This document shows, piece after piece, positions 1 through 64,000 of a stretch of 64,000 bases of DNA. A program made the position numbers and the translations under genes. Each line of letters starts with the position of its first letter. The first letter of the stretch is position 1. The notes under the pieces were generated by a model that was not told the origin of the DNA, did no database searches, and saw only the letters and a program-made list of their open reading frames with translations. The stretch spans positions 10,720,275-10,784,274 of the forward strand of contig NC_134032.1 of NCBI RefSeq assembly GCF_964204645.1. Direction: 5' to 3'. Source of the stretch: Tubulanus polymorphus. Taxonomy: Eukaryota; Nemertea; Palaeonemertea; Tubulaniformes; Tubulanidae.

Positions 1-733
1 TTCTGCAGATAAAATCGTCAGACCCGAGATCGAAAGTGACATTGGGCACGGTGTGAAACGTGTTCGGTTTCCTAGTAAACCGGCGTAGAAGGCGATGGAT
101 CATCAAGTTGAAACATTTCGGGCCCAATTTCGACTCACACGAACTCGGTCGACTCGAGATGTTCAAAGTCTGTTCTTCGATGCGCAAACTGAGTAAACCG
201 AGAGACAATAAGTGGTAATCAACGGGCATGTTCAGAACGAATTGACCAGCGCTCGAAACCCACGACCACCAGAACGGATTGAAAGTCGTTTTGTCGACTG
301 CCGCCAACGACTCGATCGACACGTTCAAACCTGATAATCTGAATTTGACGACGTGCGAGTGGTCTTTCCGAAATCTGCGGAATTTAAGAACTTGGTTCTG
401 TTTATCGTCGATCGTCAAGCGACATCGCATCAGTTCATCGCTACACGTGGATGCGTCTGGATAGGTTACCCTCAGTTTTCGCAGCACCGAATCAACGTTG
501 ACTTTAGTTTTGGTAACCGGTGCGGCAGGCAGCGGCGTCGTCGGGACTGGAGTAGTAGCCGACGCATTCGCAGTAGTCCGGACGACGACCGGGCGTAGAG
601 AGGAAACCGTGTCCGATGTGACCGGTCCGACAGTTGTCCGCGACTCGATTGTCGTAGTATTGTTAGTCCGGTTCGCGGTCATCGACACCGATTGGCAGAC
701 GATCAAAATGCAAAATACGCCTCGCGTGAACAT
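1..733 (-). CDS. N-terminal part of an unrecognised secreted or membrane protein
   Basis: On the minus strand the frame is open from an ATG at 733 to the window edge (244 codons plus 1 base), so the protein continues to the left. The first residues, MFTRGVFCILIVCQSVSMTA, look like a signal peptide. A Thr/Val/Pro-rich segment follows (about residues 20-75), then a more globular part with several Cys and N-glycosylation sequons. Codon use is GC-richer than the surrounding DNA and resembles the other genes here. A 5' UTR intron is supported by an acceptor (TTTTCAG) ending at 751 and a donor (GTGAGT) whose upstream exon ends at 914. I do not recognise the family; the stretch after the Thr-rich part has no motif I can name. 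Function unknown. The coding call is fairly secure because of length, signal peptide and splice context. Confidence 0.65.
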   Translation of the reverse strand, partial: MFTRGVFCILIVCQSVSMTANRTNNTTTIESRTTVGPVTSDTVSSLRPVVVRTTANASATTPVPTTPLPAAPVTKTKVNVDSVLRKLRVTYPDASTCSDELMRCRLTIDDKQNQVLKFRRFRKDHSHVVKFRLSGLNVSIESLAAVDKTTFNPFWWSWVSSAGQFVLNMPVDYHLLSLGLLSLRIEEQTLNISSRPSSCESKLGPKCFNLMIHRLLRRFTRKPNTFHTVPNVTFDLGSDDFICR

Positions 734-1379
734 CTCAGTCCGGTATAGATCTGAAAATTAGGAGAAATATTACGAATATACAAACAATGAAAGCAAATTT
801 TTACTAATAATGCAACCTTGTTCCCTTTCATCGATAACTTGATTTTTAGTTTTATGAAAAAAGCGTCGTAGAGATCATTAAACAAAAGGTGGAAAAACAG
901 CGAGTATACTCACCGATCTTTGTGCTCAAATTCAACAAGTTGTCATTGATTGCGTACCACGCGCGCGAGTAAGGGACAGTTATCGATATTGACGTATTTC
1001 ATCCTGTTCTGAATCCAGTCACTCGTCGACACAATGCAAACATCGTATTTACCCAAAACCCATACGAACAATTATCAACGAGTGAAATGCGGGATCATTT
1101 TAAACTATTTCAATAGGAAGTTGATATATTCTCTGCATTATACTTCATTTACTTCCTTTCTGTATTATGCGTATATGACATGGTTAAAAATATCAGACAC
1201 TCACAAGTTTGAGCATTTAGTTTAAAATAAAAGCTTTTATGTTTTTTTTTTTTTAATACTGCAGATACCCAGATGCGTGTTGGCCCACAAATTCCACGAC
1301 CCAGTCCTAAAACAGAGGTCAAGGTCAGACACGTGACAATGTCGGTTCAATTCCGCGCGAATTTTTAAGAATATTTACA

Positions 1380-2340
1380 TATACAAATACTTTGGCAAAT
1401 ACTTTTTACATTACGAATACTTTTATGAATACAATTTTCATATGCCTTTACATGACACACCATTCATTGTGATTTTAGTTCAGTAGAAATGCAACTGAGG
1501 TGATTAGGAATCGATCTATCTTTTAGAGCCCAGAGAAAATTACAAAAACCTATCATGGATATACAAATATACAAAAAAAATGCATGAGAATAATCTTTCA
1601 ATTCGAAATCTGTTGCAATTACTCGTAAAGCAGTTAATGTGGCAACGTAATTATTTTCCTAATGATTTTAAACTAATTCAGAAACGGTTGTTACATTATC
1701 TGATACCAGTTTGTTTGATTACACGAAAAAATTATCATTACGAAAACAAATGATAATAATAATGTTTTATTTACGAATTAAATTACAATATAAAATGAAA
1801 TGTTATAATACCTACATACAAAATGTTTCAATGATAACTTCCTAGACATCTCATTAAACAGTGCATCACATAGATTAAAATACCTTTTTAAAATTGCCTG
1901 AAATACCTTTATAAAACGGCATCGACTGCAATAGAAAGAATCCCTTGACTGCCACAGTAGCACTCTCAGTTCACCTATATATAACCATATGAAAATATGA
2001 ATTTACAAAAGATCGATCGTGGTTTTAGCCCAGTGTTAATCCGACAGAGTGGTAAAGCATCGAAATACCTTTTTTACCCCAAAGAAAACGACAAAAACCT
2101 CCCGAAATAAAACTGTAGAGAACTTTGAATGCATCTATAAATTCAAAATATATTCAAATTACTCGTAAATTAATCAATTCGGCAACGTAATTATTTTATT
2201 CGTAATGTATTTGAACTTATTTAGAATGTTATGTTTTGAATTCAGAGATGTAACTTTAACACGTTCGTTTTCATTTCGGGAGAGTTTTGTGATTTTTTTC
2301 TGGGGTCTAAAGGGTATTTTGATGCTCTACCCCCTCCGAC
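1380..2340. repeat. Degenerate copies of the 4.6-12.6 kb repeat family
   Basis: Segments here match pieces of the repeat that recurs at 8.1-12.6 kb. They include the block around 1835-1960 (shared with 8245-8345 and 10110-10210), the block around 2010-2100 beginning with a 'gatcgtggttttagccc'-like string, and 'attcaaattactcgta' at about 2153. Spacing is irregular and identity lower than among the later copies, so this looks like an older copy. No gene is seen in 915-3000. Confidence 0.5.
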
Positions 2341-3000
2341 GGATTTTCACTTAACTAAATTCACAATAGATGTTCTGTGTAGATTCTATGTGCAGTTTTA
2401 TATAGCTAGATACATGTAGCAAATGGGTAAAATAATCGAATCGATTTTTCTTTAGCCTCCGCACAACTCAGAATCAGTAACACTGGGGCTATACACCTCA
2501 ATATTTTTGACTGATCCAAATCCTTCTAAATTCAGAGCATTGATGCAACAGAAAAATGAATATGTATTATAAGATGTGTGTACGTTTGTATCAAACGGTA
2601 AAACATTCGCTTAAAGTTTCGAACATCTGTAATCATTGTCAGGATGAATGAATAAGGCTAAAGGTATAGTTCAGCATTGTACTACTACGCGGATGTGAAT
2701 ACGCGGTAAGCGCCGAATCTGCGTTCACAATACAGAAAATACGCGACCAGTTCAGTTCCGTTGTTTGATCGGGCTTTTGGCCGCGTATTTCCGTACGGAA
2801 CTGAATAAGCCGTGAATAGGCCTCGAATAGTTTCCAAGTGTGGACGCTTAGCACCGTACTGAAATCCTAATGTAAACGCAGATAAAGACACAAACAAACT
2901 ATCTCGAACAAAGAGTAATTGCATAAAGAGATTTAAACATTAAAGAAACATAGAATATAGATGAAATATGTAGAACACTCATCAGTGATTTCTAGCTTAG

Positions 3001-4086
3001 TTAGAACATAACGCGTCGTGCGAAACTCCGGAATTTACTATCGGTAGAAATCAGAATGTAGAAATTAACGACTGAATTTAACACCGATGAAGTAAGAGCG
3101 AATTGTTGGATTATGGAATATGTTCTGTTATCGTGTATTACGTAACCAGTCATTGATAGAAGTCTCGGTATTGTGGCAGGGATTTCACAGATTAGGAAAA
3201 AAACGACGAGCGCGATGACATTTCTGAGAGCGCGGAGATCGATAACGTTCGTCTGGGCGACGGAATCGCTACGAATAAGAGATCGTCTGGCCACGGTGGC
3301 TCGATATAAAACAAATATCAACAGGAAATTAACGACTACCAAAACGCAAGAAGGAAATATAGTTGTTATGAATATGTACGCATAAAAGTCATAAATCTCA
3401 TAAATCTGTGCAATTATCTTTGTAAGTTTAAATATGTTATAACCTCCATGACTAGTATAAACACGAATGTTCAGTCTGAGACAAGGCCAGCGATAAGAAT
3501 CTGGGAATGTGATAGGCATTATGTAATGCCAGTTTGTCAACGCGCAAAAGATAACCATCGAAATCACGATTGAAAGTAGCGTATTTTTCGTCCAGAATCG
3601 CGCGGCGCGCAACGGAAACGAAATCACAATCAATCGATCAACGCTCAGCAAAACAATCGACCAATTCCTCGATGCTTGAAACCATACATACGTGAAAGAA
3701 AACACGTACGTTATCCAACCGCCGAATTTGAACGAGTACAGAATCCAACCACCGAGATTGCGTCCGTAAATACGAAACATGACGTCAACCAGAATCGCGT
3801 ACCCGTATAAAACCCGTATCGGGTACAAAAACGCGACCGACACGAGAAACAATAAATCGAAGCAAGCTACAAATTTGCAGACGCAATACGATTTCCGTTT
3901 CTTGAAACGTTCGATCGTGACGATTATGAGAATATTAGACGCGATTCCTACCAGCGTTAACGCGCCGTATAGAATTGTACCGACGTAAAACGCATCGATG
4001 AAAAGTGTTTGTAGGTCTGTCGGTAAGGTTTGCGCACAAGACGGCATGATGTGCGATCCATTCTGAACTACAGACGATGTCATCAT
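3001..4086 (-). CDS. Rhodopsin-family G-protein-coupled receptor, intronless
   Basis: This 361-aa single-exon ORF starts at a double ATG and has seven hydrophobic segments. After TM3 comes SVDRLIVISFPLRA, a variant of the (D/E)RY-containing end of TM3 with ICL2. TM7 has NSVVNFYILIS where NPxxY is usual, followed by a short tail with basic residues (STDSKFRSFARR). TM1 carries the conserved Asn (GIASNILIIV). An N-glycosylation sequon lies near the N-terminus (NGSH). This is the pattern of the large, divergent peptide-receptor-like expansions of lophotrochozoans; the ligand cannot be told. It belongs to the same subfamily as the receptor at 22.1 kb (shared ISFPL..A.R after TM3), and a C-terminal fragment of a close relative lies at 6.9-7.0 kb. 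No 5' intron is obvious. Confidence 0.85.
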   Translation of the reverse strand: MMTSSVVQNGSHIMPSCAQTLPTDLQTLFIDAFYVGTILYGALTLVGIASNILIIVTIERFKKRKSYCVCKFVACFDLLFLVSVAFLYPIRVLYGYAILVDVMFRIYGRNLGGWILYSFKFGGWITYVFSFTYVWFQASRNWSIVLLSVDRLIVISFPLRAARFWTKNTLLSIVISMVIFCALTNWHYIMPITFPDSYRWPCLRLNIRVYTSHGGYNIFKLTKIIAQIYEIYDFYAYIFITTIFPSCVLVVVNFLLIFVLYRATVARRSLIRSDSVAQTNVIDLRALRNVIALVVFFLICEIPATIPRLLSMTGYVIHDNRTYSIIQQFALTSSVLNSVVNFYILISTDSKFRSFARRVMF

Positions 4087-4615
4087 TAAACGACTTGACA
4101 GACGAAAATCTAACGAATCATCAGTTCAGCGCGTCAACAATATTCAAATCTATAATGATGATAAAATTGTGAGTCGGGTACTTCGTGTTCTAGGATTATT
4201 TCACTAATGGATGAAATGTGATATAAATGGAAAAAAATGGTCAGATGTATATACTAACTACACTTGTCAGTCAGAAGCACGGGTCTCAATACTGTCGACT
4301 CAGACTCTATATAGCTACATTTTACAACTAGTTATTTTCATGAGCACATTAATCGTTGGCATAAAATCCCGAACATCGTGATATTTTAATGTTCGATGAA
4401 TCCCTTCATTTCGAATGTGCACGGCATGGCTGTGCAGAAAACCAAATATCGCTGCTTTGCAGCTATATTTATTTGATATTTGTGTTTAGTAGGTCTATTT
4501 CAGGACCAGGTGATATATGTTAGGGTGATAACGTTTGTGATAATGTGTTTGCTTCAATTGATATTTGGAGTCTGCTATCTATCAATGTTTAACCTCATGT
4601 ACTTCGGTGGTAAGT

Positions 4616-6480
4616 AAGTAAAACATAATAAAAACCTCCCGAAATGTAAAAATACATTATTTCAAGTGCATCTATGGATTCAAAACATATTCAAATTACT
4701 CGTACATTAATTAATTAGACAACGTAATTAATCGTCTAACGTATTTGAACTTATTTAGAAACGACTGTATTATCATCTGCTCTCATCATGTAGTTCTACT
4801 TTTATCTCGTAGATGGCGCATGTGTGAAAGGATAACACATGAACCAATTCATATAACTTGTTAGAAAAACAATTAGTTCCGGGAAATTCTGATAGATGGC
4901 GATCGTGCATCAATCTTTTCTAATGCGAAATCAGGACATTAACTAGCTTATTATTAGCTTCATTAATCAATCATTTACCTAAGCCACTACTAATTAGTCT
5001 CAATAAACCGGAAACCTGGACCATCCCCAGTTATCCTCTACTCACTGACTACCCAGTACCAGCGTCGATTATCCTCTACTCACTGACTACCCAGTACCAG
5101 CGTCGATTGACCGGGTTCAAACCTGGGACTATCCCGACTATTATTAGCTTCAATCTGAACTTTCATCCTCTATTCAGCAAAAGGAATGCTCAAGATCAGT
5201 TTCAGTGGACCTTGGGTTCGAATCTGGGGGACACCCCTTTTTATCCTCTATTCACCATCAGGACCACTTGGAAACAGTATCAGTAGACCAGGTTCAAATC
5301 TGGGCCCATCCTGACCTTGTTAAACACCTTTTCATTATGTGCCCAACCTCTCAGAAACAGAACAATTCAATTGATGATTTTGCAATAATAAATATTTTAT
5401 TTACCTGCAATCCTCTATAAAGATAAATATATAAATATGATTCATTTGACGATAGAGTCAAAAATGTATTTTTTAAATTTCGATACAAAATAGTTGACAA
5501 ATAGAAAGTGCGCGCAGGTTAGTGGAATGTCTGCTTAGTTTGCTCCTAACACGGCTTAGAGAGGAGGGATTAGATCACACTAGAGTACTTATATTCTGTA
5601 ATTATATTCTTACCCCTTCAAACACTTAGAGGGGTGAAGCAATCGTTTCGCGTAGAAATCAGTGATATGTTAATAAATACATGATATTTTCACATTTAAC
5701 AAAAACAGCTATTTACAAATTTATAAAAGGACGAAATAGAATTGTGGATGGAAAATAACGCAAAAACGCTACATGATCACAAAGGGCAAGATAGCGTTAT
5801 TTCATCGAATAGCTTTCATATAAGCTTTCATATACATTACATCGCAACTTTATACAGTAAAATCTCAAAATTGCAATAACAATCTCTGACCCTTATAAGA
5901 AACATTTACAAGGTATATTCTCGTTATATATAAAATGTTTCTATTGTAAATTTGGACGAATTTTTACATGATCTGATACGAATCGACCTGCTTAAAACTG
6001 TTTTAGTTCCCGGACGGTTCAAAACATATCGATGGTAAATTGAAATATTTTTAATAAATAGACGACGACATATTTTCATTAAATGATTCACCTCATAAGC
6101 AAGACTAAGTTCAAAAGTAAAATATATCTAAGACCGCTCTTAGACTGAAAGGATGGCTATAGAAGCAAATGAGCAAAGACTGGTCTTTATTGTTAGATTT
6201 GTTTTTAGAACCCAAATGAGCTTAGACCGTCTATGTTGTTGGATAAGAGTTGTTAGGCTATAGAACCAGAGTAACACTGCAATCTCAATGAATTTTCGAT
6301 TGCGCGCAACTGGCCCCTAAATTCAGTTCTACTGTTGTAAGTCACAATATGAAGCTTGAGAGTTAAAATCAGCTTGTTCTCTGAGTCATGTCTGAACTCA
6401 GAACTCACTCCTTATTAAATTGTATGGTTACTAGTAATCGTGTTCCTAATTTTCTAAGAATAGAGATCCCTCTTTCCATT
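4616..6480. repeat. Large repeat, copy 1 of a 1.7-1.9 kb segmental duplication
   Basis: The stretch runs parallel to 10907-12610. It begins with 'aaaacctcccgaaat', passes through the B-box-like triplet block (5030-5340), then 'gtgcgcgcaggttagtgg' (5508 vs 11698), then 'tcccggacggttcaaaa' (about 6007 vs 12168), and ends at 'gagatccctctttcca' (about 6463 vs 12591). Inside copy 1 a 38-bp unit starting 'ttatcctctactcactg' is tandemly doubled at 5032-5107. No coding ORF is supported. I could not identify transposon termini. Confidence 0.75.
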
Positions 6481-6870
6481 CACACAGTCCGTTGCTTATC
6501 CTTAGAAAATTATGCAAATGAAGAATCTGAGGACGCATGTGGCTCCCCTCCCGATAGGTTGTTGAACTCGGCACCCACCCTCACACCATAATGGTGAACA
6601 AAATGGTGGTATCAACTTCGGTCGATGTATCAAGCTTTGTGCGTTTAATTCTTAAATGTGTTTTTCTTGTATTTCAGGTTATGTTGTGTGTTTTATTAGT
6701 TCAGCTCCGTATAGAATGCAGGTTAATAAGAATGAAAAATTATCCACATTCAGAATCATGGAATTGTAGAATACTGAAAATTCATATTGATGGGGATTCG
6801 AACCTGATCATGGTGACCGGTACCTCTACGTCAACGTACTACATGCTCTTGAAAAATAACTGGATGTAAA
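6481..6870. other. Intergenic, no gene supported
   Basis: A 92-codon open frame (6591-6869) is present but has no recognisable domain and is in the same frame as the downstream GPCR fragment only after a stop. The sequence at about 6795-6810 contains a perfect B-box-like string on the minus strand (ggttcgaatcc) without a convincing A box. Confidence 0.4.
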
Positions 6871-6872
6871 GG

Positions 6873-7021
6873 TTGAAGAAATCGAATCAAGAGTCCGAGT
6901 CGGCTTTCGCTTCAACGATGTTTAATTCGGTCGGTAATTTTTACATTTTGATTTCAACCGATAGTAAATTCCGAGGTTTCGCGCGACGCGTCGTGTCAGT
7001 AAAAAGATTTTATAAAAGATG
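6873..7021 (+). pseudogene. GPCR C-terminal fragment (TM7 and tail)
   Basis: The plus-strand frame ending with the TGA at 7020-7022 reads FNSVGNFYILISTDSKFRG, then FARRVVS. This is nearly identical to the TM7 end and tail of the receptor at 3001-4086 (LNSVVNFYILISTDSKFRS, then FARRV). Upstream of about 6905 similarity stops and a stop codon lies at 6867-6869, so TM1-TM6 are absent. It is in opposite orientation to the intact gene about 2.8 kb away. It is a truncated duplicate, not a working receptor. The tail is longer than in the intact gene. Confidence 0.8.
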
Positions 7022-7300
7022 ACTAATCACGCACAAGAGCAATTGGTAATATCTTTTTTCAGGCCAAAGGTCGAAGAGTCGAGCTCATAAAAAATAAAAA
7101 TAAATTCTCGCACGCTCGAATTTATTTCTTCAACCATTAACCTGAAACAACATATTCCCAATTACTCTTATATTCATGTTTTAAAAGTGAGAGTTAAATG
7201 TTAACATAATAATCTAGAAAAATAAGATCAAATATAGATTTCGAATAATAAAAAATCAATTTTTAACATAAAAAGTGTGAGTAAAGTGTGAGTAAAATAA

Positions 7301-8023
7301 TTCATATTCAAAACATTGAATATTCATATTTATATGCGTTGGATTCATTTTAATAAAAGTTTTGTAATAAAAATGAAGATAGAAGAAGAAGAACCTAAAT
7401 TCAAAATCGAAATAAATGAAACCAATAACTTATTTTCACAGTTTAACATTAAGAATTATATTTCAGCATCAAATTTAGTGTATGAGAGACATTATAAAAT
7501 TGATAATATCACTGTAATTAATCAAATATTATCAAATGAAACTTATTTAATTACTGATTAGAACTAGTGATAATGGAACTATTGGAACTATTAGAACCAT
7601 TAGAACTTTTGATAATGGAATCAAAAATCCTAAAACATTTAATACAGTTTTAAATTTTAAAGGAACTTTAGATGAAAACATAATAAATATTCTTAAAATT
7701 ACTTTCAATGAATGAAAAAGTGATATAATATTTTCAAAAGATTATAATGATTTGATTAACTTAAGAATTGAAAAAAAGACAATTATATTATTTCAATTTT
7801 GATAATAAACAAATTATCTATAACGATAATTCATCAAATATTGGTATTCAATGTAATTTAGATGATGAATATTCAAGATCACATAAATCAAAGCATTATC
7901 AGACAATTAAACATATCGAATATGGAAAGAATAATAATTCTATATTGAAATAAGATTAAGCTGTATGTTTCAAATATCATGACTCAAAAATAATAATTCA
8001 ACTCTAAATATTCATATTCAAAA
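7301..8023 (+). repeat. Repeated 13-mer ahead of two AT-rich ORFs
   Basis: The string ttcatattcaaaa occurs at 7301-7313 and again at 8011-8023. The first copy lies 33 or 72 bp before the candidate starts of the broken ORF. The second lies 44 bp before the ATG of the small membrane ORF at 8067. It may be a shared promoter-like element of the island, or coincidence in AT-rich DNA. Confidence 0.3.
7334..7953 (+). pseudogene. Broken coding region in an AT-rich island
   Basis: Composition jumps to roughly 80 percent AT compared with the neighbours. A first frame (ATG at 7334 or 7373) stops at 7561. The next frame is open from about 7551 to 7715, continues past that stop to about 7800, and a third frame is open to 7953. 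Joined only conceptually, these look like one acidic/basic, Asn/Ile-rich protein of about 200 residues split by two frameshifts and one or two stops. Codon use is strongly A/T-ending, unlike the GC-rich host genes. I do not recognise the family. An ancient insertion from a mobile element or virus-like element is possible but unproven. Chance openness in AT-rich DNA is less likely because AT-rich DNA is rich in stops. Confidence 0.4.
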
Positions 8024-8066
8024 TAAGATATTTCAAATTACTTTTAATTTTTTTTTCTTTAAATAA

Positions 8067-8228
8067 ATGGATGGTTTCATTCCAACTGGGAAAAGTGATT
8101 GGAAGCATTATCTTATAGCAGGAGGGTTAATATCGGCTGCGCTTTTCTTTTACTATGAGAATATAAGTAAGGATCTAATGAATAAAAATATTAAATTGAG
8201 TAAAAAGTTAAAGAAGTTAAATACATGA
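8067..8228 (+). CDS. Small single-pass membrane protein ORF (53 aa) in the AT-rich island
   Basis: The ORF starts at the ATG at 8067 and ends with TGA at 8226-8228. It has a short polar N-terminus (MDGFIPTGKSDWKHY), one hydrophobic segment (LIAGGLISAALFFYY, about residues 16-30) and a Lys-rich C-terminus (KLSKKLKKLNT). This is the layout of a small type-III/N-out membrane protein. There are no introns. It immediately abuts the start of the next large repeat copy. Family not recognised. It could be a surviving gene of a decayed mobile element together with the broken ORF at 7334-7953, or a chance ORF. Confidence 0.35.
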   Translation: MDGFIPTGKSDWKHYLIAGGLISAALFFYYENISKDLMNKNIKLSKKLKKLNT

Positions 8229-9066
8229 AACATGAATAATTTTCCAGACATCTCATTAAAGAGTGCATCACATACATTGAAAATACCTTTTTTAAAACGG
8301 CATAGACTGCAAGTGAAAGAATCCCTTGACTGCCACAGTAGCATTCTCAGTTCACCTTTATATTGCTATATGAAAATATGTATTGATTCTTCACAAAGGA
8401 TCTATTGTGATTTTAGTTCAGTGAAAATCCAACAGAGGGGGTAAAGTATCGAAATGAGTTTTAGAGCCAAGAAAAAATAACAAAAACCTGCCGAAATAAA
8501 AAAATACATTATTTCAAGTGCATCTATGGATACAAAACATATTCAAATTACTCGTAGATTAATTATAATTAGACAACGTAATTAATCGTCTAACGTATTT
8601 GAACTTATTTAGAAACGACTGTGTTATCATCTGCAAGGAAATAGCGGAATAGCTCTCATCATGTAGTTCTACTTTCATCTCGTAGATGGCGCATGTGTGA
8701 AAGGATAACAAATGAACGAATTCATATAACTTGTTAGAAAAACAATTAGTTCCGGGAAATTCTGATAGATGGCGATCGTGCATCAATCTTTACTAATGCG
8801 AATTTAGGACATTAACTAGCTTATTATTAGCTTGATTAATCAGTCATTTATCTAAGCCACTACTAATTAGTCTCAATAGACCGGAAACCTGGACCACCCC
8901 CAGTTATCCTCTGCTCAATGACTACCCAGTTCCAGCGTCAATTGACCGGGTTCAAACCTGGGACTACGCAGACTATTAGCTTCAATCTTAACTCTATTCA
9001 GCAAAAGGAACGCTCCAAATCAGTTAATATAACATACAACTCCCATATCGCACTTAGTTCATTAGC
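8229..9066. repeat. Repeat family copy including tandem unit 1
   Basis: The copy runs from 'aacatgaataattttccag' to the start of the tandem duplicate. The part 8398-9066 is repeated essentially unchanged at 9071-9739. It carries a 75-codon minus-strand ORF (8559-8786) that is identical in the second copy, is not conserved as a protein in other copies, and is not called as a gene. Confidence 0.8.
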
Positions 9067-9070
9067 TCTA

Positions 9071-9739
9071 GGATCTATTGTGATTTTAGTTCAGTGAAAA
9101 TCCAACAGAGGGGGTAAAGTATCGAAATGAGTTTTAGAGCCAAGAAAAAATAACAAAAACCTGCCGAAATAAAAAAATACATTATTTCAAGTGCATCTAT
9201 GGATACAAAACATATTCAAATTACTCGTAGATTAATTATAATTAGACAACGTAATTAATCGTCTAACGTATTTGAACTTATTTAGAAACGACTGTGTTAT
9301 CATCTGCAAGGAAATAGCGGAATAGCTCTCATCATGTAGTTCTACTTTCATCTCGTAGATGGCGCATGTGTGAAAGGATAACAAATGAACGAATTCATAT
9401 AACTTGTTAGAAAAACAATTAGTTCCGGGAAATTCTGATAGATGGCGATCGTGCATCAATCTTTACTAATGCGAATTTAGGACATTAACTAGCTTATTAT
9501 TAGCTTGATTAATCAGTCATTTATCTAAGCCACTACTAATTAGTCTCAATAGACCGGAAACCTGGACCACCCCCAGTTATCCTCTGCTCAATGACTACCC
9601 AGTTCCAGCGTCAATTGACCGGGTTCAAACCTGGGACTACGCAGACTATTAGCTTCAATCTTAACTCTATTCAGCAAAAGGAACGCTCCAAATCAGTTAA
9701 TATAACATACAACTCCCATATCGCACTTAGTTCATTAGC
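9071..9739. repeat. Tandem unit 2 (about 669 bp, offset 673)
   Basis: This is a direct duplicate of 8398-9066, separated by a 4-bp spacer (tcta). All stretches compared by eye are identical, so the duplication is very recent or an assembly effect. It ends at 'ttcattagc'. Confidence 0.85.
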
Positions 9740-9799
9740 AGATAACGACCATTTATTTTCCTTTTTTTCAATGATTGCAAAAGATAATATGAAGAGATT

Positions 9800-10906
9800 T
9801 ATCATTTTCTAGATATTTTAGCACACAGAAGTATTCTCAACTCGCCCCCACGTGACTGTATGGAAAACTATATGAATTCTTTACAAAGCATTTATTGTGA
9901 TTTTTGTTTCAGTTGAAATCCAACAGAAGGGGTTAGGTATCGAAACACCCTTTATACCCAAAATGAAATAACAAAAGAGCTATTTTTCTAATGTTTCTGA
10001 AGTTAATAAGAAACCACTGTTATCATTATCAGATACCGGTTTGTTTATTTCATGAATAATTCAAAAAAAATTCGAAAACAAATGTTTTACATGAAACATG
10101 AATAATTTTCCAGACATCTCATTAAAGAGTGCATCACATACATATAAAATACCTTTTATATAACGGCATAGACTGCAAGAGAAGAATCCCTTGATTGTCA
10201 CAGTAGCATTCTCAGTTCATCTTTATATTACTATATGAAAATATGTATGGATTCTTTACAAAGGATATCTTGTGATTTTAGTTCAGTGAAAATCCAACAG
10301 AGGGGGTAAAGTATCGAAATGCGTTTTAGAGCCCAGAAAACATAACAAAAACCTCCCGAAATTTAAAAATACATTATTTCAAGTGCATCTATGGATTCAA
10401 AACATATTCAAATTAATCGTAGATTAATTAATTAGACAACGTAATTAATCGTTTAACGTATTTGAACTTATTTAGAAACGACTGCATTATCATCTGCTAG
10501 GAAAAAGCGGAATAGCTCTCATCATGTAGTTCTATCTCGTAGATGGCGCATGTGTGAAAGGATAACACATGAACGAATTCATACAACTTGTTAGAAAAAC
10601 AATTAGTTCCGGGAAATTCTGATAGATGGCGATACAAATGCGAATTTAGGATATTAACTAGCTTATCCCCAGTTTATCCTCTACTCACTGACTACCCAGT
10701 GCCAGCGTCGATTGACCGGGTTCAAACCTGGGAATATCCAAACTATTAGCTTCAATCTTAACTTTCATCCTCTATTTAGCAAAAGGAACGCTCAAGATCA
10801 GTTTCAATGGACCGTGGGTTCGAATCTGGGGACACCCCTTTTCATCCTCTATTCACCATCAGGACCACTTGGAAACAGTATCAGCAGACCAGGTTCAAAT
10901 CCTGAC
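9800..10906. repeat. Repeat family copy 3
   Basis: It contains the same ordered blocks as 8229-9066: 'aacatgaataattttccag' at about 10088, 'agtgaaaatccaacagaggg' at about 10285, 'cctcccgaaat' at about 10351 and 'tagatggcgcatgtgtgaaa' at about 10540. It lacks part of the 'attattagcttgattaatc' block and ends in the three-unit B-box-like block (10676-10915). Confidence 0.75.
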
Positions 10907-12610
10907 CTTGTTAAACCAGAAAAAATAACAAAAACCTCCCGAAATGAAAAAATACATTATTTCAAATGTATCTATGGATTCAAAACATATTCAAATTACT
11001 CGTAGATTAATTAATTAGACAACGTAATTAATCGTCTAACGTATTTGAACTTATTTAGAAACGACTGTGTTATCATCTGCTGGGAAATATCTGAATAGCT
11101 CTCATCATTTAGATTCAACTTTCATCTCGTAGATGGCGCATGTATGAAAGGATAACACATGAACGAATTCATATACTTGTTAGAAAAACAATTAGTTCCG
11201 GGAAATTCTGATAGATGGCGATCGTGCATCAATCTAATGCGAATTTAGGACATTAACTAGCTTATCCCCAGTTATCCTCTACTCACTGACTACCCAGTAC
11301 CAGCGTCGATTGACGTGGTTCAAACCTGGGACTATCCAAACTATTAGCTTCAATCTTAACTTTCATCCTCTATTCAGCAAAAGGAACGCTCAAGATCAGT
11401 TTCAGTGGACCGTGGGTTCGAATCTGGGGACACCCCTTTTAATCCTCTATTCACCATCAGGACCACTTGGAAACAGTATCAGTAGACCAGGTTCAAATCT
11501 GGGCCCATCCTGACCTTGTTAAACAGCTTTCCATTATGGGCCCAACCCCTCAGAAACAGAACAAATCATTTGATGATTTTGCAATAATAAATATTTTATT
11601 TACCTGCAATCCTCTATAAAAATAGATATATAAATATGATTTATTTGACGAAATGTATTTTTTAAATTTCGATACAAAATAGTTGACAAATAGAAAGTGC
11701 GCGCAGGTTAGTGGAATGTCTGCTTAGTTTGCTCCTAACACGGCTTAGAGAGGAGGGATTAGACACTAGAGTACTTATATTCTGCAATTATATTCTAACC
11801 CCTTCAAACACTTAGAGGGGTGAAGCAATCGTTTCGCGTAGAAATCAGTGATATGTTAATAAATACATGATATTTTCACATTTAACAAAAACAGCTATTT
11901 ACAACTTTATAAAAGGACAAAATAGATTCGCAATTGTGGCTGGAAAATAGCGTAAAAATACTAGATGATCATAGCGGGCAAGATAGCGATATTTCATAGA
12001 ATAGCTTTCATATACATTACATCACAACTTTATACAGTAAAATCTCAAACATTGCTATAACAATCTCTGACCCTTAAAAGAAACAATATGGAATGTTTAT
12101 ATTGGACGAATTCTTACATGATCTGATACAAATCAACTTGCGTAAAACTGTTTTAGTTCCCGGACGGTTCAAAATAATATCGATGGAAAATTGAAATGTT
12201 TTCAATAAATAGACGACGACATATTTTCATCAAATGATGCACCTAATAAGCAAGACTTAGTTCAAAAGTGATATTTAATCTAAGACCACTCCTAGACTGA
12301 ATCTGAGGGCTATAGAGCAGGGACAGGTCTAAAATAGTTAATTTGGTTTCAGAACCAAAATCAGCTTAGACTGAGACTGAAGAGTTGTAAGGCTATAGAA
12401 CCAAAGTAAGAATGAGCTCAAGTCAATGATGTTTTGACTGCGCGCAACTGGCCCCTAAATTCAGTTATATTATAAGTTACAAAATAAGGCTTACGAGTTA
12501 AAATCAGCTTGTTCTCAGAGTCTTATATGAACTCTGAAAACTCTCCCATTTTTTAAAAGGTCCATACCAGTGATTTTATTTTCTGAGAAAAGAGATCCCT
12601 CTTTCCATAG
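10907..12610. repeat. Large repeat, copy 2 of the 4.6-6.5 kb segment
   Basis: Parallel to 4616-6480 over its full length with small indels; both copies end at 'gagatccctctttcca'. It also contains an internal palindromic-MITE relative (about 12280-12460, ending 'gcgcaactggcccc'). No gene is seen. Confidence 0.75.
11266..11525 (+). repeat. Three tandem ~80-bp subunits, each with a tRNA B-box-like core
   Basis: Each subunit starts with a version of 'atcctctaytca' and ends with a version of 'ggttcraayctggg': ggttcaaacctggg (about 11319), gggttcgaatctgggg (about 11414) and ggttcaaatctggg (about 11490). The same three-unit block occurs at about 5030-5320 and 10676-10915. The core matches the Pol III B box consensus GGTTCRANNCC. 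No clear A box is visible, so a tRNA-derived SINE origin is only suggested. Confidence 0.5.
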
Positions 12611-12639
12611 TAATGAGTTAACATTAGTTCATTTTCAAG

Positions 12640-13020
12640 CCAGGGTTCTTACGGGTTGGCCAATTTAATTTTCCAGGAACCTTTTCCATACCCAGATTAT
12701 ACATTTTCCATCCCTAAATTGCACATCCCCAACTTAGAGCAGGCAAAAGGCCAATAGGCCGATACAAAGTAAATAAGTGCCAATTATCATAACCATTGAT
12801 GAATTGTTTTCATTAAGATTATTTATAGTTGCTATAGACAATGCGTTATTTTGAAAGTGACAGCTCCCTGGTGTTACTATCAAAATTGTCGGCAAGAGAA
12901 TTCCTCAACTAGCCTAAAGATCAGATTGAAAATTTAGTTTTGAGACACTTTGCTGATTTTCCATACATTTTCAATAACCATAGAGAATAAAACAAAATGT
13001 CCATAGCTTTTCAAGGGCCC
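12640..13020. repeat. Dispersed ~380-bp repeat
   Basis: It shares blocks with 30905-31275 (VAC8-like gene intron): 'ccagggtt..acggg', 'cccagatta', 'gattttccatac', 'ccatagcttttc'. A short piece also appears at about 60700-60740. The family is unknown. Confidence 0.5.
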
Positions 13021-13021
13021 G

Positions 13022-13150
13022 GGGCCAGTTGCTCAAAAGTTGGTTAAGAGTTAACCAGTGGATAGTTTTCATAGTGACAATTGAATCTCCATTGTTACTA
13101 TGGTATTCATCCGCCGATTATCTTTAACACAACTTTTGAGCACCCCGCCC
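13022..13150. mobile_element. Palindromic MITE-like element
   Basis: The terminal inverted repeats are 'ggggccagttgctcaaaagt' at the left and 'acttttgagcaccccgcccc' at the right. It lies about 120 bp beyond the stop of the neuroligin-like gene, probably in its 3' UTR or just downstream. It is related to the 'ggccagttgca' family at 16.7, 17.3, 23.2, 33.2 and 35 kb. Confidence 0.6.
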
Positions 13151-13270
13151 CTTGGAAAAGAATTCCCCAGACTTTCAAAAACCCGCGAGAACCCTGTCAA
13201 GCACACAATCTTGTTTTGCGATCGTTCGATTTCGCGCAGTATTTTTCTGCAGACGCGCGTCGAGCAACTT

Positions 13271-16200
13271 TTACGCGTACGAGAATTCCGTGCGCCGGTC
13301 CATTTCGAATCCGTCGTATGCGTGCGCGTCGAATATGTTACTGTTGCTGTGAATATACGACGTTGGCGAGCGAGGCGGGTACGACCGTTCGGGCGGTCGC
13401 GGCGGTTCGCGTTTCTCGCGGCGGCTACGACGCACGAATAAACAGCACATGCACATCGCGATCGTCAGCAAAACGAACGTGCCGGCCGCGAGTACGTACG
13501 TCGTCATGTAGTACTCCTTCTCCAACATGGCCGCTTCCGGAATTATCCACTCTGAAATATAAGACGAAAACACAACGGCGAATTATAGCTATTTCAAATG
13601 ATTCCATGACAGGGCCATACGTATTGTTCACTCCTGGATATATGGAGTTTTAAGTTTTAAAAGAGAAAAATTTCAAATATCGAAGAAGCGTCTGCATCAC
13701 CTTTGTACCCTAATTACAATAGACTCCTTCTAAATCGGTACTGTTTATCTCAGTAAACCATTAATTCAGTGGTTTTAAGCTAATTTTTATCTTTTAGACT
13801 ACCTAAGCTCGGTTTTAATTCGGTAACCACCTAATAGGGTATTAACAAATCCAAACTGTACCAATAAAGGCATAGTTACTGTACAACCACAAAAAAATTA
13901 GACAAATCTAATTTCTTAACGCCTATGTCTCGAAAATGAAAGTTTTAAAGGAGCTACAGGCAATTTGCTCAAGAAAATTCGTTCAGAAGGAGTTTTTAAG
14001 GTATCCAGGAGGGATCTTGACAATTTAAATTTAACCATTCTGAGCTTGCGGTAAACTTGTTCACAAAACCAGACCCAGTCGAAACTCAATATTGGTACGT
14101 ACCATTATCGATGCGCGCGTAATGTCGAAAGTAATGGTTCCAAAATCCGTAGTAACTCTGTCGATATGCGATCTGATTGGTCAAATTCGGATAGCCGATG
14201 TTGATGTACGTCAAATTCTTCAAGTTGTACGAGTAGAAGTACGTTTCGTTCAATTTCTCGGGCGTCGGGTCCCACAGTTTCGAGAAGTTCGTCAACATGA
14301 ACATCATGTAGTTGCTGATGTTCTTGTCGAGGTCGGAGAAGTTCGTCTGGTGAACGAGTCCGAGGTCGTTCGTGTCGTTCCACAGCGTGTAGTTGAACCA
14401 CGGCGCTCCGTACAACCACGGTAACTCCTCGCCGGCATACGCGCCTTTAAAAAAGAGAAAGAATTTATTTATCAATTTGTCGAACAGGGTGGCCACATTC
14501 AGCCAATTTACAAATCCCTGTTTTCCTAAATCCGAGTTTTCCCTTATTTTTCAATGTGATCACGCAAAATTTCGTCCGTGAATCTGAGAAATTTCTAGGT
14601 TTAAAATGTTACGATTCATTCATTTTTCATTGAATCACGAATTGATATAGAAACAAGCAAATACTGCGCCTCTCAATTATTGTAAGCCTCCGAATTAGAA
14701 TTCATGTACATGTACCGCTTTTATGATTGACGACACACATCCTCGCTACAACAGGTAACACGTTATTAACCACAAACCGCTCTATTCGATATCATCATAA
14801 ACAGTTAGTTACTTACCCATCCATTCGGGATTCGTGCTGTTGCCCGAAACGTAGTCGAACACGTAGAAGTACGTGCGATTATCGAATCGAGCCTGATGTT
14901 TTAACGCCGCGTCGACGCAGCTACCATACTTCTTATCAGTCAACATCTATAAGCATACGTATAAAAGAATATTACGTTTCAGTTCTCTGTTTTTACTCAA
15001 TGAGGTTAAAACTTTAATAATAGCTATAGATATTGCGTAGTAAGGATTTGGTTCAGTTTCACGGTCGAATTTACAGATATAGGTAGCGATGGGAGGATGA
15101 GAAAGGAATAGAGATAAGAGATGAGAAGCGTGAGAGACGAGAGGGAGAGAGGTGGAAGGGAGATATAGGATGAAAAAGAAAGAGGGATGATGAAAGGGGA
15201 GATAGGTTGAGAAGGGGAGATATGGAGAGGGATGGAGAAAGGAGATGAGAGAGGGCAGAGATGGGACAGGGAGATTGAGAGGGAGAGATATGAGAGGGAT
15301 GGAGAAAGGAGAGAAGAATTGAGAAGGGACAGAGAGAGGTAGGTTGAGAGGGAGAGATGAAGGGAAAAGGAGAGAGGAAGGAGAAAGGAAGATAAAAGAG
15401 AGAGGAGGAGAGAGATAAGTGGAGAAAGAGCGAGATAGGAGGGAGGACACATGTTTTAACCATGTTTTAGCCACCCTAACTTCTGAATCTCTAAAATCTC
15501 ATCGATACTCACGTCGGTGAAGTTGAGCCGGCGTATCGTATCGTTGTGCGGATCGGGCCAGTACGTGTATTTATACTCTAACAGGTCTAACACCTCGTCG
15601 GTGTTCTCGATGCTCCACTCGTTCAGCAGTCGACGCGTGTGCTCGCGGAATCCTGCCTTCGTCAGGCCGTACGGCGAATCGCCGAGATACTTCGCTACAA
15701 ATGATAACATCTTCGTCAAATTTCATTAAAGGCGACCAGCACTCGGCAGACGGCGCAACAAAACACAGGGTTATTCGTGTAGTGAAAATCAGTTCATTTT
15801 CAATGAAATTTAATCGAAATTTTTCGGCAACCAAATTTTAAAATTATCAAACAAGTCCTCGAATAGATATAAAATTGACTTTCCCATTCAGTTTATGGTT
15901 AAGGTTTACTGGAAATTGATTTACTTATCGGAAAAGTTAACTCAATTTCATTGGAATATAGAAGGAATTGAAGCGCGGTAGCGGGTTATCGCTTGCCACA
16001 GTAGCATTGCTGTACCCCATTACAATACATTCTTCTCATTGTTAGATGAATTCATAATTAATATTTCAAAGGTGATATCTTTAAATTTTCTCAAATGAAA
16101 ATTGAGCCATCGTACAAATGAAAAGGATAGCATCGTACCACGGGGATGACAAGGTATTCATTAGTGGTAGCTGGTTGATGAAATTGACTTCAAAAAAGAT

Positions 16201-19200
16201 TGCGGAAAAACGCTGCCCTCAGCAAATACTATGCAAGAATTTCTGAAATATATTCCGGTAAGCGGAAAATCTATCGAGTTCTCAATAATGTTTCCGAACA
16301 GGGAAGTATCATTTCGAAAATTAAGTTTAAGATTTCGCGACGAATTACTCCGGTGGTTTTTACCTGCGAGTTGAGCAGCTCCGTATCGCGTTAATCCGGC
16401 CATGTAGGGAATCTTTTCGAAACGACCGTTCGCCCGCGCGTACCCCGGAGAGGTCGGCATGAATTCGTAGGACCCGTCCCAGACCGGAGTCCAAGCGAAA
16501 CCGCCGCGTCCATTCTGTAGAAAAAAAAATACGAGAAAAACGTTTAGTATCGAATAGACGGCTCTTCTCAAATCCGTGTTTACTAGATAGCACCGACATT
16601 CAGCAGTCAGCCTTCCATTCGACAAATATCCCAAACCGATTTCAAAAGTATCTGGATGAAGAATGCGAAGTAAAACTTGAGATTGGAGACTGTGACAGTG
16701 AAGATTATATAAAGGATAAAGTTAGTTTCTGTGGCCAGTTGCATAGTCGTGGCTTAGACTGAAGACCAGTCTAAGACCAACTTAGTTCTATAGGCAATCT
16801 AACAACTTAAGACCATTCTTAAGATTTAAGTCCACTTTTGGACTTAAGTCACGACTGTGCAACTGCCCCCTAGTGCCCCAATTAAATTAAGCCCTCTCCT
16901 GTCTGATGGAGGAACTACAGTTGGAAATCACCCCTGTTGATCTACCAAGGAGTGGATCCGGTAGCCGGATATTGCCCTCGACTAAAGATTTATGTTAACC
17001 CTTTCAGTGCTGGCTAATCAATACCCTATAGTGCTGAAGATAATTTGAAAATTCTGAAATATATCACCCTAGTGTGTTGAATAACGGGAATAGTACTCTA
17101 GTGCGTCTACACCCTGGTGCGGTATATCGTTAGTTACTAATATTTCACTATGTTTGACAGGTGCTGCCATCTTTCAAGAGAGATAATTAGTAATTACTAA
17201 TGTGTACTAGCAAAACCCATCACTGAGGTTTTTGGCATGGTTTCTATATCCGAGGAATTCCCTTCGTTTTTCTTAAGACCCAGGGGCCAGTTGCATAGTC
17301 ATGGCTTAGACTTAAGACCAGTCTAAGACCAACTTAGTTCTATAGCTAACCTAACAACTTAAGACAAGTCTTAAGATTTAAGACCACTTTTGGACTTAAG
17401 TCACGACTGTGCAACTGGCCCCTGCATACTAATTTTCTTCGACCCCTCGCTCAGCGGTCGTCACTTACCCCCGGTGATATTTTACTGCCAGCACTCAGTA
17501 TCTCGTCGACGGGTTTATCTCGTAGACAGCGTAACATCTCCCAGTGTTGCTCAGGCTTACACGGACAGTTCAACATACAGCCGAGTTGTTCGGCGTATTT
17601 CTCCGGCTTCCAGAACTGAGACGTGTACGAATTCTCGCATAAATCGGAACCGTCGATCGCGATAGCTGCTTGGAACAAACCTATAATCATAGATACATAC
17701 ATTTACAATGCAAGTTTCATCAGATTTGAGCACAGTTTTAGTAGATCATGCGAGCCAGATTTTAGTGGATTTGAGAAGATTTTAAGTTGATATGCGCTCA
17801 GTTTAGTTTTTAGGTACCCATATGGGTAATTAGAGCTCATGGCATTTTAGTTAATTTCAGTGAAGTTTAAGTGGATTTGAGTGAAGATTTAGATAAATAG
17901 AGCCTGTTTTGAGTTGATTTGAGACCAGTTCTTGGTCTTTGAGTGCAGTTTTAGATGATTTGAGCCATATTTTAGATGAATTGAGCTTAGTTTGATTGAA
18001 TTAAACAGGTCTAGTCGATTCAAGCCCAGTTTCTTGTTTAAGCTTTTTCTTTAAGTTCCCTTCAAATGGGGTAGTTTATCTAAGGCTATATCTTGTTTGT
18101 TTGAGCCTGGTTCTGGTTAATCTAAGCCCAGCTCTAGTTTAATTTAGCACAGTTCGAATGAGCTAAACTTGAGCTTGAGCTCACACCAGAGCTAATTCAT
18201 TATTTTTTTCCGGTCTCTTTTCAGGTTTTCATGATCACCCAGGGTGAACTTTGCATTTCGTGCATTATCGACAAGTGGTTGCAGCTCATTGAAACCGATA
18301 TATAATTCAATGTTCACGTCGCATTTCACAGCTTCGGCCATCTCTGAACTAGGGTCGAACTACAGCGACCTATTTTCGAACTTTAATGCAAACGAACTGA
18401 CATTCGATTTCAGTTAGTTCGCAAATAGTCGACTAACTCCGATATCCGAAGTTCGCGCTGGTTGATGAAGGATAACACTGTAAATCGTACCTCGACTACG
18501 CGAGCGCGGAGACACCATATGCAACCCGACGCTGATACCGCCGGCTTCGCTTCCCATGATCGTGATCTTCGTTTCGTCGGCTCGCAAGTATTCGGCGATG
18601 TCTCGTACGAACTCCAGCGCGGCGAGCTGATCCAATAATCCGAAATTACCCTTCGCGTTCTCGTCCTGCGTCGATAGGAAACCTGCGGGTGAAAAACAAT
18701 GAATTCATTAAATTTCCTAAGCTAATCAAAATCAGGTCTTTTCTATTTTTGTTATTAATTGTAAATCCTCTATTTTACTCCATTATAGCATAGAACGGTT
18801 GCAATGTAATAACAAACAAGGAAAAAATTCTTAATACGGACTTTCCTAAATTTACGTGATGGTCCATGGTAAATCCATACTATCAAAATAGGTATAACTA
18901 GAACCGAAGCATTTAAAATTCATTTAGATTTCATTATAGGCCTACTCGTTATTTTAAAGATTTAGAATATGCGCGCTTGCCGTTTGTGTTAATCACGGCA
19001 GCGCGTAGTTGCTAGAATCATTCGTAGTTTCTTGGAAAACTAGGCCGTGCAGGAGGCACGCTTTTCATGTACGCAGCTAGCAGTAGTGAATAGATACACC
19101 ACATAGCAGCCAGTCTGACACACGTGTGAAGCACGAATATACGTAACAACGAAGTGTTCTTCCAACAACAAATTAATATAACTAAAACCAGCAAATAAGG

Positions 19201-21657
19201 AACGCTTTGCGACGAAATTCAATAGGGTTAGAGATTTTACAACCGCAACTTCTGCATCGAATATGTTGAAAGTTCAGAAGAGAAACTAAGCCTGTTTCGA
19301 TAGTTATTTTGTACCAATGGAAGATAGTATCATACGTGATCTAGCAAAAATGGACTTGGCTCGAGGGGGTCCATAATACCTGTATTTGTTATCATATCTC
19401 CGTAGCGAATGTTTAGCCCGGGACCAAAGGCTTTCTTTGTAGGAGGTATTTAACTGAACACGCTTACCGTACGCGCTTATCAGCGACCCCGTGTTAGCGG
19501 TTAGTCGTACTGAAAGAGGTTTAAACACTCACCGAACGGGCCGAGTCTGTAGTTCACGGTGACCAGTATGACCTCGCGCGTCGCCAGGTAATATCCCGGG
19601 AAGAGCTGACCGCTTCCGTAGTTGAACTCGCCGCCGTGGAAATAAACGATGATCGGAAAACGAGGATTCACCGGGTGAAACGGATACTCACGAGTCGATA
19701 TCTACAAATAATGACATTCGATTTAATCGTAATCTAATCATTTTCTAAGCGCTGGAAAAAGAAAATGAAAATTCTATGGATCTGGGCCAAGGTTTACAAG
19801 AAAGATAAAACCTCAAGTTTTGAGTTTAATGTTTTTGGTTTCTTCAAGTTTTCGATGTGGACAACAATTCAAACACAATTGTTTCTTAACCCTTTCGGTG
19901 CTGACTAATAAACACCATAAAGTGCGGGAGATAATTTGAAAATGTTTGAATAAGTTCAGCCCAGTGCATCAAATAACAGGCATTCGCTAATAATGTATCG
20001 TATATATGTAACTACTGTAGGTGCTAACATCTTTCATTAGAGATAAAAATGTTTACGAATTACATCAATACACCGCAGTGCGGTGTACTAGCAAAGTCCA
20101 TCACCGTTTCATACACCGCAATGTGGTGTAGACGCACTGAACGGTTAACCTTAAATTTTTTCGCGAAGCTGGGCTCCCAAGAGTAAGGTTCAACTCAAAG
20201 AGTTTTAGTCGGTTCATTTTACTCCAGAAGCAAGTATTGTTGAATTAATATATGTCTGCGTAATGCAGTGAGTATCAATAAAAGATGATTTTTCATTTTC
20301 ATAATATAGGAGATTCCGTTCGAGTCGATATCCCTTTAACTGAGATGTTTGTTAAAATATTTTTCATGGCACTATCTATGAAATACATTAAAGCTAATTC
20401 AGTAGCATTCAATTCAGAAATTTTTACAGTCCAATAAGATCCAACTTGAGCGGAGTCTACGGTACATTTGTCGGCTAGGTATGTCTTAATATGCTCAATT
20501 TAATGCAAACGCATATTACAAAATGCTTCCTTATTAATGAAAGAGTTGCTTTGAATGGTGTGTGAAACGGAAGCGTACTTACATTCGGTTGAAATATGTT
20601 CAAATAAAGACAATCTTCGCTGATGTTGACTTTGTTGATGAGATGCTTTTGAAGATACGCCGGATCCTGAGGACACGCCGGCGGCCATTTCTTCGCTTGC
20701 CAGGGCCGGTACCATCTCGTCTTGGCAGGAGGCTGGCGAAAAAAGGACTAAGTTAGTGAACCATTATCATTAGTTCGACAATTTGTCAGCAACAATGAAA
20801 ATGGGGTACCAGAAATATACCAGTTTTCACAACAGGTGATACGTAAACCTGGACCAACCAACCAGTAAAATGACCTGGTGGCACTTAACTTGCTACGGGT
20901 ATCCTCAATTGCCACATGTATGTCATACTACACACTAGCGACACCTGGTGGATCCTCACTTGCCACAAGTGGAATCCTCTATAAGCGCAGTAGTTGATGT
21001 CCAACTGCACACTAGCGACACCTGGTGGATCCTCACTTGCCACAAGTGGAATCCTCTGTAAGCGCAGTAGTTGATGTCCTACTGCACACTAGCGACACCT
21101 AAGGTATCCTCACTTGCCACAAGTGGAATCCTCTATTGCCGCAGCAGGTGATGTTTACTGCAACACCTGGTGAATCATCAATACCACAGTAGTCAATAGC
21201 CTATACTTCTACGTGCTAGCAAACCTGGTGGATCCTCACTTACCACAAGTGGAATCATTTCCACAGTTAAATTGTCGATACTAGATTTCCCAAATAAGCA
21301 ACTTACCCTAAATCTGTAGTATCCAATAGGTGGCATCGCGTACGGAACGCCGAGGTACGTATTGACCCGAGTGTGTGGGTGTCCGACGTTTACCGTGTAC
21401 CCGTGAATATCGCCGTACTCCGTTACGACCGACATGTGATTATAATTCGAATTTGGATTGTACAGAAAGTTCACGTCGCCTTTTCCCCAGTCGAGCCAAT
21501 TCTGCCACATGCTACCCACATCCATTTTATCGCCCGGACGCCACGGCCTCAAATCGGGATTCTGTATTTTTGGATCCCACGGGTTCCAGATGTTGTCCTC
21601 TTGCGAAGCTACGCCCGCAATCAAGCACGCGGTATATAAAATAACAGCGCGCAGCAT
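13271..21657 (-). CDS. Neuroligin-like (catalytically dead cholinesterase-like) adhesion protein, 10 exons, 719 aa
   Basis: Exons (minus strand): 21307-21657, 20583-20732, 19533-19701, 18491-18682, 17469-17680, 16364-16514, 15513-15694, 14817-14946, 14103-14444, 13271-13551. All have GT-AG junctions, phases match and the total is 2160 nt. The protein has a signal peptide (MLRAVILYTACLIAGVASQ), then an alpha/beta-hydrolase carboxylesterase domain: YLGVPYAMPPIGYYRFR, SEDCLYLNIFQP, HGGEFNYGSG and NYRLGPFG. A single TM segment follows in the last exon (TTYVLAAGTFVLLTIAMCMC), then a short tail ending FSYA, a weak fit to the class I PDZ ligand. The nucleophile elbow is GSEAGG instead of GESAGG, as in neuroligins (GSGAGG). 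The His position reads AYAGEELPWLYG and the acidic residue is lost in GLTRYG, so no triad member survives. The likely role is cell-surface adhesion rather than hydrolysis. A 5' UTR acceptor lies at about 21680. Which metazoan neuroligin/gliotactin/neurotactin branch it belongs to is open. Confidence 0.9.
13700..14010. repeat. Dispersed repeat in intron 9 of the neuroligin-like gene
   Basis: It matches 37440-37810 in the VAC8-like gene intron, for example 'aaatcggtactgtttatctc' and 'agaaggagtttttaagg'. No TIRs were identified. Confidence 0.6.
14525..14720. repeat. Dispersed repeat (intron 8)
   Basis: It resembles 30040-30190: 'cgaattgatatagaa' compared with 'cgtatcgatatagaa', and 'ttcattcatttttcat' compared with 'ttcattcgtttttcat'. 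Confidence 0.45.
15080..15445. repeat. Purine-rich low-complexity tract (GAGAGGGA-type)
   Basis: About 365 bp of almost uninterrupted purines on the plus strand, in intron 7 of the neuroligin-like gene. The three overlapping Ser/Pro/Leu-rich minus-strand ORFs are artefacts of this composition. Mirror-repeat character could allow triplex (H-DNA) structure. Confidence 0.85.
16733..16872. mobile_element. Palindromic MITE (ggccagttgca family)
   Basis: Left end 'ggccagttgcatagtcgtgg', right end 'cacgactgtgcaactgcccc'. The interior 'cttaagacc' motifs are also self-complementary. It lies in intron 5 of the neuroligin-like gene. Confidence 0.75.
16994..17225. mobile_element. MITE with 'ttaaccctttcagtgct' end
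   Basis: It shares its end and interior with 19886-20149, 49630 onward, about 51010-51045 and 62754-62950 ('gtttgacaggtgctgccatctttca', shortened here as 'aggtgctgccatcttt'). The right end is eroded. It lies in intron 5. Confidence 0.55.
17281..17425. mobile_element. Palindromic MITE, second intact copy
   Basis: Left end 'ggggccagttgcatagtcat', right end 'gactgtgcaactggcccctg'. This copy and 16733-16872 lie about 550 bp apart in direct orientation in intron 5 and ends just before exon 5. Confidence 0.8.
17715..18175. repeat. Degenerate minisatellite, ~24-bp unit (intron 4)
   Basis: Repeated variants of 'gatttgagcccagttttagt' fill most of this intron stretch. Copies differ widely, so the array is old. 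Confidence 0.65.
18690..19530. other. Intron 3, no further feature seen
   Basis: Several short minus-strand ORFs occur but none continues the esterase fold. Nothing else is recognised. Confidence 0.5.
19886..20149. mobile_element. MITE, complete copy (264 bp) in intron 2
   Basis: Left end 'ttaaccctttcggtgctgac', right end 'gtagacgcactgaacggtta'. The ends are imperfect inverted repeats. An internal palindromic block 'tacaccgcaatgtggtgta' is repeated. Confidence 0.7.
20931..21257. repeat. 77-bp tandem repeat, three full copies plus degraded flanks (intron 1)
   Basis: Units start at 20931, 21008 and 21085 with 'cacactagcgacacct', each containing 'tcctcacttgccacaagtgg'. Degraded copies continue to 21257 and precede the array from about 20870. 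The palindromic core 'ccacaagtgg'-like string sits in every unit. Confidence 0.85.
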
Positions 21658-22115
21658 TTTCTATTCTTTCTTCGGTCCTGATTAAGAAAAATATCATAAA
21701 TTGTAATAGAAAATTTCAGGATGAACTCGGTTAGTGGGTTAGAATTGGGAGAGCCAATGTTTTGAGCTGAACGCGATGATTCACTACACTGATTACTGTT
21801 AATTCTGAATTCCAGAGGTTTCGCCCATTCAGCTTGCAAACCAGATGAAACTATACAATACAAATTGAATTACGTTCACTGTTTTTAGCTCAACGCAGAC
21901 TTCTGTCGTCAAATTTTGAATGCACACAAGATTAAATCATTCATACCAATCATTTAGATGGCTGGCTTTCAGATAATTTGTTTTCTGACACAAATTAGTG
22001 CAAATCAATATTAAATGTATCTTCGTACAAATTAGATCTAATGCTACGACGGTTTAAATATGGATAATTGTTTTCAGAAATCTGCTGCGGACCAACCAGA
22101 TCGTTTGAAAACACG

Positions 22116-23102
22116 ATGAACGAATCGCGAATTTATTTTTATGATCCGTTAGCGGAGGTCGCGTGGTACAGGATAACGTACATCACACCTCCGCTAGTCA
22201 TAGTCGGCGTTACGTTCAACGCGATGGTTATCGTCGTATTTCACAAACTGAAAACTAAAAACCGCTGCTTCGATTTACTGAAATACCTCGCACTCGTCGA
22301 CATTATGTTTTTGCTGGCAATGTTCATTTTATTCTCAGTTCGTTATTACATTCACTACGCGTGGTATGGCGAATCTATCAAGAAATTTCCTAATTACCGA
22401 ATTTCCCCGATATACATAAGCATATGGGGAAGTATGTTTTATAAAGGATTTCTGGTGCTTCGCAATTATTTGACCGTCATCATTCAATGTGAAAGATTGG
22501 TAACTATCAGTTTTCCGCTACACGCAAAACGTAGCTTGAAGCCACTTGTCATTATAACGGGTACATTATCGATGTCTATAAGCGCTTACTACCCTATTAC
22601 GATGAGGATAACATCGTCGAGTAGTTACAAAGAGTTTCAATTTGTTCATTATCTATCTCACACTCCCGGGGGCTATGAAACAGTTTACAAAATAATGAAT
22701 AAATACGTTGATCCAATCATTCGCGTTATTACTTCAAATATTCTAATTTTCGTGGCGAAAATAGCTCTCGTCATTGTTTTGTACGTCAAACGTAAACAAC
22801 GCAAAACCTTGTCGGCGTCGAAAATCTCGACGTCTCAAAATCAAACGAAAGCCACAAAGATGGTGCTGTCAATGAGTTTCGTATTCACTATACTAGAATT
22901 TCCAGGTTTCTACGGTAAGATCGGCGGAAAGGACGCGGGTTCTATATTTTACAAAGACGATTCGGTGCATATTTACCAGATCTCGTCGATTTTCAATTCG
23001 TCAGTAAATTTCGTTCTGTATATAATCGTAAACAAACAATTCAGAAACACCTTGTTGCATTTGTTTAAAATCAATCGAGACATCACAGAAAATTCAACGT
23101 GA
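22116..23102 (+). CDS. Rhodopsin-family GPCR (328 aa), single coding exon
   Basis: The open frame extends back to 22068 without an ATG; the first ATG is at 22116 (MNESRIYF), preceded by an acceptor (TTTTCAG, 22071-22077), so a 5' UTR intron is likely. It has seven hydrophobic segments. The end of TM3 reads CERLVTISFPLHAKR (an ERL variant of DRY) and TM7 has NSSVNFVLYIIVNKQFR in place of NPxxY. An N-terminal sequon (NES) is present. It shares the ISFPL motif with the receptor at 3.0-4.1 kb, so both belong to one expanded family. The ligand is unknown. Confidence 0.85.
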   Translation: MNESRIYFYDPLAEVAWYRITYITPPLVIVGVTFNAMVIVVFHKLKTKNRCFDLLKYLALVDIMFLLAMFILFSVRYYIHYAWYGESIKKFPNYRISPIYISIWGSMFYKGFLVLRNYLTVIIQCERLVTISFPLHAKRSLKPLVIITGTLSMSISAYYPITMRITSSSSYKEFQFVHYLSHTPGGYETVYKIMNKYVDPIIRVITSNILIFVAKIALVIVLYVKRKQRKTLSASKISTSQNQTKATKMVLSMSFVFTILEFPGFYGKIGGKDAGSIFYKDDSVHIYQISSIFNSSVNFVLYIIVNKQFRNTLLHLFKINRDITENST

Positions 23103-23207
23103 TGATGGTTATCCGGGGTCCATAGTAGTAAGGCTCAGGTTCAAATACCGGTAAGCACTTATAAGCACGACTTCAGAACCCAAAATAAGCACTTTCAAGT
23201 GCAATCC

Positions 23208-23322
23208 TGGGTCCAGTTCCACAGTTCCGAGTTAAGATTTAACTCTGAGTTAAATCACTGAAAATGAACAAACTTTAACTCAGAGTTAACTCTAACTCAC
23301 AACTGTGGAACTGGGTCCTGTA
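23208..23322. mobile_element. Short palindromic MITE
   Basis: Left end 'gggtccagttccacagttcc', right end 'caactgtggaactgggtcct'. The interior 'aactcagagtt' motifs are also inverted. It is a relative of the ggccagttgca family. Confidence 0.7.
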
Positions 23323-23618
23323 GTCTTTGATTTGACACATCTGTATATGCATGCGCAGTTACGTGGAGTCAGTGTACACCGAATGGACATGAAAACTGTG
23401 GTTAGGATAAATGCTTTGGCGGAATTGGTCACGAATAGATTGTCGGGAGTTAAAATTCGAATGAGACACCTACAAAACCGATGAACCTGACGTCGCTGGA
23501 AGACGTCTACTGAGAAAATAGCGACTATCGAGCACTTTTGGGAGATTTCCTAAAAAATAAATATTATCATCAAGGGCCCTTATTTTCATTTTTCCGAAAT
23601 AAACACTAATACTGATTT

Positions 23619-23775
23619 ATGAGGACTGCTACGGATTTCGTAATGTTGCCGTACATCTCACAGAAACTGAATATTATATTCACCACGCATGGTATGGCGA
23701 ATCTATCAAGAAATTTCAGAATTACAAAATTTCCCCAAAGACATCACGTTTTTGCTGGCGACATTTCATTCCCAA
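23619..23775 (+). pseudogene. Rearranged fragment of the neighbouring GPCR
   Basis: 23679-23735 matches receptor positions about 22348-22405 (shared 'tggtatggcgaatctatcaa'). The following 23740-23772 matches about 22300-22332 (shared 'gtttttgctggc'), which lies upstream in the intact gene. The two blocks are therefore in swapped order. The short open frame across it does not reproduce the receptor protein. Confidence 0.65.
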
Positions 23776-23811
23776 CCCAGTTGAGTAGCCTATGCTATTA
23801 GTAATTAGGGG

Positions 23812-24595
23812 TCCTCCTAATTACCGAGATGACACAATTTACCGACATGAACCGAGATGACATGAAATATAGCATTTTTGTCAATTTCTTAACCGTAACA
23901 CTTGAAATCATGTTATATCACTAATAAATACCTTTTAGAGTCATATTTTACCGGATATTTTGCCGGATATTTTGTAGAAAAATAACTTTAAACTGAGATC
24001 GGTATTCAATGGAATTTATTGTAAAAAATTTAAATTTATTGAGAAAAATACAATGTAAATGCAATCTTAAAAGTAATTTGTACCGATGACATAAAAAATG
24101 AAACAAATTTCATTTTTCAACAGAAATCTGAAGTGAAATTAACTTTTGATGTCATCTCGGTGAAATCAATACAATAGGCTATATTGAATTGATCGCACTG
24201 TGATCTCGGTAACTTATTGTCATAAATACACAAGAAAACAAAAATATTTCACCCCATAACTATTTTCATATGCACAATTTCAATATAAATTTTGTGTATC
24301 CAAAAGCACCATATTGACTTCAAATACATCATCTCGGTTAGCAATAAATTTCACTGAATTAGATTAATCGCAGTAAAGTTAAAAAATATTTTTCTACAAA
24401 AATATCCGACAACTTTTGTAAAATATGACTCCAGCAGGTATTTATTACTGATATAATATGATTTCAAGTGTTAAAATCGATAAGGAATAAATAAATATGT
24501 TGTAATATTTCATGTCATCTCAGTTGATCTCAGTTCATCGCGGTAAATTGCGTCATCTCGGTAATAAGGTCTTTAAGGATGACCGGTAATTACTA
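23812..24595. mobile_element. Foldback element with ~200-bp inverted arms
   Basis: The left arm (about 23812-24010) and right arm (about 24375-24595) are inverted copies. For example 'acttgaaatcatgttatatc' at about 23901 pairs with 'gatataatatgatttcaagt' at about 24451, and 'aattaccgagatgacac' pairs with 'gcgtcatctcggtaat'. The motif 'catctcggt' is also repeated inside. No transposase ORF is present. Confidence 0.85.
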
Positions 24596-24799
24596 CCCGA
24601 CTCAACCAGCGAGCGGCCATTATCTTTTTACATGTATCAGTAGCAAGACAGTTTTTCTCTGATTTATTGCAGAGTAACCACTCAAAACACAAATACACTA
24701 TCTAAAACACCAGGAACTGCATCCCAAGCCCATCATCGGCGAGTGCCTGTGGTTCTCCTCATCTCTCTCTCTCACAGACAGGGCCAAATTCCGTTTTCG

Positions 24800-25228
24800 T
24801 ATCTACTGTCTGTCACACCTGCTCTCCGTGCGACGTTTTGGTCCGTTATTTCGTTAATAATCGGTTTATCTACCTTTATTACGCATCAATTTGTTCAGTG
24901 AGGAATTTGCATTCAGAAATAAACAACAATTTTTACTAAAGTTGTTTTTGTTTTCATTTATGAGCGATAGTTTACTCAGCATACGCTCGCGTAATGCTGA
25001 AAAATCTGCTCCGCGGACGCTCGGAAACGTTACGGTGACGTCATCACCTGCTCATTAGCATATAAAAATACAGTAGGTGGCGCCACGTGACGGGCCATAA
25101 AAGCTGTTTTTCAGCATAACGCGAGCGTATGCTAGGTAAACTATCGCTGTTAGATGAAAACTCAAACAAATTTATAACGGACCAAAACGTCGCACGAAGA
25201 GCAGGTGTGACAGACAGTAGTCGATTAG
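24800..25228. mobile_element. Second foldback element
   Basis: An outer arm at 24810-24862 ('ctgtctgtcacacctgctct') pairs with 25170-25222 ('agagcaggtgtgacagacag'). An inner arm at about 24955-25005 ('agcgatagtttactcagcat') pairs with about 25105-25160. The left arm holds an extra ~80 bp between the two paired blocks, so the stem is asymmetric. Confidence 0.85.
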
Positions 25229-25229
25229 T

Positions 25230-27660
25230 GGTCGGAACTAATAACCGCATGCACTTGATTTTCGAACTATTTCCGGAATTTAGTTCCGACTAACGGACAT
25301 TCGGTTTCGTTTAGTTCGACTTAGATAACCGAAGGACGAAGGTGGTCCAGGCCAGAGAGTAGAGGTTCCAATTCAATTGAAACCCGACTCAATTCGTTTT
25401 CGTCTTTCAACATTTATCAGCACGACTTATGATCGCCCTAACTAACTAAAATACATTGGAATAGTCGTCCTAGATAATGGATATCATCATTCTGCTTACC
25501 GATTCAACACAAAAACCGAGTAAAAGATTACAAATTCGCAAAAAAATATTACTCAACAGGGCGGCGACATCTTGTTTTTCTCTACACTAAATCGCGGAGT
25601 TGTTAACGGTAAAATCCGTAATAGGATCGAAGGCGGCGAGTAATAAACTAGTTCACATTTTTAACGCCTACGGTTAATATAGTGGCAGCACCAAATGATC
25701 AACATCCGTCACCTCCTAACAATCCTACTGCGGCATGCGAGTAATATAGATTTTCTCCAGCCAAATTTCATACATTTATCAATATTTCAATAATCTGAAA
25801 CATATTTTGATACCAGCAATTGTATCTAAACACCGGAGCGTTCACCCATATATGCCCACAGAAGAATTGGAATGATTATGTTCGAATCCCACAATGACGA
25901 TCTTGGATTGAAATAACACATAAAACTTGGACTGAAAATGACGAATAATGGCTATGAATAGAATAAAAAAGTTTATTATCTAAAGTATAAAATACAATAC
26001 ATATACACAAATGAACAACCCCAACACTCTTGACATACTGTTAACATTCTCGAGACTGAAAATAAACTACTTATAAAACCCTTTGACCGTTAAAAATTTC
26101 ATACTTCTACAACAATAATATCAGGAGTGATCCACACAAATCGACCAAATACTCCCACAGCAGTGGTGGCAGAGCAGCGAGTAGTTTAAAATAGGTTTCT
26201 TGGACAGAACTCCCCTCCCCTCACTGCTACAAAGGTTTTTCATAAATATCAACATTGAGACATATCTGATAAAAAAGTTACATTGCACCTGTATAGAGAC
26301 TCAACTATATCTTTCTTTAAACCCCGAATCCATATTTACAAAAATAAGTATTTTCAGCAACCATTTTCATTCCAATGGAGCTATTAAAGTGAAGGTTATG
26401 ATGTTCAATGATCAAATGCAGACAGCAGGCACAAGAATAATGAGACTTCAAAATACAGCTAATCTTAATTCAAACATGACTAATAAATATGACTAATGAG
26501 AGATAGCAGTTAATTGATAAACAATCCTAATGAGCAAATAAATAAATCTTTAAGAAATGATATGAATAAAATAATATGCAATAAACCTGAGAGAGACAAG
26601 CGGAGACTCAGTAGAAGTAAAGACTAATCTAAATCCTCAAAATGAAACAAATGATAATTACGATTATAACGATACGATTACGAACAGAAAGATCCGATAC
26701 AAAATGACATGGAAAATTATCTTAATTCTTTAATCATAGATAAAATCGTTTGATCGCTAAAAGTTGCGGAGAAAATCGTCGAAGATGGAAAACTTTCTTA
26801 CGAAAACAATCACGGAGGTAGAAATGAAAACGATTAAAATAAGGTGGCCTTAAATCGTACGTGGAATGAATGGTTCAGAAGTGCTATGAGAATGGCTTGA
26901 TGAAAAATTATGATATACTGACAATCTTTTTTTTTCTTTGGTGCAAAAGATTCGGTTTATGCAAGCATCAATCCACAACCCTGAACCGTGAAGTCTTGAA
27001 GGCCCACTTTTAGAAAGTTTGCTGCCAATACAGTCTTGATTTTGAAGTTCGATTTCAATTTAAAATGCCTCAGTTCTGAACACAAAGATTGGACACTCAG
27101 AAATTGGAATAACAGTGATAATGTGTCGAATGAGTGCATGGCCCAGGAAGCAGATTGATACGTACTGCATCTACATGATAAATGTTGAAATAAAAGTGTT
27201 TGTGGTTTGGTGAAAAAATCCGCTCAATATATTTCATCACAGGAGGGTATTTTACTTTTGAACTGAGCAATACGTCAACTAACCTGACCAGTAGCAATTA
27301 CGGTAGGTCAACTGATTCGAATAGTACAAAGAGTACAGCAGGGTCTGACTGCATAACACGTATCACAATAGTCGAAAAAACGAGAATGGAATGTTCTACC
27401 AGTTGCAATAAACGCTTTCAAGATCGAGTATCCGGCTCAACGTTAATCGATTCGTTCTAAAGATGGACCTTACTGGTTCACTTCGATGATTGCCACTGTT
27501 TGACGAGTGATGCCGTGTATTTTTCAATAACTACACAAAGCATAAGTTTATACTAAAACCACTGCCGTAAATGCAATAACTGTTTTACTACCAAGTTTCA
27601 TCCGACTGTCTTTGTTCCTTCCCTTCGATTTTAAGTATTATGTATGGACATCGGTGACTT
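25230..27660. other. Intergenic, no gene supported
   Basis: About 2.4 kb of AT-rich DNA with short ORFs only (for example 98 codons at 26200-26496). No domain, splice-linked exon or repeat family was recognised. The 3' end and poly(A) region of the VAC8-like gene probably lies just below 27668. Confidence 0.5.
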
Positions 27661-27667
27661 AAAACGT

Positions 27668-30600
27668 TCAGCCGTTCGCTTTGGCAATCACTTTTTCAGC
27701 CAACTCGAGAATGGCCGGCACGTGGAAGTCACCTGCCGACACCTGCAGTTCGATTTCGGAAACGACCCCGCTATCCGACAAGGCCTGATGGAAAGTTTCA
27801 TCTGAAAAATAAACCATATATTTGACCAGAAAAATGACAATAATGCAAGACTGGCGAATAAGATACCAGGGAACCCCATGAGATGACTGCCTTCATAAAA
27901 TCCCCTTATATGATATCATCAAATGATAACAGTGAATGCATCTAAAGACAGTGATCTAAAAGGTGGCTATGAAAAGGTCCAATTACTAGAAGACAATTTG
28001 ATGGTGTCATAAGAAGATTTATGAGAGGCGGATCCGCTGGGATTTCTGACACTTGTACAAGTCCATCAAATTTGTTTAAGAGCCCTCTTCTATTTTTTTA
28101 ACAAAAATAATTGGTGCATTTCATTGCAGTAGTGCCCCTTATATTGCCTTCGTTGACATCAAAGTGCCCTTTCGGGTTAAAGTCCTTCAAAATTGGCCTC
28201 AGGTTTATTAGGCAGCCATCTTTAATGGAAGGGGTTAGAAAATATTTTTTACATTTTAAACAGTCATTTGGATGTCCAGGACAACAAGGGCAACATACCT
28301 TTCATAAGATGTAACAGAGTCCACAGGGCGATATGAGTGGAACTCTTGTCTGACCGACGCAGGAATTCGTTGGCATATTTCAACACACCGGAACTGTTTG
28401 AGAGGATGAGGTCTTTCGAAATATCTACAAGAGTTCAATAGAAGAAAATTCGGAATGAATATTTTTGTCAGTCAGGTTTAATGGCAGGTTTGATACCGTT
28501 TGAATTCTGATCATGGGTAAAATATATTTTGAATTACATTTTGACTTTCAAAACTGTTGGTTTTACATACCCGAGACTGCAAGTTGACCGATGATACCAG
28601 CACAGTTATATTGTAACTCCGAATACGTAGTTTTGTTCACCAAGTCGACAAGTTTCGTGAAAAATAAGCCATCTTTATACGCGAGCATACGTAATTTGAC
28701 TTCCTCTGAAAATGATAAGTATAGAAAGGGAACTTCATCTCCGTGAAAAGGAACTTCATCTAAGTTAAGAAAGGGAACTTAATCTAAGTAAAGAAGGGAA
28801 CAATAAAGAAAGGGAACTTCATCATAGTAAAGAAAGGGAACTTCATCTAATTGAATAAAGGGAACTTCATCACAGTAAAGAAAGGGAACTTCACCTTAGT
28901 AAAACAAAGAGACTTCATCTTAGTCTAATGCCTGAGGAGCGACGGTGGTAAAGAAGAATTTTTGAAGAAGAAATTTGGAAATTGACATACCCTCATCTGC
29001 TAGAATGGCCAACGCTGCCGTTACTTGAATGAGGAGGTTCAATTCCAGGGGATCGGGCTGACTTTTACACCGTAAAACCAGTTTACATAACACTTCTATG
29101 TGACCTGTATTCAACAGTACCTGAAAATATTTATAAGAGGGTCATGATTAAATCAAAATGATAAACGGGCAGAACAAACCGGTATTTTTCCGAGTGGGTA
29201 ATTTAAGAAGACGTACCCTGCTGTGTTCGCCGGCCGCTAGGTTTCGAATGACGCCCGCCGCATGGCGCTGTGACTCGGGATTTTCGGCGTTCAGCAAAAT
29301 TCGCGAAATCTCCGGCAAAAAGGATTCACAAATAATCGGCACCTGAAAATCAAATAAAGGAGGACACTAGCACTCAAGAAGAACTTTACTGAGATTTCAT
29401 CTCGATGTGGTACCCAACCAGACGAAATATCCAACTATTTACTTCGATTTAAACAAAAATTCTCTAAATTCGACTGCCGATCACACAACTACTATATCTG
29501 ATTTCCAATATCAAAATCAAACCACCTTTCACTCCGGGCAGGTGTGGGGCTTGTAAGGGACACCATATCAAATCCATCAAATAAATAAATAAAGCGGTCA
29601 ATCCGAAGTCAAAACTTTACGGAATATGTAAAGCGGAATCTCTTGAATTTCCAAAATTCTTATTCAGTAGAATTTTTTCAGATTTCAGATCTTGATTCCA
29701 GATTGTTGTTTCAAAAAAGAAATCAGATGTGGGTTTCTCTATCAAATAATGATAATACTGCCTTAGGCGATTCACTGCGGCGAAACAGCAGTCGGTAAGA
29801 ATTTGAAAGAAAAGCAGACCTGCTGGCGCCAGTGACTGCGGGGAACTACGCATTTTAGACAAAAAAGCGACAGACACATCTTACATGATGAACAATACTC
29901 ACCTTTACTATGAGACTAAGAAACACGAGTAGGCTCAGGGAAATGTGGTGAAAGAAGTTGAAAGAAATAAGTAGAGAGCGGGAAAGGAGCCAGTTGAAAG
30001 GAAGAGAGGAAGGATCAGGAGCAGGCCACTTTCTGCCAACTTACAAATTACCCGAGTCTTCCCTAATTTTTCCATGAATTCCCATGAATATTTACACGAA
30101 ATTCCTCGAGTGAATCCGCACCAATGTTACAATTCATTCGTTTTTCATGAATCCCGTATCGATATAGAACGCGTGGTCAAAGGCATTTCCAGGTTATTTC
30201 GCAAAATTTGTCGAATTACCTAAGTGTTCCCTAATGTTGTCTTTATCTATCCGATTCCTCGAGTTTTCCTGATTTTCAGGTCAGAGGGCATTGACCAGAG
30301 AGGGAGGGAGGGAGGGAGGGAGGGAGGGAGGGAGGCAGGCAGGCAGGCAGGGAGGGAGGGAGGCAGGGAGGGAGGGAGGCAGGCAGGGAGGGAGGGAGGG
30401 AGGCAGGCAGGCAGGCAGGGAGGGAAGGAGGCAGGCAGGGAGGGAGGGAGGCAGGCAGGGACAGAGGGAGGGTTACGATGGAAGGGGATGGGAATTAGTC
30501 AATAAACAGTAGAGGGAACGGGAAAGAGACGCACATGTTTTCCTACCTCATTGGATTGATTGATGGAGAGATTCTGTAAGCAGGCCGTAGCCGCTGAGAG

Positions 30601-33600
30601 GGTATCCCCTGAACTGTACGTGATAATATGCTTCAACTTCGGTAATCCATCGTAATGTACAATCAACAACTGATTATCAGCTGAAATAAAACTTCATTTA
30701 GTTAACTTTCAGTTTTATCCAATACGGCCATCAGGCAGCCAGAGACGAAAGTTATGTAGACACAATGTATGATATTAGAAAATTGATTTACCATCGCAAG
30801 CCAAGTTTCTGAGCGCCAAACAAGCCTGACATTGAACCTGAAACAAAGACAAAACGGCATGTGTAATTGAATTGAACAGACCCTCAAAATACAGGCACAT
30901 AATTCAAGTCCAGGGTTATAACGGGGTTTTCCAATTTTCTTTTCCATTACTTTTCCATACCACTTCCTTATACCCAGATTATTAATCTTCCATAGCCCTT
31001 TTGCTAACCTAGAACAGGCAATGTCAAATAAGAGCCAATTATCAATACCATCGACAAAGTCTTTTCATAAAGATTGTGTTATTAAATGTTTAGTAAGACA
31101 TTTAGGCATACAGCCTAAAACTTCAAATAAGAAGGAAAATTTTATTTTGAGACCATTTCTGATTTTCCATACGTTTTCCACAGCTAGAGAAAAAACAGAA
31201 CAAAATTTCCATAGCTTTTCGAGTACCTGGAAAGAAATTCCCATTTTCCAAAGCTATCGAAAACTCGTAAGCACCCGGCAAGTCTGCTTATCGGCGGGAT
31301 AGATGACTTACCCATTCGGCCGGCGACATCAACAAATCTATGAGTTGTCGTAGTATGTCGTGTTGCCCGACGGCTACGATCATCGTGCGGTGTTTATTGT
31401 CGACGGCCAGGTTACTGATCGCCGCCGTGCAGTAGTACTGTATGTCGACGTCGCGACTGTTCTGAGCTTCGACCAGAATCGGCAACGCTCCATTCGATAC
31501 GAGCACCTCGCGATTCAATTCTAGAATGAGAACACAAATTTTAAGATACTCGAGACATCTAACAATCGTTCAAGGATATATGGGTTCAGTGGTTCGTTCT
31601 TCAGGGCTGCCAACCTCTGAAAAGTGCTATCAGTAACATACTGAATTTTCTTCAGTAACATTTCATTGAAATATGGAAGAAAATGTTCAAATAAATCAGC
31701 AATCAACAGTAAGACCCTCAGTAACATCTTTCATTTTTCGATAAGCATCAATCAAATCAAATCAGTATTTCTCATTATGGAATAGTAACGAATACTGAAG
31801 ATCAGGAATAATTGGCAGCTCTGGTTTTTTCTCTACGAATTGTAAGTTTAAATACTTAGTGTACGGGCGAGACTGTTGATCTCTGGAATTTTCACATTTT
31901 ATACACCCTTACAATTGGCTTTTTACATTTTTCACGATGAAATACTAGGATTTTTCGAATAATTTTTCCAGGTTTTTCACGCATTTTTTCACAAATGATT
32001 TCAAGGTATAAAAACATCAGTGGTTAGTCTGATCACAATGCAGGCAGTAAAATTACTTAAACATAAATTCTGAGCTACAAACAGCAATTCTGAGGTGTTT
32101 GAGGCATTAAAAGGGGATCAGAATATCTTGACAGTTACTTCTCTTCAATTTTTTTACAGATTTTTCGAATTTTTTGAGCAGACCTCCATTTTTCACAAAT
32201 TTTCACATGCATATTATTTCACCCTAATTTGACCCCTTTAGTGTTTAATTAGATACAGCTGGGGCTTCGAACAGCCAACTCCTATGAATAACCTTGAGAG
32301 ATGTTTATAAGTTATGCAAGCTCAGATATTTGTTCGCGAATTCAACTTTCCGCTCGTAATAAAACTGCGCAAAACAGACCTGGATGTACGAGATATAATG
32401 CTAGTTGTAAGTCAGCAGACGGATTGATCGCTCTTCTTTCTCAACCAGCTGCTGCGACATGATCGCTAGGCAACTGGATAATTCATTCAGTCACAGTGAC
32501 AAAGGTTAGATTTATATCGTTCTCGCATGTTTGAAATGAATGGTAGTCGTAGGGGGTGTCTTGAATGCCGGCGGCAGCGCACAGGTGTCCCGCGACTAGC
32601 GCGCAAGACATACACACATGATATCTGGGTTAATTATACACATACATCACAGATCAATAACAATGATTGACCATTACTTACATATAATACCATATGTCGA
32701 CATATGTAACAGAACGACCACTAGGATCGTCAGTACTTTTTGTAATGTAACATGTAATGAACCTTGTGAAAGTAGCACTTATTCGAAAATATACATTGAC
32801 ATAAAATGATTAGCCCATATCAGCAAACAATGACCCCAGAAGTTGTGTAATAACCCTTATTGTTATGCAATATCAGTCATGGAATTTCCTCGCTGCAAAC
32901 AATAGACCATTATGTACGCACTATCAAAACCTCAAAAGAAGATTGGGGCTGGTTAAATGGTGCTGATCAGTTATCTGTTCCAACTTTTTCAACAATTTAT
33001 ATATTCTAGAAATCAGTATCTAGACACCCACCAACCAATTCCCCTTCCTGAGAAGCTGCCAAATGGTTTTTTATTACTAACTCAAATATACTATAATAAC
33101 TGCGAACTTCATTGCCTTAGCAAGGAAGGCTTCACCAACTAAAGTTGCTTCCTCCAGTGGAAAAAATCGTGGATCTTAGTGTAAAAGTAGTTGAGGGCCC
33201 AGTTGCAGATGGGACTTGCAGTTCAAAATCGTGAGACTGGTCTTGAGTTGTTAGAATGGCTATAGAACGAAGATGGTCTCAAACTGGTCATCAATCTAAG
33301 CCACAGCTATGCGACTGCCAGCCAAGAGTTTCACAGGGCACGGGTCATTCGCTTGCAACGTTGAAGCGTAAACATTTTTCAAACCTCAATGTACTCTTAT
33401 CAGCACCATCTGGCGCGATTGGTGGATGGATTGCTGGCGTTCAATTTTCCCACTGAAACTGACTAGTAAATCTTATACAAAATGACAGGTGTTTCGCACA
33501 ACATATTGAAATAACCTATGGTTCTTCAGTTTACACAATAACGCGCGCTGTAGTAACCACGTGTGGTAGTATGCTGTTGTAGTGGTCGCATATTTTTCAA

Positions 33601-36600
33601 ATGTCTGGAAAGATGAATTAAAACAGCTTTCGAGAATTTATCGCTGATCTTACAATGACCAGGGGCTGTATGCAAAACATTTTCCAAATTTCCTCAACTT
33701 ACCCAAGTGAATTTTCGCCCATAAGAAGTTAGGTAAATCCTCAGCTCAGGGGTTCTTTTAATATCCCTTTTTATCGTAAGTATCAATCAATAGCACTTTT
33801 TAAAGTTAGGGACGCATTTTTTTCAAGGGAATACATGAAATTTGAGGGATCTTTTATGCCGAGTTGTTTTCTGCATAAGGCTCCAGGCCGCCTAACTATC
33901 TTACACAGAAGCCCCTTGTAGCTGTCTTCTAAGGTGAACCAAGAACCTGATGGGGTGAGAGGGTTCACCAAAAACCTATCGTGTCAGTTCTATACTCCCT
34001 GCTCTCCTACCACAGCTGTGAGTGGGTTCACCAAGAACTCATGCGTCTGTTCAAGTCAACGCACTCTCACCAAAGCTGTGAGGAGTTCACCAAGTGTTTT
34101 AGACACACTGCCATCGCGACGAGAAGGGTTCACTGAGAACTGGTCACCGAGTGTTGTAGTGTTGTCACACTCCCACTGCGACTTCCAAGAAGGGTTCACT
34201 CAGAACCAATAATCGAGTCTACAACCTTCCACAATGGAACGAACAGAACGAACTGTTTACACATCCGAAACCTATTTCAGACTCGAACTTCTGCCGAAGT
34301 TCTATTTACTCACCGAGATGACTGAGATTTAATACAGCGCCCATAGCGTTACGTTTCACTCGCGGTTCACTGGATTTCACTAGATTCAACAACGGCATCA
34401 CGGCTCCCGACATCGCGATCTCTTCTTTATAAATATCTAACGAGAAAAGAAGTTCGTTTATCGGGCGGAGTGAAATTTTTACGAATACATTTTCATCAAA
34501 GATCTAAGGGTTAAATTCGACAACCACGTTTCAGTTTTACGAAAAAACGAAAACTTAATCGATGCCTTAGCCAATTAGACTCCTCTCATTTACAGTGAGT
34601 GAACTCATTTATCAATTAATTTCTTAACTCAAAAGTTGGTAACTGGGTGCAGGGACCTCTGGACTACTTTCTCAAAGTAGCGTGTTTACCTTTGGTAGCT
34701 AGCGTGGTAAGACAGGCGCACGTATGACACTGAATCTCGACATCAGCCGACGACAACAGATTCACCAACGGTTCAAGAGCTCCACATGCGACAACTACCA
34801 CTTTATTACGCTCTACAAAAAAGAAACAATGCAACTTACATATTACTCATAGTCTTGGGGTTGATTTTGATCTCGAAATAGCGAATTGCGCCTCTAACCT
34901 ATTTGATTGATTTCCATTTGATTTATGTCCCTGCTTGCCGGGAATAAAGCGCGGTGTTTTGGGGCTGGTTTTAACCGCACGGCTAGTCGCTCAGTTGAGG
35001 CTTAGATTCAAGACCAGTATCAGACCGCAGGGGCGGATCCAGGGGGACTCTTGAGACTTGACAAGTCCATCAATTTTTTGTCCTTATCATTTTGTCTTCT
35101 ATATATAACTGGTGCATTTCACGTCGGGAATACACCTACGTAATATTACCTTTTACGCACAACAGTGACAAGCGCTTCAAAATTGGCCCCCGAGTTGGGA
35201 AGAGTACTATTGCCTTTTTAAAGATCGAAGTGCCCTTTTGGGACCTGATCTTCAAAATTGGCCTCTGGATCCGCCCCTGGACAGGCTAATAATTCTATAG
35301 CCAATAAGACCAGCCCTGAGAAATATCACGGTGATTGCCAAACTGTACTCAAGCGCTGATTTCATACGTCGATCTACAAATTTTTACGTTTTCAATTCGT
35401 CCATGCAACTGGCCCTGAGATTTTTTTCGGAAAGGGATCGAAGTTCTTTTAGCATACAGTAGGGATGTTTTGAGGGGAAGTTTGGCCTGTCAGCTCACCT
35501 GGGCCATTAAGAGTGAAGTTACAAACGGTCAACGACGCGGCTCGCAGAACTTGTAAGTCTTTACACTGCAATAACGCAATCAACGGCTCCATCATATCTT
35601 CAGTAAGAGGTGTACGCACTGAAATACAGAACATTACAGAGTAATTTTATTTTGCTGTCTTAAGCTTCCTAAATCACAGTTAAGACTTCGATTAAAACTA
35701 GGCTAAACTCATTTCAGTTTGATAATTGATCCAAAAAATTTATCTCAATTGGTAGGAAAGCTTCTTAGTTCTCAGGACTTAGGTTTGGAGGAATATACAA
35801 TCCTAGAACCCAGTTTCGTGTTAGAAATTGCTCGGCCGGGCCGTGCAAGAGCACCCTTGTACCAAGGGCTCGATTTTAACTGTATCACATGCAACCCACT
35901 AAAATTTATAGGTTACCATTATTTCGAAAAAAAATCAAAAAGGTACCATATGTTGTCGTTGTAAAAAATCTTTTCGAAATCAGCATCATGAAATTCAGGT
36001 TAAAATGTGGGTAGATGCTATCTATCATGAAAACACAATAAGATGAAACGTGTTTTTGAAATGTTGTTTGCCTACATTACTGCGTATTATTATTTCTGAT
36101 CATTCTACCTGGTTAGTTCCCCGGGCTTACACCCTATCCAAATTAACAGTGGCCTTATAATTCTACCTCTATTCGCACAATCAAGTTCTCCGGATGACGA
36201 TCCCAAATTTCAACCATAATTCTATCATTATTCAAAATCTATCTAAGTCGAGCCAAGTCTGTCAATCACGAACGATGAAACCAGGAGGTTGACAGCACTC
36301 AAATTTTTATCATGAGCTCATTTTAGAAATCATTCCCAAATAGAAACCACAATTTTTCAGCAATCAAGCGCACGGATCAGATTCTGATTGCCGAACTCAT
36401 TTTGTATATTTTTTTTCATACCTTTACAAGTGACTTCTTTCAAAACTTCAATCACAGATTTTTTACATTTTTTTCCAGATAATTTTTTCATAATTTTTCG
36501 TGTCAAGGTACATACAATAGATGGCTACCGATCACAATATGGATTGAAAACTTTAAAACAGTGTGTGCATAAATTCTATGCACCATAAGAAGGGAATTTA

Positions 36601-38268
36601 ACCATTTCGACGGTCACTTGACTTAAATTTTTCATAGATTTTTCGCACTTTTCTCCCACAATTTCTTAAAACAGACATACATTTTTCACAAGTTTTCACT
36701 AAGCTATGACCCATGCAGATAAAATTGTTTAACAGAGTGTAACGTCTGAACTACAAGTAACAGTGTAACCCTAGTGGGTCTTAAGAGTCGGCCAGGGCCT
36801 TTTTAGGCGGGGCAAGGGCATTTGGTTGTTATGACTCACAACCCGCAAGTTAGCCGAGCTTAGTCCATGTATACGTCTCGACAGCCATGGCCAGAGGAGG
36901 TTTCGAACCACGGACCTCTCGGTTCCCAGTCTTCGACTTAACCAACTGAGCTAACCGCGCAGGAATAACGACGACCTACTCGTCGATTGATACGTACTCT
37001 TAGCGCTGATCTCCGCGAAACAAAGCGACGCCGAACGTTGCAATTCCACGTTGTCGGAATACGTCAGAATGCACAGAGCGTGCAGACGTTCGTCGTTAAT
37101 ACTCGGCTGACCGCTACGATCTGAAAAACGAGACAAAAGTTCAATTTCCCATTTTCCAAAGGCATCTTCCGAGGCAAAACTCGAACTAGCGCATCTTCTC
37201 GGAGGATATGGATGCGGTATTATTCATGACCTTCATAAATATGTGCTGTTGGAAAAAATTATTCGACAAATATCGTCCGACCGCTGAGCGCCACTCGTCG
37301 CAATAATTAAGTCTCAAGAAGTTTAAGGTCTCTTTTTCTCCTCAACCCGCTGAGCGCCACTCCTTACACAGGGTCCCTACAGACTTACCCTACATTTCTC
37401 CTGGATAAGAGACAATTTCAAGAAAATGTTTCCATCACTTTCATATCCCAATTACTGTAGACTCATCCTAAATCGGTACTGTTTATCTCAGTAAACCGGT
37501 AATTCGGTCATTTTTATCCTTTACACAAACCAACCTCGGTTTCTAATTCGGGAACCGTCTAATTGGGTAACAAAAAGATCCTGGTTCCAACTGGTTTAGG
37601 CGTTGTCTACCATAAAACTACAAACATTTCTATTCACGATTCTCTAAATCGAAGTTTTAAATGAGTTTTGGGCATTTTCCTCAAATAAGAGGAGTTTTGG
37701 GCAATTTTCTTAGATTAAAGGAGTTTCCAAAAGAAAGTTTTAAAAAAGCATTTTCAGTTAAGAAGGAGTTTTTAAGGAATCTAGGAGTGGCAGGGTTTCC
37801 TTACAGGGCATTATCAACAGGCTCAAGGTCTCTTTCTTCCAACAAGGGAAGAGGCCAGAAAGGAACCTTCCACCAAGAAACTCGGCGGAGCACCTAGAAT
37901 CAAACCGATGGAACCCAAGATTGACGAGAGCCAAAAACGTGAATTTCTTTTCCATGAAAAAACTCACCTGAATCTAAATATTTCAACAAACTGTTGACGG
38001 CTTCGCGTTCCGTGTCCGACAACGAAATCTCGTCCAATTCGTGGTTAAAGCGGCCGTTCGTAGAGGGCGCCGGCACGCAGCCGCACGTCACCACGCACAA
38101 ACAATACCCGAGCAACTTGCGCAGAAACGTCAGAACCTCGTCCAGCAAACGCGGTTTCTCGTCGTCCGTCCGACCGGCGGCGAGCGAGTGCTCGTGGCAC
38201 GGTCTGGCGTTGATGATGACAGCCCGAGGCGTCGCGTCCAAAGCGTAGTAGTTACCAGTGTCCGTCAT
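27668..38268 (-). CDS. VAC8-like armadillo-repeat protein, 13 exons, 609 aa
   Basis: Exons (minus): 37968-38268, 36998-37120, 35499-35618, 34690-34812, 34314-34436, 31312-31520, 30792-30837, 30547-30680, 29217-29342, 28991-29120, 28571-28705, 28299-28424, 27668-27801. Phases agree and the sum is 1830 nt. The protein follows yeast Vac8 (578 aa) repeat by repeat, with recognisable segments such as SDTEREAVNSLLKYLDS, YSDNVELQRSASLCFAEI, DIQYYCTAAISNLAVD and THIALWTLLHLM. In yeast Vac8 is a vacuole-membrane ARM scaffold for inheritance and autophagy; a membrane-scaffold role here is inference. It lacks the Vac8 N-terminal Gly2 myristoylation site but has a Cys cluster (YCLCVVTCGC, about residues 54-63) suited to palmitoylation. 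Several ARM repeats correspond to single 120-126-nt phase-1 exons. A 5' UTR acceptor lies about 35 bp before the ATG. Confidence 0.93.
28025..28250. mobile_element. MITE of the 'gcggatcc' family (VAC8 intron 12)
   Basis: It starts near 'aggcggatccgctggg' and shares the interior 'tcaaaattggcct' and 'acaagtccatcaa' with 35031-35282. The right end is degraded. Confidence 0.45.
28717..28920. repeat. ~24-bp tandem repeat (intron 10)
   Basis: About eight variants of 'aaagaaagggaacttcatct' in a row. Confidence 0.8.
30030..30270. repeat. Dispersed repeat (intron 8)
   Basis: Partner of 14525-14720. It sits directly next to the tetranucleotide microsatellite. Confidence 0.4.
30300..30470. repeat. GGGA/GGCA tetranucleotide microsatellite (intron 8)
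   Basis: Alternating runs of gggagg and ggcagg about 170 bp long. The Gly/Arg/Glu-rich ORFs here are artefacts. Confidence 0.95.
30905..31275. repeat. Dispersed ~380-bp repeat (intron 6)
   Basis: Partner of 12640-13020, with shared blocks around 'gattttccata' and 'ttccatagcttttc'. It ends about 35 bp before the donor of exon 6. Confidence 0.5.
31900..32215. repeat. T-rich 'tttttcac' repeat (intron 5)
   Basis: Many copies of 'tttttcac/tttttcg', related in texture and in blocks to 36395-36705. The same interval has nothing coding. Confidence 0.4.
32220..33180. other. Part of VAC8-like intron 5, nothing recognised
   Basis: No ORF or repeat unit was recognised in this interval of the 2.8-kb intron. 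Confidence 0.4.
33193..33322. mobile_element. Palindromic MITE relative (intron 5)
   Basis: Left 'gggcccagttgcagatggga', right 'ccacagctatgcgactgcca'. The interior has 'gagactggtctt' and 'ggctatagaac' as in the other copies. Confidence 0.55.
33950..34205. repeat. Degenerate tandem repeat, ~65-bp unit (intron 5)
   Basis: Variants of 'gggttcaccaagaac' occur at about 33960, 34024, 34085, 34127 and 34191, each followed by a ctc/cac-rich segment. Confidence 0.65.
34965..35420. mobile_element. Nested MITEs (intron 3)
   Basis: An outer ggccagttgca-type element (left about 34980 'ctagtcgctcagttgaggct', right about 35400 'gtccatgcaactggccctga') is split by an inner element at 35031-35282. The inner element's inverted ends are 'aggggcggatccag' and 'ctggatccgcccct'. 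Confidence 0.6.
36395..36705. repeat. T-rich 'tttttcat' repeat (intron 2)
   Basis: Partner of 31900-32215. No TIRs. Confidence 0.4.
36889..36961 (-). tRNA. tRNA-like sequence (probable pseudogene or SINE head)
   Basis: The minus strand has an A box (ggttagctcagttggttaag) and a B box (ggttcgaaacc) at tRNA spacing. The acceptor and T stems pair poorly and no T33-type anticodon loop is seen, so this is probably a decayed tRNA or SINE head. It lies 37 bp downstream of exon 2 of the VAC8-like gene on the same strand. Confidence 0.45.
37440..37810. repeat. Dispersed repeat (intron 1)
   Basis: Partner of 13700-14010 with shared 'aaatcggtactgtttatctc'. Extra internal copies of 'aaggagttt' are present. 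Confidence 0.6.
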
Positions 38269-38379
38269 CGTCGACTCACTCAAACATACAATCCGTTTTC
38301 TACAAAATAGAAAAAAAAATCCATAATTATGAAGAAAAATCCGTAGGCGACAAACAGTTCTCGGGCTCAAACTCCAAAA

Positions 38380-39340
38380 TTACCAAGCGTTAGTTCCAAT
38401 TGCATTTTGGATATGTCGTAGGGCCAATAGCTAAATAAAAAATTTGTGTCAAGACAACCTTCCTAAAACCTTCAAAGTTCCTCAGTTATTTCATCATATC
38501 ATATCATTATTTACCATCGAAGAAGGCCACAGGCCTATATACGGACAGCCTCTTAGTTTTTGTATCTAAAAACTAAACTTCTATATCTATCTTTTATATC
38601 GTTTTTAAGTCTTTTGTGAAGAAGCTACTTGAGGTTTTAAGGTCACGTCACTGAAAAACAATCATTCTGCTTCAGATCAAGCATCAGCAAGATCGACCCA
38701 CCTATCAACGAACTGAAAGGCAGACAGACAGACTGGGAGAGAAGCTCGAGAACCAACTATTTTCGTACACGTGACCTGGCTACCTTATCTACTTCAGTAC
38801 GGTGGGCGGAACTGAATTGAAACGAATTTCAGGGGACCAGAAAATCTATTCGTTGTAACTGATGGTTCACCGTTATATCCCGTATGAAATTCTAGCTACG
38901 TAATAGGCCTAACTGTTAAATCTGAGTTCGTTATACATCGACAAGTTCCACTAAGTAGTTTTGCCCTTAATTCGACATCTGAATCACAGTAGTTCAACCG
39001 AAAATGAACTAGAAACTAATCTCGTTTTCGTCATGTTCATTAAAAATATTTCTACGAGTAGTCGCGCTCTTAAAAGAAAATCTCTCAAAAATAAGTGCGG
39101 CAGTCAAGTCTGGTATTGGTAATTGCACCAAAAAATAAAACCAGATTTCCTTTCTTCGTTCATTGCCCAGAATAAATTGAATAATATATTTGTAATAGTA
39201 ATAGTGTATATTTGGAAAGCCTACTGTGCCCAATTAAATAATGCGTATTCTGGTCTGCTTTTTCCATGGAAAACTATATTCGCTCTACTTGGAAAGTCAA
39301 ATCCAACTGAGCTTGTGTTTATAATAAAGAGCATGTAATA
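38380..39340. other. Intergenic upstream of the VAC8-like gene, nothing recognised
   Basis: No TATA box was identified. Short ORFs only. The 5' UTR exon and promoter of the VAC8-like gene should lie here because an acceptor precedes the ATG. Confidence 0.4.
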
Positions 39341-40250
39341 TTACTCAGTAATGTAGATTGGTCAAGAGTTGTACGGTATTGTCAAATACTTAGTGAGATT
39401 TTGTGGAATAAAGCAGTCTTTCAAATTTTTACTCAATTAAGATTGACTGTCTCTAACACGATTAAGTAGAGATTGGTCAAGAGTCATCGTCAAATACTGA
39501 GTAAGACTTGGATTTCCTACTTAGTGACTGCCTCTTACTCGATAGAGTAGAGATTTGCCAAGAGATATTGTCAAATACTGAGTAAAAATTTTTGAAATTA
39601 AGCGGCTCTTCCAAGGGCGGATCTAGACGGGAGCACATGCTCCTGTCGCAAATTCTGAGTGCCCTTTTTGAAAAAAGTGCAAAAAAATTTTTAATTCTAT
39701 AAAGTTCATTATCACATTGTTTCCATATTAATAAATTCCCATCTCTTAAAGAATTGTTGCAGAATGTCATTTTTGTGTCTCAGGTGCCTGGAAATTGCAT
39801 TAAAATGGATTGAAATTCAAAAATTTTCTGGGGGATGCCCAGACCCCAGCGAACGCTTCGCACCCGGCGCTCGCCTGTCATGGATAGTGCCTTTTCTTAT
39901 GAATTGCCATTTTTTAATTCTGTGCTCCTGTCATTGTCTGCCTCTAGATCCGCCCCTATCTTCAATTCTTTACTCGGTAAAGTTGAAAATGTTCTTCCTG
40001 ATTTGGTTTTCCAACTTAGTCGGTGTGACTGCCTCTTACTCAATAGAGTAGAGATTTGCCAAGAGTTATTGTCAAATACCGAGTAAGAGTTTGTGAACTA
40101 AAGTAGCTCTTTACTTCTTACTCGGTAAAGTTTAAACTGGTAAAATCTTCTCACGGAGTTGGTAGCCCTTCTCAGTATGAGTTAGAGAGATAAAGTAGCT
40201 CTTACTCTTTAATTGTTCAGGCACCGGGAGTTGGTTTCAAATACCGAGTA
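39340..40250. repeat. Degenerate ~70-bp repeats, interrupted by a MITE
   Basis: Variants of 'agagattggtcaagagttattgtcaaatac' (shortened: 'ttgtcaaatac') and 'gcctcttactc' recur at about 39370, 39475, 39545, 40030 and 40230. A gcggatcc-family element at about 39610-39958 (ends 'agggcggatctag' and 'ctagatccgcccct') sits inside the array. Confidence 0.6.
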
Positions 40251-40549
40251 ACCAGTTATATTAGTTCAATCAAACAATGTATACCAACGATTTCGATTCA
40301 ATTGTTAATTCGTTTAGCGTGTGAACAGCTGCGCGGGTCCGCGTCTGGAGCAGATGATGTTTTTACAAGCAGACAACATCAATATTGTCATCGACCAATC
40401 GGATTTATTACTACTGTTAAATACGCGTATAGAAAAGGCCCAGAGCTCATAAGGATCGCACGATCCGTAATCGAAAGAAGCCATGAAAAAAAATTCTTAA
40501 TCACACAGTGGTAAGCCAAGAACTAGATAAAATTGCACAGTCTTAGACT

Positions 40550-41000
40550 ACCAGGTGCAAAATCAGTCTAAGAACGAGTTGGTTATGCACTGTAGCCGAT
40601 CTAATAACTTAAGACCAGTCTATAAGTTCATTTTAGTTCTATCGCCAATCTAAACAACTTGGGCCTTGCGACCAGTCTCAGCCCATTTTGATTCTATAGC
40701 CAATCTTGACTAATCTAAGCTCATTTTGGTTCTATAACCGATCAAAATACTTGGAACCAGTCTAAGCCCATTTTTGATTCTATAACCAATCTAGACTAAT
40801 CTCAGCTCATTTTGGTTCTATAACCAATCAAACAACTTGGAACCAATCTAAGCTCAATCTGGTTCTATAGCTAATCTAGACCAGTCTAAGCTCATTTTGG
40901 TTCTATAGCCAATCTAGAGCAGTCCGAGCTCACTTTGGTTGTAGGCCTATATCCAACCATCTAAGACCATTCAAAGCTATTTTGGACCTATAACCAATCT
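40550..41000. repeat. ~40-bp minisatellite derived from MITE interior
   Basis: Tandem variants of 'ttctatagccaatctag' plus 'agtctaagctcatttt'. The unit matches the interior of the ggccagttgca MITEs ('cttaagaccagtct', 'ttctatagc'), so the array probably grew from such an element. Confidence 0.65.
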
Positions 41001-41009
41001 ACAACTGAA

Positions 41010-43640
41010 GACCAGCATTTTGGCCTCTCACAACTTAGGTGGATGCCAGATTTGGTACCAGGGAGACTTTCAAGCACACTTTGATTGAATGATGACTTCG
41101 AGATAAGAGCAGGCTAAGGACAAGACTAGGCTAAGTTCCATGATATCTATCATCCTATTAAGCAAATTCAACTAGGCCTAATTAAGACTGATCTAATAAT
41201 CTAAGCCAATTCTAACATAAACCTGAGACAGCTATTTTAATAAGCCAGCCCTCCAGGGTTTCTCCAGTAAGGTGTCGAGATGCTAAAATACGCAATCTAG
41301 ACATAATAAAACGGCATAACCGACAAAACCATATCAATCGAAAAATATATGTAGGCCCCTTGTGTGTATGTATAATGGAAATTATTAACTATGTCGATCA
41401 AGAAAATTAGAACACGTTATTGAAAATGGCATCGACTTTTTAGATAAATCAAACTGACAAGTGAGACCAGTTATAAACAAAGAACCAATGCTTGATCCAC
41501 TTGAAAGGCGCGTAAAAATAGGTGACACTATGTTTTTTGTTCTAATATAAGGTCTTTATTATTTAGCTGATGAACTGGCAAACACAAGATCTTAGGATGT
41601 TGTCAATTTTTTTTTCAAGGCAAATTAGTTAGATCAGACAGAAAGATTAAAGATACAATTTTCTACACAATTTTGCCTGCATATTAAAGAAACAGCCCCT
41701 TCCTTATTTTTTTTCCGAGGCAACATTGTGGCCTTTTTTACGTTGATGAGCCTATAAATAATCTGAGTTACAGGCCTACATAAAAAATTGACGATCTCAC
41801 AGAAGTCTTCTTAGACCTGCTGTATTTACCCCTTATTTTGATATCAATCTATTAGCGATAAAATCTTGTTTGATCAGAAATATCAGAAGATTGACCAATT
41901 TGGTTAGTACTAATAATCAATAAAATCTTATTTTGATGGGAATGGACATATCTTGAAAACCCTGTAACAAAATGAGCTGACATTTTCAGCATCTCCATAT
42001 TCCATCTAATACTCTATATTGAGAAAGTTTAGACCATACCCATAATTGTCAGAATTTTGGTCAATGGAACTCTATATTGGTTTAATAATTCAAAAGAAAA
42101 TAGCTAATTTCGGACAAAAATACCGGGTACATATTTTTGTCCAAAGGTACCCAAACATTTGTACATTATATCTCAAACTTAAACCAAAAGATTTCAGGAT
42201 ATAATTGATTTTAATAATCAGATTCTATTCTAATAGAACCATCAAATTTCATCAAATGAAATAAATTCTATCGGTGAAATATGCAATGAAAGCCATAATT
42301 AATGGCCACAATCATTTTATCGAATACCAGACTGCCAATTATCACGATTACATAAAAATCCCAATAATAATTTCAATTGATCGGGTATCGATTACGGAGA
42401 CAAAGCATTTTGCCAGCCTTGGCAAGCGAGTTTTCCCTAGATCCAGGTAGTGCTACGTACGTTCCTTGTTTGTTGAAAATGAAAATGTTTAAAATGTTCA
42501 TTTCCAATAAACCATATCAACAGCGAATATTTAGGCACGGTTTTTACTGCATATCGCGATATGGAATGCCCGCTTACCTTGAACTGGAGAGAGCTCGAGT
42601 GACAGCGATCCGAAATGCTTGAATACTGGATTGAATCTAGCTGCGATCAGAACCCGGGACTGCCAACTCGACGCGACCGCTAAACCACTACCGTACGATG
42701 GCGACGACTAGCGGTCATAATGATCACTAGCCGTCATTTGTCAGTAGGCTCGAATCCCATCGATGAAGAGGTTTTAGTTCTCCGGACTAGGTTCCTGTAC
42801 TATTGCGTCACTGTCACTATGGCTTCCTCATTTGAAACGCATTGAGATGCAACGCGTCCTAAATCCTGCAACTATTTTTTACGAATTCAAAACTTTCTGG
42901 TGGGATAATTTCTAAGAGCACAGTAGAGTACCCAGGCCCACAGGGGAGTTCCAGGAAGATTTAAAAAAAGCTTTTATTTCAAATGTCGGAGTCTTGGTAG
43001 CAAAACAGTGCTAAACGGTTTCATTTTGTGATATTGTTTGTGTTTTACTTCATCGAAAAGCTAACTGCTTGACCCTGGCTTGGGCCACGGACACGTTGAG
43101 CATGCGCATAAGCCAGGCCGAATAAGGGTTTTAGACAATTTTAAAACTTCAGCACATTCAAAATGCAATTTTCGGGAACTTGTGACGAGCAGGTGGAATT
43201 ACCTGCTCTATCGGAGTTATCGGAAAGTTATCAGAAAAGTAATCGGAGTTAGGCCTATCAGAAAAATTTAAAAAATATTGCCGCTATTTTTCAAAAGGGC
43301 ACGGGACTCGGAATTGCGACGGGGGCACGCGTGCTCCGTGTGCTCCCGGCTGTATCGCCATTGACCTGTAATTTGTTCACAGTAGAGTTATTCTTTCGAG
43401 TAGAATCGCGGCGAGACAAAAAATCAAAATGAGAAGGCCTTACATCAGAAATCACGTGAAAGACAACGGCGGTTATGAATACGAATTTTGAATTTCTAAC
43501 GGGTTTTCCATCGCATTTCACAAACCACTGCTCACGTAGCAAACTCGTGATTTTCTCTTTTTTTCTGAATGCGCGTGCGCAAATATTTCAGATTTAAAAA
43601 AACTAGAACAAAATGAAAAATTGTCTGCGTCTTTGGAAAA
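41010..43640. other. Intergenic, no gene supported
   Basis: AT-rich with short ORFs only; one tRNA-like sequence at 42630-42701. Nothing else was recognised. Confidence 0.45.
42630..42701 (-). tRNA. tRNA-like sequence (probable pseudogene)
   Basis: The minus strand reads 'ggtagtggtttagcggtcgc' (A box) and 'cccgggttctgatcgc' (B box) at about the right spacing. The stems are too imperfect for a functional assignment. Likely a SINE head or decayed tRNA. Confidence 0.4.
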
Positions 43641-43692
43641 ATACAATCGGGTAAAAATAGCAACCCGACCCGCGCGCACCGCCACCCCACGC

Positions 43693-43700
43693 TATAAAAG
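43693..43700 (+). promoter_or_regulatory. TATA box of the IL-17-like gene
   Basis: 'tataaaag' in a GC-rich context lies about 150 bp before the proposed first coding exon at 43850. A start about 30 bp downstream would give a 5' UTR of about 120 nt. Confidence 0.6.
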
Positions 43701-43849
43701 ATCCGCCAGAATTTCGAATGTCAAATTATTACTTTAACGGTAACACCGACCTCATCCCCGCTCGATAAACCTGCAGGACTGAATTTTGCGGCCTCAACCT
43801 CTCCGACCGATTTAGCTTCGCTAACATTATTAGTCGGCCGTCGTTAAAA

Positions 43850-46545
43850 ATGATGATGTTACCGGTAAGTCAAAAATTTATTACAATTTCCCTATTCGAT
43901 TTGTGTTGATTTTTTTTGGGGGAATAGCACGCAAGAGTAGAATTTGTGTAAAAATCTTTGTGGTCAAAAGTTTGAAAAATACGGTAGACACTGTCTCTTA
44001 CAGCGGTCAAAGTTGAAATTGTTGAAGTCATACCCGTTTTGCGTCAAATACATTGAGAAAGATTTTTGGACTTCGCTTTCTTGGGATTCCATTTAGGATG
44101 GTGGCACCTTCCCTCCTCGTATTAGGTCTCACGTTGGATGCGGTTCCGATGAAGCTTGGCCCAGCGGAATAAGTGCCGGCTCTCAATCACCGGGTTTTCT
44201 GGGTATTTTACTGCCACAATTCTGCAGGTGGAATGTCCCCGGCCTTATCACGAGTTATCGGCATTTCAGCGCTAAATAGAATTTTACTTTGAAATTTTTC
44301 CCCGGCCTTACCACCGGGAGTTCTTTGAAAGAACGGTTATTTTAGCGCCAATTCTGGTGGGAATTCTACCCAGTTCTCAAGTTCTACAATAGAATTGCCT
44401 TCGTCATAATACCGCGGCAGTACACACCTGAATTCATGTTCGATGAAGTGGAAAATCTACAGACGAAATAATGTCATTATGCTTAATGCAAAAATAATCA
44501 TCATTAAATTTAGGTACTGCATCAATCTGCAGCCAGATCCAGCATCCTCTCGAACACAATCGAAAGGATGCTTTGACAACATCTTTCTAATATTTCGATC
44601 GCGCCCCGCCTTCACAGAGGAGCTTCAAATATGTCGCCAGCAAGAAAGACGCGGGGTTACAGATTACAAATTACATGAAAATCATTTAGTTCATATATAA
44701 GACGGTGTCCACTTTGATGTCACCTTATGTGGGATACCTTCGTGGACTTCACCCCCCCCCCCCCCGACATTTCTTTTCGAAAATAAACTAAAATTCTCGA
44801 CCTTAAATAAATGATTTATCATTTCCCTTTCAATAAGACTTCACGATGGGTTCAGTATTTCTGCCAAGAAATTTTCGATCGAACATGAACTACGAACGCC
44901 AGGCGCGGGCATTCGTGTTCACTTTTCGTCCGTTCGTTCGTCTGCCCATAGACGGAATCCATTATTCTGGGGGAAGCTTTGAAGAAGCTTCGATGGATTG
45001 TCTAGATACTTGTTTTAAACATCTTATCAGTAGCACACTCCCCATATCAGCGCACTCCCATGTTATCGCCCAATGCTTCACTCACCCTCGGGTTGGCCTA
45101 CAGAGCGGAGTTCTCCGACCCTCTCGCTTCAGTATCATCCTGTAGTACAGAAAGGTCAAGATATGAAAATCGTTTAAGAATATGTGAATTACTGAAAGAA
45201 ATGTTTCGGGAGCGGCATCAATTCAGGCATTCACTCGAGACATTTCGATGTTGACAATATGGACAATAAACTACAAACATTTGCCACATTTCATTTGTAG
45301 GTTGTTACTTAAATACATTCATAGGTATTATTTCAATTATGCTACGTGTAAATGCTACCCTAAATATCACACGATACGAACTGTTAACTTAAGGTTTTTT
45401 CACACTAATCACACCGGTGATGTCGTCTGCGATTGTGATCACAGTCTAAGTACACGATATCATGTCGCGCGGTGCGATTAAAGGTTTTACACGCATTACG
45501 CAAATCTTATTTTAATGACATTTCTCATTCACAAAACCTGCCCTACCGGGACAATGATGCAATGTCAGCGTTTGTTTATTTTTGTTATTAATTGTTTATC
45601 TTGACAATGCCACCGACGTTTTTATTTAAATTTTTTAATTTTCTTGTCTGGCAAAAATCCATATGGAATTGTTCCAAAATGACGAAATTGAAGGCTGTTT
45701 AGTACAAATGTCACATAAAAGTGAACACTCTCCCCTCGGCGAGTGAACTCCTGCCCCCTCACAGCTACAGCATGTTCTCCGTGAGTCGGCCAGTCGTTGC
45801 GTTGGTGGTTGACAAAACTATTTGTGAAATTCTACTGAATTCATGGAGAGAAATTTAACAATCATTAGTTTAGTTGCCGATAGGTTGATCATCTGCTGCT
45901 GGTAACGCAATTAACGTAATTGACAGATCCAATGATAATCTTTGTGCTACCTACGAGCTGAGATGATTGTTAGTGGGTGCAAGTGGCCACTGACTTTTCT
46001 AGGATTTCTCAAGTCTAATTGGGCCTCAATTCAATCAGTTAGTTCTTTCTTTGCATTCCTTTCAGGTTCGACTGGTTTTGGCTGTTGCTAGCGTGTTACT
46101 GTTTCTCGAATCAACAAGTTCACGCCATTTGAGATCCAAACATGGGCATTTATTACGTCATCAAGAAGAGCTATGTTTCCACCCACCAGGCCTACGGGGC
46201 ACTAAATCCGGAGATAGAAAATTCCAATGTCCGCCTTACTACCCGTTCGACTTGGACACGGCCCCTCAAGACCAGCGGTCAATCTGCCAATCCTACTGCG
46301 TCAAGTCGATGAACGTCGAAGGCCGATACCCGAAAAAACTCACCGAATACAGATGTAAAGACTGTTCGAACCGATGCAGCGGAACTGAATGCGAGTGCGA
46401 AGAGGTCAAATACCCGGTACCAATCTGGACGGTGGTTCTTGATGAAAATCGTAATTTTGCTGGATATGAATTGAGTTATAGATCTGTATCGGTCGGCTGT
46501 ATGCCGGCGCGCCCGACTTTCAGTCGTTATTTCGACGACTATTAG
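43850..46545 (+). CDS. IL-17-like cytokine, two exons, 164 aa
   Basis: Exon 1 is tiny: 43850-43864 (ATG ATG ATG TTA CCG) followed by GTAAGT. Exon 2 is 46066-46545, after a long pyrimidine tract and CAG. Together the N-terminus reads MMMLPVRLVLAVASVLLFLE, a good signal peptide; exon 2 alone has no ATG at its head. The mature part is Cys-rich with RYPKKLTEYRCKDC, matching the IL-17 RYP...C...C segment, and a late VSVGCMPARP in place of the usual VSVGCTCV..P, so the last Cys of the family's C-x-C is missing. IL-17 family members are secreted cystine-knot-fold cytokines with expanded sets in molluscs and other lophotrochozoans. A role in immune signalling is inferred from family only. The exon 1 choice is the weaker part of the model. 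Confidence 0.75.
44000..46040. other. Intron of the IL-17-like gene, nothing coding
   Basis: It contains a C homopolymer (44749-44765) and short ORFs without domain. No repeat family was recognised. Confidence 0.4.
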
Positions 46546-47101
46546 ACAATACTTGTAAACAAAAACAGGCAATTCAATTTTTTTTTAAATTTTTTTGACG
46601 CCGTACAAACTGAAACAATCACGATGTTTATTACCTAGTATGCGCTAATTCAGAAGTTCGTGTGAGCCGATGTGCACTACGTCATCAATATTGATATGAT
46701 CATTTTCAGGAGAAAGTGGCCAATACGCCATCAATGCGATATATATTTGAAATCTAACAATCGACCCAGAATTTTTGAAAGTTTACTTTTGTGTACAATC
46801 TAAATCTAACTAAATTGAATATGAATATCGTTGTACAAAAAAATTATAGTTAATGGCGAGATATCTTATTAAAAAAAATCCGCACAGGTTGGATATATAG
46901 TCTGTATACGAATGTCGGTCTGCGTTTCACCTTGACTGTCATAATCTGCCTCTATGAACCATTAGTGGCGAATATATGTACTTAGAGACGAGATGACAAA
47001 AACAAAGCCACTTTTTCGTTAAGTTTTACGTTTATTGTTTCATTTCATATGACGTCGAATACGACATTTAGATGAACAGGGTTTCATTTGTATGATGTGA
47101 G

Positions 47102-48965
47102 TTACTTCCCGGGAACTGGGCACGGAGGCTTCGGCGGCATCGGAGGACATGTCAACGTGGCCGCGATCGTTTTCGCCAGAAAATGCTCGACGTTGACCCA
47201 ATCTTTAATTTCGAAGTAGTTTTCGTTCACCGGACGACTGACAACTTTCTTCAACTGCGCCCTGAATTCCGGCAGTTTTGCTCCGACCCCGACCCCGATG
47301 AGACGGGTGTTGGGGCTTCGTAGTTTCTTCGCCTGTTCGAGCAACAAGCCTTCTACGATATTAACCAACTGATCCCCTTTGAAAATTTCGCCGTCAGTTA
47401 TCAATACGACCGTGTTGTTTACGTCTGGGCGACTTTTCGGCAACATCTGAAAATGAATGAAAATATTGCACATTTAGTCAGGCGAGGGAATCTCGAGGAA
47501 GAATGGCGAAGCTAGTTCACACATCCACCATTCGGGGGCACCACGTGATGGTCAAGATCTTATTGAAATTAACCTACGTATCTCCTCCGACATGTACTAC
47601 CAGGGTTTGGTTGCATCACACGCCAACACAGGGCAAAGGCAACCAAACCCTGGCAAGCGAGGATGCCAGATCATGCGATAATAACTAAATTGTTTATTCA
47701 ATCATAGAATTGTGATAAAATGTACATTTATCAGTACTAAGGTCAGCGATGGACCTCAAGAAATTCAGCGAATTGAAATGGTTCTTTTTAGAAATGTCTG
47801 AATTAACTTCTTCTTCGGATTCTGATTGATAACTGATGAGTCTGACGTAACTCTGGTACTGAGGTAGCATGTGGGCTTAGGTGGTGGGCCATGATCAATA
47901 TTCACCTTTTCTCGGACATTCTTCAGCGCTGTATCTGTATGCGTCTGGCCGTGGTTAATGATTGCGGTGTCGATTTTAGTCACGATATTTTCGACGTCTT
48001 GTGTCGTTTGCAACTCGGTCATTTGTTGAACTATGAGCTGTTCATCAGCTCCCGAAAACATGTACACCCCCACCTGAACAAAAAAACAATTTACACTATT
48101 AATATGGAAATACCGTATGGATAAGATATTCTATCCACTATTTAGAACCCGTGTGAACAGGTTGTTTCGGGCCCAATTAAGCCCGGACCAACGCGGCTAT
48201 TCATGAATCATTACTATTCTATATTCGGCCATTTTTTCTTACATTGTAAATTGCCGGACTATTGCCAACGGGAAGCGCCAAGCCTTTGACGATGTCTTCC
48301 GCCGCTCTCCTTACAGTCGGTATGTGATTTGGCCCTTGGTTATTTATTCCGTTTTCCAAACTCCCGCTCTGGTCCAGCACGAGAACAACATCGTTCTGTC
48401 TCAAACACACTAGACATTTGATAAAATCGTTTGACTATTCTAAAACTTGAAAAATTCAATAGATTGGCGATGTATTAATTAAGTTCTGGCTAAGCTTACT
48501 AATATGTACTGCTTTAGAAAACAAGAACAGGTTGGTATCAATTAAGTAAAGCATTGATACCTATCATTATATCTTATCAACCTCTAGATAACATTCAACC
48601 TTTTTCCAATGGGCCTTTATGGCACTGTTCAGGCCCCTATCATCAATCTACTAATTCTGTCATGTACCGCAATGTTGTATTATATCTAACGGGGTAATAA
48701 TGATGAAATAAGTATATTAATTCATTCCCTTTTGAACGACATAATAATTCAATAAGTATTCATAGCACTGAACGCCTTGTTAGTACATAAGTTTGGAGCC
48801 TTGTTTTACCATGACCGGGAAAAGTATAGAAGCTAACACTGCTTACAAAAATAAACAAGTTCTACCTGGTACTGAGTCTGATAAGACGGGAGGTTCCATC
48901 ATTGCTGCTACCGGCCCGAACACGAACGCGACTCCCAATAGCATCCCGTAGAAGATTACAGTCAT
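47102..48965 (-). CDS. Secreted single VWA-domain protein, four exons, 259 aa
   Basis: Exons (minus): 48866-48965, 48243-48409, 47906-48073, 47102-47446; phases fit (780 nt). A signal peptide (MTVIFYGMLLGVAFVFGPVA) precedes a complete von Willebrand A domain. The MIDAS residues are all present: DQSGS in strand 1 (VVLVLDQSGSLE), the Thr in TDTALKNV, and the Asp in VVLITDGE. The domain ends at about FLAKTIAATLTC and is followed by a Pro/Cys-rich tail (CPPMPPKPPCPVPGK). It resembles single-VWA matrix proteins of the matrilin/collagen type, such as invertebrate shell-matrix or cuticle VWA proteins; the binding partner is unknown. An orphan copy of exon 3 lies upstream at 52.7 kb. Confidence 0.85.
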
Positions 48966-49141
48966 TTTCAGCTGAATGTGAAATAATATTAATAGAAATA
49001 AATTGAATAAAACAAGTTTCAGAAGAAAATAGCGTGAATACCTCAACCGCCCGACTGCAACACCACCTTTTAGGAAAGACCTGCAGACGTAGATAATTTG
49101 CTGCTTCAAATAAGACGCAGGGAATTATGATAAGGTTAACG

Positions 49142-49169
49142 CTTGGAGTAATCAATTGATTACTCCAAG
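49142..49169. repeat. Perfect 28-bp palindrome
   Basis: Left half 'cttggagtaatcaa' and its exact inverse, about 180 bp upstream of the VWA gene start codon. It is flanked by the direct repeat 'aaggttaacgct', which overlaps the right half. Confidence 0.9.
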
Positions 49170-49629
49170 GTTAACGCTACTTACCTTTGATTTACAGCAC
49201 AAATACAGGCTTTGTTACTAAAACAATAGTTGATGCCTGGACCGGGGAAATATGGTGTTATTTATACCAAACGAATAGCTGCCGGGTGTTTTTCGATTGG
49301 TTTCTGATGGCTCAACGTGAGATCAGGTTTTCAATTTCTTCCCCGCTAAAAATTCACGTAAATATTTTCGAAATATATCTTAAATATTCCTTTCAAATTT
49401 ATTTTTCGCAAAGCCCATAGACCGAGCTATCACTAATACATATATAACCCTAACCCACAGCAAGACGGTTCACCCGAAACATGAAACAGAAACGCAGGGT
49501 TGTTTCGTCTGTTCGTGCTTCGGAGCAACGCGCGCAAAAAGCCAAAAAATCGTCTTTTATGTTTCGCGTTAGTGTTAGTAATTATTCGAAACATTTTGAC
49601 AAATACCACCCCGTGTGTGTAAAAGCGAG

Positions 49630-51045
49630 CATACCGCTGTAGTATGTCTACGCCGCGATGCGGTGTATCGTTAGTTACTAATATTCACCGTTTGACAGGT
49701 GCTGCCATCTTTCATTCGAGAAAGAACATAATACAGCCGAAAAGCAGCAATAACGGGTTCTCTTGTTCTTATTCTTCTTTGGATACTGTGTCGTACAGTG
49801 TCGACCACGATCGCGTGTATACTGACACAGCCGCACCATGCTATTGAAAATGAAGGGAACTTAGGCTAAAAAAATGGATACCTTGTTTCTACGCTCTGCT
49901 GAGCTTTACACGTGACCTAGCCGGCCGGATCCCTACATTATTTCTTGTTTAAATCGTGATCAATTTTACCATAACAGACCCGGCCGCTATAGAGAAATGA
50001 ACTGTTTACAAATTTTATTATATTTTCCAAAAATGACCCAGCCGCTGCGGAGAAACAAGGTATCATTTTTGTTTAGCCTTAGAATCCCCTGGTTCAACGT
50101 TCCACACGGTTTTAAAAATGGGAAGGTCTACAAGCAGTCAATTAGGCCTACTTGAAACCATGGATAACTGGCCCAGACAATCCTAGATAATCGACCGATA
50201 CGTCTATAGTTCTTTTTATTTCAATAAAGCATTTGAAAAGGTACTATATCAGCGATTACTAAACAAGCTATTTGGAAACGGTATTGTTGTGGGGTTGCTT
50301 AGTTTCTCCAACAATGTTGTGGGGTTGAGTTTCTCAACCAATTGTTGTGGGGGCCACGTTGCGTTCTCCCCTCGTGTTGTCGTTGTTGGTTCCGATAAAT
50401 CCTATAAGTGATATCCCTCTGACTCCGGAATAATAACAACTCTTCTCTTAGGTCTACGTTCTTTCTTTATTTTCCCGCACAATTCTTATTCCTTCCTACA
50501 GCTCGTATTTTTAGGCTTCTCCGCCACTCTAGCATCTCTCTCCCCCTTACTGTGCTGACCCTCCCTTTTTATCTTATTTCATGTTACTCGTGAAGTATAC
50601 TTCTACATATGTTATACGTCACGAGTTTATTATACTTGTTTACTTCCTAGCCATACCAGAGCTCAAGGCTGCCGCTATAACCAGCAACCCTACGCAGATA
50701 CTCACGTCACTTTCACCTATCTTCTATTCAGTGTCTTGTGTGCGACGTAAGCATCTACGTAGGTTGTTTACTAACTTCAGCCACTGCCCTGAACTCTGGC
50801 TTCCCTCCCTCTATGCAAACTACTAATTTATCACCCCAATAGTATCATTGATGGGCTGCTTAGATGGACCAACAGTTTTCTCCGATCGAAAACAGGCGGT
50901 CAACATCAACAGAACTGTCTCGTCTTGGGTAGGCTTAACTAGTGGAGTAACGCAAGGTAGTATCCTAGGTCGTCTCATAACATCAGTACCACTGCAACGC
51001 TGTGTATGTCCCTCGACGATTTACACCGCACTGAAAGGGTTAAAC
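49630..51045. mobile_element. Possible split copy of the 'aaccctttc' MITE
   Basis: 49630-49720 has the family interior ('gatgcggtgtatcgttag', 'caggtgctgccatctttca'). 51010-51045 has the family end ('gcactgaaagggttaa'). The roughly 1.3 kb between, including reverse-transcriptase remains, would be a later insertion, or the two pieces may be unrelated copies. Confidence 0.3.
50200..50990 (+). pseudogene. Decayed non-LTR retrotransposon reverse transcriptase, interrupted
   Basis: 50208-50285 reads YFNKAFEKVLYQRLLNKL and then FGNGI, the RT block usually seen as DFSKAFDxVxHxxLLxKL. The next RT blocks appear only at about 50845-50985: LLRWTNSFLRSK in one frame and VNINRTVSSW, SGVTQGSILGRLI in another. 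About 540 bp between the halves is unrelated, so the element has an insertion plus a frameshift. The YxDD block was not found. It is RTE/CR1/Jockey-like at best. Confidence 0.75.
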
Positions 51046-51689
51046 ATGAACCAACACTATAAAGCTTTCTTCGGAATCCTTTTAAATTTCTCGGCTTTCA
51101 TTGAAAAATATATATACGCCGGAAGCATTCATTCCCTATGGGAAGGGTGATTTTCTTAGAGTTTGAAGGCCTGGGTTGGTCACAGTTTTAAGTTAACGCA
51201 TCGAAGCAGGAGTTGATACAGTGGCAATCGTAGTGGTTGTAGTAAATCAACCGTCACTACGTCAATATTTGCTGGTTCATGTTATTTAGATTTCTTCGGA
51301 TTCAGAAGCCAAAACATCGAGTTCGAAAATTAATTTGAAATGCACTGATTTGGACGATGGTGGAGTAACAAGTCTTGTGGTTCCCCTTTATTGTAACACA
51401 TGGCCCAATTGCTTATTTTCACAGCAAATTATCGACTGGAATTGATCATAAAAAAAGAGTTACTGTAAACGAGAATTTTGAACCGTAGGGCACTCAACAG
51501 AAGTACCGGTACCGGCCGTGCGTTATCAGATACTTGGTTGACGTGGTGTTATGAAACAGGTGTTTTATATTTTATAGTCAAAATGAATGTACTATCGGTG
51601 AAATACTCTATGATCATAGACAATGTTCATTTAATAATCAAAAGCTTTTGGTGATAGATAATAATTTGAGGGTTTAGATGGTTTATTAG

Positions 51690-51719
51690 ATCAGGGAAGT
51701 GTGATCACACTTCCCTGAT
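51690..51719. repeat. Perfect 30-bp palindrome
   Basis: 'atcagggaagtgtga' and its exact inverse, flanked by short direct repeats (tagat). Confidence 0.9.
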
Positions 51720-52003
51720 TAGATACAAGTCCCACAATCACGAAGCCGAAAACGTAAAATATCGTACGTCGAACGTAAAATATCGTACGTCGAAATTTAT
51801 CATCAAAATTTCCAGTTTTCAACTAACTGGTTTTTTTAGTTGAGGGTTTATTATCAATTTGGTCCAGTTTGGATTACGTCTTGGCGCTTCTCACATCTCT
51901 GCTCACACCCACTATGAATAATTAACCAGGTTAAAATCAAATACCGAATAGTTTACACCGAATATACCGAATACCGAACGAGGCTGACTTTCTGACGGAG
52001 TTG

Positions 52004-52171
52004 AAAAACGAAGTCCGAAATTGTTTCCTAGAGCTTGTAGATTATTCTACTCTACGTTTCCACGATAATCTAACAATCATCTTCAGTATTCGTGAAGATG
52101 AATATTAGAATAAAGTGGAAACGTCGAATAAACTACCATCTCTCGGAAACGATTTCGGACTTTGTTTTTTC
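52004..52171. repeat. Foldback with ~55-bp arms and cruciform loop
   Basis: The left arm 'aagtccgaaattgtttcc' (about 52011) pairs with 'ggaaacgatttcggactt' (about 52145), and 'acgtttccac' pairs with 'gtggaaacgt'. The loop contains a second inverted pair, 'catcttca' and 'tgaagatg'. Confidence 0.8.
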
Positions 52172-52415
52172 GTCATCATCATTTGATTCTGTCCACATCA
52201 TCCTCACAATACGGATATAGTGTTTTATCATTGGTGATTAGCAATTTAATGCTCATGCTATGCACGATCATGCATAAAACTCAAAAGCTCTGGGCATTTT
52301 GTCAGCATGAGTGAAATTAAATTCATGCATACAAGTAAATGAAGTTATCATGACAATGTCGTGAGTGATCTTGATCTAATTTCCCAAAAAAACATGGGCA
52401 CAGTGGTACTTTCCA

Positions 52416-52662
52416 GTGACGGATCCAGGAATAGGGGGCCAAGTCCAAGCCTAGTTGTATACTTGGTACACGAAGTGCAGGAATATTTTGGAGGGGGAGG
52501 GCTTCAAGATTTTGAAAACATGCATCATTTTCTGGGCATCTAGAGTAATTCTAGAAAGAAATAACCAGCAATGATTTGCCACTGTATGTGGTACTTTCGT
52601 TAGCCAGGTTGTGAAAATGTAATTTTGGCAATATATACATTTCCTAGGATCCACCCCTGCTT
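52416..52662. mobile_element. gcggatcc-family MITE beside the orphan exon
   Basis: Ends 'gacggatccaggaat' and 'cctaggatccacccctg'. It lies within 20 bp of the donor side of the orphan VWA exon. Confidence 0.5.
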
Positions 52663-52680
52663 TCTAAGACCATAATCTAC

Positions 52681-52848
52681 CTGTTCTCGGACATTCTTCA
52701 GCGCTGTATCTGTATCTGGCTGGCCGTGGTGAATTTTTGTATTTCGGATTTCATTTACGATATCTTTAGACGCTTGCATCGTTTGCAACTCGATCATTTG
52801 TTGAGCTATGAGCTGTTCAGCAACTCCCGAAAACATGTACACCCCGAC
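52681..52848 (-). pseudogene. Orphan duplicate of VWA exon 3
   Basis: This 168-bp minus-strand segment has the same length, phase, acceptor and donor position as exon 3 of the VWA gene (47906-48073). It reads VGVYMFSGVAEQLIAQQ and TDTALKNVREQ, with no stop. No partner exons with the DxSGS or ITDG halves were found around it, so it is either a duplicated fragment or an unused or mutually exclusive upstream exon. Both splice sites (cag before, GTAGAT after) look usable. Confidence 0.75.
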
Positions 52849-52999
52849 CTGAACAAAAAAACAACAATTTAGTACATTATTGATATGGAAATACCGTAAG
52901 AATATGATATTCTATACACTTCTACCTAAAAGATGATTTAGAAAAAAAATCTCAAATGCATTTATCGGTAAGCTTATATTCATTCAAAATTATTCAACA

Positions 53000-54000
53000 C
53001 GTCTCCAATTCATTGGCTTCATCCATGGAGCCTAACTCTTCTAAGTCTTCACTCCTCCTTCCAGTGCGCCCAACATATTTCTGTCTCCAACGCATCACTT
53101 CCGCCAACCGGAAACACGGGATGGGGATGCCTTCAGAGGGCCTAATCTCGCCAGCTCCACTTCCCTATTACATCCTGCTGAACGTAAGGAATGTAAAAAG
53201 ATGCAATATACACACAACAACAAAAACAATTTTCGTTAATTCAATTTTAACAATCTTTTTATTTGCGCTCATAAAATATACTGTCGAAATTGCACACGAT
53301 TTTCTATTTGTACGTTAAAACCTATCTATCTATATATCCATAATGTATATTTATATACATATATATTTATAATGTGTATTTACACCATAAACACTTTGTA
53401 TTACGTATAAAATAATGTAAATAGTGATCTACTTTTTTCTTAACCAAACGATGATTCAATAAGAAACACAAACCACAAAACGAGGAAGGGTCTTTCGTTT
53501 TATATAATAAAATCAGGGATTGCTTGATAAAATGAAAAAGATTTCTGGGCCTATTATTCAGAGTTTCTTGACTCCTCTTCAAACTCGAATACCTTCGAGT
53601 CAAATTATTGCTTAAAATTCCTTACAACCATCGTTGATAGGATTTTTACATTACATATCATCAAAAATTCATGAATTTTTTTTATATGAAATGTCATGAA
53701 AAAAAAACGTTCAGCAGTAAAATTTACGAATCCAATTGTCTCGACTAAGAAAACCAGAACCTAATTATATCAGAGTAAGTTATTCAAAAGTTTAAAAAAG
53801 ACGTATAGGCACAATGTTTGTGCTGTGAGAAAGTGAATTAAATGAAAGCGAATAAATTATTCAAAATTTGGAGTTCAGCCGATTCTGATATAGTTTTCAT
53901 GCCCGATATGTAAAGCCCAACAAACATAACGCAGGGAAACAAAGGAATACAGAATCAAACATGTTTTATCTCTCGGAAACATCGTTCCCCAAAAAAATGT
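53000..54000. other. Intergenic, no gene supported
   Basis: Only short ORFs and a TATA-rich microsatellite-like stretch (about 53330-53375). Confidence 0.4.
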
Positions 54001-54007
54001 TTCTCGT

Positions 54008-54345
54008 TTCTCATAAATGCACACGAATAGGGAAACGCTCGGATACATGTTTCTGTCTCCATGTTTCCCTGCATCGTGTGCGTTGGGTTTCAGAAACAAT
54101 GAAAGGCTAACAACGTCTCTCGTAAACCCACACAAAGCAAGGATACGCTCGGAAACATGTTTTTCTCTTATGTTTCCATGTTTTCCTGCATCACATGCGT
54201 TTGGTTTTAGAGGCGAGAATAAAAGACTTCCAATGTCTCTCATAAACGGACACAAAGCAGTGAAACGCTCGGAAAAATGTTTCTGTCTCCTGTTTTTATG
54301 TTTCCCTACGTCGTGTGCTTTTGGCTTTCCTCTCCCTTTGGAACC
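54008..54345. repeat. Three ~107-120-bp tandem repeats just past the homeobox stop
   Basis: Each unit contains 'aaacgctcggaaacatgttt'-like and 'tgtttccctgcatcgtgtg'-like segments, at about 54031, 54149 and 54260. The array lies within 10 bp of the homeodomain stop codon, so in the 3' UTR. On the minus strand a long frame stays open through all three units. Confidence 0.75.
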
Positions 54346-54353
54346 AGAAAAAT

Positions 54354-55374
54354 TTACATCGTCGGCCGCAGTTGTTCCGTTTCCTTTTTCCACTTCGAAC
54401 GTCTGTTCTGGAACCAAATTTTGATGACTTTCTCCGACAGGCCGAGTCGATTGACCAGTTCCTCGCGTCGACCGGCGTCGCCTAGATACATATTCATGCG
54501 GAACTCGTATTCGAGAGTTTGTATCTGGTAATTGCTAAAATTCGTACGCGGACTACGGAAACTATGACCGACGCCGACACCTGCGAAAGCGGCAGCGGGA
54601 CTGCTGAATGCCGCCGCGCCACCGACTCCTCCGGACGACTCAACTACAAAAAAGAAAATGTTACAATTAGTGGGAAATTTAGAGATATAACAAGGTGGTA
54701 GCCTGAGACTCAAGTGTCGCAGCTAAGTCAGATTTGGCATGAAGTTGATAAAGTTCATTATTTCCCCAGTCATTTAGCTTCGATCTGTTAAATTTCAACT
54801 CAAAACTGTAGAATTTGTTCCAATTTGCCGATTGCGCAGTCGAGACTTAAATCCAAACAGGATTAAAATTTTCTAGACTTGGTCTTGGCCAACCAGGCAA
54901 GGATATTTTCTTGCAGGGATCAGCACGGTGAAATTATAGTAGGATGGTTTACCCTCATCTATGCTATGACCTAAAAACATTTTTCGCTCAAATGCCAAGT
55001 ACTCTGCCAAGTGCTTTCAGGATTATACCCAACTAAGCACTAATCAGGGCCGGAATCCAAAATCTGTTCAAAAGTAAGTACTTTTTTCGGACTTTGTCAG
55101 ACTCGCTACGAACCCTGCTTACTCAATTCAATTTCTCAATCGAGTTAGACCCCAGGTTAAAGTTAATACCAGTCTATAAAACCGGACTTCCTAGATGATA
55201 TTTCAAACTAACCCGGTTCGGGAGAGTAGTCGTCGTCTTCGCCTTCAGGGTCATAGTTCGGGTCTTCCTCGTATTTTTTCTTCCTCTTATTACTGGCTTG
55301 TTGTTGTTGTTGTGTCGAAAACGGGCGACCACTGAACCGTCTCTCGTATCTATCGTAATGCTGATAAAAATCAC
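54354..55374 (-). CDS. Homeodomain terminal exon with linked upstream exon
   Basis: Exon 54354-54643 (stop at 54354) encodes an Ala/Gly-rich leader and a homeodomain: PRTNFSNYQIQTLEYEF, then VIKIWFQNRRSKWKKE. Trp48, Phe49, Gln50, Asn51 and Arg53 are all present. It is ANTP-class in style with some similarity to NKL members such as Dlx, but too divergent to name. Exon 55213-55374 joins it in phase 1 (SPEP then V-ESSGG) and encodes a polyQ run, a basic stretch (NKRKKK) and an acidic stretch. Its own acceptor (ttgcag) is also phase 1, the same phase as all the zinc-finger exons upstream. No start codon exon was found. It may be the 3' end of a separate homeobox gene, or an alternative tail of the zinc-finger locus. 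Confidence 0.8.
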
Positions 55375-55869
55375 CTGCAATTTAAAATCACGTATTTTCT
55401 AAATCTGATGACTCTGCACAAGTACGCCAGGGGTTAGAACTCCAGAAAACTTTCATTTGTTCTCTCTAATTCGAACTTAGTTTAATTCGAAAGGGAAAAT
55501 ATGGACTGTTTTATAGGCGAGTTATGCCTTAAACCCAAGGGTTTATCTAATTGATTATGAATTGAATAAACCCCCCAGGTTAAAGGCTAAAATGGTCTGT
55601 AAAACCACACCAGCAAATTTCTATAAATAGCTTCATGGGATGGAGAGATCCATACCTCCTCCAGGCACTACCCAGAATGTCCATTTGCGCAACAATTGCT
55701 CATCATTTGGTCCATCTCTTGTGGAATTGAACCCATCCTCCTTACCCAAATCAAACTCATATAATCAGGTATCACTCAAACACAGAAAACACAATGGAAT
55801 AAGTCGAGGCAAACTTGATTTATTCAACTCAGAATCTGTACAGGTTCCTGAAGTTCATTGATCTAATGG

Positions 55870-56117
55870 AAGCTTCAAAGCGTTTATTAAAAGGGACTTG
55901 GTTGATAACATATCCATCGCAATATTGTACTATTGACTTGGTCATAATTGACCCATCACAGCAGTTGATGAGATAATTTTAGGATCTACGATTCCTTAGA
56001 CTTTTTTTTAGAAAAGCAGTATATTACAGTAGGTCAAAAATTATATCCAATCAAGTCATCAGACTGTCGGCGGCTGACAACTCCCACAGTCTGAAAGGTT
56101 GATGGCGATGTGACACT
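55870..56117. other. Non-coding interval, nothing recognised
   Basis: Includes a short palindromic stretch around 56060-56100; otherwise no feature. Confidence 0.3.
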
Positions 56118-56295
56118 ATGAACACACCCTCAGAGAGTCCATACATATCCTTGGAGACCCAATACATCCTCAAAGACTCCAAACACACCCTCAGAGAGTC
56201 CCAACACACCCCCAGAGAATCCCAACACATCCTTAGCGTCCCAATGCATCCTCAAAGACTCCACACACACCCTCAAAGAGTCCCGCCAACACATC
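56118..56295. repeat. Degenerate short tandem repeat
   Basis: About nine variants of 'ccctcagagagtcccaacaca', shortened as 'cctcagagagtcc', end immediately before the stop codon of the zinc-finger exon (3' UTR of that exon). Confidence 0.75.
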
Positions 56296-56296
56296 T

Positions 56297-56580
56297 TTAC
56301 AGTCCGAGATTCATAGTTTTCAGTTCGTCGAGAATCTGCGAATGGTTTCGTCTCATGTGAGCTTTAAGCGTATCGAGTCGCGTGTACTGAGTAGCGCAGA
56401 TCGCGCATTTGAACGCTTTACCCATCTGCACGTGTTGTACGAGCACGTGGCGTTTTAAATTGAAATTGTTCGCGCACACTTTATTGCACAGATGACACAC
56501 GAACTTATCCACTCCGCCGCCGCCGTTGTTGTCGTCATGGAAATGACCTTGAAGTGGAGCGAATGGATTAAGAAGGTCAC
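56297..56580 (-). CDS. C2H2 zinc-finger terminal exon A (2 fingers)
   Basis: Acceptor CAG ends at 56581; the exon enters in phase 1 (G-DLLNPFAP) and stops at 56297. Finger 1 is CHLCNKVCANNFNLKRH with final H in QH; finger 2 is CAICATQYTRLDTLKAH with NH. There is a Gly-rich linker before the fingers. It is the most divergent of the finger exons: it has no HGFELP tail. No start codon is used within it, so it must be joined to upstream exons. Confidence 0.8.
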
Positions 56581-57407
56581 CTGGAATGACAAGGAAGAGA
56601 TAAATTTAGAAGAAAACAACAACGGCTTTTATTGTCTGCTCGCAATGGAAAGGGTTAACGATCAATAGACATTTTCAATATTCGAAAACTCTCAATACAT
56701 TTGCTTCATTCTTTTGTAATTCCAGGTGACCTTCTAGTGTTGCTAGGATTTAGAATAGGCTAAAACAATTTGACTACTGGAGGTAGTTGCCCAGTAGCAT
56801 CAGAGAAAACCCTCAATTCACTAATGTACCTAAATCCAACACTCTCAGATGAAAATGATACTAAGAAGGATGACTGTTCCGTATACACCATGCACCTGAA
56901 CCTGTGCTGTAAGTCTGGTGTTTTGTCGGTCAAGAGATATTTCGGACAAGATTTTGTGCTCTAAATTCTATCCACAGAAGTTCAAGAAGTTGAAAAGACA
57001 ACAAATGAAAACAGAACGACACAATTTAGGAAAAATGATATAAAAATTTTGATTATTATTATTGGGCGAATAGTTTTTACAAGTAAAATTATTTTTCGGA
57101 GAATGACACGATTTAAACTTTATCGATATAGAATTTTCATCATTATTAGTCTCAAAGTTTTACAAATACAACAGCTTAATTTGGATGACCAGGGACTGCC
57201 CAGATATCTTTGAATTGATTAAAATGCGAAAATAAGATAATAATAGTTTACACGGTTCCAGGTTAAATGGACCAAATATTTCATCCGAATTAAGTAAAAA
57301 TCCGGATTAAAAAATTTGAATCAAGCAAGTTCAACAACTGTACAACTGTCATTCTTCGGTGGATATTCATTTCGTTTTCGATTACGGAGTCTTTTTCGAT
57401 CGTTCGT

Positions 57408-57880
57408 TCAATTTTGAAAGTTGTGCATTCCGACGAGCGGAGGAACGGCAGGCGGAGGATGCTTCGAATCGACGTGCGTTTTGAGGTTATCCGACCGCGA
57501 GAAACTACGCTCGCAAAACCGGCACTGATATCGCGTTTTGTCGAACATGTGAACGCCGGCGACGTGTCGATTCAGATTGAACAATTTACTGAACAATTTA
57601 TTACAAATCCGACAACGGAATCGCTTCAGGGCCGGCGGCGCTCCTCGACGACCGTCGCCGAACACCGGCGATCTGATGAACTCGACTTTATATAAAGATA
57701 AGTCCGACGACGTCGACGCAGCGGTCGGCGGATCGAGGCGACCGCGCTCGACGGGATTCTGTAACGCCTCGTACGGATCCGGCGCGCACCGATGACTCAT
57801 CGTCAAAGAATCTTCGTCCTTGTAATCCGTAGTTTCCAGATAAATGTCTGCGTTGTTGCCATGGTGATTGGCTCTCAGTC
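57408..57880 (-). CDS. C2H2 zinc-finger terminal exon B (2 fingers, long leader)
   Basis: Acceptor CAG at 57881-57883, phase 1, 157 codons including stop. About 100 residues of low-complexity leader precede finger 1 (CRICNKLFSKLFNLNRH..GVH) and finger 2 (CRFCERSFSRSDNLKTH..SKH). The C-terminus is short and ends GMHNFQN. An internal ATG exists, but the splice signal and phase shared with the neighbours favour an exon. Confidence 0.82.
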
Positions 57881-58127
57881 CTGAAAAATGTCATATGGAA
57901 ACTACGGATTACTGAAATGCGTATGGCTGCGTGTATTCACTACGTGCATTAGGAAAAATAAAACATTACATGTGTATGAATATAGAAGATGGCTGTCTCT
58001 GCAAGTCCTCATATGACATCATCAAATTTTCATTTAGATCTATTAAAAATCTTAAAACTATACATTTTTATATACACATTGCTTTCACAATTTCCAAATA
58101 CAATTGACTAAGATTGGTGGATTTTCA

Positions 58128-58325
58128 AGGGCGGATCCAGAAGCCAATTTTGAAGGACTTGTCACATCCCAAAAAGGCACTTTGCTGTCCACAAAGGCAA
58201 TGTAGGGGCACTACTGCACTGAAATTCACCAATTATCTCTATTGACAAAAAAGAAAACAGCACTCGAAAAATTTGATGTAACTGTACAAGTGTCGAAGTC
58301 TTCCTGGATCCAACCCTCAATTGGA
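58128..58325. mobile_element. gcggatcc-family MITE
   Basis: Left 'aagggcggatccagaagcc', right 'ttcctggatccaaccct'. The interior shares 'ccaattttgaagg' with the copies at 28 and 35 kb. Confidence 0.6.
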
Positions 58326-58329
58326 CAGT

Positions 58330-59490
58330 GGTTATACAGTGGTTCATTCAGATTTGACTATAAAAACTTTCCCCCTTCATAGTAACGATGAATAAGAAGG
58401 GATTATGACATTTGTGGCGGAATAATTGACTATCGAATGCAACCATATTTTCTAAGAGGTTCTCCAGTGTTGGGAAATATAAACTAGCATCTAAAACCTC
58501 AGATTACAAAGAAACGGAGAGTTCGAAATCCTCTTGAGCCAAAAGCCTTTCTTCAAAGGAAAGGATGAGACCGACGAATCAACCGATACCGAATTACGCG
58601 ACACAGAAATATCAACATAACATGAAATATGTTTCTCGATGTGGTTGGATTTATTAAAATTGTTATAAACAGTTTTACACATGATATTTCTACAACATTT
58701 TAATAGATTTCCAGAAATATATATGAACCTCGTAAATACAATAGATGCGGTACAGCTGCTATGGTCAGTGGGGCCGCAGTTTCCTAGAAATATTCGAAGT
58801 ACACAAACCCGTGGGCGGGATTTCCCGGCAATTGCACCGTAGATAAGCGTTTTAGAAGCGGTGATCCAAACATTCAATTGCGATCCCGACACAGACAGAC
58901 CCCACCAGAACCACACACGCGCAATTATTCTATTTCATTCTATTACAATATCGACGATTAAAAGTGATTAAAGCATCACGAGCTATTTACAATTTAAAAT
59001 AATCATTTCTACATCCATATCGAAATAAACGCTTCTTATTCACTGAAAAACGTTCCCTCATTAGTAGCTGCAGTGGTTCCTGGTAAACCACCTCCTCTCA
59101 ACCTCACTCAGTTTGTCCAAATTAGTCAAGGTTTACTGTATGATACTACTTATGTATGACTCCTAGTAGTTGCGCCCAGTAAATGCTCGGATGTTACTTC
59201 TCCCCAGGGAGAGGATTAATACATGAATAGATAATAGGTAATAATACCAAGTTTGGAGCGCATTTGAACAGACTCTAGATTGGATACCTGCGCTATATAA
59301 ATAACAATTATGATTATTATCATCATTACTTCTGTTTTATCAATATCAATTGCACACTATGTATTAACCATCAGGCTTTCACTCAGAAAAATACAAAGTT
59401 CATATTTGTCAACACAAATTTTCAGAATCGACTTCTTTTTTCCACTCCCACCTATCGGAAGGCATCAGAGTTAAGGGCATTCGGAAAGTA
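58330..59490. other. Interval between exons B and C, no gene supported
   Basis: A 141-codon minus ORF (58491-58916) has no zinc-finger or other motif and no phase-1 acceptor pattern, so it is not called. Confidence 0.4.
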
Positions 59491-59497
59491 TAGTCGA

Positions 59498-59570
59498 CCA
59501 CCTCGGCTGGGACTTGAACCCGGGTCTTCAGTTTGCAAGACGAATGCTCTACCAGTTGAGCTACCCGGGC
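59498..59570 (-). tRNA. tRNA-Ala(TGC)-like sequence, probably a pseudogene
   Basis: The minus strand reads GCCCGGGTAGCTCAACTGG (A box), loop CTTGCAA (anticodon TGC) and GGGTTCAAGTCCC (B box). By hand the anticodon and T stems pair at about 4 of 5 positions, but the acceptor stem pairs poorly. It lies between terminal exons B and C. It may be a decayed tRNA or a SINE head. Confidence 0.5.
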
Positions 59571-59751
59571 AGATTGACTACTGATATTTCCTGCGATATT
59601 CCTTGCTTTCCTGGCACTGGCTAAGATATCTAAATTATATCTACCCGTACAACGATCCCTGAATGCCTTACGTGTATAAAAATCTGAATTTGCCGCGCGC
59701 AAAATATGAGGCAACCGTACGCACTGACGGGCACAAAGCCCTGAGGGATTT

Positions 59752-59990
59752 CTATGTGGGTAACACCGGATAACCGGGCGGCAATTCGAACCCGTGTCGC
59801 AGCCGGATGTGACAGCGTAACGCGTCTTTGCGATTGAAACGTTTTTTGCACACCATACACTCGTACGGTTTCAGTCCGGTGTGTATTAACAAGTGTCGGT
59901 TCAGGTGGCCCGTACGCGAGAAAAACTTCCCGCAAACGTGACATTCGAGAGACGGCGCCGGCGCTGCCCGAGCCGGCCGAGTGACCGCAT
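59752..59990 (-). CDS. C2H2 zinc-finger terminal exon C (2 fingers)
   Basis: Acceptor CAG at 59991-59993, phase 1 (D-AVTRPARAA), 78 residues plus stop. Fingers: CHVCGKFFSRTGHLNRH..IH and CMVCKKRFNRKDALRCH..RH, joined by the canonical-type linker TGLKPYE. It ends HGFELPPGYPVLPT. The HGFELP-type tail is shared with exons D, E and F, showing these exons arose by tandem duplication. Confidence 0.85.
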
Positions 59991-60214
59991 CTGAAAATAG
60001 CCAAAAATGCGTAGAATTAGATATGTCTTTCGAGCGAGGAATTTCGGGTAAGTTTTTATTTTGGTCCCCCGTTAAAAGATTCGGCGGAAACCCGGCCGGC
60101 GAAAGCACGTGCGCGCAGAACCACGTTTTCTTTCAAAATTCACATTTTGGAGATCGAATGAAATAAATAAATAAAAAGTAATAAATAACTCGAAGAGTCG
60201 CGTCGAAATTTTTT

Positions 60215-60630
60215 TTATCCTTCGTCGCTTTGATTCAACAGCGGATCGAATAGATACGCCTGCTCGTCGCCGGTGACGCGCGCGGCAGACGGATCGTCGC
60301 CGGCGCCGGTGACCGTCGTTGTCGTCCGCCGCTCTCCCTCGTTATCATCGGCCGCCACCGTCAGCGGATATCGCCACGGCAACTCGAACCCATGCTGCAA
60401 ACGGATGTGGTTGCGCACGTTGTCGCGGCGATTGAAGCGTTTTTTGCAGACGATACATCCGTACGGTTTCTCGCCGGTGTGTATGAACGTGTGACGCGCC
60501 AGGTGGCGCTTCGTCGAGTAACATTTGCCGCAAATCGGGCAACTAAATTCCGAGTTCGTTCGCCGCCGGGCGTTGGTGTCCGCGATGCGCCGCTGTTGTC
60601 CCGCGAACGGCGTCGTTGTTGTCGGGGCCC
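60215..60630 (-). CDS. C2H2 zinc-finger terminal exon D (2 fingers, long tail)
   Basis: Acceptor CAG at 60631-60633, phase 1 (G-APTTTTPFAG), 137 residues plus stop. Fingers: CPICGKCYSTKRHLARH..IH and CIVCKKRFNRRDNVRNH..QH, with linker TGEKPYG. HGFELPWRYPL is followed by about 55 extra residues rich in Thr/Asp/Glu, unlike the short tails of C, E and F. Confidence 0.85.
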
Positions 60631-60939
60631 CTGAAAAAGCCATACACAAAAATTACTGGAAAATTTTCTAACGAAGTTCAATCGCAGCCCGAAAAACCGG
60701 GTTCTTACATCTTAAACATGTACATAGCTTTTCAGGGCCCCGTGAACAGCAATTCTGGGGTTTGAACCCGACGCTCATAATCCACTACGACACAAACACC
60801 GGACATTTACATCCGTCTGAATACAAGATGTTTTTACGCTCCCAAACACTGGTTAGGTACTTAAGTAGACATTTACATAGCTTTAAGGTCAATTTTAGAC
60901 AAATTTCGTCACTTCACGGTCAGCTGGAGTAACTCTGCA

Positions 60940-61185
60940 CTTTAACTGATTCGCCAATCGAAGGTCAATTTAACTCGCGAGTCGTTTCAACGTCACTTTA
61001 TCTTATGAGTCGTTTCGAGGTTGCTTTAACTTGTGAGTCATTTCAAGGTCATGTAGATGAGAAGTTTCATGGTAACTTTCTCTTACGAGTCATTTCAAGG
61101 TCAAGGTCGCTTAATCTTATGAGTCAGTACAAGGCCATGTAAACTTATGAGTAATTTCAAGGTCACTTAAACGCGGACGTAGTTT
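60940..61185. repeat. Degenerate ~30-bp tandem repeat between exons D and E
   Basis: Six or more variants of 'cttatgagtcatttcaaggtca', shortened 'gagtcatttcaaggtc'. It ends about 20 bp before the stop codon of exon E. Confidence 0.75.
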
Positions 61186-61204
61186 CATGATTTACGCGCA
61201 AGTT

Positions 61205-61506
61205 TTAATCGTCGGCGGGTTTCAACGACCAGCTGAGCGGCACCTCGAACCCGTGAGTCAGTTTTATGTGGTGGCGCACGTAGTCTTTGCGGTTGAAGCG
61301 TTTTTTACAGACGATACACTCGAACGGCCGGTATCCGGTGTGTATGATCAGGTGACGCGTCAGGTGACTCGACGACGAGAACGTTTTACCGCAAACCGTG
61401 CACGGGTTGCTACGCGGGTGATAGTTGCTATGACTACTAACGGCCTCCGACTGACGACCAGCCGACGAGCGGGCTGAGGCGGAGGACACGATTCGAAGAT
61501 CGAATT
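61205..61506 (-). CDS. C2H2 zinc-finger terminal exon E (2 fingers)
   Basis: Acceptor CAG at 61507-61509, phase 1 (E-FDLRIVSSAS), 99 residues plus stop. Fingers: CTVCGKTFSSSSHLTRH..IH and CIVCKKRFNRKDYVRHH..TH, linker TGYRPFE. It ends HGFEVPLSWSLKPADD. The second finger is nearly the same as in C and D, while the first finger's recognition-helix residues differ (SSHLTR, TGHLNR, KRHLAR). Confidence 0.85.
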
Positions 61507-61719
61507 CTGAAAGAAAAAATCGAAAAATGCCGATAATTACTACGAACCAAGGATTGCCCTCATATCTTTCTTTCATCCAGTGCCGGAAGGAGTTATATCC
61601 AGTCAGTTTTCTATGCTTTACGGTCCTAGCATACCTTACAACCCCAATGCAAACTTCGGATTATGTAACTAGCGGTCGCTATCAATCTAAGCTCACTACA
61701 GTTTGGTCTTAAGCATTTT

Positions 61720-62750
61720 CGCAGTGTCCGCCATCTTGGAATTACAGTGACCGTGTTCAGTTGCCTGGTTCACCATTTTTTGTTACTAAATGACAATTGG
61801 TTTCACTTAGTTTGCGAATAGTCGACTAATTCCAAAAACTGATCATTCATTCAAATGTGTGATATACCAACATACTAAAGGTTCTTAGTCAAATTTGTCT
61901 TAGTTTTCGCCACTGTTTCTGGCAATGTCTGTGGATTCTACGGTCATTGTGGTAGAATTCTTCATACTCGGGTCATGAGATGATTAATCGAAACCCTCTG
62001 CCGCTTGGCAAGAAGTTCGATTTCAGGATTGCCCCAGTGCTTGCACGTTGAGCCTCAGCCAAAGAGTCGGATCGCGACAAAAGGGGTGGCACATCTAGTC
62101 TTAGATCGAGGTCGATGAAGCTGCCGAGCTAGATGCAACCTTCTAGATGTTCTCACAGATATTAGACGGATAGGACTAATATTTCCGAAGAATGAAATTG
62201 GAATTCGTCGTCGGCTTCGGAAATTGAAACAATTCCTTCTCGAAAGATGTTCATCCTACTTTCCCGAAAACGACATCAAATATCAAATACGAAAAGCCAA
62301 CTTACGTTTTTTTATCTATCAATTTCGATATCGACTTTTTTATTCATCCATTTATTACACATTTTTACACGAATTACTTCGAGGTTATTTTCATCCGTTT
62401 ACAAAAGTAAATAAAAATATATTCATATACATATATGTATATATACATAAAATATCAATTACTACTAGAACCTGGTATAATATTCCTCTAATTAGTCGTA
62501 GTTCGTTAAGTTTAATGAACTAAATATTCTCTTAAAATTTTCACATCTTGAATTGATATCTAATATGACTGTACATAGAATATCCGGATTATATATATAT
62601 ATATATAAGTAGTATACACGAACATTTCATAAATACCAAAGTAAAAATGTTAAAACTGTTCAAAGCACTGAATTGTCAGTATCCGGGGCAGTTCCACAAA
62701 AACGAAAAATTTAACACTTAAATCGATTCAATTTCTTCACTATCTAGTTA
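61720..62750. other. Interval between exons E and F, no gene supported
   Basis: AT-rich. A TA microsatellite lies at about 62593-62611. Nothing else was recognised. Confidence 0.4.
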
Positions 62751-62753
62751 ATC

Positions 62754-62950
62754 TTAACTTTTTGAGTGCGTTTACACTGCAGTACGGCGTATATATCGGT
62801 GATGTACTTCACTAATACACCGCATTATGGTGTTTCGATGTAATAAGTAATTCGTTTCGTATCTCCATTAAAAGATGGCAGCACCCGTCAAACTTGGTGA
62901 TATATTAGTAACCCAGTATGGCGGTCAGATAGTCAGCACAGAAAGGGTTT
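62754..62950. mobile_element. 'aaccctttc' MITE, inverted copy
   Basis: It contains the complement of the family interior ('aagatggcagcacc') and ends with 'cagcacagaaagggtttt'. Confidence 0.6.
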
Positions 62951-62954
62951 TATC

Positions 62955-63760
62955 GATTTAGCAGTTGAACTTTTTTATGAAACTGGGTGCCGAACAAACT
63001 TGATCATTGTCGGTTCATAATAAACTGTATATCCAACATACAAACATTAAAAAAAACAAATCATAAAATCCTAAAACACAGGTTTTGATATACATTTTTT
63101 GTTGATGAAAAAAAGTCTAATAAAATGAAGTCATCAGTTGCCGGAACTTGACACAAAGAATCCTGCTTAAATCCTGTAGTTAGGGGCCGTCAATGAAGTA
63201 TGTTTATGCAAAATTAGCCTATTTTAAAGCATCAGAATTTTTGCCTTGCCTCCCTGAGGATGCATGGATGCATGCAATTCCAACATATAATGGTCTATTT
63301 GACCCCTAACAGTGGACGGCTAGTAAAATTAAAGGGATACTTCGTATCGAAAAAAAAATGCAGACATTCTGGTTTACATTGCATGCCCCCCTCAGGGGCG
63401 ATCTGATTAACACAACCACTCCCCATCCCCCGCCCCTGACCATAATATGGTCATGGATATGTGCAAATTTCATTTATCCGGGTATTTCATTTTCTTAAAA
63501 CTATTCTATCGTTTCATGGAACCTCGCTAAAACAAATTACCCTTTTTCGTCCCAATATCCGACAAGTACCATGATACCAATTGTAATTGGGCTAATGAAC
63601 TATCACTTAAAAGACCGATTCCCTGAATTCAAAATAAAGTCTTCAATAAGAAATGGTCATTAAAGCTTAACGTGATTAATTTGCAGACAAGAACTTTAGG
63701 AGTCCGGTTTAAAAAGGTTCCACATAGGTATCCTAAAATGCAGTTAAATTCGAATGAATC
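62955..63760. other. Non-coding interval, nothing recognised
   Basis: Short ORFs only. A 37-bp direct doubling containing 'gccaataggagcgagcgtta' (63770-63830) lies next to the stop of exon F. Confidence 0.35.
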
Positions 63761-63828
63761 TTGTAAAGGAGTATCGGCCAATAGGAACGAGCGTTACTGG
63801 CGGTATCAGCCAATAGGAGCGAGCGTTA

Positions 63829-64000
63829 CTACATCGGCTGAATCGAGTATCCGAACGGCAAATCGAAGCCGTGACAGTGCCGCACGTGGCAGCGCAGTTT
63901 GTCTTTGCGCGCGAAACGTTTTTGACAGACCATACATTCGAACGGTTTGACTCCGCTGTGTATCAACAGGTGGCGCTTCAAGTTATACGCGTTCTTAAAA
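63829..64000 (-). CDS. C2H2 zinc-finger terminal exon F (partial)
   Basis: The open frame runs from the window edge to TAG at 63829-63831. It starts within finger 1 (FKNAYNLKRHLLIH), then linker SGVKPFE and finger 2 CMVCQKRFARKDKLRCH with CH. It ends HGFDLPFGYSIQPM. The tail matches exons C-E, so it is another member of the array. The acceptor lies beyond the window. Confidence 0.8.
   Translation of the reverse strand, partial: FKNAYNLKRHLLIHSGVKPFECMVCQKRFARKDKLRCHVRHCHGFDLPFGYSIQPM

Follow-up and report, generated by a model that had tools for sequence, protein, structure and literature searches.

In Drosophila, the isoforms of lola share an N-terminus, and 17 of 20 carry different C-terminal C2H2 fingers (sections of PMC11426971). 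The part of that source drawn on here reports the multimerising TTK-type BTB domain as arthropod-specific, with none outside Arthropoda. mod(mdg4) of Drosophila and other insects joins shared 5′ exons to many alternative 3′ parts, and combines a BTB domain with FLYWCH tails, some of which lie on the opposite strand and are trans-spliced (sections of PMC4667647).

The window analysed here, a 64,000-nucleotide stretch of the Tubulanus polymorphus genome on contig C8, contains six minus-strand exons, which an earlier note had described as each carrying its own stop and two C2H2 fingers, four of them with an HGF(E/D)(L/V)P motif, and had interpreted as belonging to a lola/mod(mdg4)-type locus. The six open reading frames and their stops were recovered at the positions in Table 1, the fingers were seen by motif in all six, and the four HGF(E/D)(L/V)P motifs were found. 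The CAG phase-1 acceptors described at 56580, 57880, 59990, 60630 and 61506 were likewise present, and the sixth, at extended position 64082, is also CAG and in phase 1. Three further tails (T1-T3) lie beyond the window edge, bringing the total to nine, all on the minus strand. An N-domain exon and a linker exon, located 11-13 kb past the edge on the same strand, appear to provide the single common 5′ exon set that the note had predicted upstream, with a phase-1 donor. We consider it very likely, on the gene structure, that these parts constitute one minus-strand transcription-factor gene, in which the N-domain and linker would be spliced to any one of the nine tails.

Like lola, this predicted gene would have a common N-terminus and differing C-terminal C2H2 fingers, and like mod(mdg4) it has shared 5′ exons and many alternative 3′ parts, here as genomic anatomy. 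Unlike lola, its N-terminus is not a BTB domain, its host is a lophotrochozoan and the layout is repeated at several loci of one family; unlike mod(mdg4), the window locus has C2H2 tails, a single strand and no BTB. The Hox homeodomains of the genome were assigned by eye, from sequence motifs, to Lox5, Lox4, Lox2 and a Post2 type, and the host is therefore lophotrochozoan, not arthropod. The BTB 5′ part suggested earlier was not found near the locus, either in 120 kb read upstream or in an assembly search; this search, run exon by exon so that its counts are lower bounds, gave at least 57 BTB matches, and among those found only one was on C8, at 0.72 Mb versus 10.7 Mb for the window. The TTK-type layout of one common 5′ part and many phase-compatible terminal exons was found in the genomic anatomy, while the N-terminal BTB and the arthropod lineage were not. 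The proposed lola/mod(mdg4)-type locus holds as an architecture outside arthropods and fails as to its BTB part. As judged from its exons, the window locus is lola-like in its predicted working but not a lola family member; of the convergent or ancient system envisaged earlier, convergence in layout is retained, and an outlying lola is not. Nor is it a lone locus, as the layout belongs to one family and recurs at other N-domain loci.

Table 1. Features of the window locus. Extended coordinates are C8 positions minus 10720274, C8 being the contig of the window.
Feature	Position	Strand	Description
N-domain exon	extended 76698-76892	-	first coding exon, ATG at 76851, ~50-aa domain
Linker exon	extended 75061-76119	-	donor ACCG/GTAAGT (slash, exon end), phase 1
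T1	extended 70053-71038	-	zinc-finger tail outside window
T2	extended 66920-67239	-	zinc-finger tail outside window
T3	extended 65353-65906	-	zinc-finger tail outside window
T4	63829..64000, continuing to extended 64082	-	2 C2H2 fingers, HGFDLP, stop; phase-1 CAG acceptor
T5	61205..61506	-	terminal exon, phase-1 CAG acceptor at 61506, 2 C2H2 fingers, HGFEVP
T6	60215..60630	-	terminal exon, phase-1 acceptor 60630, 2 C2H2 fingers, HGFELP, long acidic end
T7	59752..59990	-	terminal exon, phase-1 acceptor 59990, 2 C2H2 fingers, HGFELP
T8	57408..57880	-	terminal exon, phase-1 acceptor 57880, 2 divergent C2H2 fingers
T9	56297..56580	-	terminal exon, phase-1 acceptor 56580, 2 divergent C2H2 fingers
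Candidate first exon of homeodomain tail	55213..55374	-	GDFYQHYDRYERRF...DDDYSPEPG; phase-1 acceptor, weak phase-1 donor (2.0), no ATG
Homeodomain exon with stop, candidate tenth tail	54354..54643	-	PF00046 E 2e-21, phase-1 acceptor

All nine tails have open reading frames with intact zinc ligands; each ends at a stop that is in frame with its fingers, and each has an acceptor in phase 1. The five tails submitted to Pfam (T5-T9, whole in the window) passed the zf-C2H2 cut-off, and the HGF(E/D)(L/V)P motif also occurs in two of the three outside tails. As a control, the remaining ~169 kb of the 184 kb surrounding sequence was scanned on both strands for two-finger ORFs, and none was found. The sister tails T2 and T3 differ with dN 0.15 and dS 0.91, and two tails (t3 and t4) of an array on contig C7 with dN 0.05 and dS 0.55, values which indicate that purifying selection acts between the members of both pairs. 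Position +3 of finger 2 is different in all six of T2-T7, and these tails have a mean of 3.1 distinct residues at the eight base-contact positions versus 2.1 elsewhere, the latter positions including the zinc ligands. The tails are thus predicted DNA-binding modules that differ at specificity residues. A polyadenylation hexamer was located 3′ of eight of the nine tails, 154 to 1312 bases past the stop, with none after T5; the count does not exceed chance expectation (mean of 6.1 in shuffled gaps, with 8 or more in 53/500), and the hexamers were abandoned as evidence.

The N-domain exon contains an in-frame TGA nine codons ahead of the ATG, and therefore no coding sequence upstream of the start. 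The linker comprises ~350 residues and is disordered and of low complexity, with abundant Q, P, S and acidic residues. Its donor scored 6.6, while the strongest donor inside any tail did not exceed 2.3; the N-domain exon donor scored 2.4, barely over the best intra-tail site, and the scores therefore single out the linker donor and not weak true donors. They were computed from consensus frequencies that were not fitted to the T. polymorphus genome. The upstream neighbour, at extended ~79.6-82.9 kb, is by eye what we take to be a gene resembling Mediator subunit MED30, and the 5′ end of the locus is therefore probably short of it.

The N-domain is present in about 40 copies in the genome, including a tandem cluster of 15 matches at C8:11.41-11.64 Mb. 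Linker and C2H2 tail(s) were found at 12 of the 13 N-domain loci read downstream, with two to nine tails at five of the 13; the second large array, at C7:16175901(+), has eight tail ORFs. At three loci (L055, L056, L078) a single tail was visible within the 7-10 kb read, and N-domain-linker-tail joins are required there because there would otherwise be no gene. The best N-domain exon donor was in phase 1 at 11 of 11 loci and the best linker donor at nine of 11, the exceptions being L055 and L081. When acceptors were ranked by score and their phase was ignored, the best one was in phase 1 for 26 of 29 zinc-finger tail ORFs from 11 loci, or for 28 of 31 with two homeodomain ORFs added, a set that includes the first tails of L054 and L078 and a doubtful L079 and excludes satellite ORFs. 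The three zinc-finger exceptions were tail A of L034, the doubtful finger of L079 and a frameshifted copy at L033, and all 21 acceptors scoring at least 5 (20 zinc-finger, one homeodomain) were in phase 1. The phase-1 excess among tail acceptors exceeds chance. In Pfam, none of 21 N-domains had a credible match (PAH, E 0.039, and SSXT, E 0.16, in one member each), and the best match in a PDB search had E 0.72 over 15 residues, to a La motif (LARP4), which was taken as chance. A Pfam match of the linker to TFIIA (E 0.043, under the cut-off) was put down to low complexity. The N-domain appears to be a new domain of zinc-finger proteins, with an effector or interaction role, that is absent from Pfam. 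No such spiralian locus or N-domain appeared in titles and abstract openings among the matches listed from the open-licence literature.

In the proposed mechanism, the strong phase-1 linker donor would be joined to any single terminal exon downstream, so that each transcript would encode one protein consisting of the N-domain, the linker and one two-finger C2H2 tail. Tail choice might be made by competition among acceptors and polyadenylation sites. The N-domain would presumably mediate protein contacts common to all isoforms (dimerisation or cofactor binding), with DNA specificity set by the tail. We infer these splices, the alternation of tails in RNA and the role of the N-domain, the alternation from genomic anatomy (exons, phases and splice-site scores). 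Trans-splicing is not required, because the parts are in order on one strand. The support consists of exons, phases, splice scores, the scarcity of start exons in the gaps, selection on the tails and recurrence of the layout.

An alternative is that the tails are independent two-finger genes in tandem, each having a promoter and a first exon of its own, beside an unrelated N-domain gene; this would account for the mutual similarity of T2-T7, as expected of tandem duplicates, and for the promoter-sized length (> 1.2 kb) of four of the eight inter-tail gaps. However, seven of the eight gaps lacked any ATG-ORF that was at least 20 codons long and had a phase-1 donor with a score of at least 2 after it, the exception being a 23-codon ORF in the T5-T6 gap; lowering the threshold to 15 codons added one 17-codon ORF with a phase-1 donor, in the T1-T2 gap. 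The T6-T7 gap is only 224 bases, all nine tail acceptors are in the same phase as the linker's strong donor, and the paralogous loci with a single visible tail show the tail as part of an N-domain gene. We regard independent genes as improbable.

The shared phase would also preserve the frame if one long gene were spliced through several tails into a poly-finger protein, but each tail is closed by a stop in frame with its fingers, and the intra-tail donors are far below that of the linker. The donor argument is not absolute, as a genuine donor may be weak, that of the N-domain exon being a case in point; even so, a poly-finger protein seems very improbable. Decay of the array into functionless duplicates is suggested by the C8 11.4-11.6 Mb cluster, where a tail was read for a single paralogue and appeared frameshifted, but it is at odds with nine open tails with intact zinc ligands and with dN below dS in the sister-tail pairs for which dS was computable, and it too has very little probability. 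The single gene with alternative tails is the reading we retain.

Downstream of T9 are a homeodomain exon and a possible first exon for it, which had no match in a Pfam search. The interval of the earlier note begins at 54354, the stop of the homeodomain exon, and the exon is unmentioned there. The closest Hox/ParaHox homeodomains of the genome are ~49-55% identical to it, and its grouping is unsupported (0.17). A second homeodomain, found at C7:16160411, falls in a group with Post2 and Cdx (support 0.51 and 0.82). Among 27 matches to Post2 it comes ninth, and Post2 comes thirteenth among 23 matches to it. We lean towards a separate, adjoining homeobox gene whose first exon has gone unrecognised, the homeodomain exons then not being a tail. 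An acceptor lies just upstream in nine of 12 Hox/ParaHox homeodomain exons, by eye in phase 1 in all nine; the phase match of the homeodomains therefore says little, and was abandoned as evidence for tail membership. Two homeodomains would lie within 25 kb downstream of N-domains by chance in ~4% of cases (863/20000 shifts; 828/20000 independent placements), with the 25-kb limit chosen after the 22-kb case had been seen and the lengths of three contigs assumed. The C7 homeodomain could be a displaced Hox gene, conceivably Post1, given its grouping, and no Post1 was recognised among the homeodomains read; it is not the Cdx of the genome, as a typical ParaHox Cdx homeodomain is present at C5:5608620. 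Against a separate gene, the possible first exon has no ATG and T9 is the next coding feature upstream, the ATG-ORFs with donors between the two sit in a tandem repeat (56121-56284), and the 621-base gap at C7 has no ATG-ORF with a donor. Moreover, each homeodomain comes straight after the last tail seen at an N-domain locus and shares its strand, and no supported grouping places either one in a named class. It is a tentative possibility that this lophotrochozoan lineage has its own lola-like family of ~40 genes with a new N-domain, two loci of which carry tails of two unrelated DNA-binding folds, C2H2 pairs and a homeodomain; if so, one gene would yield zinc-finger and homeodomain transcription factors sharing one N-terminus.

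The KRAB-, SCAN- and ZAD-zinc-finger families are lineage-expanded, combine a short N-terminal domain with C2H2 fingers and are partly tandem-clustered. The N-domain family resembles them in all these respects, but its domain matches none in Pfam and its tails multiply within a locus. If the effector or interaction reading holds, the N-domain would play a part similar to that of KRAB or ZAD. Arthropod BTB genes are the best-known cases in which a single interaction domain is spliced to many different DNA-binding tails. Recurrence of this layout across a spiralian family, with an N-terminal domain unrelated to theirs, would show evolution reaching this solution more than once, with loci of one, two, eight and nine tails as natural replicates for tail birth and choice.

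The six minus-strand exons claimed in the earlier note (T4 to T9) were all found where it placed them. The CAG acceptor in phase 1 holds for all six, including T4, which is cut by the window edge and starts at extended position 64082, and two C2H2 fingers with an own stop are present in each by motif (Pfam agrees for five of the six). The window corresponds to C8:10720275-10784274 of a 267.8-Mb assembly, and a scan of a further 120 kb upstream on the minus strand added three tails, a linker exon, and an ATG exon coding for a domain of about 50 residues (N-domain), as listed below.

Exons of the proposed array gene and other features (extended coordinate = NC_134032.1 position minus 10720274)
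Feature	Position	Strand	Remark
ATG exon (N-domain)	extended 76698-76892	-	upstream reading, beyond linker
Linker exon	extended 75061-76119	-	upstream reading, beyond T1
T1	extended 70053-71038	-	additional tail, upstream reading
T2	extended 66920-67239	-	additional tail, upstream reading
T3	extended 65353-65906	-	additional tail, upstream reading
T4	window 63829-64000+	-	
T5	window 61205-61506	-	
T6	window 60215-60630	-	
T7	window 59752-59990	-	
T8	window 57408-57880	-	
T9	window 56297-56580	-	
Acidic-stretch exon	window 55213-55374	-	array end
ANTP-like homeodomain exon	window 54354-54643	-	array end, without clear class
ORF resembling seven-helix peptide-receptor-type receptors	window 3001-4125	-	by eye
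ORF resembling seven-helix peptide-receptor-type receptors	window 22068-23102	+	by eye
Exons similar to cholinesterase/neuroligin-like protein	window about 16161-21660	-	by eye
Predicted tRNA-Ala	window 59498-59571	-	inside tail array
Second tRNA-like stretch	extended about 67540-67650	-	inside tail array, by eye

The product of the ATG exon is MVLFMEGVGLHVREDELKLCLRRHLDWLDEIVVTVDDNTWFRWSSRRQTVK, and an in-frame TGA lies nine codons ahead of the ATG. The linker ends in ACCG/GTAAGT with one base left over, the phase 1 that all nine tails need. Donor scores, which use general consensus frequencies not fitted to this genome, were 6.6 for the linker, 2.3 for the top site within any tail, and just 2.4 for the N-exon's own donor. 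As a control, the scan that gave the tails was applied to the other ~169 kb surrounding the array and detected no further two-finger ORF. As for an own ATG exon per tail, which the earlier note had set against a shared 5′ part, seven of the eight inter-tail gaps lacked a candidate start exon (an ATG-ORF of at least 20 codons ending in a phase-1 donor scoring at least 2); the exception, T5-T6, has one of 23 codons, and lowering the limit to 15 adds one of 17 in T1-T2. Polyadenylation hexamers follow eight of the nine tails, but were dropped as support because shuffled gaps reach similar counts (mean 6.1; eight in 53 of 500) and they thus prove nothing.

As judged from sequence similarity, the array locus is a member of a gene family and not a single oddity. 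Probing with its own N-terminus gave 52 assembly matches at E up to 1, partly to the linker, and a family-like N-domain probe retrieved 37 with E no higher than 0.01. The DNA 3′ of 13 N-domains was scanned (the array locus, the first copy in L033, L034, L054, L055, L056, L057+L082, L078, L079, L080, L081, and two in L083), and in 12 a linker ORF is followed by one or more same-strand C2H2 tail exons, L079 having only a doubtful finger within 7 kb. At least two tails occur at five loci (array locus, 9; L057+L082, 8, the eighth having a single regular finger under the motif applied; L034, L054, and L081, 2 each), these counts being lower bounds as the lengths scanned vary. Of the N-domain matches in the assembly, 15 on both strands cluster at C8:11413650-11638767 (L023-L028, L033; C8, the window's contig), with 62-69% identity to the array gene's N-domain; the only copy with a tail read has a single, seemingly frameshifted poly-C2H2 tail.

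The top acceptor, picked for each tail ORF by score alone, fell in phase 1 for 26 of the 29 zinc-finger ORFs (binomial P 5e-10 versus one third) and for 28 of 31 once the two homeodomain ORFs are counted as well (P 6e-11). These P values exaggerate the strength of the result because sister tails are non-independent draws. The non-phase-1 ORFs were one L034 tail, the doubtful L079 finger, and the frameshifted L033 copy; acceptors scoring at least 5 were all in phase 1 (21/21). The better argument is concordance between separate loci, where the top N-exon donor was in phase 1 at 11 of 11 and the top linker donor at 9 of 11 (exceptions, L055 and L081).

Whether the acidic-stretch and homeodomain exons form a further tail of this gene or are no part of it was weighed. 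The former exon lacks an ATG and opens at a phase-1 acceptor, and the ATG-ORFs with donors between it and T9 sit in a tandem repeat (56121-56284). The second N-domain locus at C7:16.16 Mb (L034, C7:16160301-16170100, minus strand) likewise has a same-strand homeodomain exon without clear class after its two C2H2 tails. N-domains with a downstream homeodomain numbered two versus 0.22 expected (41 N-domain and 115 homeodomain matches), and at least two pairings arose in 863 of 20000 shifts, with a 25-kb limit chosen after the cases were seen. However, phase 1 also holds for all nine Hox/ParaHox exons whose acceptor could be seen, and the homeodomain at C7:16.16 Mb, which groups weakly with Post2/Cdx types, could be a displaced Hox gene. 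We lean somewhat against the pair being a tail of the array gene.

The earlier note's suggestion of a BTB 5′ part was not borne out: the sole C8 match among 57 BTB matches in the assembly lies at 0.72 Mb. The N-domain is something other than BTB: none of its 21 aligned copies gave a credible Pfam hit, and the top PDB match (E 0.72) spans 15 residues. Alignment A1 shows two invariant tryptophans and the consensus xVxExxLxxCLxxHLDxLDxIVxxVDxxTWxRWxxxR. The host's Hox complement, in our own reading of homeodomain sequences, is lophotrochozoan and non-arthropod, with lab, pb, Hox3, Dfd, Scr, Lox5, Antp, Lox4, Lox2, and Post2 types at C6:5.32-5.63 Mb and ParaHox Gsx and Cdx types at C5:5.59-5.61 Mb. 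The ten-gene cluster (C6:5318228-5634747, about 316 kb) appears intact, and no Post1 was recognised in it.

Most likely, a single promoter upstream of the N-domain exon would serve all nine tails and the linker donor would be spliced to one of the nine terminal exons, so that the N-terminus would stay constant and the two-finger reader would change with each choice. This layout, as read from genome sequence, is that of lola, where the C-terminal fingers differ among 17 of the 20 isoforms (PMC11426971), and of mod(mdg4) (PMC4667647). The architecture proposed in the earlier note stands as to layout, but lola is a BTB gene of arthropods whereas the array gene has no BTB and a lophotrochozoan host, making it lola-like, not lola. 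Since the searches in PMC11426971 found no TTK-type BTBs outside Arthropoda, independent origin is the simplest reading. No spiralian locus of this kind was described among the matches listed in open-licence literature.

The tails appear to be under selection and to differ in predicted specificity. Amino-acid change is below synonymous change in close sister tails (T2/T3, dN 0.15 and dS 0.91; t3/t4 of the C7 N-domain locus L057+L082, dN 0.05 and dS 0.55). The predicted contact residues at -1, +2, +3, and +6 in T2 to T7 are SQLR, SQLR, NYNR, SSHR, TRHR, and RGHR for finger 1 and RDVV, RDHV, RDKC, RDYH, RDNN, and RDAC for finger 2, where R(-1) and D(+2) are constant and +3 and +6 vary. In the tail tree, T2 to T7 group together, including two long-branch tails of other loci, with T1, T8, and T9 placed apart. 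The tRNA-like stretches inside the array are possibly tRNA-derived repeats. Tandem repeats lie shortly after the stops of the homeodomain exon (window 54054-54307), T9 (56121-56284), T5 (60961-61172), T2 (L009:2544-2941, where L009:82 is extended 64082), and both L054 tails (5201-6119, 7046-7401, and 7707-8988), and such repeats might promote tail duplication via unequal crossing-over.
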